Assembly: GCA_021234155.1 (NCBI GenBank)
Contig: JAJEKV010000165.1
Location: 186,001 to 250,000, forward strand
Length of the DNA: 64,000 nucleotides
Direction of reading: 5' to 3'
From: Isoetes taiwanensis
Taxonomy: Eukaryota; Streptophyta; Lycopodiopsida; Isoetales; Isoetaceae
Under the pieces are notes generated by a model. The model was given only the letters and a program-made list of their open reading frames with translations, had not been told where the DNA came from and made no database searches. The translations under genes were made by a program, and so were the position numbers. Shown in pieces: positions 1 through 64,000 of this stretch (positions within the stretch are counted from its first letter, which is position 1; each line of letters begins with the position of its first letter).

Positions 1-90
1 AAGAATAGCACCATCACTATTCTTAGCCCTACTTTTGCAAGAATCGATGCAGCTCTAGAAATAGATCAAAAAGCAAAAATTAGAAAACCT

Positions 91-270
91 AGATTTTGTC
101 ACTCCTAGACTTGAAATCCAACAATTGATTTGTATGCTTTGTTTCCTCATTTTTCCTTGCACGGTTCCAAGGAGGAGAGTTCCCAGCATCATGCAACTTG
201 ATATAGACTCCCTTAGACATTTCGGTCCTCCAAGCACAGATCGGCAAAGAATGGCACAGAGTAGCCGCTA
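91..270. repeat. Dispersed repeat X, copy 1
   Basis: This 180-bp stretch is clearly similar to 16404-16613. Shared landmarks, in order, are CACTCCTAGACTTG/CGCTCCTAGACTTG, TTCCTTGCAC, GGAGAGTTCCCAGC, CCCTTAGRCATTTCG and GAGTAGCCGCT. Conceptual minus-strand translations also resemble each other (KCLR..., LGTL.L..VQG), so it may be a remnant of a duplicated gene, but neither copy is clearly coding. Confidence 0.7.
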
Positions 271-320
271 AGGAGGAAATATTGCCAGCAAATTCTCGGC
301 TTAATCCTTTAGCTCTTGGT

Positions 321-1920
321 GGTGTACCTTCGCCTCACTTTCTCGATCTACAACAATTTCCTCCTCTTCCTTCATCTCGGTTTCTTCCTACTTCTCCCAA
401 CCCCCCTTGCATCCCCGGTTCTCGGTACCCCTAGTGGTGTAGCTCCAATGCATCTTTGCTTCTTCCTGCTGCAAGTACTTCTACTACCCCCTTGTTGGGA
501 CATCAACTAATCTCGGCTTTTCGGGCTCCTCATACACGCTTCGGTGATTGGATTAAGCGGGATATGTCTTCCGATTTTAGAAGTGCCCTGTCTCCCACTA
601 TGAATATTTTGGTTGCAAATAATAAACGCGATGTTTCGGCATATTTGAAGGAGTTGCAATCTATGGCTGATCATATGGATGTTCAGTTACCTTCTGAGGA
701 TGTTTTTTTATGAGCCAGATCAGTGTGCTAGTATGTTTGCTAATGCTGGTGAACCTGTGATTGCAATTGATCATAACTCGCATGTGCAGTGTGTTCAGAA
801 TTTGGTTTCTCATGCGGTTGTATGTCATTTCACGGGCCAGTTCCTTGATCTCCGTAGGATGGGTTTTTGGTTTAAGCAGCATCTCCAAAGACTAAAGTTG
901 CCTACTTTTGAGTCCTTGAAAGTTCTTGACAAAAAGAATAATTTTTTCTTGATCATGTTTGATTCTTCCGTTCCTGTGGATAAGCTTGTAGAGCGTGGAG
1001 TAGAGCCCTTATGGGAAAACTATCTGCTATATCAAGCTTACACACCTGGTTTTGCACCTGATAAGTCAAGTGCTCTCCGCATGCCTTGTTGGTTTGCTTT
1101 GGAAGACTTTCCAATTGAAATGCAAGTTCCTGAGTTCATGGTGGCTATTGTTAACGGTCTGGGGTTGCATCTTGCCCACTCTATTGTCAATGGTCCTCGC
1201 ATTTGTGTATCTCTGCCTATTTCTGCTTCATTACCGAAGTCTGTTATGGTTAGGAGTGGCCCTCTGTTCTTTAGATATCATCTATCTTTGCTCAATGGTC
1301 CTAAGTTAGGTAAGATGTTCCCTGATATTGATACTTTTGCTGCTTACCGCCTTGCTTCTCCCTTGAAGACTGTTCTTTCTTCTACTGCTGCACCGGCCAC
1401 TTTCACCTCTACTGTGACCACACATCCTACTGTTGCTCATGTGCCTTCATGTCTTCCTGTTGTATCCTCCATGCCTACTCAATCAACCCCTTCACCTCCT
1501 GCCCAACATCAGCCATTTGATGACGAGGTACGTCGTAGATTGCAAGTCATTCAAGAGACACAAGAAAGGCGGGAAATGATGAATGAGGGATAGCAGCGAG
1601 TCAGTTTGAAGAAGGCGGCACGAAATAAGCATGCACATGCCACACCGCGCTCCTCTGAAGGCACACATGGAAGGGTTGAGCGGAGCGGAGGCTCTCCCTT
1701 ACCACCTGCGGGTCAGCATACAGAGGGAGCTGATCTAGAGTGTTCTTCTATTGGGAGGGATGAGCAGAGCGGAGGCTCTCCTTCACCAGGTATCTTACAC
1801 AATGGAAGGGTGGAACAGAGAGGAGGCTCCTCCTTACCAATTTCCAAAACACAATGGGCAGATCTCCCACTTGATGACGCTGCTGAGATGGATGTAGAAC
1901 ATCATCATCTATCTCGATGA
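321..1920 (+). pseudogene. LINE ORF1 (DUF4283-like RNA-binding protein), broken
   Basis: ORF1 of the LINE, expected to bind element RNA. A Pro/Ser-rich N-terminus is followed by a helical region (FGDWIKRDMS, DVSAYLKELQS) and a DUF4283-type core with FLDLRRMGFW, KVLDKK and MPCWFALEDFP. The C-terminus is Thr/Ser/Pro-rich and contains three variants of a GRVERSGGSPLP-type motif. Three lesions are visible: a TAG near 428-430, a one-base frameshift in the T7 run at about 706-712 (a related copy at 48508-49603 has coding consistent with six T), and an in-frame TAG at 1591-1593, after which the frame stays open to TGA 1918-1920. That TGA overlaps the ORF2 ATG as ATGA. The true start codon is uncertain. 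Confidence 0.82.
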
Positions 1921-4900
1921 ACATACTATCTTGGAACGTGAGGGGTGTAGCTTCTTCCCCAGACTATCTTGGAGCAGACTATCTAATTATTTGTCTAAGT
2001 TTCCAATGGATTTTTTCTGTCTTCAAGAGCACAAGTGCTGTAAAGGTGGGGTGCAGAAGCTAGCTGCAATTGTGGGTCCTCATTACAATGTCTTGGTTGC
2101 TGCTTCTAAGTCAGCTAAGGCTGGAGTTCTCACTGCTTGGAAACCTTCCCTTAATGTTACTTTTACTCAAGTAGACAGATTTGAACGGTGGATAATAGTC
2201 AAATGGATGGATAAGGGGCAAGAGTGGGGAATTGTGAATGTGTATGCACCTAATCAGCCACGTCAGCGAGGCTCTCTATGGGCCACTTTACGGACTAAGA
2301 TTATGCGGCTCGGTCATAATGTAGCATGGCTACTAGTTGGTGATTTTAATATGCTTGAGTTTGAAGCAGATAGGTGTGGTAGGGGTACACAGGTTGTTCA
2401 GGGATTTGAACGTGAGCAGTGGAGGCAGCTTGTGCTAGACTGCAGGATGGTAGAGATTGACGGAGACCAGTCTTTTACGTGGTGTAATGGCTGGACTGGA
2501 CCAGGTAGAGCTTACGCTCGGCATGATCGTGGATATTATAATGTAATAGCTGCTGGCTTACTAGGTAACTTGCAAAGGAAAAATATGTTGGATAGTTCCA
2601 TATCTGATCACAATCCACAATGGCTTTCGATCACAGCGCCAGTGCATAGACGAGCTACAAGAACCTATTTCAAGCTTAACACTCGATATTTGTCAGACCC
2701 AGAGTTTACTAATGGCTGCAGGCATGCCTGGTCCTCTACATTTTCTCGTCTTCGAGGTATGTCTGGGGTTGTTGACGCTTTCCTAAGCAGTGGGGACGTA
2801 GAAAGGCGCAGGCAGCTAGAGGCCGACTACTAGCTTCGTATATGGAGCTTCAAATGTGTCGTTCACAAGCCCCTTCATCAGGTATTCGAGAGAAAGAGTT
2901 ATTGGCACAAATAAGAAGTATTGAGTCAATACAGGCAACTCAAGCTCGCGTTAAGGCCGGTTTAGATTGGTTTAAATTGGGAGATAGGTGCTCTTACTTC
3001 TTCTTTAAGGCGGCAAGGAGAAGACGTGTGTCAAGCTCTATATCTTCGTTACTTATACCCGATGGCTCTGAAGTTTCTGATGCTGCACAGTTAAAGCAGT
3101 TTCTTTTTTATCATTTCTCTGCTTTTTTTGCTGATCAGTATCTGCCCTTCCAAGAGGATATGCAGGAGGCCGTTTTATCTAAGATCCATCCTATTATTTC
3201 CCCACAGCAGCGTGTTCAGTTGGAATCAACTATTACTGTCGATGATTTGCATTCTAATGTAGACTTTTTAAAGAAGAATAAGTGCCCAGGCTTGGATGGT
3301 TTTCCTGTAGAGTTTTTCCAAGCTTATTGGAATTGGCTTGGTGATGACGTCTTCAATGCTTTTTTTGAGGTTCGCCGGTTCAGGAGCTTGGATAAGATCA
3401 TCAACACTGGCTGCATTTCCCTTATTCCTAAGTGCAAAGAGCCTAAAACTATCTCGGATTGGCGCCCTATAACCTTGTTATCTACGGTGTACAAGATCTT
3501 TGCTAAGGCCTTGGCAGAGAAAGTGAGGGATATCTTAGCAGAATCTATCTCTTTCACGCAATCAGGATTTTTACCTAAGTGATGTATTCTTGATAATGTG
3601 GCCGCCGCTTATGAGGGGATGTATTGGGCGCGTCTTAAGGGTTAGCGCATTGTATATCTCAAATTGGATTTTGCTAAAGCCTATGACAGTATAGATTGGA
3701 ATTTCCTACAAAAATGCCTTCTGACACTCGGATTTGGAGAGTTGTTTACTAGAGATGTTATGAAGCTCCATCTTTCTGCTCGGTCTACTGTGCTTTTTCA
3801 GGGAGAACCGTCGGCTGTGTTTCCTGTTGGTAGAGGAGTTCGACAAGGATGTCCCCTTGCCCCATTATTGTTCACTATTGTGGCGGAGGTATTGTCCCAG
3901 CTATTCTCTTCTGCTACTCAAGATGGCATAATTCAGGGATTGACTATGGATGATGGTTCTCAAGAAGTGTGTAATCAGTATGCCGATGATACGTTTCTCT
4001 TTCTAGTAGCTGAGGATGATAATCTTCAGAATGCTAAGCTTTTGCTGGACTCTTTCTCCCTGGCATCAGGGGTTCTTGTTGGGTGGCTAAAGTGCTCTGC
4101 TTTATGGACTTTGGATATGGATGCTCCTCCCTGTGTTTACGAGTATCCATGGAACCTCAAGGGAAGGCCACTAAACTCTTGGGCATTCCTGTAGGTATAC
4201 ATATCTCTACTTCAGATGCATGGGATGTTATAGTGGAAGGCCTGCGTAAGCATCTGTTTTGGTGGAATCTGACTAAGCTTTCTCTGGCGGATAGTAGTTG
4301 CTAAGTAGGTTCTCAAAGAATCAAGCAGTCTTGAAGAGAGGTGTAGTTGTGAAGGTCGCTTGGTCCACATGTATCAAACCAAAATTTCTTTGGAGGTCTA
4401 GGTATGATTGACTTTCATTTACGAGAGTAAAATTATGATATCTAAGTTCATTTGTCGCTACTTGGTGGGTATGATACATTACGCTGGAATGAGATTGGTT
4501 CTTAAAGCACTTGGGCGATGTATTCCTTTTGGGAAAACGACACTTAGGGCAGCTCTTCCTTGGTGTCTCTTTTATCAACCGTCCCATATCGAATGCTTCC
4601 CCTTCTTGAAGGGACCGCTTGATTCTTGGGAGGCGGTTAGTGTGCTATTTAAGATTAATCCGGTGTATGTCCACAAGCGGGTTCTCCGTGTTGGTGGATT
4701 CCTCCGGATAACCACATGCCTCTCGTGTTATTATCTTGTACATCCATTGACTTCGTGGCGTTGGAGGCATCTTTGGTATTCTCACCGATTGGTGCTTGGT
4801 ATGAGAGGCGGGACACTTGTAGACTTGGGATGCTTTTCGGACTAAGTTTATGTTGTCTCGATGGGGCGAGCTATGTGGCAAAAGTTACCGGCATTACGCG

Positions 4901-5569
4901 GGGCGGCTCCTTCCAATCGGTTGATGTGCCTATTTGGGTAGGTCCCCAAATTGTTAATGCACAACGTCTTGTGCATTCATTATATCAAAAGGCGGGTTGA
5001 TGTTGACATTGTCCCCCTCTGACCGGTTGGCGACTTCGCATTCCCCTCCTCGATGGAAGCGTATGTGGTCCCGGGGTGCGGAATAAATTGTTTGATCCCA
5101 AAGTTTCTACCTTATGGTGGCAACTCCTTCCACCGGATGTCTGCTTGGGTTAATGTCTTTGGTTCATAAGTTTTATCCCCGCATTTCAGATTTTTGCACT
5201 TTGTGTAAGCGGCAAGTTGAGAGTATCGAGCACTGTTTTTTTCTATGTGACCAAGTTCAGCCAGTTTGGTCATGGTTACTATCTCTTTTCCATGTGGCCT
5301 TGACTAGCCAGCAGGTGCTTCTCGCCATTTATCCTTCCACTTGGAACAACTTGAAGCAGCAGGCTTTCCACTTGGCTTCAGGCTGGTTGTTGTGGTCTAT
5401 TTGGAAAAGAAGGCGAATGTGTATCTTCAAATGCTTATCAATTAGTGTCGACCAACTTCTTCACGAGGCAAAAGACAGATTGGTGAAGGCATATCTATGT
5501 TCTCAGCTTGCTCCTGAGAAAAAACATTTGATTTTTGAGGAATATTTGAGTATCTTATCTTATGCTTAG
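1917..5569 (+). pseudogene. LINE ORF2 (endonuclease, reverse transcriptase, zinc knuckle), broken
   Basis: ORF2 makes the nicking endonuclease and reverse transcriptase for target-primed insertion. It starts at ATG 1917 with the EEP signature ILSWNVRG. A frameshift near 1950-1975 leads into the remaining endonuclease (FFCLQEHK, VNVYAPN, LVGDFNM, SISDHNP) up to TAG 2831-2833. A second frame from 2842 carries the reverse transcriptase: KCPGLDGFPVEFFQ, WRPITLLSTVYKI, LDFAKAYDSIDW, GVRQGCPLAPLLF and QYADDTFLFL. This frame has in-frame TGA 3580-3582 (where Arg is usual, so probably CGA to TGA) and TAG 3643-3645. Further frameshifts follow near 4085 and at several later points. The zf-RVT knuckle (CTLCKRQVESIEHCFFLC) and the C-terminal tail lie at 5114-5569. 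It cannot make active protein. Confidence 0.92.
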
Positions 5570-5921
5570 ACAGGTAGCACTCAGTGGATTATCTTTGTCT
5601 GCTGAGATTTTATTCATGTCTTTGCATCTATGTGTATTTCTTATGGAATATTGAATAACAGTTTGTCGTCCTTCCAAAAAAAATAAAAATAAATCAAATG
5701 AATATATTATAAAGCTTAAAGGCAATATGCCATTTTCAAGGAATTAGAGCATTAGCATAAGACGAAGAATACCTAGAGTAGAAATTTTTGCATCCATCAA
5801 ATAATAAAGTATTAAACCATATGTTTATACCACTTTTGTGGCTCAAATTTATCCAAATGCTACAACATACGAATAAAGAACAACTTTAGGCAAGTTCATT
5901 ACCTAGTTGGCTCATGTAGAC

Positions 5922-6621
5922 CATGTTTACACCATGTGAGCTATGTTACAAGGCACACATTTGAATAATAATTTCATTTAATGGAGCATTGAACACCCGC
6001 CATGGGCATATCTAATACGTTAGAGCATTTTCAAAAGATGAGGATCCTCCTCCTCCTCCTCCTCCTCCTCCTCCTCCTCCTCCTCCTCCTCCTCCTCCTC
6101 CTCTTCACCACGACCATGTTCAGCCACCGCCACATGGTCATGGCTCAAAAAATTTATATATAGTAAAATAGCAAATGTTCCCAAATAAAATTTCCAACAC
6201 TTGTTGTTCATGCATCAAGGCATCAAAGAATAGAATCACAGTGTATGAATTACATATGAGTTGATTTTATCCTTCAAAAAAATTTTTACATATGAGTTGA
6301 TGAATTGATAAATATATGTACACGGCATATGTCACATATGACACGTGTTGTGTCATATAGGGGCATATGTGTCACTTTATATATATAATGTGAGTGGCAT
6401 ACCATGTACGTCACTTATATCCTATAGGTGGCATATGACACATTTCATGTCATATAGGGGCATAAGTGTCATTTTACATATTATGTGTTATTACTTTATA
6501 TATTATCACTCATATATAAAAGATGTTCATTTTTTTTTGTTTGAGCTAATTTGTTTGACGCCAAAAAAGCCAATGGTTGACACCTGTAAATTTTGTTTGA
6601 AGTACTCCTCTCCTCAAATCC
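5922..6621. repeat. Repeat A, copy 1 (contains a CTC microsatellite)
   Basis: About 700 bp aligned almost end to end with 17534-18304. Shared segments include ATGTTTACACCATGTGA, CAGCCAYCGCCACATGGTC, GTGTTGTGTCATATAGGGGC and GACGCCAAAAAAGCCAATGG. The internal triplet tract differs: CTC here, TTC in copy 2. Neither copy shows a credible ORF, and the open frames are poly-Glu translations of the triplet tract. The middle is rich in CATATGACA/TGTCATATAG inverted motifs (about 6310-6480). Confidence 0.88.
6046..6102. repeat. (TCC)n microsatellite
   Basis: About 19 units of a TCC/CTC triplet inside repeat A copy 1, preceded by GATGAGGA and followed by CTTCACCACGACC. Confidence 0.97.
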
Positions 6622-7490
6622 ACATCTGGATAAAACATTGACTTCACATTATATTTTCTTTATAAAATATTGACATCACATTGACGTAAAAATACTATCT
6701 ATCTTTATAACATTTGACGTCATCTGTCATATTTTATTCTATTAAGACATAAAGCAATCACATCCTGAGACCCCCTGCCTGGTGCATGCATATATGATTG
6801 CTATATGTAGCAAAATAACAGGGGGTTCCAGTGGAATTCGATATGGATGTAAAAATAACAATTTATGAAACCATAAACCATAAATCCCTAAAACAATTTA
6901 TGGGTTGTTATTAAAAAAAAAAAAAAAAAACATAGATTCAAGATAAAAAAGAATCACATTAGCTTATTGGCTATATTGGTTAAAATAGTCTTATTAAGAC
7001 ATGGAGTTATTATGGTAGAGGTTCGAGCCCCCGTATTTCATATTCTAAAATCTTAGGCAAAACCATATAGAGATTCGACATTCCCTCAAAACCTTAGGTG
7101 AACTCGTATTTGATATTTTATAATGTCAGAAACTGACCACAACATGACTAAGAGTCTACGGATTAAACAAGCTACATAGCAACCTACGCAAAAGATATTT
7201 GAGAACCTAAACTTATCTAAGCACATGGCATGCTGGTCCAGACAACTTAACCTGTCTTTTTTGAGGCATAACGATCTAAAATATGCCTGTAATTTTAGAG
7301 GCTTAAAAATCCTAAATATGCATTACTCACAACAGTTTAAAAGCCCATCAATCTTTATATATATATAACAAAGCATTAGCTAGACCTGTGTTATGGTGTC
7401 CCCTTACTTTATTTAAGCAACTCCATCACGGTTAAACCCCATAGCCGACTAAACAGCCTAAGACAGGCAAAAATCGTTTGCAACACCAAC
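6622..7490. other. Non-genic stretch with one tRNA-like SINE candidate
   Basis: AT-rich DNA without a credible ORF, containing poly-A at 6913-6931. At about 6966-7035 there is a possible tRNA-derived head: TTGGTTAAAATAG resembles an A box, and 50-60 bases later AGGTTCGAGCCCCC is a good B box. Low-confidence SINE remnant; the rest is unassigned. Confidence 0.4.
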
Positions 7491-7493
7491 CAT

Positions 7494-7592
7494 ATTTGCA
7501 AGCATCAAATGCTAACATGATTAGAAGCCCAATGTCCAACTGCTATTTGGAAGCATCAAATGCTAACATGATTAGAAGCCCAATGTCCAACT
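7494..7592. repeat. 51-bp tandem duplication
   Basis: Two copies of a unit containing AAGCATCAAATGCTAACATG followed by ATTAGAAGCCCAATGTCC, at 7500-7541 and 7551-7592. The copies look identical over 42 bp, implying a recent local duplication. Confidence 0.95.
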
Positions 7593-7847
7593 AGTCTTTG
7601 CCAAGCTCCACCATCATTTGGATTCGAACTATGGAAAACTCCTCCATTAGTTTGCCCTTTGTTCCTCTAGCCATAGCATCTTTGATACATGCCAATGGGC
7701 ATGGCTAACATTTGTGAGCAGACAAGTACACAAACTGGAGCTTGTATGATCGCCTTGCAAGTTCTGTTTGTACTAGCCAAAATGGGTCCTGCATGCTCTA
7801 TTTGGAATAGCCGCAATTAGGCCAAAATTAGGCCATCATCCACCTTC

Positions 7848-7989
7848 CTTTTAATACGTTCCAACATCTTTATATTCCTATGCCATTCTAGGCTCATGTT
7901 AAAGCATTAAAATACATAAGTCAAATGCCGTAAGGTGACTTATTCCATCAAGGAATGCCATTCCTGGGCTATAATTTTTTGAAGAATTA
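7848..7989. repeat. Repeat B, copy 1
   Basis: 142 bp that is almost identical to 11167-11308 (only the last base or so differs). Both copies end directly at a TTC-rich tract. The surrounding modules are far more diverged, so this block was copied or homogenised recently. Confidence 0.95.
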
Positions 7990-8026
7990 TTTTTTTATTC
8001 TTCTTCTTCTTCTGCTTCTTCTTCTC
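7990..8026. repeat. Short interrupted (TTC)n tract
   Basis: T-run followed by about ten TTC units with a CTG interruption, immediately after repeat B copy 1. Confidence 0.85.
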
Positions 8027-8046
8027 CCGCATCCCTCCCTCAGGAT

Positions 8047-8100
8047 GTAGGACATCTCTTTGTATAAAGTAGGACCCCCTTATAAAAAGAGAGGTCCTAC
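8047..8100. repeat. Short imperfect hairpin
   Basis: A 21-base arm starting GTAGGACATCTCTTTG pairs with an arm ending AGAGAGGTCCTAC, 19 of 21 positions complementary, around a 12-base loop. No gene context is seen. It could be a foldback MITE remnant or a small-RNA precursor. Confidence 0.7.
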
Positions 8101-8687
8101 TTACACCGAAGAAAATAGATAATTCATTCTAATTCATTACACAGAATGTTGGCACATAGAAATATTAGGTACTATGGACCAAACTCCAAAGCCATGGCAC
8201 AATGGGCCAGGCCAAATTCTACATTTGAGTAATACTAGGATATGGCACATTGGGCCAACATCCAATTCTTAATATGTTTAGGTCTTACGGCACTATGGAC
8301 CGTAAACCCCAAGAAGTTAAGACATTTTCAGATTATATCTTCTACTCATAGAGCAAAGTAAATAATATTCAAACTGACCTGTTACGTAGAAGAGATGCTC
8401 TTGCCAGATACCTCATCTTTTGTGTGTAGCTTTGCTGGTATAAAGGCACAGAAGAGGTTGGACAGCCTTATGAGAAGCATTACCCACGGTTCCATATTCC
8501 CAATCAGCTAGTTGTATAAGACAACAACTATTCTAGTTGTATCAGCCAACAACTATTCTGTTGCAATAAATCAAAATGGCAGTTAGCTATACCAAAACCA
8601 AATACCAAATCATAACTATTTCATGGTTTCAGAAATGATGTGTTTGCTGGATACCTCCACCAAATAGATGTCACAGTTTCTTCTTCG

Positions 8688-8815
8688 ATGATGTTCTCAC
8701 AAAGACTATGTACAATTAAAGTTCAAAAACAATTAAAAGACTTCGTTCAATGTGAGCACATATTTCCCAATATCTACCCTGGGTTTTTAAGCCAGGCCAC
8801 ACCAGGTACTCCTAC
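8688..8815. repeat. Repeat C, copy 1
   Basis: First of four related blocks (8688, 11478, 14575, 18768). Shared features are ATGTTCTYACAAAGACTA, a TTCGTTCAA-type motif, CCCAATATCTACCCTGG and AGGCCACAYCAGGTACTCC. The other three lie directly downstream of a (TTC)n or (CTC)n tract; this copy does not. Confidence 0.75.
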
Positions 8816-9339
8816 TCCCATTTACATTTATTCTTTTGAAACTTAAAGTATACACTTGCATCAAATATATTCAGGAATACTTCACTTTAAATGATGTTAT
8901 AATGTACAATCAACCCATATTTCTTGTTTCTATTCACATAAATCTTAAACGTAACTTGTTATATTGGTCATCCATAAATCTCAAAGAGTTCACTTTATAT
9001 TTCATATATAGACATAAATCTGTGGTTAAAATCAGTAAGCTCATATCAAAAAATCTTCCCATCAAGCTTTATTTTTCAAGAACAGCCATATTTCCAACTA
9101 GTGACTATTTATGCCACATATTTCAGAGTTTGTGCATCATGAAGAACAAACTAACATTCGTGATAGCTCAAAATAATGTCATTGTATAACATTCAACAAA
9201 TAACTTGTACCCTTTTGTTCAATTTAACCACCAAAACGGAAGATCTCACCAAATATTTGTACAACCATAGAGTGGGCCGTTATCTTCACATGGTCCCTCG
9301 ATTGTAGCAAGTAGCAAGTAGCAACTGAAAACAACATCA
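8816..9339. other. No gene recognised
   Basis: AT-rich interval. An open frame of 117 codons (8836-9189) exists, but it has no recognisable domain and a composition typical of AT-rich intergenic DNA. Not called as a gene. Confidence 0.5.
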
Positions 9340-9466
9340 GGAGAGATTGTTCTGGTTACCTGCACCCAAACAATGCATAAGTTAGCAAGTTCATGGTAAC
9401 TATACAAGGGGCGTCAGGTAAGCTATAGAACAATCTGGCTCTTCGCCCTTCACCTATTATTTTCAG
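9340..9466. repeat. Repeat D, copy 1
   Basis: Similar to 15328-15450, with GGTTACCTGCACCCAAACA, AGGGGCGTCAGGTAAGC and GGCTCTTCGCCCTTCACCTA all conserved in order. A more diverged third copy is at about 11900-11990. GCGTCAGGTAAGC is a good plant splice-donor match on the + strand, so D could be an exon remnant. Confidence 0.72.
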
Positions 9467-11166
9467 TTAATAGATGTTTCTGGAATAGATCTAGAGTTTT
9501 CAGACTTAGAGGCCATATATGTATGATACAGGCTAATACTTCAGCTCATAACCTTCAGCTCATAACCTGTATTGTGACTTAAAACCCATTGATGAAATAG
9601 ATAAGGCTGGACTATTCTGGATATGGTATTTTAGAGGTCTGCATAGACATCCCATTATGTTGTCTTACCATTCAGCATCCAACCTAGATATCATATCATA
9701 ATGATAACAGTAGCGTAAAAGAAAACAACCTGCAGCATTAGCCCACACAGCACATAATATATAAAGGAATGAACTTTAGCATAAAGCATGAAGCTTTTAT
9801 TAGTAGCGCTACAGTCCCATCATCCTGTATTTTTTCAACATTATTGTTTAACATATCAGAATAATCTTAAACCCTTTAACCTTTAAGCCCTACCAAAACT
9901 ATGAAGCAACGATGTGCAGAGCAAAAACAAGACTTCCAGAGCGAAAAAGGAAGCCCAGAGCATATGTATCTCATCAAATCATGTACGTCCATAAAACAAA
10001 CAGATTTTTCGCTGAGGTCTATAAAATAAACAGAATTTTCGCTGATTCTATTTTCTAGTGTTATACAGCTGTAAACAGTTAAAGACCAAGTTTTTTGGAT
10101 TCAAATGTATCACACGAACCTGAATAGGTTCGCTCCTACTGCAAGCAGGATGTCGGTCCTTTTGCCTTTGTGCATAATCTTCCATTTTGAAATCCATTGA
10201 TCCAGCTAAGACTGCTATATCCGGCATGCACCAGATATCAGGCCATGAAGAACTCAGCAAAGCCATCGCATATCACTGGATCACTCCATATGTAAATTCC
10301 TTGCCATTTTTCACTTATGTAGGCAGCTGTTATGGGTTTTGAACTGCTCTGCATCAAACCCAACTACATCTTGGCATATTCAGCATAAGCATCCGGCTAT
10401 CTAGCCCAGGGAAGTGCAAATCGGCAACCAAGCTTTCCAAATCCGGCATGTCCGCATAAGAACATGCCGTTGCCATGAAAGTTGCATTTTAGGGCATATG
10501 AAAAATGCTTTTTAGGGCATTTTCGAAATTCATATGCAACCCAAAATATTGTATTGAAATAAAAATGTAAACTATAAACCTTAGGATCCATTTCGAAACT
10601 CATACTGCCAGCCAATATATCTTGTTCTTACAACATTAAATTCCACAATTACGTGAAAGTACACCTCAAAAAAAGCTAAATACTTTTACCTTTATTATAT
10701 CCATATCCAGCAATTAAATAAGGAGATTATCCCCAATGCATTAATAATAAAGTATCCCAAAGTATTCTAAGGCATGCCACCAAAAATATCACTAAAGTTC
10801 TGACCTTTTCCATTAATTGTATAGTCACACTGGACCTATATATGTATTCAATTATGGACCTACAATACTGATGATTTTCAGCTTAGATGTATGCCATCGG
10901 CTGTACCATAGCTTTCCAAAAGCAAGCATGTGTAAAAAATGCCAAAGGGTCACATCTCTAGTATAAATAAGAAGGTTTTCTAGGGGTCATAATGACATAT
11001 CCTAGGAAATGACGCCCCTTTATTATATCTCTTTAGGAGCCAATATAGACATGGCCCTATCCAACTACCATACTTAATTCTTTAGCATAATAGATGCTAA
11101 ACCAAGCATGTGAAGACCATAGAATGAAAGTTTACATTTTCCAACTTTTTATGATTGATCATTACT
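9467..11166. other. No gene recognised
   Basis: About 1.7 kb of AT-rich DNA. Short open frames on the minus strand (10048-10266, 10397-10615) show no known motifs and share no similarity with anything else here. Nothing further supported. Confidence 0.5.
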
Positions 11167-11308
11167 CTTTTAATACGTTCCAACATCTTTATATTCCTAT
11201 GCCATTCTAGGCTCATGTTAAAGCATTAAAATACATAAGTCAAATGCCGTAAGGTGACTTATTCCATCAAGGAATGCCATTCCTGGGCTATAATTTTTTG
11301 AAGAATAA
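11167..11308. repeat. Repeat B, copy 2
   Basis: Near-identical partner of 7848-7989, followed directly by a long (TTC)n tract. Confidence 0.95.
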
Positions 11309-11475
11309 TTCTTCTTCTTCTTCTTCTTCTTCTTCTTCTTCTTCTTCTTCTTCTTCTTCTTCTTCTTCTTCTTCTTTCTTCTTCTTCTTCTTCTTCTTCT
11401 TCTTCTTCTTCTTCTTCTTCTTCTTCTTCTTCTTCTTCTTCTTCTTCTTCTTCTTCTTCTTCTTCTTCTTCTTCT
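11309..11475. repeat. (TTC)n microsatellite with one phase break
   Basis: About 167 bp of TTC repeats with a single extra T near 11376 that shifts the phase. GAA/TTC tracts of this length can form triplex DNA. The poly-Ser/Phe and poly-Glu/Arg open frames across it are artefacts. Confidence 0.98.
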
Positions 11476-11477
11476 AA

Positions 11478-11612
11478 TATGTTCTTACAAAGACTACGGT
11501 CAGATAATGTTAAAAAACATTTAAACGCCTCGTTCAAAGTAAGACATGTCTCCCAATATCTACCCTGGTGTTTTATGCCAGGCCACATCAGGTACTCCTA
11601 CTTCCATTATCC
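11478..11612. repeat. Repeat C, copy 2
   Basis: Begins ATGTTCTTACAAAGACTACG directly after the TTC tract and ends near CAGGTACTCCTACTTCC. Closest in sequence to the copy at 18768. Confidence 0.78.
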
Positions 11613-11989
11613 TTTGGTAAAATTAAAATTTAAAAATCGAACATTTCACATAGCAGATTCCAAAATTGTACATTTAGATAGAATAATCCATATAATCATT
11701 TCCACATTAGTATTTGTACATGATAAACATAATATAAGGTAATCAATAGATTTTCTTAGAACGTAGTAACATATTTATATCTTATCTGAGCAATATCAAG
11801 GTGCAACGTATTCCATAAAGTACTTTCCAAGCTATTCCATCAGCTTTCATGTCAACGCCTACTCTACGAGCAAAATAGAGACAATTGGAGGAGAGAACCG
11901 TACCTGCAGCCAATCAATACACAATTAGCATGATAATGGTAAATGTGCAAGGGCCAAAAGGTACATTGGGTCTCTCAGTTTATCACTGA

Positions 11990-14404
11990 TCACCAATTGT
12001 ATCCTTTTGCCCTGAGGTGACATTAACTAGAAAGGATTGGAATAGTAGCATATCTAGCATTATAATTTCTCAATTATCAATCATTCCCATTAGACGAGAA
12101 CTAATTTCTTAGTCCCAAATCCAGCTGGTCATGTTGATAATTGTTCAATAGCATGATAATTTTCTTACAACTTTAAATTTTCAGATGTAAAAATCAGATT
12201 TCATACTCTTCTTAATGTTTTAAACAAGATAATACTTAAGCTCATACACTTAAGTTATGCGATTCCATTTTTGCCTTTCAATAAACTAAGGCAGCAAAAA
12301 ATCTAATGGAAACACAGAAATATGAAATATTTAGCTAGTCTAATCGATTTAGCAAATATCTTAATCATTTTATTCATGAAACAGTGAAGAACCTGATATT
12401 TGAAGTCTCGAGATAGTATACTCCAGAATAGGCATACATCGTTGCCTAGAATGCCATCAAATCTTTAGCGCATTTCGGCATTTTCCAGGAGCCATAATAC
12501 ATAGCATGCAACCATGTTTTAATCCCCAGCAGATGACGTGCGTGTCATCCTCCACCTTAAAATGCATCTGTATTATAAGGCAGAAATAGAAAGTATATAT
12601 TTCAAGCTCATTTGCAAGCCGTTATTTGTATTCAAAGTTGGCATTACCACATCGATCTCATTTACCTCTGTAGTTATGTTTTGATATAAGAAGGAATATG
12701 CAGAGCACCAAGTACTTAGTAAGGTCGATCAGAGCACCAAATACACAAAAAGCTCCACCTTAGATCAAAAAGATAAACTCTGACATGTTATCTGTTGTAT
12801 GCCAACAATCCATATCCGCTTCTATTTGCAATAGCATCTAGCACAAAGACCAGTATGAGCACTCAGTAGCTATTCTTGCAGGTAGAACAAGCTTGGCACA
12901 ACAAATCAAGATTGCAAGGCCAGACTAGTATATTTAAACAATATATTTAGCAATACAGCCTTCTTTAAGTTAATCGATGTTGTGCCTAGCTGCATAAGAG
13001 CCTTCCTTAGGATTGAACGATACCTTGCCTAGGCTGCATAACTGACCAGTAAATTTCGTACAGGGCATAAACAAACCCATCTTCAAAGCATCGACATCTT
13101 GCATAACAAAAATTGTGATATCAGAGCATTGTATTGTATTTACAGGGAGCAAATCCGCTGCCATTATCCTTCAATAAGGAACAAGGTGAGATTACCGTTC
13201 CAATCTGTGTACTGCAATAGATCCAGCATCATATTTTTCGGCTGCACCAAGTCATACAGGAGGCCAGTTTGGCGCCAAGCATTTCGGCCATTTGTAGTCA
13301 CGGACATTGAAAATATCCTTTTGCCCTAAGAGACAATATAGAAAAGCCCTAAATCGATTTCTATTTATGCCCTTGAAATATTTTTCAAGGGGTTATAGCC
13401 GTGTAGACGTCAAATCCATGCAAATAAAATAGAATAAGTCTTCTGCATCCACATAAACAAAAGCACTTTTGTGCTCAACGTAATTTATGTAGAGCAAAAA
13501 GCTAAGCCAAAAGGTGCATGTGCATTATATAGACAAGTGGCACACATGCATGACTAAGGCCACCAATCTTTAGAATAGAGCGTCCTATTCAAGCCATATA
13601 ATTTTTCCAGAAGTTACAACACATAATGTAAAATTTGTTTGTAGCATTCAATATGCAACATATAAATTCGTTTGCACACCCATATAGGTAGTAATTTATC
13701 TTGCATTTTTCCATTTTTGTATTGTCCCTCCAACCTTGTCAAATATCATGCTCCATGTCAAATATCATATTCATGTAGAAAGCCTTCTGTGTCACCACGG
13801 AATTAAGAGAAAGCTTGTTTACCATGTAGAGTCGTTTGTGAACAATATGCCACAACGCTTTTACATGCCTTGATTTCTTTGCCAATTTCTATCCATTGGA
13901 TTTTTTTGCCTTTTTCTAGGCCAAATAAGCTATTTGAGCAACAAACCATTGTTAACTATTTTCAAAGATCTCATTTTCAAAAGCTTTTTGTCCCATATTT
14001 TAAATGTGGAACCATATAGCTAAAAACAATTTCACACAAGCGGCCTTAATCGCAAAAGTACGTTGAGCCACGCTCAAGATGGATAAATTTCCCAATGTAC
14101 ATCCACCTTATATTCTTGTTGTCCAGACTATAATTTTTTCTCAAGTGTATTAATAGATTTTTTGGCCATAACCAAAGTAGAGTATAAGTCTTCAGAATGA
14201 ATCACCCTATACATTCAAAGCCAAGCTACAAATGATGAATGTGGTAAGATCGCCTCTAATTCTTGTCACTCAAGAGCTTTAATGGCAAAATTCAAACTCC
14301 AAAGGTTACAATACAATACACCACATGCAACCCTATAGATTTCAATGTTATCCACTCATAAGATAACGTCATTCAACCTTAAGAAGATCCAAAGAGAATA
14401 TTCT
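11990..14404. other. Long stretch without a recognisable gene
   Basis: AT-rich, only short random-looking open frames. I see no splice-supported coding region, RNA gene or transposon terminus. A weak repeat D relative lies just before it at about 11900-11990. Confidence 0.5.
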
Positions 14405-14574
14405 CTTCTTCTTCTTCTTCTTCTTCTTCTTCTTCTTCTTCTTCTTCTTCTTCTTCTTCTTCTTCTTCTTCTTCTTCTTCTTCTTCTTCTTCTTCTTCTT
14501 CTTCTTCTTCTTCTTCTTCTTCTTCTTCTTCTTCTTCTTCTTCTTCTTCTTCTTCTTCTTCTTCTTCTTCTTCT
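14405..14574. repeat. (TTC)n microsatellite, about 56 uninterrupted units
   Basis: The longest pure triplet tract in the window, with no interruption, followed directly by repeat C copy 3. Lack of interruptions suggests recent expansion. Confidence 0.98.
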
Positions 14575-14703
14575 ATACATCTTCATCAGGACTACTAACA
14601 GATTATAGTAAAAACATTTTACTACACCGCTTTCGTTCAAGACGAAGAATACACAACACATATCCATCCTGGCGTTACCCAGGCCACAAATGGAGGGCAC
14701 AAT
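14575..14703. repeat. Repeat C, copy 3
   Basis: More diverged copy: the positions matching CAGATWATG, TTTCGTTCAA, ATCCWSCCTGG and CAGGCCACA are kept in the same order and at the same distance from the triplet tract. Confidence 0.65.
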
Positions 14704-15327
14704 ACCTAAAACATCATTTCCATAATATTTCCATAATACTGTAACATCAATTCCACATTAGCATTTTAATACGTATATAGAGTTTTAGAATTCTACCAGT
14801 GTAACGTACAAAGTATAGAGTGTAAAGTATTTTACATCCTTTTAGAAAGCATATCCATGTTCCTATTTCAAATCTCATATGAGCCTTTAATTTTCAGAAT
14901 TTCAGAAAATATATTGTTCACAAAGTAATTACTGTTCATATAATTTCTAAATAGCAGCATCTTATTTTATTATATCATATGTCAACATACAAATTCCAGC
15001 ACATTAATTTCCCAATTTATATTATATCATAGTTTAAAACATGTAGACCATTATCATAAACTATCTCAACATCTCAAAGTTTTTAACGAATAACCATGCA
15101 TTAATTCATGTGACAAAGTTTCATGAAGGAATCTAACTTATATCTTTCTTTCAAGTATGACAGCTGCAATCTCTTATCATGCTGCCAATATTCTTAGTAC
15201 CCCTCAAGATTTAGTTAGATCTCACCAAATGAAGTATGAGATCTGGATTTGTTGATCGTTTTTCCGTTGTATCATCTTCCCTTGTGGTAGCTTTTGTGTT
15301 GCCACCTTGTAAATTTGAAAGAACAGG

Positions 15328-15450
15328 AGATGGTGTCTCGGTTACCTGCACCCAAACAGACCAATATTAGCATGAAAATGGTAATAAGGAAAGGGGCGTC
15401 AGGTAAGCAATGAGACACTATGGCTCTTCGCCCTTCACCTATTCTTTTCA
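15328..15450. repeat. Repeat D, copy 2
   Basis: Partner of 9340-9466, at a similar distance downstream of repeat C as in copy 1. Confidence 0.72.
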
Positions 15451-16403
15451 AAGAAGAATGGTGTATTATAAGCAAAATGAGCTCAAAAACTTACAATAAA
15501 TCTTAGAAACATCACAAATTGTCTAATAGCTGCTTACATCAGCTTTATAGTCTGACATACTAGCATATAATTAGCCATATGGAAAGCATACAAGTCTGAA
15601 CCTTGCTGCCATTAACCAAGCAGATGGCAAATCTCAAATGCAAGAGTGCAGGTTTATTAGACATACCATGTTCAGCTAACATGCAGCCAGTATCAGCATA
15701 TATACACAGTTACACAAAGGAATATCAGCCTATTTATTGGATATGGTGAAGCCAGCAGATGCATAGTATATTTTTCAACCGCTATTTAATTAATAACTGT
15801 TCAACATCTATATAAATTACCATTTATCCACATATTTAATCTGCAAAATGTCCATAAGAATTAGAATATTCTGCACAAGCCTTATTCTGCACCAATAACA
15901 GTCCTATTCTTTTTTATCTTTTCATTCTTTATCCTAGCATATTTCTTATCTCATATTCATAAAAATGTCTTAGTTCAAGCATGTAGCGATACCACAGTCC
16001 CTCATTTCCATATTAGAGTGCATAAAACATCTACTAGGCAGTAAAAACTCCTAACTATTATTAGTTTTTCAAGATTTGAAGTAGTACAACAAGAGCACAT
16101 TTTTGTTTTAACCACGTTTAATCACATGTATCAGAGTATTAGATCCGGCTATTTCTTCTTTCTATTTGAACTGGCACCGCAGCATTAATCATAAGCAGCA
16201 CTATCCTGGTAAGATGCAAATCCTTATCTTTATCATGAAAGCACTTTATTCTGGTCTAGCCCAGCTCAAAATCCATAGTATAACATCAGCGTAAGCAATA
16301 CTTAGACAGCTTTACGAGATTAAAAGATGGAAATACCAGCTGAGCTGTTTAATGGAGCTCCAAAATGTGAACATATCACACTAAGAATTAATAATAAAAG
16401 ACT
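15451..16403. other. No gene recognised
   Basis: AT-rich spacer between repeat D copy 2 and repeat X copy 2, without supported features. Confidence 0.5.
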
Positions 16404-16613
16404 TGGATTTGGTCGCTCCTAGACTTGGCGTCCATCCTCAGAATCATTTGCTTGCCTCCATTATCTCCATTATTATTCCTTGCACTTCTTTCAGGCGGAG
16501 AGTTCCCAGCTTGATGTGCATTGTTTCCAAGAATGTAGAAGCCCTTAGGCATTTCGTCTCTCTAGCAATAGAATCGGCAACGAAGCCACAGAGTATGCAG
16601 TAGAGTAGCCGCT
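16404..16613. repeat. Repeat X, copy 2
   Basis: Partner of 91-270. It runs into a local duplication at 16574-16652, where CAGAGTATGCARTARARTAGCC occurs twice about 42 bp apart. Confidence 0.7.
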
Positions 16614-16922
16614 CAGAAAGACGGAACAGAGTATGCAATAAAATAGCCGCTCCGATATTTGGTAAACCTAAAACCCAAATTTTCGTCCATATATTCATTT
16701 CTTAGGTATCACTAATGCATCTATGCATTTAATGCCACCGTCTACCCTATTTAGTATTTTCGGTGCCAAGGCAAAATATTCTAGCATATTTGAACCACAT
16801 TTTTCAGGCCCCTTATGGCCCCGTAAATAAAAAGCAACATCACAACTTTAATCATTGTAGAGCCAAAACACCAAGGTACAATGTATTTGGTAATCTATGT
16901 ACTAGGTATGAGTTGTAACCAT

Positions 16923-17200
16923 CAAAGGCAAAAAATAGGAAAACATACCTTAAAAAAGGCGCTCCAATATCATAAGTATTTTGGTACTTAGAAAGTGAGT
17001 TACCATGCAAAGCCCATTTGCATGTATCCCCACTTTTTGCTTGCATAACATAAATAGGCATCATAGGCAAAAAATAAGCAAATATACCTTAAAAAGGCGC
17101 TCCCATATCATTAGTATTTTGGTCCTTAACAAAGTAACTTGCCATGCAAATCCCACTTGCATGTCCAACCATGTGTCTAGCTTGCATAAAGTAAACTAAA
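16923..17200. repeat. Tandem duplication, about 140-bp unit
   Basis: Two diverged copies (about 16923-17062 and 17063-17200), each containing GGCAAAAAATA, ACCTTAAAAARGGCGCTCC, ATATCAT.AGTATTTTGGT and CCATGCAAA.CCCA.TTGCATGT. Confidence 0.9.
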
Positions 17201-17533
17201 GGCGCATGCATGCCACTAAAATCTAATTCCTTATGAATTATGTCAGTATCGTCCTTTTAATGGTAATTACTAGATGCCAACATCTTTGAATACAACGAGT
17301 CCCATCATTTTTTAAAAAAAATATATAGGTGCCATCATATAAGTCCCATCATCTATAAAAAGTATTGGTGCCATCATAATCAAATAACCTAGGTGCAATC
17401 ATGCTAGAGCAATACATTTCCATATGACATCGAATTTCCAAATCACATCTTCAAATTTTCAAGTCCCTTTTTTTTTTTTTTTTTAAATTCCATGTGGCAC
17501 AAGTGCCATGGCCTTTGACTATGCCAAAGCAAT

Positions 17534-18304
17534 ATGTTTACACCATGTGAACCATGTGACAAGGCACACATTAGACTAATAAAATCATTTAAAGGAGCAC
17601 CCTTTGCACACCCTCCATAGGCCTATCTAAATCATAAGAGAATTATCAAAAGATGAAGAAGAAGAATCTTCTTCTTCTTCTTCTTCTTCTTCTTCTTCTT
17701 CTTCTTCTTCTTCTTCTTCTTCTTCTTCTTCTTCTTCTTCTTCTTCTTCTTCTTCTTCTTCTTCTTCTTCTTCTTCTTCTTCTTCACCAGGACCATGTTC
17801 AGCCATCGCCACATGGTCATGGCTCATCTTCTATAAATTATATATATAGTAAAATAGCAAATGTTCCCAAAATAAAATTTCTAACACTTATTGTTCATGC
17901 ATCAAGGCGTCAAAGAATAGAATCATAGTGTATAAATTACATATGAGTTGATTTTATCCTTCAAAAAAAAAAAGTACATATGAGTTGATGAATTGATAAA
18001 TATATGTATATGGCATATGTCACATATGACACGTGTTGTGTCATATAGGGGCATATGTGTCACTTTATATATATAGTGTGAGTGGCATACCATGTACGTC
18101 ACTTATGTCGTATAGTTGTCATATGACATATTTATGTCATATAGGGGCATACGTGTCATTTAAATATTACGTGTTACTTTATATATTATTATCACTCATA
18201 TATAAAATATGTTTGTCTTTTGTTTCAGCTAATTTGTTTGACGCCAAAAAAGCCAATGGTTGATACATGTAAATTTTGTTTGAAGTACTCCACTCCTCAA
18301 ATCC
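17534..18304. repeat. Repeat A, copy 2 (contains a TTC microsatellite)
   Basis: Partner of 5922-6621. At the 5' side of its triplet tract, four GAA units face the TTC units, giving a local inverted repeat. Confidence 0.88.
17655..17785. repeat. (GAA)4 then (TTC)n microsatellite
   Basis: GAAGAAGAAGAA is followed by about 40 TTC units inside repeat A copy 2. Open frames of poly-Leu, poly-Lys and poly-Glu across it are artefacts. Confidence 0.98.
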
Positions 18305-18738
18305 TTCACATAGCATAGGAATCCAACGTACTCGCAAAGTCTTGATCACCATAACTGTTGGCTTATACCTGCCACCATAAATAAATATGCAACCTTGACT
18401 TTGGCATTGCCATAATGCCACTACAATTAAATGTTTTAGAAGTCCTCAACATGCTTTTTAAGAATCCATACAAGTCATAAATGTGATCTGTGAAAGCCAA
18501 AGGCCAATTTATTTTTAAAGGTACAATAGTCATAGATGTGACCAAAGACCATTTTATTTTTAATGGAACAATGTTTCCCCTAAGGAGTATAACCAGCATG
18601 CAACCATATGTTAAGTTCATCAATTATAGCAGGAATAGGATCATGCCATATAGATGCGAGCTCACCTATTAAAATTATTTTTTGAGAGAGGCCGTACTCA
18701 AGGATACTCAATTCCACTATAAAAGAATTATAAAGAAT

Positions 18739-18865
18739 CAACTCCTCCTCCTCCTCCTCCTCCTCCTAGTATGTTCTTACAAAAACTATGGTCAGATAAT
18801 GCAAAAAAATATTTAAAAGACTCGTTTAGAGTAAGGACATGTCTCTCAATATCTACCCTAAAGGC
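18739..18865. repeat. (CTC)n tract plus repeat C, copy 4
   Basis: Nine CTC units (18739-18767) are followed directly by TATGTTCTTACAAAAACTATGG and the rest of repeat C up to TCAATATCTACCCT. The triplet type differs from copies 2 and 3, but the junction position is the same. Confidence 0.75.
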
Positions 18866-20183
18866 TCATTATGCATTTCGTCTTATTCTGTGACATAAAA
18901 TATCCAAGGTCCTCAATATAAATTAATGTGTTTGTCTCTTTCAACAAGTCCCAAAAATTCAAAACACTATAATGAAAGAATTTAAATCTTTAACTTTTAT
19001 ACACATGGTATGATATGGATTCAAAATAAGCAAAGGAAAATAATAATGGATAAAACGATACAATAAAGTACTTAAAGTATTGTAGCAAAAACTCAAGAGA
19101 CCAAGAAATGTAGAAAGCATTAAAAGATTGCAATCATGAATTACATATTGTCTATTGTTGTTGTGCTCCTTCTGAAATCCCCTCAAACTATGCATGAAAT
19201 AATAAATAAGAACAAAATTGCAAGGCTTCAAAAAAAAAAAAAAAAAAAAGAGAGGAGAAAAAGCACACCATATTATCACATAAACTCTGCAATAGTGCAG
19301 TGCAGATTCATTCTGGTTAGCTCCAAATTCAAAATCTTAACACTTTCAAGTGAACTACAATAATAAAGCAAAATATTACTTCTTTGCATGAGCCCATTTT
19401 TCTCATCATAGAATATGTTCTTCATCAAACAACCGCTTTAATGGACAAAGAAATAGATTTCGTAGGCAACAAAGCATGAGCAGATGAAGAAAGGTAAAAA
19501 TCTAAGTTAACCGATCAAAAATATTTTAACAAAATTTATTATACCTCGCAGAATCCGGACTGGAGGCCAATCTTGGAAGATCCGATTGATCTAGTGCCAT
19601 CAGGCAGTGGCTAACTCTGCTTGCTAAAAAAAAAAAAAAAAAAAAAACATAAAATGCATCAGATCACACAACAATGACGCAAATGCCTTTGTAGAGGGTT
19701 TTCATACCACGTCAAATATAGATGCACATTCCAAACAACATGGCAATAGCGACGGCCTCTCTTAGACACCTGCAATCTAATAATCGTGGAGCCAAAGCAA
19801 GAAATCAAGCAATCAATCAAATAAGATTGCCAAAAGGATCGAAAACCTAAAACCCCAAAAAACCCAGGCCAAAATCATATGGGAAAAAAATGTCCCGACT
19901 TTTGGAAAGACCGGAATTTCTTTTCGGCACCGAAACTTCTAAAAACCTTAGAAATATAACTTAAAAAAAAAAAACCAAAAATGTTTCCCACCAAATCGGA
20001 AATTACCAAATTAATAAGATTGATATTATAGGTAATATTCTAAGATTTAAAACAATGGAGTAATTTCTATATAATTGTGGTGAAGATGCATAGTGCTAGC
20101 ATATAGAGAAAAAACCAAAGACATGATATCAAGGTCCTTTACCATTCTTAATATATGTTAAAGCCATTAGTAATACAATATAA
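18866..20183. other. No gene recognised
   Basis: AT-rich with A-runs at about 19231-19249 and 19627-19647. The second run could be the tail of an undetected retroposed copy. No credible coding region. Confidence 0.5.
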
Positions 20184-20417
20184 TGCGTCTGGGCGTTTAG
20201 TCTAGTGGTAATACACTAGGTCTAGCAACTATAGGTCTCGAGTTCGAGACCGCCCAGAATCGCACTCTGAACTGTTGGGTGTCAAAACCCACAGACGCAA
20301 TGTAAAGTGGTTGGGGGCAGGGCCCAACAAAGCAATGTAGTGTGGTGTGTGGTCACATGTCCAGTTGGATGCTGCCTAGTGGCGTGACGTTAAAATACTA
20401 TCTATCTATCTATCTTT
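20184..20417 (+). mobile_element. tRNA-derived SINE
   Basis: The head GGGCGTTTAGTCTAGTGGTA has a good A box (TTAGTCTAGTGGT), and GAGTTCGAGACC is a good B box. The pair GGGCG...CGCCC mimics an acceptor stem, and GGTCTC...GAGACC forms a T-stem. A non-tRNA body with GTTGGGTGTCAAAACCCA and GGGGGCAGGGCCC follows, and it ends in a (CTAT)n tail at 20396-20417. The head is too short and its anticodon arm too irregular for a functional tRNA gene. Confidence 0.82.
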
Positions 20418-20817
20418 TCGAATTCAGGATCCTTAAGTATGCTCTTCTAGAATGTAAGTTTTTCAAGACGTAAAATTTTAAAGTGCAAGAGAATTTCTGA
20501 AACATCTATTAATAATTATTTTCAGTCATTCAAATTGCATGTTGCTATTTAAAGGCAATGCAAAATTGGGGCAAAAATTTAGTATTGATTTTTCAACATA
20601 TGAAGAATTTTGGAAAACAGAAATCTCATGGCACATAGCATAAACAAATCTGCAAGAGATGGTTGAGGAGTTTGCAAAATTTTGGCGATCATTCCCTTGG
20701 AGCCAATGTACATATTAGCATGGATTACCAAAGCTTAGCACCACATACGAATGATGGCCATTGCCATGGACATTCAAAGACACCCTTGGATTGGAGACGT
20801 GTGACATTTGGGGCTTC

Positions 20818-21022
20818 TTAATCCATGCCTCAACTGAGTCCATAGATCCACAACGTCTCATGTAAATAAAGCAATCCAAACTTGACTCTTGAGTTGTAAA
20901 AGAAGAACCATTGGAATGCTTAAGCTCGAAAATCACAGATCTAATTGAGCAATGAGCTCAAAAGCTATTGCAGCCTTCACTTGACCTCTGCACGCCTGCT
21001 TTATGCACTTGGATCCTGCCAT
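20818..21022 (-). pseudogene. Small Ser-rich protein family, broken copy 1
   Basis: Minus-strand relative of the genes at 23839 and 25290. From ATG 21022 it reads MAGSK...QACRGQVKAAIA, then loses frame after EL through an apparent one-base deletion. The later part (LKHSNGSS, ESSLDC, RCGSMDSVE) is recognisable in another frame. About 19 bases are missing before the original stop at 20818-20820, where AGCCAGGATCTAATTTGTG is present in the intact copy. Its promoter region is conserved, with a TATAAAA at about 21107-21113. It is the only copy in the opposite orientation. Confidence 0.85.
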
Positions 21023-21119
21023 AATTAAGTCGGAAGGAAGAATGCTGGAAGTGAGAACGGAAGAAGAGGAGGAGGAGGATGATGTGTTGGATCTATCCAC
21101 GATGGCTTTTATACAGCAA

Positions 21120-22330
21120 GTACAAATTGTAGAAGCACTTGGTTTGCTAAAACTATAGAAGCATTTGGTTTGCTACAACTTGTAAGGACATGTTGCGCAA
21201 ATTATTGTTATTTGGCAATGAGATGCATGTGCACATAAGCACATGCCATGCGAACTACAATACTTATCGTGTACAATACTTATCGTGTTTCTTTAAACAA
21301 CTTCATGTTGTCATTTTCTAGTTTACGATGCATCCTTTGTCAACCATCTCCGTGACGGTGACACTAAACATAGTGTAATGATAATCAAAGGTAAAATTGT
21401 GGCTATGATAATGACATTCAGTAAAATTGTGGACAATTTCTATTCTTTACTTTACTAATAGGTGCTCAAATGACAATCTTGAATAAACAAGAGAAGTTTA
21501 TGTTTACTCTTCAATTATTACATTCATGATGCATATCAGTTGTTGATTATTAGATTATAACATAATGCTGTCAGAATCCACCAGCAAGAAATGCTATTAT
21601 TGACAATGGATGTTAGATTATGCTTTTCTCTGATAGCAAGAAGCTTTGCAAAGTTTGAAATATGTTTACAACACAATCATTAAGTATCATTGACTGCGCA
21701 TGTTGTAGAAGTTGTCCCCATTTTGGAGACAATAACTCGTACTGCCATGATTATCTGGTGGACTACATTTTGTTTGAGGCTATCCTATATAACAAATAAA
21801 CAATACTAACCATTTGAAACCAACTAAGCCATTAATAGACTAGTTGTCATGTGCTAATGCACACACATCATTTAATTTTGACATTTGTTTATGCTTCAAA
21901 GGATTGACTTTGATACAACATTGTGGGTACAATTGGTAAAAACTTCAAATCATTTTGTGATATTCCAGTGGGAGCCATGCAATTGCACTGAACATCATAG
22001 CCTTTTTCCTTCTCTCTTTGCTACTCATAGAAGATGATGCACAATCAAACTAAATGGTATTGTCTCCTCAAATCATGGCAAACAATACCTATAATTGGCA
22101 ATTATTTTGCAAAGAGTGCTGCCTCCTTTATAATAACTCTGAAGCTTGTGTAACTCCTGGTTGACATCCTAACATCAAAAATAGGATAATAACCCGCAAC
22201 CATCTGACCTGCTGGAAGAATTGAATTGAATGACTTTTATCGTGCCTGGCCAGATGGGATGTGCAAGAGCATAGGTGCATACATGCGCAAACAGAAGAGG
22301 ATCGTGAAGGCTCAAGGATCTGACCATTCC
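21120..22330. other. No gene recognised
   Basis: Spacer between the minus-strand broken copy and the + strand array. It contains no supported feature. Confidence 0.5.
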
Positions 22331-22640
22331 TAACAGAAAGGCAATGTATAAGGATCATGAATTAACCATTATAAGTATGTTTCTCATGTAAATCCTACTC
22401 CAAGATTCTTGGTACCATCTCTAGTACTCGCTCTTTCAATTTTGTTGTTGACTATTTTTTACTTCTATTTCTTTTGTAGACCATGTGGTAGAATCCTGTA
22501 TGTTATCTTTGAGATCGCAAGTCTCACCTAAGGCAAGCCATGACGAGCTTGATGGCAGTAAAATCACAATTATTAAGAGAGGCCAGTATTTAGATCTTAT
22601 ATAGCACATAAATGTCCATGAAGTATTTCCCTAGATTTGT
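22331..22640 (+). repeat. Block E, copy 1 (decayed exon-like block)
   Basis: Homologous to 25975-26250 and 27530-27850. It has a T-rich run ending TTTTGTAG (acceptor-like), then AAGGCAAGCCATGACGAGCTTGATG and AGAGAGGCCAGTA. In this copy the frame is broken by early stops, unlike copy 2. Confidence 0.65.
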
Positions 22641-22879
22641 AACTTTTTCACAATATCAAATGTGCTGCAATTGCACAATTTCACTAAACTCTTGTGAATG
22701 GTTACGCTACTATCTTAACATTGTTTGAGATTAATGATTTTGGAAATTAACCGACTGTAGTGGGAATAAGTCAAACTGTAAGTGGCTGGTTAAAAATTCT
22801 TCGATTCACAAATGCAACAAAGTTCGGAAATGGTATGACTGCATCTCAGCAGCGAATTTTTGAGGTTTTTTACATGATG

Positions 22880-23200
22880 CGGAGCAAAGACCTCCTTCGA
22901 TTATCATGTACGTACAAGACATAGCTGCCTCTTTTGACACAAATGAATGAATTCATTTCTTTGATTATTCAAGTGGAGATACAGCCATGAGCACACGTTT
23001 TCTTATGTTAAAATTAGAAGGGATGCTTTCTACTTCTAGATAACTTTGTGCTTCCAGATTAAGAGATGCTCATAAGTTTCCTTTCGGTGGCATTTCTTCA
23101 AGCAGATATGAGCTCACGGTCGACTATTTTAAGGTAGATACACTGCTGATTTATGTTTTCAGATTCGTAATGGCAACCTTGACATTAAAAAAATAAAAGA
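22880..23200. repeat. Block F, copy 1
   Basis: Diverged duplicate of about 26670-26975. Landmarks are GGAGCAAAGACC.CCTTCGATTA, AGCTGCCTCTTT, AGAGATGCTCATAAGT and TTCTTCAAGCAGATA.GA. It lies upstream of the intact gene at 23839, but in the second unit downstream of the gene at 25290, consistent with a tandem array. Confidence 0.7.
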
Positions 23201-23740
23201 TGACTGTCTTGGAAAAGCATGTACATAAATTCAATGAGAACAACAATTGAACAACAGACAGCTTGGAACAAACCTTATGCTTCACAAATTACAAATGCTT
23301 TACATCTCCTACATGATTTGGCTTGTGCTTAAGATGCATGTGCCACAATTAATAACTAGAGTTCAAGTTGGCATCGCATACAAGACCGTGACAAGCAACA
23401 TGGAAACAACGATTCTATAATCAGAGGTTAATAACTGAAATGCATAAAACTTAACCAGTCTTAATATTCGAATTCGTAATTTGTTAGATACAACATGTTG
23501 AACAGAGCCACAACTTGTCTTCTGAAATTACACTGTGGTCATCCCTTCCATAGTGCAGTGCAGCCCAAAAGATTATAGTACAGGACAAAGCATAATCTAG
23601 CAAAGGACAACGTGAGCTTGTTTAAAGAAACACGACAAGTTATGTGCTTATATGCACCTCAAACTCATGGCAACATAATAATTTAAGCAACATGTAATTA
23701 CAAGCTGGAACAGACCATGTGCTTTACAAATTACACTTGC

Positions 23741-23750
23741 TTTATAAATG
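23741..23750 (+). promoter_or_regulatory. TATA box of the 23839 gene
   Basis: TTTATAAATG, about 90 bp upstream of the ATG. It is followed by GCTAGATCCAACA, also present after the TATA of the 25290 copy, and by CTTCTTCAG in the leader. Confidence 0.6.
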
Positions 23751-23838
23751 TTGTGTGCTAGATCCAACAACATCATTCGCTTTCCTCCTCCTCTTCTTCA
23801 GGGTTCTCGATTCCGGCATTCTTCTTTAGAGCTTAGCT

Positions 23839-24063
23839 ATGGCGGGATCCAAGTCCAAAAAGCCGGCCCGCAGAGGTCAGGTGAAGTCTGCAATAGCCTC
23901 TGAGCTTATGGGTTCAATTGCCTGTGTATTTAGCAAGCTTAAGTACTCTAGTGGTTCCTCATACATATCTGAAGAATCAAGTCCAAATTGCTCCTCCTAC
24001 ATGAGCCGTTGTGGGTCTGTGCACTCATTTGAGAGACAAGAACTAATTTGTGGCAGTGACTAA
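23839..24063 (+). CDS. Small Ser-rich protein, 74 residues, function unknown
   Basis: I do not recognise this family. The protein starts MAGSKSKKPARRGQVKSAIA, a basic N-terminus that could bind nucleic acid or direct nuclear import. A short hydrophobic-amphipathic stretch (ELMGSIACVFSKLKY) follows, then a Ser-rich acidic half with SSYISEESS, NCSSYMSRCGS and a C-terminal LICGSD. No signal peptide or membrane span is apparent. It shares length and motif order with the gene at 25290, and coding-only conservation together with a conserved TATA and leader argue that it is real. Its 3' flank is shared with the broken copy at 28133. Nearby copies suggest local tandem duplication. Regulation beyond the TATA box is not visible. 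Confidence 0.75.
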   Translation: MAGSKSKKPARRGQVKSAIASELMGSIACVFSKLKYSSGSSYISEESSPNCSSYMSRCGSVHSFERQELICGSD

Positions 24064-25199
24064 CAAGCCCCAAATGCTTTACCAAAATGCTCTGTTTCAT
24101 ATGTCCATGACTCTGGCTGACTAGCACCATACCAGATGATCTAGTTTCGCCTACAGTGGCAAGCGAGATCTGCTCCAAGGAACCATGGCCCGAAGGCACA
24201 CAATTTTGAAATTTGTTGGCCATTATCTTGCAGATGATCTTGACTGATCTGCCATTGTACATTGCCTCTTATATTTATATAAATTTTTGCTCAAAATTTG
24301 GCATTGTTTTGAATGATAAGATTTGATTCAAATATGAGGACAGATAATAGCTCAAGGAATCATTGTGTGTCAAATGGAAAGGAGATGCAACTTTCTTGTA
24401 TTCAGAAACTTTAGTCAAGCTTATATAATTTTAGAAAATACTATGTTCTTCAAGTGGTTTTAGAATGCATGCAATATTTAAAAAACATAGTTGTTTATGT
24501 AAGGAGGCAGGGAAGTGTATAGTTCACCAATACTAGTTCTATTTTTTGCTGATATAAGAAGTGTTACCTACCTTGGTTTTACCAATTAGCTTTTAGCCAA
24601 GTTTATCTCCATCTTTCTGTTTTGTATAATGCCACAATGCCACCATTGAAAGGATAGACTGGTGTGGTTCTGCATATTATAATGGCATGCCATCTCCATA
24701 TACCCATTGATTTGTTCTTTACCATAAGATGCACCTTTGGTGGCAGTGGAAACATTTATTTTGAAGATGAGAACAAGCATTTGATAATTAGAGTTTGAGT
24801 TGACATTGTCTACCAACAGTGAAAAGCATTACGCAGCATGGAACAAGAGTTTTATAATCAGAAAATGAACATACATATATATGCATAACATAGTTTCTTT
24901 GAGTTTGGTATTCAGCACATAAACTTTACCTTTTATAGTTTACTCAAGGTTGTCAGTTAAATAATGAATTCGTTTGGTGTGATACAACATGTTGAGCAAG
25001 TTGTCTCCCGTTTCTAATGAGTGATCCAGAATTTGTCCTTTCAGATCATGAGGGCAGCACAGTATAAAGTATAAAATATAGACTAGAGGTTGTTCAAGGA
25101 AGCACGACAAGTACTTGGCAGAGCATGTGCTTCTATGCACATGCAACTCATGGGAAACATAAATAGTAATTGAACAACAGATACAATGTACACTTTCTC

Positions 25200-25206
25200 T
25201 ATAAAA
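25200..25206 (+). promoter_or_regulatory. TATA box of the 25290 gene
   Basis: TATAAAA followed by GCCATAGTGCTAGATCCAACA, 84-90 bp upstream of the ATG. The same TATAAAAGCCAT sequence lies upstream of the minus-strand copy at 21022. Confidence 0.7.
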
Positions 25207-25289
25207 GCCATAGTGCTAGATCCAACAGGATCATCCTCTCTTCTTCTCTTCTTCAGTTCTCTTCAGGCGCTCTTCTTTACATCTTAGCT

Positions 25290-25514
25290 ATGGCAGGATC
25301 CAAGTGCAGAAAGCAGGCACGCAGAGGTCAAGTGAAGGCTGCAATAGCTTCAGAGCTCGTGGGTTCCATCAGATCTGTTATTCGCATGCTCAAGCATTCT
25401 AATGGGTCCTCATCTACATCTCAAGAGTCAGATTCAGATTGCTCTTCTTACATGAGCCGCTGTGGATCTATGGATTCAATTGAGAGCCAGGATCTAATTT
25501 GTGGCATGGACTAA
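25290..25514 (+). CDS. Small Ser-rich protein, 74 residues, second intact copy
   Basis: Paralogue of 23839-24063, same length. It opens MAGSKCRKQARRGQVKAAIA, continues ELVGSIRSVIRMLKHSNGSS, then SESDSDCSS-like Ser/Asp-rich sequence (SQESDSDCSSYMSRCGSMDS) and ends LICGMD. Invariant between the intact copies: the MAGSK start, ARRGQVK, AIASEL, GSI, the DCSS/NCSS-SYMSRCGS block and LICG. Cys residues in the SYMSRCGS and LICG motifs are kept. The ATG has a purine at -3 (TTAGCTATGG). I cannot assign a function; small nuclear or regulatory proteins are possible. Divergence between copies is spread over the protein, so the family is not a very recent duplicate. Confidence 0.78.
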   Translation: MAGSKCRKQARRGQVKAAIASELVGSIRSVIRMLKHSNGSSSTSQESDSDCSSYMSRCGSMDSIESQDLICGMD

Positions 25515-25974
25515 GAAACCCCAAGTGTTATACAGCTCCAATGCTGTTCTTTGATGTTCATGGGCATGGCCTGCACTACATCTGGTTCTTCTCGCTTGTT
25601 GCTTAATTGGAAGCAACTTGCTTCCAATCAATGGAGGTCCACTCCAAGGGAATCACTGCTGGAAGCAGCAAAGGTCTGCAAATTCCTCGCCCATTGCCCC
25701 GCAGATATGTTATGCAGTACAAGATTTTCGCTCCAACTTGTTCATTGACTTTTTCTTGTGCTGCATGAGTTTAATCTGCAATGTTCTTATTGAAAATGAA
25801 TACAAGATTTTTTATCATATTTTTTATGCATTAATTCGTTTGGTAACGTCCAATTTGAATGTCAGTAATGAATTGTAGAGCTGAAGAATCGATGAAAGTC
25901 TACCACAGTTTTGGAATCAAATGATTGCATTCTAACAGAGAACGGTCAAGGATCTAACAAAAAAGATATAAGGA

Positions 25975-26250
25975 TCTTGAGTTGACCAATCTCTCATGTA
26001 AATGGATCTATAGTAGTTGCTCTTTCAATTTTATTGTTGACTATTTTCCAGTTCTTTTTCTATTGCAGATCATTTGGTATAATTTGAAACCGCAATTGCC
26101 TCCTAAGGCAAGCCATGAAGAGCTTGATGCTAATGACATCACAATTCCTAAGAGAGGCCAGTATGGAGCTTGTGTAGCATATAAACCTCCATAAAAGTAT
26201 CTTCCTAGCTTGGAGTTTCTTTCGCAATGTCAAATAAATGAGTCGCAATT
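25975..26250 (+). repeat. Block E, copy 2 (possible terminal exon)
   Basis: This copy of block E has a strong acceptor (CCAGTTCTTTTTCTATTGCAG, AG at 26067-26068) followed by an open frame that can be read as KASHEELDANDITIPKRGQY...YKPP and stops at 26192-26194. The preservation of an open frame with an acceptor suggests a real last exon. I cannot identify its upstream exon: the 25290 gene has its own stop. The family is unknown. Confidence 0.45.
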
Positions 26251-26669
26251 GCATAAGTTCACTGAAGTCTATTCTTGTAGGCTATTTTCACATTCTATTT
26301 TAGGCTGGCAATGACAAACAAGCCATTGGTCTTGTGCCTCGAAAACAGATTCAACTGATAATGTAAATAAATGCTATGCATCATCAGAGGAATTTGGTTT
26401 TTTCACTCGTCTGCTGATGGAAACTAACATGTCACAGTGTAAATGTTTACACTACTATCTTAACCTTGATTGAGATTAACGTTATTAGAAATTAACCGAG
26501 TGTAAGTGGGAAGAAGTCGAGCTGTAAGTGGCTGGTTAGTGATAGCCAATGAATTGCAAGAAGACCTTGCAATAATATCCTTCAATTTGCAAGAATGCAA
26601 CAAAGTTCACAGATGGCTATACATTCATTGTGAATGCATTTGAGCAGTGAACTTTTGAGGATTTGTATA

Positions 26670-26975
26670 TGACGTGGAGCAAAGACCACCTTCGATTACA
26701 GTGTACATACAGCGGACAGCTGCCTCTTTCAACATAAAGTAATGAAGTTGCATTTCTTTGATTATTCAAATATAAAATTTGGGAGATCCAGTTCAATTTA
26801 CACGTCTTGTTATGTTAGCCAAGAAAGACTTTGAAGGGATGCTTTTTTGTGGCTCCAGATAAAGAGATGCTCATAAGTGTCCATTTCTTCAAGCAGATAC
26901 GAGTTCACGATCGGCTATTTTAAAGCGCTGATTTATATTTCAGATCAGGACGGCAATCTTGACATTAAAAAATCA
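26670..26975. repeat. Block F, copy 2
   Basis: Partner of 22880-23200; see its shared landmarks. Slightly shorter through small deletions. Confidence 0.7.
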
Positions 26976-27179
26976 AAGATCTTGAACAACAATTGAACAG
27001 CAGTACTGACCGCTTGGAACAAACCATGTGCTGCACAAATTACAAATGCTGTGTAAGCAGAAGTCCCAGTATCATCATTATCATCATTCGTCTCCAACAT
27101 GGTTTCGCTTGATGCTATTCCTATTTTCCATGGCCAACTGTTGACCGATCGTTATTTCCAGTTAAATGAGAATCACTCT

Positions 27180-27320
27180 CAGGAAATCACTGCTGGAAGC
27201 AGCAAACTGCAAATTCCTTAGCCTTCCCCCTGCAGATATGTTACGCACTTGCTAAATGATTTTTGATCTGCAATGTTATTATATATTGAAAATTCAGTAG
27301 TAGATTTTTGCTCCAACTTG
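27180..27320. repeat. Block G, copy of 25640-25760
   Basis: Contains GCTGGAAGCAGCAAA, TGCAAATTCCT and CAGATATGTTA as in the 3' flank of the 25290 gene, showing that a whole gene unit was duplicated here even though the coding part is reduced. Confidence 0.65.
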
Positions 27321-27529
27321 TTCATGCATTTTGTGGTGCTACGTGACTTTGATCTGCAATGTTCAAGATTTGCTCATATTTATTGCATTCACTTGATTGG
27401 CAACGTCCAGTTTGATTTCAGCAATGCATTGTTATTAGTCAATTAACTTTGCTAGAGCTGACGAGTCAATAAAAATCTGTCAAATCTTTAAGATCAGATG
27501 ATCACGTTCTAACAGAGAAGGCTCAAGGA

Positions 27530-27850
27530 TCTGACCAATATATAAGGATCTTGAGTTGAACAATATAAGTATGTTTCTCATGTAAATGGTATTCAAGATT
27601 CCTAGTATCATCTCTAGTAGTTGATCTTTCGGTTTATTTCTACTTCTATTTCTATTTTAGACCATTTGCTATATCTTGTATGTTATCTTTGAAACCACAA
27701 TTGTCACCTAGCAAGCCATGAAGAGCCTGATGCCAGTGAGATCATAATTATTGCGAGAGGCCAGTTTTTAGTGCATACATAGCATATAAACGTCCACAAA
27801 AGTATCTCCCCAGCTTGATGTTTCTTTCGCAATATCAATGAGCTGCTAAT
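27530..27850 (+). repeat. Block E, copy 3 (decayed)
   Basis: Third E block, with TTTCTATTTTAGACCATTTG at the acceptor position and CTAGCAAGCCATGAAGAGCC after it. A small deletion breaks the frame that is open in copy 2. Confidence 0.65.
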
Positions 27851-27954
27851 ATTTGGTATTTACATACACTTGCATAATTTCAATGAAGTCTATTCTTCTA
27901 ATTCTTGCAGGTCAATTTCATATGCTATTTCAGGCCGACAATTTCGAGCAAATC

Positions 27955-28068
27955 ATTAAAGCAGGCACGTCTGAAGAGCCAGGTTCAGATTGTTCTTCTT
28001 ACATGAGCCGTTGTGAATCTATGGACTCAAGTTGAGAGCCAGGATATAATTTGTGGCATGGATTGAAA
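27955..28068 (+). pseudogene. Small Ser-rich protein family, 3' fragment
   Basis: Only the C-terminal half is left: KAGTSEEPGSDCSSYMSRC, then ESMDSS and a premature stop where the intact genes continue SIE. After the stop the sequence still tracks the 3' coding end of the 25290 gene (GAGAGCCAGGATATAATTTGTGGCATGGA). The N-terminal half is replaced by unrelated sequence. Confidence 0.82.
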
Positions 28069-28132
28069 AGCCCCAAATGTCACACAGCTCCAATGCTGCT
28101 CTTACTGTCCTTGGCCATGGCCTTGCTCTTCC

Positions 28133-28370
28133 TTAGGGCGGGATCCAAAGCAGGCTTGCAGGAATCAGGTGAAGGCTGCAAGAGCCCCTGAGCATATGGG
28201 TTCAATTGCGTGTAAGCATTCCAGTCCTTCCTCATATCTATCTGAAGAAACAAGTTCAGATTGCTCCCCTTGCATTTCTGGATCTATGGACTCAATTGAG
28301 AAATGCTTTGTTTTATATGTCCGTCATTGCTTGCTAGCACCATACCAGGTGATCTAGTTTTGTAACACAA
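28133..28370 (+). pseudogene. Small Ser-rich protein family, broken copy lacking its ATG
   Basis: Begins CTTAGGGCGGGATCC where intact copies have CTTAGCTATGGCGGGATCC, so the start codon was deleted. A further seven-base deletion (GTGCAGA missing) shifts the frame. Downstream, HMGSIACKHSS, SSYLSEETSSDC and SGSMDSIE are still readable. Its 3' flank (CTAGCACCATACCAGRTGATCTAGTTT) matches that of the 23839 gene, so it came from that subtype. Confidence 0.82.
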
Positions 28371-28384
28371 ATTTGAAATTCCTG

Positions 28385-28460
28385 CAGATACCCTAATGAT
28401 CTTCACTGATCCGCCATTATCATGCAGATACCCTAATGATCTTCACTGATCTGCTATTGT
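28385..28460. repeat. Short tandem duplication in a 3' flank
   Basis: GCAGATACCCTAATGATCTT plus CACTGATC occurs twice, about 41 bp apart. Related sequence (CTTGCAGATGATCTTGACTG) follows the 23839 gene as a single copy. Confidence 0.9.
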
Positions 28461-28724
28461 ACATTCCTTCCTGCACGTATATAAAATTTTTTGCTCGGAA
28501 TTTGGTATTGAATGATAAGATCTGATTTAAACATCAATCATATATAAGATTAGCTAGGAATAACCCAATGAATCATAGCATCAAATAGAAGATAGAAGAT
28601 TGGAGATGCCATTATTCAAAAACTTCAATGGAACCTGTGTAAATTTACGAAATATTTTGTTTCTTGGGATTCATACAAATAGAGACAAAAAAATAGAGAT
28701 GAGAACGGTGGTATTGTCTAGCAG

Positions 28725-28835
28725 CTGCAGTTTTATGTAGGTTCGATGGTCTAACTAGTAAGGCGTAAGCTTGCTTTTGAAGCACATATAAATCTATTTT
28801 TGTGCCGGAAAATTGCTGGGAATTGAAACCCACAA
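28725..28835 (+). other. Possible SINE remnant
   Basis: GTTCGATGGTCTAACTAGTAAGGC looks like a tRNA-type A-box region, and GGGAATTGAAACCC 80 bases later like a worn B box. Only weak support. Confidence 0.3.
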
Positions 28836-29076
28836 TGCCACTATAGACAATCTTTATCTCTTGTGGTTCTCCATTTTATAATGGCATGCCATCTCATTAC
28901 AATTGGTGTGTTGGTATTGGTATTGTGTTTGTTTATGTAATGTTTGGGCAGAGGCTATTTCGCCTAATTACCTGATAATGGCCTCCTCTCTTGGCCTCTA
29001 CAAAATTGCAATGAATTTCTTCAAATTGTTGCTTGCTTCTACTCTCGAAAGCTAAATAGCTTCTGCCCTGAAGCAT

Positions 29077-29156
29077 TAATGTGCCGGGGCAGGCAATTTC
29101 ACCTGGCTCGGGCTCGCTAGGCCCTTACCAGGCGAAATTGCTGCCCTGGCACATTA
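29077..29156. repeat. 80-bp foldback with a 30-bp GC-rich stem
   Basis: The left arm TAATGTGCCGGGGCAGGCAA continues TTTCACCTGG. The right arm is its complement (CCAGGCGAAATTG then CTGCCCTGGCACATTA) with one bulge and two mismatches. The loop is about 20 bases and is also GC-rich. No TIR-flanking duplication could be decided. It could be a MITE or a small-RNA precursor. Confidence 0.8.
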
Positions 29157-29388
29157 CATATATCAATAAGATGTATGATTGGTGCGAGTGCAAACCCGTT
29201 TTAGATTTCTTCTAAGGTAATTGATAACCAGAGTTTAACATTTTCTACAAAGCCATTGCAAACACTGGACCAACATCCTCTTTTGTTTATTCAAGTTAGT
29301 TAATTTGGCGTCTTATCTCTATCAAGTAATGAAATTATATTTGTTTGACACATCATGTTGATCAAGTTATCTTCCCGATTTGTCATGC

Positions 29389-29652
29389 ATGAGCTACAAT
29401 TGCCTTTTGCGATTATACTTTGATCATTTGCCTAAAATAAAAACAACCAGCATGATTGCTGCGGATACATTAGGAGCTACGTCCAGAACAAACGATCCCA
29501 ATAGAAATAGTTCATCTATTTCCATTCATAATAAATTAATGCTACCAATGCCTAATTACAAACATATGGTACAACCCTACACTGGAGGTGCAGATGTCCA
29601 AAGAGATAATGCAAGAGCTTTACAGAGTGTATCTTCTAGCAGCAAGGAATAG
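29389..29652 (+). other. Open frame of 87 codons, doubtful
   Basis: From ATG 29389 to TAG 29650-29652, with motifs such as SISIHNKLMLPMPNYKHM and a Ser-rich end. No known domain, TATA box or homologous copy in the window. It lies between the small-protein array and a CACTA end and could be a captured exon or chance. Confidence 0.25.
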
Positions 29653-29815
29653 CCAGAAAAGCTTGCCAGGCAAGCAAGAGAGTTTTGAGTACAAGATTAA
29701 AGTAAAGCAAGGCAAGCTCAAGATTGAAATTGTAAGAAATTAGCCTCAAGATAGATGGGACCTTTTGAGATTGTGAATGGAGAGCAAGCATAGAAGCTCA
29801 AAATACCAATCCACT

Positions 29816-30229
29816 CACTACAAGAGGAAGGGGGTATTAGAGTCAGTTTTAAAGTCAGAGCTTAGTTATAAACATAAATTTAAAAAAAAAAAAGGAAAAA
29901 AACCCTTAAACTGACATTAGGGTCTCTGTGCTGTGTCGTTTAAACATCAAAATTACCGTCAGAATTTAGCATCAGAATTAGATCATAACTAGCGTCAGAA
30001 TTAGAGTCAGAATTTGCGTCAGAAGTAGACTCAGAATTAGAGTCAAAATCAGGATCAGAATTGAAGTCCGAATTAGCATCAGAATTAAAGTCAAAATTGA
30101 ATCAATTTTGTGTCAGACTTAGAGTCAGTTTTAGCATCAAAATTTAGAAGAATTATGGCGTCACAACAAAGTCAGTGCTTTCGTCAAAATTAGAGTCAAC
30201 CCTTATGTCAACATATATTAGATAGCCCA
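29816..30229 (+). mobile_element. One end of a CACTA (En/Spm) transposon
   Basis: CACTACAAGAGGAAGGGGG at 29816 is a typical CACTA terminus (compare CACTACAAGAGAA at 54676). It is followed by a subterminal array of GAGTCAGAATTA-like 12-mers (29949-30150), as is usual for this superfamily. No matching inverted CTTGTAGTG end was found to the right. The array stops just before the 31-bp terminus at 30248, so the element appears interrupted or truncated there. Confidence 0.78.
29949..30150. repeat. Degenerate 12-bp tandem repeats (CACTA subterminal)
   Basis: About 12-14 units of consensus RMGTCAGAATTA in register, with substitutions such as TCAAAATCA and TCCGAATTA. CACTA subterminal repeats are known binding sites for the element's accessory protein; here that role is inferred. 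Confidence 0.85.
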
Positions 30230-30642
30230 AGAGGCCCAGGGATTTGAAACCATCATTCAATTAAATTGGGATTATGTCTATTCCAAAATCGCGCCGTATA
30301 AGCCTTTTATTGACCATTATATTGAACTAACCACACTTTTACACTGAGTTCATTTTCAGGGTAGGAAGATGCATTTTGTGTTGAAATGCAAAGGCATTCA
30401 AATATTCGATGCAAATGACCCATATTATGACAGAATGTTGGCATTATAAAAAGTAGGAAATTGCTTATTAATTCGTACCATCACGGACGACAACGAAATT
30501 TATACATTGAAATTCTAGTGTTTTACAAATAAATAACGGCAAGCAAGTTGCTACAAAACAGAGATTTTTGTGGTTCAAATCGCGCGTGGCGCGATTTGAT
30601 TGGCATAAATAACGCATTGTAATGGAACATAAACTTAAAAAA

Positions 30643-30873
30643 CTAATCCGATTCAGAGTCGAGAGGTGATGCAGGCGGTGCTGAGATCCTGTCGATCATG
30701 AACAAACCATGTTCTGGATTCCATATAAGATGGATTACAACATCAAAGGGATCAGGATAGAAGCGGACGGGATTCATAGCAACGACATCAAGCCAGTCCT
30801 GAAGTTCTATTTCTAGCTCGCGGCACCTGCAGAGGTCCGCATGGTTCATCTTGCAGGTAATAGAATGTGCCAT
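30643..30873 (-). CDS. Hypothetical 76-residue protein near the element end
   Basis: From ATG 30873 to the stop at 30643-30645. The start region has paired Cys residues (ITCKMNHADLCRCRE), the middle is acidic and aromatic (WLDVVAMNPVRFYPDPFDVV) and the end is Pro/Ser/acidic (SPLDSESD). I do not recognise it. It lies between the element terminus and the 3' end of the chimeric gene, on the same strand, with one palindrome copy between it and the terminus. It could be an independent accessory ORF, a further 3' exon of another transcript, or chance; the balanced composition makes chance less likely. Confidence 0.4.
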   Translation of the reverse strand: MAHSITCKMNHADLCRCRELEIELQDWLDVVAMNPVRFYPDPFDVVIHLIWNPEHGLFMIDRISAPPASPLDSESD

Positions 30874-31141
30874 AATAACAAGCAGAAGGCGGAGGCCGAA
30901 GCCGTTGGTTCGTCAATTTCATGCATACCTATTTATACACACCTAAATTATTGACGTTATATACATACAAATTATTGCAAGTATAGCAAACCATATATAC
31001 ACATAATATAAAAAAACAACACGTACACAGAACCAATAATGCCGATATATAAACACAATATATATTCGAATGAGGTTGGTGTAAAGTATATATTTCATAT
31101 TCAAAACTTTTTGGAAAGTGTATTTCCTGTATACATATATA

Positions 31142-31775
31142 TCAAAACAGTTCCCTTTCTAGAACGATTTTCTCAAGGTCCCTGTCAATTTCCCCTGTCC
31201 GATCAAGCTGCGGGTATAGTGTTTGTATCTCTTCGACCGTTTTTCCTGAAGCTATTTCATGCAAGACCCTAACAAAACAAAGCAGGAAGTCATCTTTGTC
31301 AAAATCTTGAGGATGATAGGGTGGCGGATTCAATGATTGTGACTGATTGAAGCAACACTTTAGAGCGTCATCATCCACCATGATCATGCCTTCCTTATCA
31401 TCAACACCTAGGGCATCCATCATGTTGCGCAAGCATTTCACAAATATCTTTTTACCTGTCGGTTCTTTAGGGTTTGTGAATGAAGCACATTTGCTTTGAT
31501 CCCACATGGACGCCCAATTTCTATTTAGTTCAGGCACTACTTTCAAAACATCCTGTATATTTCTATGCTCCATAGATGACCAAATTGCACAACGAAACAG
31601 ACTGAAGGTCTGGTCCAACATCTCCTTCAGATAAGGGCGCGGGTAAACATATTTGGTACGTGTCTCAAGTGGTTGTTGCGCATACCATGACTTTTCAAAC
31701 GTTGCTTTAGGTAACGTTCTATATAGCACACCATTCAAATCAAAGACCAGTACTTTTGGGGAAGCCAAATCATTT
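31142..31775 (-). CDS. FCP1/NIF-type HAD phosphatase-like exon (last exon of the chimeric gene)
   Basis: The exon starts after a good acceptor (TTCTCCTTACAG, 31776-31778 on the minus strand) in a phase that fits the donor of the previous exon. It encodes about 210 residues of FCP1-homology fold: motif I VLVFDLNGVLYRT, motif II CAIWSS, a Lys region (KKIFVKCL) and motif IV MIMVDDD. FCP1-like enzymes normally dephosphorylate Ser/Thr using DxDx(T/V). Here the second Asp is Asn (DLN), as in some plant relatives, so activity is uncertain. The C-terminal part (YHPQDFDKDDFLLCFVRVL, then KTVEEIQTLYPQL) is homologous to the exon at 53849-54069. The frame ends at TGA 31142-31144 without breaks. Confidence 0.8.
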
Positions 31776-31972
31776 CTGTAAGGAGAACAATAACGTATGA
31801 GATGAAAGAAATGGAAAACGAAAACGTGCCAGGCGCGATTTCATTAATGATGCATGTCAACATAATTTAAAAATATGCTCTAGGAAACTCTAAATCGCGC
31901 CAGACGCGATTTCTATATGCTTGTAGTTTGTAAAATGCATGGATATCAAAAAAAGGAACATTGTCACGATAC
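31776..31972 (-). other. Intron holding two palindrome copies
   Basis: Donor GAAAG|GTATCG (G at 31972) and acceptor CTTACAG| (G at 31776) give matching phases: two bases of an Arg codon before the intron, one after it. Two CGCGCC-type palindromes sit at about 31829 and 31893, which would disrupt the protein if exonic. Length 197 bp, normal for a plant intron. Confidence 0.7.
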
Positions 31973-33945
31973 CTTTCTTCTTCATCATTCCCCGTGGTCT
32001 CTTCTTCCTTTGCATCTTTATTCTGAGTTGCCTCCGGTCTGCTAGAAGCACCAACCACATCAGTTGAGATCTGTACAGTGTGAACTACACTTGATAGTTC
32101 ATTACTCTTTACACTAACCTGGCTAGTGTTTTCAGATTTGGAGTCTGCTTCATCATCAGTATTGTTATTATCATCATCCTTGTCATTGTCATCCTGGTCT
32201 ATATTTCCACTGTTAAGGATGTTCACAGGCATGTCGATAGGTACTTGGTGATCTGCCTGCTCGTCCATGTCATCCATGAAGTTGGAGCCATGCAATGCCT
32301 GTCTCATAATCTCCCGTTCCTTAAGCAAATCTGAAGGTATTTCGGCCTTAGAGGTAGAAGCTTTGTTTTTTGCACTGCCGATTGGTCCCCTAGGTGCTTC
32401 CTCTAGTACTTTCTCAAAGAAGAGGTCCAAGAAATTTTTGGCTCGATCATCGGAGACGACGCTCTGGCATTTCCTTGCTAACTTCAAAGCTTCTCTACCG
32501 ATGTAACCTCCAACGTGAAGTTCCCAGCAAGTTGTTCCCAATGGACAAAATGCTTCAATGAGATACTGGGAAAGGTCCATAGAGAACCCGTTCTTGTTTA
32601 GCTTCCCCTTTATGTGAAGTTAGGAGCTCATACTTAATGTGGCCCACAAGAACTGGGTCGTCCTCATTTTCTTCCTCTTCTTCCTCTAACTCTTCCACGA
32701 CCTTGACAGCCTTCCCCTTGTCTTCTTGCTCCAGATAGAAGACGTTTCGCAGGATGCGTTCATCTAACTGATAGCACTGCCATGCTAGTTTATCTCCATC
32801 TGTTTTTCCCTTAAGCCTTTCATATTCCTTATCATCCATCATGGCTATCATAATAATAAGCACATGAGAAATTTTACTTGCTGTGCTGAAGTCACTGTCC
32901 TTGTTTTCATCTATGAGGATCGCCTGTCGTATGACTTTCACGCATTCTAAGTCATTTGCAGCACTTAGAGCATATGCATAGGACATGTCAGAGGGACATA
33001 TAGTGACGATTGTGTAATTCATTTCTGTCGTGCAACCACTGCATATGTTGAAGAATGTATTATAGTCTTCAAGCGACCATCTGGTGCCTCGGCTATCAAG
33101 CACGAAGAGTGTGATATCATGGGGACCTTCACCCACTTCTGGCAAGGCACACTTGAAACCAGTGGACACTTGATAAAAAAACGTGGATTCCGTCTCCGGG
33201 GTCTGCTTCACCAACACGACTTTTCGTTTCAAGTCGGATGCAACTTTTGTGTGAATCCCACTGATCTTTGCAACGTTCTTCAACTTCTGCTGCTTGACAA
33301 AGTCCTTGGACCAAAATACATACTTCTTTAGGTCGTCGTTGGAGACGTTATACTTTTGCATGAGTCCTAACTCCGACAACGACCACTCTCCTGTAAGCCT
33401 TTGTAATTCCTCACCAACTGCCTTCTTGAGCACTCTAGTATTTTTCAGCTCGTCGCATGCATCTTCAAAGGATTCCATAGCCTTTGTTGCTGAGGTTTTC
33501 TTGTAAAGGATTTCCTTTCTGATTAACCTATCCAGGACTGAGATGAGTTCTTTATCGTCCAATCCCTGGGCCTTCCTCATCTCTGTTATATGGATATCAA
33601 AAATTGATGTGTCAACAGGAGGAAATCTTCCTTGTGAATCTGGCAACTTCTTCTCCACGTAGACATCCCAGAATTCATTCCATTTCTCCCATACTGGATC
33701 TGAAGCAAAAACTATCTTGCAGGCATCCTTGGGTACAGTTGGTTCTTCGGCAGCATCACCCTTTTCATCTCCTTTTTTTTTTCTTTGTTCTGGTGCTCTT
33801 GGTCTTGTCCTGTATTATAGTCTGACTAAGTGTCCTTTCCAGCAACTTGAATTCAGCGCTTTTAGACTGGCCCTGTCTGGTCGGCATTGGCTTCCCATAT
33901 TCAATCCACTGGTTTCGAGCATGCCGAAGTTGCTCTATATGGGGA
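31973..33945 (-). pseudogene. Methyltransferase-like exon of the chimeric gene, two apparent frame breaks
   Basis: A long exon after the acceptor TTATTCCTTGCAG. The first segment (HIEQLRHARNQWIEYGKP...) is basic and ends in a Lys run coded by A10. Removing one A keeps the frame into the next segment (DPVWEKWNEFWDVYVEKKLP). About 330 residues follow, with a Rossmann-like stretch (HDITLFVLDSRGTRWSLEDY, TIVTICPSDMSYAYA), then an acidic linker. A second one-base break near 32565-32580 precedes YLIEAFCPLGTTCWELHVGG and EALKLARKC. That resembles motif I of beta-class DNA methyltransferases, whose catalytic motif comes first. The catalytic DPPY is absent (LDSRGTRW stands there), so the domain is likely a non-catalytic relative. 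The exon ends in a Ser/Asp/Glu-rich tail at donor 31973. Confidence 0.62.
33773..33782 (-). other. A10 homopolymer at a frame break
   Basis: Ten A on the coding strand. Nine would join the two flanking open frames without a stop. Either a real disabling insertion or a base-count error in the assembly. Confidence 0.7.
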
Positions 33946-33997
33946 CTGCAAGGAATAACTTCGTTAGCTTCATAATCGTGAATTCAAACAATCCTTC

Positions 33998-34323
33998 TAG
34001 TTTAAAATCGCACCACGCGCACTCTAAATAGTAAAGGATTTTTGGAATGGTAGACGTTTCTCGTCAAATAAGCAAAACGCGCCTAACGCGATTTCATATT
34101 ACAATGCTAAACGCGCCACGCGCGATTTGCCCACGTTGAGGAGAAACGGCTATCTTCAAGGACAGCCATGTCTCCTCAGACTAGGCAAATCGCGCGTGGC
34201 GCAATTTGTATTCTAATATGAAATCGCGCCAGGCGCGATTTCTTTATTTGACGAGAAACGTCAACCATTCCAGGAGACTTTTGCTATTTTAGAGAAGGCA
34301 AATCGCGCCTGGCGCGATTTGCC
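33998..34323. repeat. Long foldback inside the ParB-methyltransferase intron
   Basis: Nested inverted repeats. The innermost arms are TGAGGAGA/TCTCCTCA and GGCT/AGCC. The main arms, about 90 bp each, run from TGGAATGGTAGACGTTTCTC (34043) to the complementary end GAGAAACGTCAACCATTCCA (34272) with about 90% pairing. The outer arms extend to about 33998 and 34323. The arms contain six of the palindrome copies. A transcript through the intron would form one long hairpin. Confidence 0.88.
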
Positions 34324-34411
34324 TTCTAATATGAAATTAGTTTTTCCCATGTCATTCAGGAGTGCGCTTATTTCCGCTAGTTCGGGAGGTGGTGTTGAGC
34401 CGCTCAGGAAC

Positions 34412-35335
34412 CTGCAGTTTCTGGCAGCTTATAGAACAACTGATTCCCAGTATGATGTGCCTTCTTGATGAGAACCTTCTGGGCCTCTATTGAATGCTGG
34501 CCATCTATTATCATAAAATGTATGTCTGGGTTCTCGATGAAGTCCTCCAGCTTGCTCCAAATGATTACCTTCTTTGTTCTGGTATCGTATGGCACTACAT
34601 CTGCAGGCATTGGCACCTGCCCTGGATTTTCGATCATGCTGTTCACTATCTCCAAGGAGTGCTGCTTGTCATACCTTCTGCTGATATAAATAGCTTTAGT
34701 GGACCTGAAAAGCCTATCCACGTGGACTGGATGGGTGAAGCTCAGGCCCAGTGGATACTTGTCGGCATATTTCTTCAGTTTGCTCATTGCCTCCAACTGC
34801 CTGGCCTTGTCATCGTCACTTGTAAGGCCTGCTGTCACTTCTGTAGTTTCCCTGCCTTTAGAGCTAGCTTCTTCCTTATCCTTCACTGCCTGTAAGTAGA
34901 CACTGCCCGAGGGCTTCATGCTAATGGCTCGTCGAACAACTGTAAGCCCCTCGCATATTCGTTTAGGAGTCAATGGCTCGCCAACTTTCCAGCCAAATTT
35001 AAAGAGGTTATCGGCCATGTCGTCTGATCTTAATGCAGTCTCTTTGAAAGAGCTAGCACTGCATCGATTGATCTTCTTTAGGCTCTTCTTATTTTTTTGG
35101 CCCACTTCAACTAGCACTGAACAGAAAGAATCGTCCTGTATTTCGCATGTGATAAGAATTCCCTGCTTCTTCATTTGATCAGTCTCTCTTACCCTATACA
35201 TGAATATGAGGTCTGTCTTCCCACCAGTTTTAAAGATCTCTACATACCATTCTGACCCTTCTACAAGATCTTCTTCTGGACATGGAGGTTCTACCTGAGC
35301 CTTTATTATTCCGAATGTATCTTCTAACGTCAATA
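34412..35335 (-). CDS. ParB-like domain exon of the chimeric gene
   Basis: About 305 residues. The first 190 residues (FGIIKAQVEPPCPEEDLVEG onward) are not recognised. The C-terminal part is ParB/sulfiredoxin-like: HPVHVDRLFRST, then RRYDKQHSLEIVNSMIENPG and MIIDGQHSIEAQKVL. DGQHS stands for the GxHR/GQHR motif of ParB-type domains, but Arg is replaced by Ser. In bacteria and phages ParB domains occur fused to beta-class DNA methyltransferases, which fits the downstream exon. The preferred acceptor is CTGCAG|TATTG (35336-35338), which fits the phase of exon 1. An alternative acceptor at 35437 adds a basic stretch (KPIKRRTKQG) but then meets a TGA. The donor GCAG|GTTCC at 34412 does not match the phase of the next exon, so a further break or missed exon lies between. 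Confidence 0.65.
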
Positions 35336-35924
35336 CTGCAGATCTGTAACAGTAACATCTTCATCTGTCCTTTGCTTTTTCTGGGCTGAAGAGGTCTCGC
35401 CTTGCTTGGTTCTCCTTTTGATTGGCTTTTGTGATCCTGTAAAATTACAGCACATGGTTTAATCTTTTAATGCTAAAACATATGCTATGTCGAAATATAT
35501 GCAAGAAAAACGCGCTTGGCGCGATTTGAAAAGAATACAGAGCAAGTTCATTTACTTAAAATGCTCAGGACACAACTAACTATAAAAAATACAACTTAAA
35601 TTGTCGAATCTACATCTCAAGATATGGAAACTAATGTAATGCCTTATTCAACTGCGGCTTTGAGATAAATAACTATAAACACCACAACTTAAATGGTTGA
35701 ATCTTCATCAGAGGACACAACAAACTATAAAAAACACAACTAACTACTGAATACTATTTAGCCACACATTAAGCATACATTTTTGGGACATATGAACTCA
35801 AATATTAGAGGACACATGCTTCTTATCGGATAATAACTCTATTATTACAGAAAAACATCCTAAAAAAAACCTAACAAAAAAAGGGACACAGAAATCAATT
35901 GCAGAACAAAAACAGATCAATTAC

Positions 35925-36051
35925 CTGAGGCGCTTGCTGGAATTGTGCTTTCTGCTTGTTCAGAAACCTCCAGGCTTTGCATTTGTGCTTTGGCCTGTCG
36001 CCCACCTCTACCTGCGCCTCGGCCGCGGCTGCCAGATCCTCTCGACGCCAT
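35925..36051 (-). CDS. First exon of the chimeric gene (RG-rich basic N-terminus)
   Basis: ATG 36051 opens MASRGSGSRGRGAGRGGRQA followed by KAQMQSLEVSEQAEST, ending at a consensus donor TCAG|GTAATT (35924-35921). Arg/Gly-rich tails of this kind bind nucleic acid and can be methylated; nuclear location is inferred. The exon leaves one base (G), which fits the acceptor at 35336. The upstream region 36052-36280 has no obvious TATA box. Confidence 0.7.
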
Positions 36052-36445
36052 AGAACTGCAAGTGAGGATAATATGAGACTGGGGTTTTGGTTTAAACTTA
36101 TATGTATGCGTTCATAATCTAGGCCGTCAGATTTACAACCGTAAATTCAAATTCGCGTCCTTTTCAATTATACCGCCTTAATTAACCGCCCGTCCCGCTC
36201 ATTTACAAATTTAAAATGTGTTTTTCTTTTCAATGCAATTTCAAGAAAACAAATAATTATTATTATCAAGAAACGCATATGTGGCAATCTACTACCACCT
36301 AATCGACCACCTACTATCAGAGCACCCTCAATCGGCCCGCCTAGAACGCCCAAGATCAATCGATCGAACGCCCAAGATCTACAATCGATCCCAAGATCAA
36401 ACGATGTCTGCTGAACTGAGGTGGGTGTGGTTCCATTCCGAATTT

Positions 36446-36515
36446 ATTTTTCGTCCTTTATTTTTCCCAATTCGTCCTTTATTTTTCCGAATTCGTCCTT
36501 TATATTTCCCAATGC
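36446..36515. repeat. 27-bp tandem repeat, about three units
   Basis: TCGTCCTTTATTTTTCCCAA occurs in three variants in succession. The open frame reading through it as repeated RPLFFPI is likely a consequence of the repeat. Confidence 0.85.
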
Positions 36516-36529
36516 TAATTCTAGCATTC

Positions 36530-36775
36530 TGGTTCTTTATCAGTGTCGGAGAAGAATGCTATCTTTTAACAGCAAACTTGAAGCGCCGAGTAGGATTATG
36601 TAAAATCGAAGATCTGAATCCAAGTTCTATGTGTCATGGTGTTCCTCTTGGAAACAGTTTCTGTAAGATTTCCATTATAAACTGCAATTATGAAGATGAG
36701 GTTCTTCCACAGTTGGTGAAAGCGTGGGCACATTTGTAGCATGGCCAAAAGAACGTTTGAAAAAGGTATGCATAT
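36530..36775 (+). pseudogene. DUF8039-like fragment of an En/Spm-type transposon protein
   Basis: Reads VGLCKIEDLNPSSMCHGVPL then GNSFCKISI and DEVLPQ. A frameshift near 36712 leads to VGESVGTFVAWPKERLKK. The order 'HG.PLG...V.V......LP......G.FV.WP' is the pattern I know from the DUF8039 region of plant CACTA-associated proteins. Only about 75 residues remain. It lies on the opposite strand to the chimeric gene, just upstream of it. Recognition is from memory of the motif pattern, so moderate confidence. Confidence 0.5.
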
Positions 36776-37097
36776 TAGGATATTCTAAAAAAAAAGAATA
36801 TATCATAATATCTGCGTGATGTTGTGAATTTTGAATTCTTTGATGTTCTTTAGCCAGTCTTATCAACCCCATGAAACCACACATTAATGAAAACGTGTAG
36901 TTTCTTGGGGTTGGTCATACTGGCTGGAGGGCATCAAAGGATTCAATATTGCATATAAAAAACATAATAAACTAAGCGTGACATAAAAGTATAAAGTGCA
37001 AAATTGCGCCAGGCGCGAGTTTGTATTCATATTCAAAAAAAGTATATGTACATTTCTTCTTCTGCAAAAATGCGCCAGGCGCGAATTCCTTCTATCT

Positions 37098-37517
37098 CTA
37101 CAACATGTCACATAGGCCCACTTCATCGGCCCAATACCGCCAAAAGTCCCACCTGAACCACTCTGATATGACAGGATCCTCATCTTCCCTGCGAATGTCG
37201 AGTCTCCAAATCAGAATGTCCCGTCGATCCTTGATACTCCTAATCAAATCCTCGTACTTATTTGTTGGCATGAGCCTTACTAAGAGCATGAGGAGCCGCA
37301 TATGTCCAGTGATGCGATGGAAGCATTCCCATGGCCCCTGATACAGACTGTCATATGGATTCTCCAACTCTCTTTGAATGTTTTGAACAGCACAATCAAG
37401 TAATATCTTGTACAGGGTCCAGCGTTGATGGTCGTCCAGGAGAAGTGTCTTTGAACTAGAACCAGCCAGTGTATTTGAACTAGGAGCAGCCAGTGTATTT
37501 GCAAAAGGAGCATCCAT
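37098..37517 (-). CDS. Hypothetical 139-residue protein within the palindrome-rich element
   Basis: A clean frame from ATG 37517 to 37098. The N-terminus has a short repeat (SSNTLAAPSSNTLAG-like, Ser/Thr/Ala). A helical, aromatic-rich body follows: WTLYKILLDCAVQNIQRELE, FHRITGHMRLLMLLVRLMP, then RRDILIWRLDIRRE and WFRWDFWRYWADEVG. No known domain and no membrane span (hydrophobic stretches are amphipathic). Palindromes flank it on both sides (37001, 37066 and 37598-37754), placing it in the same element as the chimeric gene and on the same strand. Could encode an accessory or DNA-binding protein; this is a guess. Confidence 0.5.
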   Translation of the reverse strand: MDAPFANTLAAPSSNTLAGSSSKTLLLDDHQRWTLYKILLDCAVQNIQRELENPYDSLYQGPWECFHRITGHMRLLMLLVRLMPTNKYEDLIRSIKDRRDILIWRLDIRREDEDPVISEWFRWDFWRYWADEVGLCDML

Positions 37518-37775
37518 GGCACTAGAACGAGAGAAATTAACTAATTAGCAAATGATATTACTTTCCCCATAAAACGATTCTGAACATACATAATTCAAAA
37601 CGCGCCAGGCGCGTTTGCTTTGTTTTTTTCACAGATCTATTTCACACGCGCCTGGCGCGATTTGTATAGAGCCGTATGAAATAGAAAAGCCAAACTACAA
37701 ACGCGCCTGGCGCGCTTTGATTAACCTAGTGAAAAATCGGAACCCAAAATAGAAATGCGCCAAGCGCGATTTCTC

Positions 37776-38617
37776 CCATTCTAACATTATTCTAACAGAA
37801 TGCAGAATGCAGAATTCAAAATATGAAGCCAGTGAATATGAAGGCAGTAGAATAGAATAGAATGAAGGCAGATAGAACAGATATATAATAATAATACTCC
37901 TTGTTTAGTTCATTATTTAGTTCATTGTTTTAGTTCATTATTTAGAGCAGATAGAGGAAGAGCTAGTGAAATAGAGATAGAAGCAGATACAGCAAAATCA
38001 TATAAGCAAGATCATAGAGCAGATCATATAGGCAAGATCATAGAGCAGATCATATAGGCAAGATCATAGAGGAAGATCATATAAACAATAGAACATGTTT
38101 ATAAGCAATAGATCTATATATGAAGGTGCTAGGGCAGTTTAGGACTGATGCATATAAAAGTCTAAGCCAGAAAGCACTCCCCTTGATTAACCCTGAAGCT
38201 CATATACTACTTTAAGTAAAGAACAGGAAATACTAACCTATTTGTGTTCTGTACCTGAGATTTGAGCTTTTGCCTTTGAGCCGAAACCAAAATTCGAAAT
38301 AAACGCTCTCCATTCCACCCCTTATTCATCCCTTATTCCTTAATCTACACCGTACGTAAAGTTCCTCGTTTGTGGGGTATGCAAATACAAAATTTGCTAT
38401 ACTGTATAACAAGATTCGCAAAATACTATAAGATTTCAAGCGGAATACTATATGGTGTTGATTTTGTACGTGCAAAATACAATTATGAGGGCTCTCGCTG
38501 CCCGACGTCACCCCCCGTGTGAATATGCACCCAAACCAAAGGGGGTTTAAGGGGGATTTTAATTTAAATGTGTTGGACCCAATGGTTGTGTTAATTAATG
38601 TCAATGGTAGTTATATG
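37776..38617. other. No gene recognised; AGATCATA-type local repeats
   Basis: Contains short tandem repeats (GCAGATCATATAGGCAAGATCATAGA twice or more at 38018-38085) and GAATAGAATAGAATGAAGGC. No ORF of interest and no inverted terminus matching 30248. Confidence 0.5.
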
Positions 38618-39592
38618 TTTTTTTTTTTTTTGAAGGACGTCAAGCTTTATTCACCAACTAGAAACCAGAGCAACATAAATGCAAAGACAGGATTATAACC
38701 CCAGTGGACAAACCGATCCAACTGAGCACAACCACCTGCCTATGCAAAAGAATGAATCTGAAGGTAAGTATGCCAGATCAGTACTTTCTTCTCTTGATCA
38801 AGAGAAGAACAATTGTAAGCCATAACAATTTTATCTTGCGCCCACTGAAGAACAACCTCATCTGCAGTATCTATGCCCTTAAAGATAAACAACCTCCTTC
38901 TCTTCCGATTGACCATAAAAAAGCCACCCACATGCGAGATGAAAAGCTCGTTTCCGTTGTTTTGGGCCAAGCATCGGGATAGATAGCAAGCAAAATTTGC
39001 TGGCTAGATCGAGACGATGCCAAAAGGGTCAACAACCAAGACCATGCCCGGCCAAGCCTCTCACACAAGAAAAAACATGCTCAATACTCTCAACCCTTTC
39101 TTTGGCATAAAGGGCGAGCTCAAATCCGATTATCCATTTTATGGACTAACCCGTTGACTCTGAGGCATCTATGGATCACTTGCCACCACAAAACTACTAC
39201 TTTCGGGTGAAGCGACATCCCATACCCATATCCAAACACTTTTCCATTGTGGGTGAGGGACACGAAGATGCCATCTATTAGATGGAGGCGAGGATTTCAG
39301 AATGCACAAAACAATTTATACACGAAGACACAAACCGCCTGGCCGGATATCCCGATGGCAACCCCATATGACTACCTCAATCATGGACCCGAATCCTGTG
39401 GCAACAATGCGGAATATGATTCCGTTACTCTGTCCCATCTGTACAACAAGAACTTTGTTCTAAATGCTTCCCATGACATGAGATGATCAGACTCATACCA
39501 AGCTGCAATAGTATTGATACCAGCTGCTACCCATCGTCGTTGTGTCTTTGGATGAACAACCACACTTAGAGGCACATTCTCTGGAGTCAATG
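38618..39592 (-). mobile_element. 5'-truncated LINE, minus orientation
   Basis: The tail (T14 on the + strand, 38618-38631) is preceded on the coding strand by GACGTCCTTC, as in the LINE at 5684. Coding remnants on the minus strand match the C-terminus of the first LINE: LLAIYPDAW, then NRKRRRLFIFKG, and YLQIHSFA before a stop at 38740. Flanks look like a worn target-site duplication: TTAATGTCAATGGTAGTTAT on the left against TTAATGTCAATGATTGTTAT on the right. Confidence 0.82.
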
Positions 39593-40380
39593 GTTGTTAA
39601 TGTCAATGGTTGTTAATGTCAATGATTGTTATGTGTTGGTTGTTATGTGTTGGGGGATTTAATTTTTATATGTTGGATGTTAATGGTTTGTGTTGCAAAA
39701 TTTTTTTTTTGACCCCTTCGGGGCCTTAGGGACATCCCCCTCTCCCCGGTGTGACAAAAATTTTAGAATTCAAACTAGAAAAAAACTAGAATTCATTTGA
39801 GGCTTTCATCACCTGTAGCTTTTGAATTTCATCACAATAAAACAAATAGAACATAAGTAAAAGTTACCATAAAGATAGAGCGGATTGATCCCATTATTCT
39901 AAAAGTCATAAAGTTTGCAACACCCATACACAAACATTTTTCAACTGGAATTTAACAGCAGCCTTTGGCCTCCATGGATTCTTGTGGTGAGAAACCAAAG
40001 TGGGAAATTTTTCTGCTTGTTAGCACAAGGATCTAGAAGCCTTGGAATTTGCTTAATAACTGCCTCAAAATCTAGAAATGCATGGTAATTTTTTGCAAGC
40101 TTCATTCGGAATGAGCCATAAAACAATATTCAATAGCGCAATCCTGTATTAATCAGCTGGTAGGATGTGAAAGCCTACCAAACCCGGCCGAAAAATTGCT
40201 GTTTTAGCATAGATAACTTAACCAAACATATCCATATCATACACTATCAAAAAGATCTCCGAGAGGTTTCAAACGCAATAAAAATCATCTCAAACAGAGC
40301 TCTGGATCAAAAGTTATGATAAGAAATGTGTTGCCGGCGGGGAAACTGCACTACATGCGCCCTTCAAGCCCTTCATGTGC
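39593..40380. other. No gene recognised
   Basis: Short TGTTATGTGTTGG-type repeats beside the LINE insertion (39600-39700), then AT-rich DNA without supported features. Confidence 0.5.
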
Positions 40381-40499
40381 CCATTATGCACCACACACAC
40401 AAAAAGAGGGCTTTTGTTGCGAGCCATTGGTTGTTGACCATTATGCACCACACGCACAAAAAAAGGGCTCCTGTTGTGAGCCATTGGTTGTTGACCATT
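40381..40499. repeat. 57-bp tandem duplication
   Basis: CCATTATGCACCACAC.CACA and GAGCCATTGGTTGTTGACC recur at a 57-bp period with a few changes. Confidence 0.93.
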
Positions 40500-41225
40500 G
40501 GAAAAAAAAAGGCTAAAATCAATGGCTCAGAAATGGTGCACTCTAGATGTACGCATTAGTACATCCATTTGAATATATCACGAAATCATAGGAAAACCTT
40601 AGTGAAAAGCGTACAAAAACACAAAGAAAACCCCCTATTATTATGCTACATATACATATACTGATCAACAGGGTAAAAGAACTTGAGCAGAAATAAAGCT
40701 AAGTGATCTAATTTATACAAGCTACATCGATTGTATATTTAATATGGATAATTTGTTTCTCTCCAATAAGAAAGACCAGTATTATTTAAAAAGAGATCAA
40801 AAGGCCAAGAGCTGTTTGAGAGGAAAATTAACGGAGATCCAAACTTACCTGCAATTAGCACTTAAATCTTCTATCTGCCATGAGCTTGGCAGCAGCCGCC
40901 CTGCGTTCTTGTCCATCTAAATCTTACTTGTCAATTTTATATGGATAGATATGGATACAAAACATTGTTATCTATCATAGTCCAATTTCAAATTAAAAAT
41001 TAGTACTATAGCAAAAGAAATAAACATATGTTTGTTATCGCATCACAGATTTATGGCCCTGAGATGTAGGCATATTAAGCAAGATTTCCCTCACAAAATC
41101 TCATTGTTTTAAATGAACAAAGACCAGAATTATAGGCCAAAGAGGAAAAATACAATAATATTTTGATCGTGATCCTTCAGCATATAAGAACTGGAGAGTT
41201 GGGCATACCTTGTGCTATAATTTAT

Positions 41226-41990
41226 CTTGCAAAAATGCATGTAAATCCTTTCTCAAAATGTCCTCTGCTTTGCTTATTTATGGAATACGGAACAAAAGCA
41301 AAGATTAGTTCATCTTATAATACACGTATACTAAAGAGACAACTTGGACAATAGTACGTGTACAATAAAGACATGTTTGAAGGCAATGGTGTGTTTCTGT
41401 GTACTGTGGGGCAAAAGTCCAACACACCACAATTGAACTTGAATGACATTTATGATGTAATAAGCATGATGGAAAAATAACTGTGCAACCAAGCATACCA
41501 CCAAGCATACTAGTTGCCTTTACAGGTTCTAGGCAATGCAAAAGCTATGGTTTCATATCTTTGGGAAATATGTCTATAAAGACAAACGAGGGTCCAACTT
41601 TGATGACTATAATTATTCCAACAATAACTGTACATAATGAAGGCATCTTGGACTTACCTTGCACAAGAGCATAGAACTCACTTATGATGTAATAATCATG
41701 ATGGAAAAATAACTGTGCATACCAAGCATACCATCGAGCATACCAGTGCCTTGCCTCTACAGGTTCTAGGCAATGCCAAAGCTGTGGTTTGCGACAGAAA
41801 ACATGTCCTTGAAAATTATGTTTATAAAGACAAATGAAGCTCCAACTTTGATGATTATAATTATTCCAAAAATAACTCTACATAATGAAGGCATCTAGTT
41901 TTAGTTCATGTTTGAAAAAATGCATGTAGCTCCATTCTCAAAACGTCCTCTGCTCTGCACATTCATGGAACAGGAGCACAGATCATCTCA
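41226..41990. repeat. Duplicated segments in order a-b-b'-a'
   Basis: Segment b (41447-41664) and b' (41681-41900) share ATGATGGAAAAATAACTGTGC, TACAGGTTCTAGGCAATGC and CATAATGAAGGCATCT. Segments a (41226-41300) and a' (41908-41975) share AAAATGCATGTA and TCAAAAYGTCCTCTGCT. No coding meaning seen. Confidence 0.85.
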
Positions 41991-42340
41991 TCATATGATG
42001 CATCTGGATCTAGAACAATCTAAATGGTCTACAACGAGCTGCGCCAATGTTGTTTCCTACTTCCCTAGTCATAAAAGAAAATGTTTTTGCCATATCGTAC
42101 ATGCAAATAAGAATCAATTGTTTCTGCTAGTTCATTTGCTGAACTATTTTCCTATAACTCAAGAATTCTCATTAGATTATCATGTAATCAGGTATTAGCT
42201 CATGATTTGCGAAACAGCTTGCAAACTAAAAGTAGGCAAATTGATCTATCATGCGCACAAGAGCATAGAACTCTAATCAGAGGGATGAGCATCCACACGA
42301 AATTAAAGACAAAGGAAATTGATGCTTACCAATTAGAAAA

Positions 42341-42454
42341 GATTGCTTAGACGAAGTAGAAAACCTTGAGAAACAAAAACCACTGCAGATTCGAAGAGAT
42401 TGCTTAGAGGAATCAAAGAACCTTAAAAGATAAAAACCACTGCAAATTCTAAGA
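42341..42454. repeat. 57-bp tandem duplication
   Basis: GATTGCTTAGANGAA...AACCTTNAGA.A.AAAAACCACTGCARATTC occurs twice in succession. Confidence 0.9.
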
Positions 42455-42469
42455 ATCATATTCCAGGAG

Positions 42470-43861
42470 AGTTAGGGTTACGATGGTCTTGCTTTTGCGA
42501 TTGCATTGGAGCTCCATATCTGCAACGACCATTTTCAAAGTTAGGGGCAATACCTAGGAAACATCCTCTCAGCACTTCCAATCAATGGTGATCTAAGATT
42601 TTTGAGTCCCTACTCATCTTCCTACTTTCTGACTTCGTAGTTCCGGAAAATGCGGCTCGAGAGGGAAAGAATGATAGGCTAGGCAAATAATTTTGATAAT
42701 TTTTTTCCCATGAGTGACTAGGATTAAACCACGCAGCCTATTTTTCGGTTGCCCATTTTGTAAACTAAGCACATTTTGATTAGCCAAAGTTACTTTGTTC
42801 ATGCAAAGCCACACTGGTGGGTGCCCCCATATGACGAGTGCTTATCAATTTACCCTTAAATGGCCCAATGGTTATTAACCCATTTCAGCCAAATCCAACT
42901 ATTTGAAATTATTTTTAATGCCTAGCCCTTTAAGCATTAATTCCATTTACCCCCAAACAACAACCATAATTTGTGACCAAATTACGTTCAACCATTAACC
43001 ATTGAAACATATCCCAAACGTAAACCGCTGGTTTGTAGAACCTAGAATATTCCCTATTTCTTTACTTTAGGTATTTTTGGGTTTATGTTGTTCTAATGGT
43101 GCCGCTTATAGTGCCGCCATAGCAAAGCACCTTTGCAGGCAGAGTATTCTTGCCGGCGGAATAATCTTGCAGCTTGTGTTTGCCGACAAAATGATCATAG
43201 CTCGTGTTTGCAGCGGCTGCCAAGCTTCAGTGGAATTTTAGTTCAAGATCTGCTTCAGTGGCGGTTTCTTAATCCAGTTTCTTAAGCTAGATCCAACTTG
43301 CAGATACGGCAGAGCTTCAATGCATAACGCAGGAGCTTCAAGTAGCAAAACAAGGGCGGTTTTAGCCCCCGTTTTTTATGTCCTCTTCTTGAACCTCTGT
43401 TCTTTAGATTTGGCGGAGTATCAAGGGCGGTAGAAACAGGGTCGGAACAAGAAGCTGAGATCCGACTGTAGAAACAGGGATGGAACTTATCTCCTTGCTC
43501 AAAGAGTCTTGCTTAAAGGGGCCAGGACTTATCTTCTTGCTCAAAATTTGGATCAAAGCAGGAAGCCGCCTAGAAGCGTCGATCGGTAAGGAACTGTCGA
43601 AGACCATGCATCCACCTATAGAAGAATCTATACAAGCACCTAAAGGATTGATATGTCGAGCAGCAACAACAATACCAAATAGGAGCTGGAATCGTCGAAT
43701 ACGAGGATGAAGCAGCTGACTTTGTCTTTTACGCGGTATTTTTGAATTTGGGATTTCAAAATTTGAATTAGGTAGGATACTTGAATTTGGGCGGAGATTT
43801 AAAATTTTAAAGGTTTCAAATTTGGGCAGGCAGAGGGGTTTTGAATTTGGGGGGGCGCAGG
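42470..43861. other. No gene recognised
   Basis: A spacer with a locally GC-richer part around 43120-43700. The open frames here (43404-43940 minus, 43480-43710 plus) have no recognisable domain; the first is partly a translation of the GGAA repeat. Confidence 0.5.
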
Positions 43862-43975
43862 GGAAGGAAGGAAGGAAGGAAGGAAGGAAGGAAGGAAGGA
43901 AGGAAGGAAGGAAGGTTCTTTTGTCGTCCGCGGAGGCCAATCAGCCTATGGGACCCAAATTACACCTGCGGTGCG
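43862..43975. repeat. (GGAA)n plus shared flank, copy 1
   Basis: About 13 GGAA units, then GGTTCTTTTGTCGTCCGCGG and AGGCCAATCAGCCTATGGGACC. The same compound sequence occurs at 44592-44668. GGAA arrays resemble ETS-type sites, but in plants this has no known meaning. Confidence 0.93.
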
Positions 43976-44249
43976 CAAAGCCCGCTTGCTACCGGATTAA
44001 CCCCCCCGAGGGGAAAAACCGTGGCGACAACAAAAACCGCTGGCGGTGGCATAAATATATACATATATACATATGAATTCCCAGCACTCGTGCAGCCGGC
44101 CGGGGTGAGTCCGCAGATCCAAAACCTCCTGGAGGTAGGAGCCAAGGGATCGAACTGATGGCGTACTGAGTAGTTCGTGCAGGGGAAGACCATATCGCAC
44201 CGGGGGGCATTTTAAATTTACGCGCCCCTAGCGTCGCCGCTAAGCGCTT

Positions 44250-44345
44250 TGTTTTCATCACTCTGGACCTAGCGCCAGCACTTGTTTTCGTCACTCTGGA
44301 CCTAGCGCCAGTGCCTAGCGCCTTTCTTTTCATCACTCTGGACAC
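44250..44345. repeat. Short tandem repeat TCATCACTCTGGACCTAGCGCC
   Basis: Three units containing TTTCATCACTCTGGAC or TCGTCACTCTGGACC with CTAGCGCC between. GTTCGTCACTCTGGACTTG recurs alone at about 61159. Confidence 0.85.
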
Positions 44346-44591
44346 CAAGAATCATGATTCTTTTCACCAAGAATCATGAAGGCAAGTCTCCCAGGCAAAT
44401 GTAGGTCTTCTTTTGATTTTTGAGTTTTCCTAGCCAAATAGTACCAGTTTCTCAAATATATATTTATTTGATGCATATCGAGGATGCAAATGGTATGCAT
44501 CCTTAGCATGGTCTGCTTTACCAAATGCATGCTGAGGAATGCAAATGGCGCCATGCCAGCATGCATTTGGTATGCTATAGCAAGCACCTTG

Positions 44592-44668
44592 GGAAGGAAG
44601 GAAGGAAGGAAGGAAGGAAGGAAGGTTCTTTTATCGTCCGCGGAGGCCAATCGACCTATGGGACCCCA
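44592..44668. repeat. (GGAA)n plus shared flank, copy 2
   Basis: Nine or so GGAA units followed by GTTCTTTTATCGTCCGCGGA and the same downstream bases as copy 1. The copies differ in only a few positions. Confidence 0.93.
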
Positions 44669-44672
44669 GCAC

Positions 44673-44836
44673 AGAAAAAGAAAAAGAAAAAGAAAAAGAA
44701 AAAGAAAAAGAAAAAGAAAAAGAAAAAGAAAAAGAAAAAGAAAAAGAAAAAGAAAAAGAAAAAGAAAAAGAAAAAGAAAAAGAAAAAGAAAAAGAAAAAG
44801 AAAAAGAAAAAGAAAAAGAAAAAGAAAAAGAAAAAA
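44673..44836. repeat. (GAAAAA)n hexanucleotide microsatellite
   Basis: About 27 uninterrupted units of GAAAAA. Poly-Lys, poly-Arg/Lys and poly-Phe open frames across it are artefacts. Confidence 0.98.
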
Positions 44837-44982
44837 TATATTGGCATGCTCCTATGCAAATGGCGCCATGCCACTTGCATCTTCAAGGTGATATTTTATT
44901 ATAAAATACCAAAATGGCTTGCTATTTTATAATAAAATAGCACCTTGAGGATGCAAATGGCGCCATTTGCACAGGAGCATGC

Positions 44983-44983
<1 letters not shown>

Positions 44984-45020
<37 letters not shown>
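44984..45020. repeat. Poly-A run, about 37 bases
   Basis: A long pure A-run between two members of the octamer palindrome array. Confidence 0.97.
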
Positions 45021-45022
<2 letters not shown>

Positions 45023-45179
45023 TGGTTTTTGCGTGCTGCGAATGCAAATGGCACCATCCTCAAGGTGCCATTTTGTTATTTTATTTTTAAGCATGCTCCA
45101 AATGCAAATGGCGCCGTTTGCATCCTCAAGGTTTGTAAAGCCTTTCTTGGGCATTAATTTAGCAGCATATTGAATGGTT

Positions 45180-47914
45180 TAGGAATAGCGACAGCCATTG
45201 GGATATTTGGAAAAATAGAGTAAAGCTGGGTTCAACGAACAGGCAGAAACGAATAATGGAAATGTACGACAGAATAAGGAGACAACAGAATTGAATGCTA
45301 ACACTAGACAGAACCTTAAAAGCTCTAATCAGAGAGAGAGATCATCTATATGTACCAATAACCCAGAGAAGCTTGTGATAATAGTTTGATATATTTAGAT
45401 TTTAGAAAGTTGCTAATCTCTTTGCAACATAGAAGATGGATTTCTTTGCACAGCGATGGCCAGGGCTTCCTTGAATAGGCTTTTATGAACAATGATGGCT
45501 AAGGCTTTCTTGAACAGGGTTTTCTTTGCACTGTTGAATGAACATGGCAATGCCATAAGGCCGCTTAAATAGGATTCATCAGCTTGAAGCTCTGGTCTAG
45601 CATCCAGACTCTGTTATGTTGTGCTCCTCCTCGGAGTTTTTTTTGGCCGAGCCTACCTTCAAATTCTGTTGTTGCCTCATGTTGGCAGTGTGCTTTGTGA
45701 AGAATCAAATAGTATATTTTTGCTTATGATTTGTTGGCAATGCACTTTATGAGGAACCAAAGTGTATATTTTTTATTATAATTTGCTCAAAGCCTTATGA
45801 AGCGAGGGCCCAAGGTAGGAGGTTTCAATGAAGCTGCTCCCTTTAGCTGCAAATTCTAGTGTTTGTCATGCATAGCACGCATTGCAAATATACGTCAGAT
45901 TTTGTGGATTTTGTGTATTTGTTGTGTTTCAATGGTTTTCATGACATGTATTTTATTTCTTCCAATGGTCAATTAATGAAAATTTGAAAAAAAATGAACA
46001 CTTGAATGATAAGGTTACACTTAGACGATATAAGAGTGATGTAACAGTGATATAAGCCTGGCATGCTCGACACAGTATCTAGAATGTGAACGTGTGCAAA
46101 GTAAGAAGACAAGGTAGCCTCTATTCAATAGGACATGGATAGCCTATCCTAAATGTAAATGCCATGAGAGCTATTTTGAGCCCTTGATGGCTCCCACATG
46201 TATGGCAGAGATAGTTTCTGATTTGGGTTTCAAGAATTACAACTCCGATGATTTTGTTTCTTAAGAATTTGGCAAACTTAAGCACCTTGAAGCATTCAAT
46301 CCTTCATATTGTCAAATCTGCTTTGAAGAAGACACACTTTGGAATCTTTATAGTCAGGATTACTTTTTTAAGAAATTCAAATGTCATTGCATACATTGAA
46401 GACATCCACATGCATATTCTCATGCATCTTCCCTGGACTAGTTCCATGAATTGAGAAATTTGACCTAGTTGGATTAGTTCCTATGCACAACCTTTGGAAA
46501 GTAAAACACAAAAGCTCGCCTCTCATCTAAACTATATATTCAGACCATAGGGCACATGACTCCATCAACTACAAGAATTTCTTATGCCAAACAAAATTCC
46601 AGCCAATGACCGAGTCGGTAGAAGGACCATCATCAACTATTTTCTTTGCTGATCACTTCTATAGAGCTGGAGAAAGAGAAATGTGCCAAGGCCACCACGA
46701 TAAATTTCTTGTAATATTAAAGGTTAAAGGACCAGTTATCTCCATCCAAAAATATATACTATTAAAGGTCAATTGGCTGGTTAATTGGGCTAATGGAATA
46801 CAGGATTCGTGTTCGAGTATGCAATGGAAAGTAGGATACATAAAGCAATGTTGTACTAGAAGTATTGTTTTATTTTATTTCTAAATAAGAATGCTAGAGA
46901 CTTTCTTTAGTAAGATACAAGGGTGCACCATTTCTCATTATGTAAAAACTGGCTATATTCCGTCCTTGCATCCAATTATGCCGTGCCACGTGGCAATGTT
47001 TGAACCAAGAAGTTTAACAAAACAATAAAAAGAATATTTAGTTGTTGCATTCTTGACATCCTCGATTTACCTCTTTTCTAGAGACTTATCTAGTTGTTGC
47101 ATTCTTGACATTCTCGATTTACCTCTTTTCCAGAGATTTACCTGCATTTAAAAGGTTTCTACCCTGCATTCCAGTGATCTACCCTGCAATCGGAGAAACA
47201 AAATATCTTCTAACCGATACATGCCTTTCATAGCATGTGAACAAGGGTCTGTGCATCATACGTCGCCTTGTTTCCAAGGCATGTAAGTGGCCTTTCCTGT
47301 ATATACAAATGTCTCGAATAAAGATGAATCCCAATTAGGCCATTATAGGCATCTCATGCCAAGAGCTTGCACGTTTGATCTTCATGTACAAGGTGGTCTC
47401 TGGGGAGGGGGGTCTAGCTTTGACTAGTTGGGATTAAGAGTGCATCCCCATTAGGCTGAAACTGGGTTTTTCCACCTCTTTCACATCAGGAAATCAAGAA
47501 GACTTTTTCTTATTGCGATTGATTTCACCACCAAAACAAAAAAGTATCAAAAATAGAGACCTTGGAAGAAGACAAAATTCTTGCAAGAGGGCAAGTTTTT
47601 TTCCCTGCTAGAAGACAAACTGAGTTTCAATCTAGGTTTTTCGGAGGTAGGCTAGAACTTCCGAAACGAAATCAGTTTTTTGTACCGTGTAGGCGAAAAC
47701 AGGAGGAGGGGGCACGTTGGTTTTGTCATGATTTGCCACGAAGCAAAGGAAGACGACTATTTCCATCTGATGGGGTTGCACCCTAAGTTCATTGTTCGTA
47801 AACCACATTGCAGACATTCCCATGTTTTGTTGCTCGTCTAAAAACTTCCTCTCTCATCACTTCTTCCGGCAATGCCCCCAAATCAGGGTGAGATTCAACT
47901 ACGGCATTTAGAAC
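45180..47914. other. Spacer; one SINE-like unit and a 55-bp duplication
   Basis: No credible gene. At 46775-46870 GGCTGGTTAATTGGGCTAATGG fits a Pol III A box, and TTCGTGTTCGAGTATGC is a fair B box, so a SINE remnant is possible. At 47040-47140 TAGTTGTTGCATTCTTGACATYCTCGATTTACCTC occurs twice (55-bp period). Confidence 0.45.
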
Positions 47915-48512
47915 TTGACTTTTAATTATAAGCAAATAAAGTTTCGACATGTCTGAAAATTAAGAGGCTTGACATATTCCACTTTGCCTGCATATGCCAA
48001 GGTGTCATTATTTTAACTATTTCTTAACTGTCAGCCAATAATCCCTGTCCTTTAGGAAATAAAAATATAACCACCTATCTCTTATTGCCACGTGGGAGGA
48101 AAAGTTAACATCCTGTTCTTGATCTATTTTTTTTTTCAAAAGGACATGCACGAGCGTGGAATCTCATGCACAAACACTCCATTTTAATATGGAGACTTTT
48201 AGTGTCACGTCAATAAAAGATGCCCACTCTTTGACTTTTTATTACAAGCAAATAAAGTTTCGACATGTCTGAAAATTAAGAGACTTGACATATTCCACTT
48301 TGCCTGGTCTTTATGTGCATATGCCAAGGTGTCATTATTTTAACTATTTTTTAACTGTCAGCCAATAATCCCTGTCCTTTAGAAAATAAAAATATACCCA
48401 CCTATCTCTTATTGCCACGTGGGAGTAAACGTTAACATCCTGTTCTTGATCTTTTTTTTTAAAAGGACATGCACGAGCGTGGAATCTCATGCACAAACAC
48501 TCCATTTTTAAA
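47915..48512. repeat. Direct duplication, about 275-bp unit
   Basis: 47915-48190 and 48231-48512 are about 90% alike (AAGTTTCGACATGTCTGAAA, TGCCACGTGGGAG, CATGCACGAGCGTGGAATCT). The second copy ends exactly where the LINE-type ORF1 begins its last codons, so it may mark a rearrangement point. Confidence 0.93.
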
Positions 48513-49603
48513 TAGCACGAAAGTTTGCAAATAAAGCAAGTTGAGGAAATAAATCAGCAAGCTGAGGGCCATTGAGCAATTGCAAAGCATACTTCAGAAA
48601 GATAGGGCCACTTTTCACAACCACACAGTCAGGAAGACCGTGACCAGAAGGAAGAGAGACACAAATTTCAGCACCATCAACAATAGAATGGGCCAGATGA
48701 GTACCCAGACTATTAGCAATACTGATAAGAAACTCCGGCACCAAGAGATCAAGAGGAAGATTAGGAATAGAAAACCAACATGGCATCCGAGCACTAGTCG
48801 TACCAGGAGAAAATCCAGGCGAGTAAGGCTAGTACAAAATATAATCACTCCACATTGGGTCCACACCACATGCCACCAGTTGCTCCACAGCCACAACATC
48901 ATCAAAAATGATCAAGAAGAACTTCTTATCCAGCATCTTTAAAGTACGATAAGGTGGCAACCTAAATCTCTGAAGATGACCAGTCAACCAATAGCCAAGC
49001 TTCCTAGTGTCAAGAAATGCTCCAGTATATTGACCAACCACACTAAACGACAACAAGTTACTAATACACTTCTTGTGTAAGTCATGATCAATCTCAACCA
49101 CATTGTACCCAGACGCTTGAAGAGTATTCTTACACATTTCAGGCTGATAGAAAACTTCAACAGGAGGTAACTGAAGCTCCAACTGAGTCTCCTTTGCTCG
49201 CAACTCGCCCAAAAGATTACTGAGATCTCTTTTATTATCCTGAATCATCGCATCAATAGCTGTAGCAATACACACAGCAGACGTAGTTGATGACAAGTCC
49301 TTCTTGATCCAGTCACTAAAGCGCTCCTTGCTAGCATTTACTCCAGAAGTTGAGGACCTCCAAGGAAGTGGACGGCACTGATCTTTGTTAGAATTGGCAC
49401 CAGCTGGCGCCAAGGCACCATTTACCGTTATTCAAAGCACTTGTATTCTTCGGTGCACCAGCTGAGGGTGCCAATACAGGAAAATCATCGTCTTGACAGA
49501 CATTCTCACTATAAGCCAGAGGGTTAACATGCAATGCCAAATTTGCCCCCTGCACCAGCATGGATACAGGAGGTTTTGCAGGCAGCTTGGAAGTTGACGC
49601 CAT
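48508..49603 (-). pseudogene. LINE-type ORF1 (DUF4283-like) without ORF2
   Basis: Minus-strand homologue of the ORF1 at 321-1920. It starts at ATG 49603 (MASTSKLPAKPP...) and has a one-base shift near 49425. It continues FSDWIKKDLSS, DKKFFLIIFDD and MPCWFSIPNLPLDLLVPEFL to a stop at 48508-48510. An in-frame TAG near 48826 stands where the related copy has Gln (LLYQAYTPGF). Residues after FANFRAI and the whole of ORF2 are missing. Upstream, 49604-49800 looks like a LINE 5' leader. Identity to the first ORF1 is only moderate, so it is a separate family. Confidence 0.85.
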
Positions 49604-49954
49604 AGAGCCGAAACTGTCAGGGCCGAAAAGGCTATCAGCCGGAACCTATAATCTGCGATGCCACACACCATTGGAAAGAGCTCTGAATCAGCTTTCCAAC
49701 GAGCCAGAAAACACCGTAATCCGAGGACTGTAGCTCAAGATATGAACACAAACGTAAAGCATCCTCCGGCAGAAACCCTAGGGCGCATCCATGATTGTGG
49801 ATTATGTGAAGAATCCCACTAATCTTTTAATCATTGGGTAATTCAACATAGATTTAGGTTCCCAGGCTTGGCATAGACAATTTGACTTTCTTTTTCATTC
49901 CCTTGCTTCCATAGCCACTCCCCCTGAGCCCCACCATATCAGGGATAGGTTCAA

Positions 49955-50290
49955 TATGCTGTACGTTTTATACGGAATACATATAAAATATATGATACGT
50001 CACATATTTGCCGTATAAAACGTATAAAATATGGCAAAAAAAAATTCCGCCGTCGGAAGATTTTCGCGTACGCGAAAACATCTAATTCACAGACGCTGAA
50101 AGTTTTTCAGCGTCTGAAAAAGCGAAAGGTTCACAGACGTCTGTGAACGCCACAGACGCGTCAGACGCAAAAAACCTTTTTTTGCATAGCAAAAAGCTTT
50201 TATCGCATAAAACGAAGGTTTTATGCGTGCTGGGCGAAGGAAAACTAGTCAAAAGCACGTTTGATTACTTTGCATAAAAAATTGTATGAT
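49955..50290. repeat. Left subterminal palindromes of the hAT-like element
   Basis: Contains TTTTCGCGTACGCGAAAA (about 50066), CAGACGCTGAAAG paired with TTTTTCAGCGTCTG, a perfect TTCACAGACGTCTGTGAA dyad (about 50131), and CGTTTTATACG-type repeats. Such ends can form strong cruciforms. Confidence 0.85.
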
Positions 50291-50599
50291 ATGTTTTGGG
50301 TGGTGCTTTTGAGTTGTTCCAGCAAGTGCCTCAGTATTTGGCTTCTTTGAGCAAATGCCAAAATGTAGCATGTCCTCAAACATTATTGTATCTAGCTTTA
50401 TCAGAGGATATAACTTGCCATGATTACTGTAGTACTAACCATCATTCAATTAAATTGGGATTATGTCTTAATTTTGGGACAAATTTTATAATGCATGTTT
50501 TTAGTGGCATACTAAAATTCACACATTTCATGTCAAAAACACAAAAACGTAATATCATATTACTTATAGAATAGACAATATTTCACAATATAACACAAT

Positions 50600-52600
50600 A
50601 TCATATTTCACAAAGAGAGAACTTTTGCTCAATCACTTTTTGAAATACACTTATTGAGTTTCGTAAAAATGTAATAAGCTCCAATTTCATTGAAAGAAAA
50701 AAAGATAAGCTCAAGTTATTATCTTTTGTAAAACCTACAATCTTTCTCCTCTGTCTTTTAGCCAAAACCTTTCATGCTTCCTCGCTTCATCAATGCCCTT
50801 TCTCCATAAAGACAAACTCATCCCAATATACAACTTATTGTATAGTAGCACCACGCCATTTCCAGCAAAACTACAATATTCAAGGAATGAGAATTAGTCC
50901 TTCTAAATTGATAAGTAAACTGAGACTTGTAATTAGCAGGATATGTAAGACTCACATTTCCAAAATGGCGCGACTCACTTGATTATGCTATCACGCCAAA
51001 ACATGCTCCAAGAAGTCTAATAAACGACTATTATATAGATGTATTGTAGGACAAGAACGCTATACATGCTGCATAAACATGATATCACGAATAACCTTAG
51101 AAATATTGGATATTACCAAAATAATGGTGTAATACAAAAATTTTAAAAATAAGTCGAAAAACTGAATAATAAGTCAAAAAAGTTAGGTTTACTTTATAAG
51201 TGGGTTACATTAGAATGCATTCAATCACGTAAAAAAGAAGCTAAAAAGGATGGATTTACTAGAACATAAAAGGTAAAATAATAGAGACCTTCAGAAGTAG
51301 ATGATGACAAAAGTAGAGGCTTTAATTGCAAAAATAGAGATACGCTTGGCGTGGCTTCACAAGCCCATATTACATGCTAAAATTGAAACACAAAAGAAGA
51401 AAATGACAAATTGTTAAGAGTGGCTTCCCGAGCAACCAGCATAAATAATAGCATAAATTTCTCTTATTATGTACAGACTAGAAGACGCACAGAACTCATA
51501 ACATACAGGATGATTACGAGTTTTGTTTTTTTCTGATGCTTTACCTTATATGAAGTCTGTGCAGCCCTTATGAAACGCCTGCCATGAATCGGAAGAAAAC
51601 ATAGCACAGCCATGAGCAAACTCGAGTAAATGAAAATGTTAACTGAGATTTTAGACCTTTACCTTAGAAATGTTTTGGTTGTCGGGATAGACAACTCGAA
51701 TTTCAAATGCGGCAGGGCCTGAAAGGAAGGGGCGGCGCGGCGCAGGCTTGATGCTACCGTGAATCGCAGTGTAAATCGCCCAAATAATTTATAGGTGACA
51801 TCCTTTTTTGCAGGTACGCATCAAAATATGGCTGCTAGAAGAAACGGAAGCGCAAATATGTAAGAAATAAAAATGAATCAAACCTGGAAGCTCATATTCA
51901 TGCTGTGGGATCTATTTCTGCCAGATCGGCTCTGTTTTATTTTCGAGAAATGCTTTGGGCCTATAGTATCGGTGGCTGCATCGAAAATAAGAAGGTAAAA
52001 GAAAGTGCAAGAATTCAAATTTGAAGAAACACGTGCGGAAATTCAAATTTACAAAACACATTTTGTGCTTCTTCTTCCAGCTTCTTGCTTGATCCATGGC
52101 TTCCTCTTTCATCCATTCATGATACAGATGTGATCTTTCGAGAGCAGACATACTATAGTTGCTGATTCTGGAACATAACATGCCCATTTCGGCATAGACA
52201 TCCATTTCTTTCTGTGTGGCGCTTTTGTTATTTCTCTATGTGGCTCTTTTGCTAATTCAAGCCTTCATTCCCTCTCTGTGCCTTACGAATCCAGCAATGA
52301 TGATCTCTATTCCAATCTGCCCATTTCTTAGAAATAATATTGCCTAAGAAATAACATTCTAAGGATTTTTTATTCCTGAAAAGAGTAGATGCCATAGCCA
52401 GGGCTCTTCTGGAGAAAGAGATACATACAGAGAAAGAGATACATACAGCGTGGATAGAAAAAATGGCAGACAGAATGGCCGATGGAGCAGGCGCTGCAGT
52501 CGAATTTGGCGATGGCAGCTCCTTTGATGGCGCAGACAATTACGGCGCCTACAAGGGGCAACTCTGTTGCCAGACTTCGATTCCAAATAGGAGCTTCTAA
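50600..52600. other. Left part of the 4.1-kb element, no gene recognised
   Basis: AT-rich; minus-strand open frames at 51912-52205 and 52252-52539 show no domain. A 17-bp repeat AGAGAAAGAGATACATAC occurs twice at about 52414-52448. Confidence 0.45.
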
Positions 52601-52621
52601 AAACCCTTGGCGATGGCGATA

Positions 52622-52698
52622 CAGCAGGTATGGATGTGCTTAGATAAAGAAACAGGGGAACGGTATGGATGTGCTTAGATAAAGAAACAGGGGAACGG
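52622..52698. repeat. 36-bp tandem duplication
   Basis: GGTATGGATGTGCTTAGATA then AAGAAACAGGGGAAC occurs twice in succession at the 5' edge of the kinase fragment. Confidence 0.95.
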
Positions 52699-52875
52699 TT
52701 AGCATGCAAAATCGTAGATGGAGCAAAAATAAAGAGGGAAATTGAATTAATGACGCTCGTTTCCGGCCACCCAAATGTGGTTTCTCTATTTGGTAATGGA
52801 TCTATGCCATGGAGGCGAGCTGTTCCATCTGATTCACGAAAAGAGTGCCATCTATCTGCTTGGAGATGCAGCTAT
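52660..52875 (+). pseudogene. Captured kinase fragment (CDPK-like N-lobe)
   Basis: Reads CLDKETGERLACKIVDGAKI, then REIELMTLVSGHPNVVSL. After a deletion of about 11 codons and a frame change it continues LVMDLCHGGELFHLIHEKS. These match the VAVK/ACK lysine strand, alphaC glutamate helix (REIELM), SGHPNVV and hinge LVM(D/E)LC.GGELF of calcium-dependent protein kinases. The glycine loop, catalytic HRD and DFG and the EF hands are missing. It lies inside a transposon, so it is most likely a transduplicated gene fragment. Confidence 0.82.
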
Positions 52876-53117
52876 AGATGGCGGTGACTATGGCATGCAT
52901 ATCCTTTCTTCTTTGTCTCGTTTGTTCACTTCCGTTTCTCTGTTTCTTGCTTGCAGATGACGACGGCTATGGCAAAAGATGGCGATGGCAAAATTGCAGC
53001 AGTGGTATGACCCGACAGGCAGGCATTTATCCTTACCCGATTTTTTTTTTAAAGCTTTCGTCTGAGTTTTCTTTTTAGAGCTTTTTTATGAGTTTTTAGT
53101 CAAGTAAGAGGGAATTT

Positions 53118-54495
53118 AGGACACGCTAAGCGTGATTTTCCAGAAGAGTGATATCTTAAATCACGCCAAGCGTGCATTGGTCTATAGCAGAGTGGATCCT
53201 AGACCACATATTAGCACCTTAACAATAAAAAACCAATTCCCTAGTGCTAAAACTCCTTGCTTGGATCTTACAATGGTGTTGATGTATAAGGTATATCTTC
53301 AACTTTACTTTTACAATATTATTGTGCAAGCTAATACACGCTAGGCGTGATTTGTTTTGTTTCATAGTAGGTTTCCTCTAGAATATTATGCTTGCTAATA
53401 CAGGCTTGGTGTGATTTGTTTTGTTTCATAACTAAGTTTCCTTTACAATACACACTTGGCGTCATTTGTTTTATTCCATAACTAAGTTTAGTTGTTGAAA
53501 TAATTAGAGGAATGTGATGACGAGTTTGAACTTGCAGGGGTAACAACCACAACACCTCAATCATCGAATCAAATAATGCACAAGTGCAGGGAACTCTAAG
53601 AGTAGCCTGGAAAATAATTAGAAAGGACTTGGCTAGAAGATATAGTCATCTTTCTCCCGTCTTGCTATTAGCTGGAGAATCTCTAGTATCAATCTCATTT
53701 CTCTATTGGATAATATTAAGTTTCCTTGTCCACATGAAAAATGTGACATACTTGTTATATACTTGTCATCTTATATCTTTCTTACTTTTCCATTACAAGA
53801 TATGATGTTATTAATGCTAAGAAGTTTGTCTCTTTTTATAATACCTAGTGTGCTTCTACCATCAAACTCAAGCCCAGAATCCATCATCTTATGATCCGAA
53901 CAACTTTGCAACAGATGAGTTCATAGTCCAATTTATAGCTATTGTGAATAATTTGGCTAGGGGGATGACAGTTTGTGGAGTGTTAGAATCGCATCCAGAA
54001 CTAGACACGGCAGCTAACATGGAAGATAATCTTGTTTCTTATGTAAGAAAACATGGATTGATTCCTTAATTGGAATATCATTATTTTTATTGATAGTTGT
54101 TTGATATATCCATAATTTTAAGGTTGTTCTTGCCCAAAAAAAAAACGCACCTTGTTAAATATATGGAAAAACATGTATTGATCCCTTAATGTTTTATTTG
54201 AAAATATGATTGTTTTTAATAATATTTGTTTCATGTATCCATAATTTCGGGGTTGCTCTTGCCCCGAAAATAAGGTCATCTGTGATCAAATTACATATTA
54301 GTTTTGTTCCAATGTTCTTGGATTTGGATGTCATGAAATTAAACAACTTGCCCTTCTGTTTTGCATATTTCAAGTCGCATTTAAAACGACTCATGGGAAC
54401 TGCAAGATTTATGTGATTTATCAAGTAAAAAAAAAAGATAAAAAAAAACAAAAATCCCCTAGAAAACAACTGCAGGTTGGCGTGATTTTGGAATT
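53118..54495. repeat. Worn copies of the CGCGCC palindrome
   Basis: ACACGCTAAGCGTGATTTT (53121), AATCACGCCAAGCGTGCATT (53158), ACACGCTAGGCGTGATTTG (53336), ACAGGCTTGGTGTGATTTG (53399), ACACACTTGGCGTCATTTG (53452) and TTGGCGTGATTTTGG (54477). Most differences from the 30-38 kb palindromes are CG to TG or CA, the signature of 5-methylcytosine decay. Confidence 0.8.
53849..54069 (+). pseudogene. FCP1-like C-terminal exon, second locus
   Basis: After an acceptor (TTTTTATAATACCTAG, AG at 53847-53848) the exon reads CFYHQTQAQNPSSYDPNNFA then TDEFIVQFIAIVNNLARGMT, and stops at 54067-54069. It aligns without gaps to the end of the exon at 31142-31775 (CCFNQSQSLNPPPYHPQDF, then KDDFLLCFVRVLHEIASGKT). 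The catalytic HAD part is not found upstream, so only the tail remains. Its position beside the right terminus mirrors that of its relative beside the 30248 terminus. Confidence 0.75.
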
Positions 54496-54699
54496 GACAT
54501 AATCCCAATTTAATTGGATGATGGTTTACTTGTCTTGTTTTTGCCCATTTTTAAGCACAGTTTTGGTAGCATGCCACAGTACCATGCAATTTTTCCAGGG
54601 CCGTTTAGAAACAAACACCTCTATCATTTCGAGCAAAGAAAAGCAGCAAAATCATGAGAACGATTTGTCCATAACCACTACAAGAGAACAATGATTTAT

Positions 54700-55230
54700 T
54701 GTCACTTTTTTTGTCAGTAAAATAACATGTCAAAAAACTGATACAAAAGTGACAATAACTGTGACAAAATTAGTGACATCCAAATGACAATAGATATGAC
54801 AATGGAGTGCCACAATAGTGACAAGAAAAAGTGACAAAATGATGACTATCATATGACACTAAACTGGCATGGTTCTGACAAAACCGTATGTCAAGAATGT
54901 GACAATAAATTGACCTAACAATGACAAAAATAGTGCCAAAAAAAGGCGACAAAATGATGACTATCATATGACACTAGGCTGACATGGTTCTGACAAAACC
55001 ATATGTCAAGAATGTGACAATAAATTGACTTAATAATGACGAAAATAGTGACAAAAAAATGATATAAATCTGACTATAATGTACCATTTAGATGACAAAA
55101 TTGTGACCATAGATTGATATAGTTTTGACAAAAGTATTTGCCAATAAAATGACACAAATGTGACAAAAGAGTGAGAATAAGTGACAAAAATATGACAAGA
55201 AGTGAGTGTAAAGTGACAATAAAGTGACTT
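54700..55230. repeat. Left subterminal TGACAAAA-type array
   Basis: Dozens of GTGACAAAA, TGACAATA and ATGACA variants. About 115 bp is locally duplicated (GATGACTATCATATGACACT and CAAAACCRTATGTCAAGAATG occur twice, at about 54841 and 54955). Confidence 0.93.
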
Positions 55231-56559
55231 TGTAGATAATTTGATAAAAGTGTCTTCAAGAATGTAAAGATACCATCAACCATCTCCTTCATGCTCATCA
55301 TTGAGCTCTAATGCAGTAGTATCAATAAGACGTCTGCGCTTGGGTACAACATGAACCACAATCTACTACCTTGGGTTAACAGGGGTTTCAGTAAAGAAAA
55401 CCTGTTCAACTTGTTTAGGGTAAACAAATGGTTCGTTCATTTCTCCAAGAATCTGTGTTGAATCAATCATTCGGTTTTAGATTTTTAGTGGGAAAAATAT
55501 TTTTGTGTTCCTTGCTTATTCTTTCAGCTGCTTGTATAGTGCTCTAGGATGTCTTTTCAATTCGCAAAAAAGTTACCAAATGATCTAGGTAAAGCTCATA
55601 ACTTTAGGCAACATTTCAACAAAGTCGATGGTTATGGCAGCCTTCAAACACACCCAGTAAATGCAAAATATACATAGTCCAGAAATGACTTTATTATCTG
55701 AACCCCCTCAGTTACAACACAAACGACCAGTTACAACACAAACGATCGTGTTGTGTGATTAGAATAGTTTATTAAAAAGATTTGCTTGAGCTTGGATTTC
55801 CCTTTTCTTGAGCGGAAAAAAATCTCAGTTGTATTTCCTAGTTGATATGGCAATAATGGGAAAATTTGGGCTAGGTTTCGAACAGAACAGTACTAATTAG
55901 CCCTTTCTCAACTCTATGGTATCGGTTGTATGCCGTTATCGATGCTATTGATTGTATGCCATTATCGCCTGTATCTTGTTATGCAGTTCATTGGAAATCC
56001 ATTCTCGTTATCAATCTGAATAGAAATAAAGCCCTGCTTAATTATCTCAAAATAAAACCTTTGAAGAAAAACTTTATGCCCCTCATTAACACTATTGTCC
56101 AAAATTTTGTTTGGTAAAGCAACAACTGACTATAAATATGTTCATGCTATGCATAGTCTTTAGATTGGCACCAAATGTATTTCATCTACCATATCCCCAA
56201 AACTAAGCTCGAGCAGAATAGAAAGTGATACCCATAAAATATCAATCCAGCTGTGAAGATAAGCAAGAAGCCAAAGGAATGAAATCGAGGCATTAATCCC
56301 TTCAACCATGAATCTACCTAGATCAGAAATGATAGTTGTGAAGGCCTTAAATTGTTTGGTCGACGTAAAAGCAGGTTAAATAGCATTCTGTTGCTTGCAC
56401 CTATCAAGCAGCCCCATCTGGCAAAGTTTCTTTCTCCGAAACTTGCGTCACTCTTAAACGCTGCAAGCATTCCAGTGGATTTCCATTTACCTAGCATTCT
56501 AGTGGATTTATCAAGCATTCTGGTGGATTTACCTTGCAAATGAGATTGACAAATGAGAT

Positions 56560-57240
56560 TGACAACAATCTGTCAAAAATTTGAATTAATTATGACCAAA
56601 ACGTGACTAAGCATTGTTAACAAAAATTACATAAATGTAGTAAAATGATGATAAAAAAATGTCAAAAAATAGCTTCAAACATGACCAAGTATGTGACAAA
56701 AATTTGCCAAAAAAAATGAAAAATATGACTTAAAATATGACAAAAGAGTGTAAAAAAGAACACAAAATAGGACAAAATAGGGACCATAGAATTTTTAAAA
56801 AATTGCCCAAAATTCGACAAAATAGGTGTCAAAGAATAGCCAAGAAAAGTGACAAAAAAGGCTATAAACTATGACAAAATAAATGACAAACAAATGGTAC
56901 AAAAATTAACAAATAGGCATAAAAAATTGCCAAAAAAATGACAAAAAAAGATTAGAATATAACATAAAAAATGACAATAAATTATCCAAAAATAACCTAA
57001 AGTATGACAAAATAGGTGCTGAAGAATTGTCAAAAGAAGTGACAAAAAAAGGTTTAAAGTATGACAAAATATGTGTCAAAAATTTGCCAAGAGAAGTGCC
57101 ACACAATTGCCAAAAAAGTGACAAAAAAATGACAAAACAGTGACGATGCATCGTCACTTTTTTTTGACATATTTATAGCATGTTTTTGTCAATTCTCCAG
57201 AATTTGCAGTAGTCTACAATGTGACAAAAAAACTGACAAT
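56560..57240. repeat. Right subterminal TGACAAAA-type array
   Basis: Same motif as the left array and in the same direct orientation over most of its length; TTTTTTTGACA appears inverted only near 57155-57190. Confidence 0.9.
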
Positions 57241-57265
57241 AAACCCCTATTCTCTTGTAGTGAAC

Positions 57266-60200
57266 TTTCATAGCATCTTAGCTTGGACATTCAATTGTAA
57301 TACATTGTATAAGTAACAAAATATTTTTGGCAAGCGCCACTACACATGGTATTTGCAAAGCAGAGGGACTGGTCAAAATAGCGACATCGAATGAACTATA
57401 ACTACCTGATCTATATCCAATCCTTCATATGAATCATCATTTGGCAAGAACCTATTTATGGAACTAAGCTTCGCTAAACTAAGTGAGAATAATTCATCAA
57501 CAAATGTGACTTTAGATTTGACCTCTTCTTAATGTGTACATTTCGTCAAGACTTTGGAGCAAGCTTGGACGGGGGATTTCGAGCAGGTCTGATGCTGGAA
57601 TTTCTACCTTATAGCATCTTCACGACCTTATAATTTCACTCAAGCTTAAACTTTTAGAAACTAGTACAGATAATCGAGATAATCGATCTTACGGCAAGCA
57701 ACTAGTTCTGTGCAATGGTAATATTAGCTGGTGTTGACAAACATAGTATACTTCACTGGCATGTGCTAATTGATAAAAGCAAGTCTTCAGAGGCAAAGGT
57801 AGTGCTTTACAAGGAAATGATCCAAGTATGTGTGCGTAGTATCTCCTTAATTGAATGTCGTTTCAGCACCAATATCTATAGAGGAAACATCAAAACATCA
57901 AATCAATTAAACAGTGGAGCACAAATTTCATTAATTTCTCTGCAAACTTCTGAAAACTTCTATCTTCATTTACTAGTCTCTATGACATGTCAAGTTGTAT
58001 TAAAGCATGCATGCACTTTGAGACTAATGCAATGACAAATTGTAGACGCTAATGATTTTTTGCAGAAGTACTTGACATGCACACCAATGAAAGCATTGCA
58101 CATAACATCTTTTGTAGTGATTGTCTTTAGCCATAAACCAATAACGCTATTATTCTGTAGCTCCATCAGTTTTAGCCTTTTCGTTGCAATACTAAAAAAT
58201 AATAGGTTGAATCTTTCCAGTTAATATGTCTATTCACGTTCTACGCATACTTGTGCCTACTCTGTATGGTGTTTGCAGGGAAGTCATATCTTTCCCTTGG
58301 TTCTCTTGTTTTTTGTTGCTATCTTTAATGTGATTATCTTAACATTAAACACAATCTGTCAAAGAGCTAAAGATTTCCAACCTCTACAACACCTATTTGA
58401 TTTTATGGCTTCTGTTCTTGTACAGAAAAGTATTGGTCTTGAAATCAAACCTTTATCTGCAGTGGATCATTTTGAAGCTTTGAATTTGCAGCCAACAAGC
58501 ATCAATCATAAGAAAATCCATCTGCATGTACGGCTCCAGTGTTTATATACGTTGACCTGCTCCAAATACCAATACCTTTAAACAAAAAGCATGTCAATGC
58601 ATGTGCTCTAAACAGAATTCAAGGATAATTGAAAGCCAGACTTCTTGCAAGTTTCATGTTTCTTGCTCCCTCTGTGGTGGGCTATAAGGAGAACATTCAC
58701 CTTCACCAGTAGCAAAATGGAGCTTTGGTAACATTAACTCTAAAGATTACCTCTATCTTATCTTCTACCTATAACATGCATGAAGATTTATAATTCAAAT
58801 TGTATCTTAGTTTAGCTTCTTGTACAAGTCTTTTCAATATGAAATTGATGTTCTTCCTAGGGCTGTAGACTCAAGCTCATCATGTGACATGCTCATTAAG
58901 CCGATCTTTGACAAATGATTCTCCTTTATATCATATAATCTGCGAGCAAGACCTCAAGTGTCAATTTGCAATGGCACTATAAATTGAGCAGGGATAGTAC
59001 CGTATTATTTAACAAAACTTACTGTGTTCCAGCTTCCGATCTGCTGCTACTTCCTCAGCAAACAACGACCCATCTTGCTAGCTTAGGTATTACATTGAAT
59101 CCTTTGAATATTACCTACCTGCATTGAGATCCTCCATACACACAGAATGTAGTATGAAGCTTATCTCCCACCTCTGATGCATTGTTAAAAGTAAGGAAAC
59201 AATGACGCAGCCACAAGGACTTAAAACAGCAATAAAGAATAAAATTATGATATGGAGACAGTCTTTCATTAGGAACTAAATCCAGCATATCTAATGGCAT
59301 TAAAGCACTTGACTCCAAAGGGTCCTAAGACCTCCAAGACTGAAACATTATAAGTCACTTCTAAGAAAAAATCCTTCATATAGGAGCACCTTATGATATT
59401 GTATGGTTCATGCTAACACGTCATGTTTGTTCAGGCCTCTCTTAATTGTAGAAGTCATTACTTTTGCAAAGCATGACACCAAGGCAATGTGCAATACCAT
59501 CTTATGTATCTACTTCCAATAAAGACACATGGATAAGTACACGAATGCATTGCAGTGGACTTAGTTCCTTTTCATGAAACTAGCAAACTTCCAGTATAGA
59601 AATGCATTGCACTGGAACAGAAGACTTAGTTCCTTTTCAAGTACGTTGCAAAATTCTAGATAGCAAACTAATTAGCAAACTAGATCTGCTCAACATAGGC
59701 ATTTGGGGGAATTCACTAAATATCACAAGCCGAAGTTGCAGAGGCATGTGCAAAATAAACTTGCTTCTATGACAACAAAATTAAAATTGCAAGAGCTGAA
59801 TTACCGTGTGGACTTGCACCTGCACTGCCAGCTTCTTCATTTTCTGCAATTAACAACTCCTGGAATACTGCAGACTTAGCAGCGATTTATTCTCCTCAAG
59901 AAAGCCCTGCTCATTTGAATGGAGCATATCCCATTCTCAGAAGAGGCCTTTCATAGGCCAACCGGTGCCTCTTCCCCTTCCTTTTGTAGATAACAGACAT
60001 GTTTTCCCCCTTCCTTTGCCTCGTGAACTAAGTCTTGCACCCCTCTCTGGACATTTAGGCCACCTCCTAGGATCCATCCCTTGTAATCACAGCTACAACG
60101 ACACTCAGTTTGTGGTAGTCAACAAATACTGAAGGACCAATAGGTTTGTACTAAACTGTGCACCATTCAGACGTTTCAACAAGTTGCAGCTGTCAGCGGA

Positions 60201-60440
60201 ATCTTGGAATGCAAGAACGGTGCTTCAAGTTGAAGCCAAAGGGCTTCTAGCATGGGCTTTCTTCCTATTACACAACGTCAGAACGCCGGCACAACGCGGG
60301 CATAACTTCCCACGCTCCTATGACCACCTGGAATTTTGACGAATTTCACGATCGTAGATGAAATCAGACGGTTGAAATAGCATCCACTTGCACAAAAATC
60401 CCACTTGGCGGCAACGTGGACACTCTGAAATTGCTTCAAA
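57266..60440. other. Right interior of the hAT-like element, no gene recognised
   Basis: Moderately AT-rich. Open frames at 57715-58035 and 58273-58581 lack known motifs. I see no hAT dimerisation domain or BED finger. Nothing further supported. Confidence 0.5.
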
Positions 60441-60762
60441 GTGTCCACTTGCGTTTGTGCAAACGTGCTAAAAAAAATTTCTGCGTACGAATTTGAAATT
60501 TGAATTTCGCGTACGCGAAATACTATAAACCGCGTACGCGAAACTGTATACGAATTTGAAATTTGAAAACCGCATACGCGAACGCCCCGAAAAAAAAACA
60601 AATTTTTTTCTTTTTTTTTCGCGTACGCGGTTTTTAATGGTTCGGGTATGCGAAAATTTTTTTTTCCGGCCGGCGACCTTTTAATACGTTAAATACGTAT
60701 TTTATTAAAAAATACGTATTTTTTTTACTTTATACGTCAGGAATTTGAATTTTGTACGTACG
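60440..60762. repeat. Right subterminal palindromes of the hAT-like element
   Basis: TTTCGCGTACGCGAAA (60513), CCGCGTACGCGAAAC (60531), CCGCATACGCGAA (60571) and TTCGCGTACGCGG (60619), plus GAATTTGAAATTTGAA twice and TACGTATTTTATTAAAAAAT. Matches the CGCGTACGCG theme of the left end. Confidence 0.88.
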
Positions 60763-60783
60763 GAACCTATCCCTGCACCATAT

Positions 60784-62930
60784 CAATTCCTCCCCTTCCT
60801 AGAATTGATCATCCTCGATCAATATGGCAAATTTAACACAATCAAGTCCATGGTTGCAACCCTGATCTTCAAATATGGCAGCCATAGTCATGACCTCAAT
60901 TGCCATAGCCATGAGCTCGACCTTCAACTGTTCCTGGCTGAGTTGGGGTCGAAATTACCATCATTTGAAATCAATTAGCTTCGAGCAAACTAAATGAAAT
61001 GTTGGGTATAATTGGCAAATAGGAAACCCATTGTTCTTAATGCTAAAATGGCGGGAAATGTTTGACATAGAAAGTGTTATAAACACAATTTGTGAGATAT
61101 TTAATGGCATGTTATGATACTATAGACTAGAAATTGATCAAGTGATTGATGGATAGAAGTTCGTCACTCTGGACTTGAAACTAGTTAAAATAAAAAGGCT
61201 ATAAATTGAATGGAGGGCTTAGACAAAACAAAACAAAAAATTCTTCTTCCCCAGATAAAGCAAGGCATCAATGTGCCCTCTAGAATATGGTTTAGTTGAT
61301 GGCTCCGGGATTATTAATGTCCTTGATGCATGTATGTGGGCATAATTAAGGTATTTGGGCATAATTGAGGTAATTATACACATGGTCTAAATGATAGTGT
61401 GGTTTTTGGAGAACTAGAGTTTGTTCATGGATATCTATAGTCATGTGCTCTACTGCAAGCCCAAAATCTATGGGTTGTGCCAACAGAGTTGTGCTACATG
61501 TTGTGCATGTGAAAAGCACTTTGTCCATGGAGGCGTGCTTCTAGCGTGCAAATTTTCACAATACAAAAACTGAATTGAATTGTATCGTCCATGGAGACCA
61601 ATCAGGGGGAGGGGAGGAAGGGAGGAGGGATAGTTGTAGTGCTAAGGGTCAGCGGTGTCTTTTGCTCGACACTGTTGCAAAAAGATAACAAATGGCTCTC
61701 AGCAATTCCCTTGACTCTCTTTCTTTGATACCAGGCAGGGGAGGGGCTTCTCCCTACTTGGTCTGACAGTTTGGCATCTTTTCCCATGTTGTGACATGTT
61801 CTTCCCCGATCTTGTCCCTTTTTTGGCCATCCTTCAACCTTCGACCTCGATCTCATTTTGATAAGGAGGCTCTCTCTTTTTCGGGAGCTTTTGTCTGTTT
61901 TTATGCGAGCCCTTATTTGAGCATGCCATCGATCTGAGCCATCGGATCTGTATCCTCGAATGGGCGAGCATGCATCTCTCCCAATGCATGCATGCATGCG
62001 TTGCATGCATTTCTTTGGGCTCTGGTTCATTTGAGGATCACTATTTCTTTCAGCTTTTTCATCGACTTCTCATCGGCGTTTTCTCCTCTCTCAGCAGTTC
62101 CCTTGACTCCCACCCACCCTCCCTTAATATGTATATTATTGTAAATGTTAGTTTTTGTCGTGTGGCATGCGTGATCAGCCCCTCGCTTTTCGAGGTGTTA
62201 ATGTTATTTTTGTTGCGTGGCCCGCGTGACTAGCCCCTCGCTTTTTCCTGGTTATTAGTAAAACTATTCAATATGCATGGCTGTGATTTATTTGGAGGGA
62301 GGAGTTGTTCTTTTCCCCAACAGAGTATTCTTTTCCACAACCTTCCCTCTTGCAGCAATCCATAAAAGAGAAGGAAACAAGGCATTAAAATCTGCGAGCT
62401 TGAAAATTGTATCGATGGAATTCTTGCCAAGCAAAAAACCTTTTTAATTTGGATTTTCTATATTGCCTATTTTTGAAGTAAACATAGTGGGGATGGGGTT
62501 TTCAAGCTTTATCCAATCCCTATTGGATGTGTGAACATGTTCTCATGGGCCATGATGAAATAAGAATAAACAGCCAGATGTACTTACTGTAGCATGGTAT
62601 GTCATTTGCTAAATTGTCTTTTACTACTTCTGCATCATTACATCAAGATAAATCAATCTAAGCTGAAATTTTAAATTTCGAATATGTTATCTTGTCACTA
62701 TATTACGCAATGTGTATGGAGATTGTAAGTGATTCAAAGAGACAAGAACTGCTATTTTGTATAACATTTATAGTACTAGAGTTAATTTAGGTGTTGCATA
62801 AAATGCTAGATGGAGGTTACATCGATACAAAATTTATAAACTTCATTTTCCAAGGATTTGACAACATCAAAGATTGGGTCCTTATTGTTTTGTATTGATT
62901 CAATAGTGCCAATTCTGGCTTCAATGCCCT
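60784..62930. other. Spacer with one 58-bp tandem duplication
   Basis: At about 62143-62250 TTTTTGTYGYGTGGC.YGCGTGA and CAGCCCCTCGCTTTT (or TAGCCCCTCGCTTTT) occur twice. The minus-strand open frame 61602-62030 has no domain and is not called. (CATG)n at about 61984-62008. Confidence 0.5.
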
Positions 62931-62989
62931 AAGTTGTCTTCTTTCATATTTCACTATATGTTGCAGTTGATGTTTGTTTCTCCCAGCAG

Positions 62990-63075
62990 ACTAGATTTGC
63001 TTCTAGAAGACACCTTCCAGATTCTAGAAGGAATGGAAGGATGTCTTCTAGATTCCTTGATTTGGTCTAGAAGCA
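62990..63075. promoter_or_regulatory. Heat-shock-element-like cluster with dyad symmetry
   Basis: TTCTAGAAG at 63001, TTCCAGATTCTAGAAGGAA at 63015-63033, TCTTCTAGATTCC at 63044 and GGTCTAGAAGC at 63064. The repeated nTTCnnGAAn pattern fits heat-shock-factor binding. The block is also an imperfect hairpin (TCTAGAAGACACCTTCCA against TGGAAGGATGTCTTCTAGA). It lies in a 61-codon open frame of no known kind. Regulatory function is inference. Confidence 0.5.
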
Positions 63076-63541
63076 AAATCAAATTTTTGAAGTGGGCAGC
63101 CCAGAATGCCAAAAAATAGAATAGAGTAAACCACCTTGTTTCCTTTATTTTATTATTTCTTTATTTTTAATTATTTGTTACTTTTATTTTTTCCGTGCAA
63201 ATTGTGTGGTAAGATACTTGGAGGTTAATATGATGCCACGTAGGCTGCAAATCGTACACGTGATGTCAGACTATCTGATATACAACCGAATAGAAGGCGC
63301 CTACACGTGTTTTGTAGGATGAATTTACATATGATTGTAACCCACAAGGAGAAAAGCAGGAAAAACTGTTGTTTTTTAGCACAGGTTGATGTGCATGATG
63401 AACGCTGCAAAATGTCAGACAGTTGAAGGAAATTCTTGTCTTTGAAAATAACATTAAGAAATAGGAATAGACTATCGACCTGTGCAATGAATGTGTTATT
63501 ATTTGAAATAGTACCAACAAGTGAATAAAGCAAATAGTGCA

Positions 63542-64000
63542 CTAGGCAAAAGCATTTTGGGACAAAAAGGATAAGTCATGGGATTGCATGACTTGGCTCC
63601 AATCAAAATTGGACAGGTCAGCTTGGAAGCCTGCCATGTCAGCCTGCCAGGTAGGCATATCAACCTGCCATGTAGACAGCTCATTCACCCAGCTCTCAAT
63701 ATCTGCCACGTGTTCAGCATTTAGAGGTTGAGCATACAAGCTTGGAGCCTCCTGATGGTAAGAAACTCCAAAATTTGAATTAGCATCTGGATTTCTAACT
63801 TCTGGCATACTGTTGCATAATTTAACATTCTCATGAGTCTGTGCATCAATGAATGGCACTGCCATCTTGTAGTTTGAAACTTGGCTACAGAATTGCGCCG
63901 ATGCCGGCATGGCAGAACTGTCAGTCATTCTTTGCCTTGCTTTACAGACATTCCAGAAATTCTTGATCTCATTGTCTGTGCGTCCTGGTATTCTCCTTGC
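63542..64000 (-). CDS. R2R3-MYB transcription factor, C-terminal part (gene continues beyond the window)
   Basis: The first 24 codons from the window edge encode the end of the R3 repeat: ARRIPGRTDNEIKNFWN, then VCKARQR. PGRTDNEIKN(Y/F)W is diagnostic of plant R2R3-MYB recognition helix 3. A 128-residue C-terminal region follows with no zinc finger or EAR motif that I can see. It has a small imperfect repeat (STWQVDMPTWQADMAGFQAD) and an acidic-aromatic end (NFDWSQVMQ) that could serve as an activation domain. The stop is TAG 63542-63544. The usual NT..(I/L)K after NYW/NFW is replaced by NVCKA, which is unusual. Start and other exons lie outside. Confidence 0.93.
   Translation of the reverse strand, partial: ARRIPGRTDNEIKNFWNVCKARQRMTDSSAMPASAQFCSQVSNYKMAVPFIDAQTHENVKLCNSMPEVRNPDANSNFGVSYHQEAPSLYAQPLNAEHVADIESWVNELSTWQVDMPTWQADMAGFQADLSNFDWSQVMQSHDLSFLSQNAFA

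Follow-up and report, generated by a model that had tools for sequence, protein, structure and literature searches.

Analysis of a 64,000-nt stretch of the Isoetes taiwanensis genome (hereafter the window) revealed that the exons lying between positions 31142 and 36051, which an earlier note had read as a unique plant gene, are instead parts of the second gene (gene 2) of a high-copy DNA transposon that is approximately 12.3-12.8 kb in length. The element is studded with copies of a 21-bp palindrome, AAATCGCGCCWGGCGCGATTT, an arrangement suggesting that the gene 2 protein recognizes its own element, and we think that these palindromes, which the earlier note does not mention, are the most informative feature of the locus.

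Two full-length copies of the element were delimited. The first (C1049) comprises 12,755 bp, with 32-bp terminal inverted repeats that are perfect at both ends and a target-site duplication (TSD) of ACCA, and the second (C1089) comprises 12,464 bp with a TSD of AAGA. TSDs of 4 bp accompany all three elements for which both ends are in hand, the third being another element within the window. Exact 31-bp ends occur 718 and 723 times genome-wide (control, 0), and among the first 100 ends listed, 15 of 23 convergent adjacent pairs span 12.1-14.0 kb, with the other eight spanning 18-327 kb. Terminal inverted repeats and a target duplication of constant length, as expected of class II elements, are both present, and judged from its sequence the element is a cut-and-paste-type DNA transposon. 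Matches to gene 2 in the same genome, each count being a lower bound that includes the window locus itself, number at least 130 for exon 2, at least 103 for exon 3 and at least 150 for exon 4, and with these counts a host-gene reading was rejected. The exon chain is also no chance arrangement: when the first 41 of the 130 exon 2 matches were compared with 82 of the 103 exon 3 matches, 25 of the 41 were followed, at a distance of 509-1480 bp and in the same orientation, by an exon 3 match.

The exon chain of gene 2 on the minus strand was confirmed in the sequence. An RG-rich start exon (36051-35925), which ends CAG/GTAATT in phase 1 and has tblastn matches in 5 of 10 other copies, is followed by exon 2 (35436-34412), which carries a ParB-like stretch with the motif DGQHS, by the 'methyltransferase-like' exon 3 (33945-31973), and by exon 4 (31776-31142), which carries an FCP1/NIF-like HAD domain with the motif DLNGVL. 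The splice sites joining exon 3 to exon 4 are those given previously, and as far as the sequence can tell, these exons form a single spliced gene. Exon 3 is open as a single frame of 690-717 aa in four other copies (L007, L008, L010 and L019), and among ten copies fetched with flanks, only C1089 and C1028 have an exon 2 that can be read from end to end without a change of frame, the latter copy having lost an acceptor. The predicted protein would comprise roughly 1,250 residues, with an RG-rich start, a basic stretch, a ParB/Srx-like region, a large central region and a NIF-type HAD domain.

The copy of the element in the window is incomplete. Comparison by blastn with ten other copies and with the full-length C1049 places it on the minus strand at 30248-38299, with its right end at 30248 formed by the 32-bp terminal inverted repeat (30248-30279; inward reading AACCATCATTCAATTAAATTGGGATTATGTCT) and with alignment to full-length copies stopping near 38299, such that the left ~4.3 kb of the element, and hence its DUF7869 gene, is missing. 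Its reading frame is broken close to the beginning of exon 2, which also lacks ~7 nt just before the donor, and again in exon 3, where one break lies at a T9 run near 33790 and another at about 32600. Because of these lesions, the phases of exons 2 and 3 disagree in the window, as had been observed, but the conflict is a defect of the local copy: in C1089 and C1047, exon 2 reads LYSVRNC up to a phase-2 donor (TGCCG/GTTCCT) that fits the phase-2 acceptor of exon 3 (TTGCAG/TC). From these comparisons, the "chimeric gene" of the window is a decayed copy of a transposon-borne gene.

The other half of the element is occupied by a gene that is divergent to gene 2 and that matches DUF7869 (Pfam PF25273; E 1.4e-24 in C1049). 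A comparison of 123 exon 2 places (of 130 matches) with 90 DUF7869 places (of 96 matches) yielded 17 pairs in which the DUF7869 place lies no more than 15 kb upstream, all 17 of which are divergent. The other gene of the element has this domain in common with DUF7869 proteins, and its predicted product is probably the transposase of the element; no paper using the name DUF7869 was found in the literature searched.

When copy C1047 was compared with other copies, three exon 2 pairs gave Ka/Ks ratios of 0.042-0.059 and ten exon 3 pairs gave ratios of 0.051-0.086, at Ks values of 1.9-2.9, which are saturated, and young copies compared among themselves gave higher ratios of about 0.13-1.0. For these copies, which were selected for similarity in exon 3 and for open frames, the substitution ratios show exons 2 and 3 to be under strong purifying selection between subfamilies. 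Such selection, together with the presence of at least 100 copies, argues against the notion that gene 2 is a host gene captured as passive cargo; NIF domains are common in plants, but we consider such a capture scarcely credible.

The FCP1/NIF-like nature of the last exon was borne out by a match to the Pfam NIF family (PF03031; E 3.1e-17, 63.2 bits against a cut-off of 21.8). DxDx(T/V) is the catalytic motif of NIF/FCP1-like HAD phosphatases, and at its position the window copy, C1049 and C1089 carry DLNGV, which departs from this pattern. The proposed homologies to ParB and to methyltransferases found no support in any profile test run (Pfam, hhalign, PHROGs, PADLOC, PDB and NCBIfam), and the resemblance to either is at the level of motifs. 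Pfam gave no match at E values up to 10 for exon 2 and the C1049 exon 3 frame, and in the exons scanned nothing but NIF scored above cut-off, with no DUF1985 or DUF287. The sole NCBIfam match was to a substrate-binding protein (0.0025, far below the cut-off of that model), PHROGs returned unknown families alone (E 0.13 or worse), PADLOC returned no match, and PDB sequences gave none below E 0.3 for exons 2 and 3, whether a single sequence or a profile served as query. The best PDB matches of exon 4, to troponin C (E 0.008), were taken as chance. In profile-profile comparisons with phage methyltransferases and ParB-methyltransferases, hhalign assigned a probability of 0.2% against both phage families in the test for ParB and probabilities of 0.2% and 1.8% in that for a methyltransferase. 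The scores of the transposon profile against the two phage families were 17.1 and 19.8, much like the 18.9 and 16.3 obtained with its reversal as control. Structure models of exons 2 and 3 had mean pLDDT values of 31.7 and 31.1, which are too low for use.

These results bear on the possibility of an active ParB-methyltransferase-phosphatase encoded by gene 2, which would methylate bases to mark the palindromes. By eye, the order of motifs resembles that of beta-class methyltransferases, and a protein of Streptococcus phage Javan3 (L049) combines ParB_N (3.9e-5, just below cut-off) with N6_N4_Mtase; its likeness to gene 2, in which a motif of the GxHR/GQHS type likewise precedes a region containing a G-rich motif, is visible by eye and without statistical support. 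We nevertheless regard this activity as highly improbable, given that no profile match was obtained at any threshold used, that the phage comparison scores like its reversal, and that gene 2 has no DPPY motif and has DLN in place of DxD. L049 differs further in having no NIF among its Pfam matches, whereas gene 2 is without the typical catalytic motifs. A binding or regulatory role for gene 2 rather than an enzymatic one, as the earlier note had favored, is still our best guess. A viral origin was considered and rejected, as none of the 65 (exon 2) and 44 (exon 3) pattern matches in viral contigs passed tblastn, and P0001 had no tblastn match among phages.

The palindrome is present in 15-17 copies per element, outside the exons of gene 2. 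Scans allowing up to five mismatches located 17 sites in C1049, 15 in C1089 and 16 in the window element, and none in the remaining 51,856 b of the window or in three flanks. Within the window element, six sites lie 5′ of exon 1 (37001, 37067, 37597, 37643, 37698 and 37752; 37001-37772), one in intron 1 (35507-35527), six in intron 2 (34005, 34074, 34108, 34187, 34221 and 34300; 34005-34320), two in intron 3 (31821-31912) and one 3′ of gene 2 (30577-30597), and a half-site, AAATCGCGCC, occurs at 30286, just inside the right inverted repeat. The intron 2 sites, two of which are perfect, are located within or next to an inverted repeat whose arms are 129 nt long. None of the 15 sites of C1089 falls in exons 2-4, the bounds of which are approximate. 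Parts of the palindrome constitute the 14 most enriched 8-mers listed and the top eight 10-mers in the two full-length elements, and in intron 2 of C1047 and C1089, compared between subfamilies, the palindromes can be aligned whereas hardly any of the remaining sequence can. Retention of CpGs in nine copies was no better inside palindromes (decay to TG/CA in 24 of 307 cells) than outside (70 of 1160), and thus there is no sign of sites escaping germ-line methylation; protection of the palindromes from CpG decay is unsupported by this comparison.

One explanation for these sites is that they form RNA or DNA hairpins with roles in splicing, termination or small-RNA production, or that they are a separate palindromic repeat spread inside the element, gene 2 not binding them. 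Every site is self-complementary, and sites occur in all three introns, those of intron 2 being embedded in larger inverted repeats. We judge this explanation unlikely, as sites are also found upstream and downstream of gene 2. Perfect palindromes number 613 genome-wide (control, 0), and 33 of the 34 that could be compared, among the sites listed, fall within 13 kb inside an exact element end, which also argues against this explanation. In addition, a symmetric sequence variant of the palindrome exists at 32 places in the genome, as expected for the site of a dimeric protein.

TnpA of En/Spm provides a model for another role, in which gene 2, or the DUF7869 protein, would be a transposition accessory factor whose binding at the palindromes serves to build or control the transposition complex, without a role in silencing. 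Two divergent genes per element and a half-site next to the right inverted repeat are consistent with such a factor, but the sites are scattered through the introns and on either side of gene 2 rather than packed at both ends, with none in the left ~4.8 kb of the two full-length copies, and we consider this role a serious, if somewhat unlikely, alternative.

VANC, described from Arabidopsis, is a plant transposon protein known to relieve its own family of silencing in a sequence-specific manner. Our tentative preference, at a little under even chances, is that gene 2 encodes an element-specific DNA-binding regulator that acts like VANC without being a VANC member, both its binding and its anti-silencing activity being putative. 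VANDAL elements are not known to have inverted repeats and have a 9-bp TSD, unlike the Isoetes element with its 32-bp inverted repeats and 4-bp TSDs, and the gene 2 protein, unlike VANC, has a NIF domain and no DUF1985 or DUF287 match. Two reports describe VANC as binding motifs that have accumulated in the noncoding regions of its own VANDAL elements (PMC5735166, PMC10398659). The two systems are alike in having an element-borne second gene beside the transposase gene and a short motif amassed in noncoding parts of the element, with variants in related elements (PMC5735166, PMC10398659), and they differ in the motif, a 21-bp palindrome here and YAGTATTAY for VANC.

Site-specific binding by gene 2 would be expected because of its resemblance to ParB, the homology being unproven; as candidate binder of the palindrome, the gene 2 protein is favored by the data over neither the product of the DUF7869 gene nor a factor of the host. 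Under the VANC-like reading, the gene 2 protein would bind the dyad-symmetric palindrome as a dimer and so act on its own family only. Bound across the element, it could keep noncoding regions free of host silencing, drive transcription of both genes, or both, with the central region and NIF domain serving chiefly to bind or recruit, and less as enzymes. A bolder and distinctly improbable version is a partition-like system, in which a ParB-like protein would load at parS-like palindromes, spread over the element, physically shield it from silencing and couple it to transcription via a captured CTD-phosphatase-like domain, with subfamilies changing palindrome and protein together. If the VANC-like reading is true, a lycophyte would harbor a second anti-silencing solution, pairing a 21-bp palindrome with protein parts that are unrelated to VANC, and sequence-specific anti-silencing would have evolved more than once. 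The target rule would be directly testable by bringing protein and site together in vitro, and a long recognition site would be added to the tools of plant epigenome editing.

The second element in the window (50437-54526) is shorter and related, with nearly the same ends and a TSD of TACT. It shows no alignment to gene 2, and it carries a variant palindrome at 53158 and 53333 by scan and at a third place by eye, as well as, at 54479 and thus close to the right end of the element, a half-site of the variant.

The four minus-strand exons that the earlier note joined into a chimeric gene can all be read in the window sequence: exon 1 at 36051-35925, exon 2 at 35436-34412, exon 3 at 33945-31973, and exon 4, which contains the NIF domain, at 31776-31142. 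These coordinates are predictions from sequence alone, and the splice phases of this gene (gene 2), 1, 2 and 2, are mutually consistent. In the copies on contigs C1089 and C1047 of the same genome, exon 2 ends in TGCCG/GTTCCT and exon 3 begins with TTGCAG/TC. The phases fit in these two, and the reported clash between the ParB-like and methyltransferase-like exons is present in the window copy. Because the window copy is missing ~7 nt ahead of the exon 2 donor and has three further frame breaks, the conflict is a defect of that copy, or in part reflects misassembly at a T9 run. The C1028 copy has lost its exon 3 acceptor (GCAA instead of GCAG).

The identification of the last exon as FCP1-like holds, with a secure NIF match (Pfam, 3.1e-17), though asparagine replaces the second catalytic aspartate (DLNGV). 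The ParB and methyltransferase labels are not secure, as neither profile searches nor profile-profile comparison supports them. Pfam searches of exon 2 and of the C1049 exon 3 frame at E-values up to 10 returned nothing, PHROGs, PADLOC and PDB sequences gave no credible match for the exons so labelled, and NCBIfam yielded one match, below cut-off and of another kind. Profiles of 81 rows each were built for two phage families, those of proteins L046 (N6_N4_Mtase) and L049 (ParB_N + N6_N4_Mtase), which find one another at 98.8%; against them, scores were 17.1 and 19.8 for the transposon profile and 18.9 and 16.3 for its reversal, and restricting the comparison to two regions brought no gain. By eye, we take the stretch of exon 2 from VHVDRL to DGQHS..EAQKVLI to follow the ParB/Srx domain order, and ELHVGGYIGREAL, in a resemblance likewise seen only by eye, could be a stand-in for methyltransferase motif I.

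Gene 2 belongs to a transposon and is not a plant host gene. In the 1,658,258,908-base, 1,110-contig assembly, where the window occupies 186001-250000 of contig C980, searches gave 5265, 5518 and 6227 first-look candidates for exons 2, 3 and 4, respectively, of which 125, 100 and 150 were scored; matches number at least 130, 103 and 150. Besides the window itself, exon 2 matches range from 49% identity (one stop) up to 97% (a partial match), and 9 of the 30 with at least 290 residues at no more than 81% identity are stop-free, as counted by eye. The window copy has its right end in common with ten copies fetched with flanks, which were selected on exon 3 similarity. On C1049 a complete element of 12,755 bp is bounded by 32-bp perfect inverted repeats and has the TSD ACCA; that on C1089 measures 12,464 bp (TSD AAGA). 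The exact 31-bp element end occurs 718 + 723 times in the genome, compared with 0 for the control, and among the first 100 ends listed there are 23 adjacent convergent pairs, 15 spanning 12.1-14.0 kb and 8 spanning 18-327 kb.

The left half of the element bears a DUF7869 gene on the strand opposite gene 2 (1.4e-24 in C1049, 1.1e-10 in C908); a literature search outside subscription journals found no paper naming this domain. When 123 exon 2 places (from 130 rows) were compared with 90 DUF7869 places (from 96 rows), looking at the upstream side only, 17 pairs lay no more than 15 kb apart, all 17 divergent and 14 spaced at 4.6-6.2 kb. Between the two genes, a 148-aa minus-strand frame (37101-37544), also open in C1049, is possibly a third protein or a 5′ exon; it has no Pfam match passing the cut-off (DUF1040, 0.084), and palindromes border it, with none inside. 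The plus-strand frame at 36257-36736, whose C1049 counterpart matches Transposase_23 weakly (0.029, below cut-off), perhaps belongs to the left gene as an outlying exon. In the C974 copy (L037, near position 2529), the right end directly meets the left end of a further, identically oriented element, with zero bases between them (GGTT/AACC).

Exons 2 and 3 have been under selection. Between C1047 and other copies, synonymous sites are saturated (Ks 1.9-2.9); Ka is 0.10-0.11 in exon 2 (three pairs) and 0.14-0.18 in exon 3 (ten pairs), and Ka/Ks is 0.042-0.059 and 0.051-0.086, ratios that are rough at such Ks (Nei-Gojobori, own script; copies picked for open exon 3 frames). In young copies the ratios are higher, at 0.13-0.52 (exon 2) and 0.15-1.0 (exon 3); for the NIF exon, where all pairs are young, they are 0.32-0.89, and among the ten flanked copies exon 2 is open at full length in one frame only in C1089 and C1028. 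From the low C1047 ratios, together with the higher young-copy ratios and broken exon 2 frames, it follows that gene 2 is conserved while the element is active and decays after insertion.

Palindromic sites are largely confined to the elements. A scan for AAATCGCGCCWGGCGCGATTT with up to five mismatches detected 17 sites in the C1049 element, 15 in that of C1089 and 16 in that of the window, with 2 more in a second window element and 5 in 2,950 bases of C1047; the other 51,856 window bases and three flanks contained 0, and Markov shuffles gave 0 or, in one case, 1. When the two full-length elements were compared with the window background, the 14 8-mers listed as most enriched and the eight highest-ranking 10-mers were all parts of the palindrome. 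Perfect palindromes number 613 genome-wide, versus 0 for the reversed pattern, and of 34 compared (contigs C38-C277; 50 sites listed), 33 lie no more than 13 kb inside an exact element end, stretches that by simple arithmetic occupy ~1% of the genome. Each of the three introns holds sites, and so do the regions upstream and downstream of gene 2; the left ~4.8 kb of the C1049 and C1089 elements has 0. In C1089, exons 2-4 cover ~30% of the element by approximate bounds and include none of its 15 sites (chance 0.005); by coordinates, exons 1-4 of the window element include none of its 16. Alignment of intron 2 between C1047 (343 b) and C1089 (547 b) is nearly confined to the palindromes; once these are masked, what is left is a single match of 20 bp and two brief words. 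Shielding of the palindromes by hypomethylation is disfavoured by CpG decay in nine copies (7.8% inside, 6.0% outside). On C67 and C112, perfect palindromes recur every 42 bp, ~1.6-1.8 kb inside an element end, as small tandem arrays.

The genome has 32 places with a symmetric variant, AAATCACGCYWRGCGTGATTT, and 4 of the 16 with letters shown differ from the main site by only the two outer changes. The one-sided change occurs at 40 places, and under independence the double change is expected at less than one, which favours a dyad-symmetric protein site. The second window element (50437-54526, ~4.1 kb, TSD TACT) has inverted repeats almost identical to those of the gene 2 element but does not align to gene 2; it contains a variant palindrome, CACGCYWRGCGTG. 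Variant half-sites are present at the right ends of this element and a neighbouring C1056 element, and a full variant site lies ~470 bp inside the latter (C1056:8045068).

According to two reports, Arabidopsis VANC21 binds YAGTATTAY, which has accumulated in VANDAL21 noncoding regions, and causes methylation loss across VANDAL21, related VANCs having other motifs (PMC5735166, PMC10398659). The present transposon resembles this system in outline, with a second gene, a conserved protein, a private motif outside exons and motif variants in related elements. By this analogy we propose that gene 2 encodes an element-specific regulator, most likely an anti-silencing one, the main rival explanation being an accessory role in transposition. 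As such a regulator, the protein would bind the palindrome, would do so as a dimer, and would counter silencing. Among the papers listed in a search outside subscription journals and repeat databases, no title or abstract opening describes this element.

Elsewhere in the window, 1898-5566 (plus strand) appears by eye to be non-LTR retrotransposon-like, with an endonuclease followed by a reverse transcriptase, and frames at 649-1590 (plus) and 48832-49431 (minus), alike by eye, may represent ORF1 of this unit. The minus-strand segment 63545-64000 resembles, by eye, the last exon of an R2R3-MYB gene (TDNEIKNFWN). Microsatellites of TTC/TCT and AGAAAA, long and with few imperfections, occupy 11309-11475, 14404-14574, 17667-17785 and 44673-44835.
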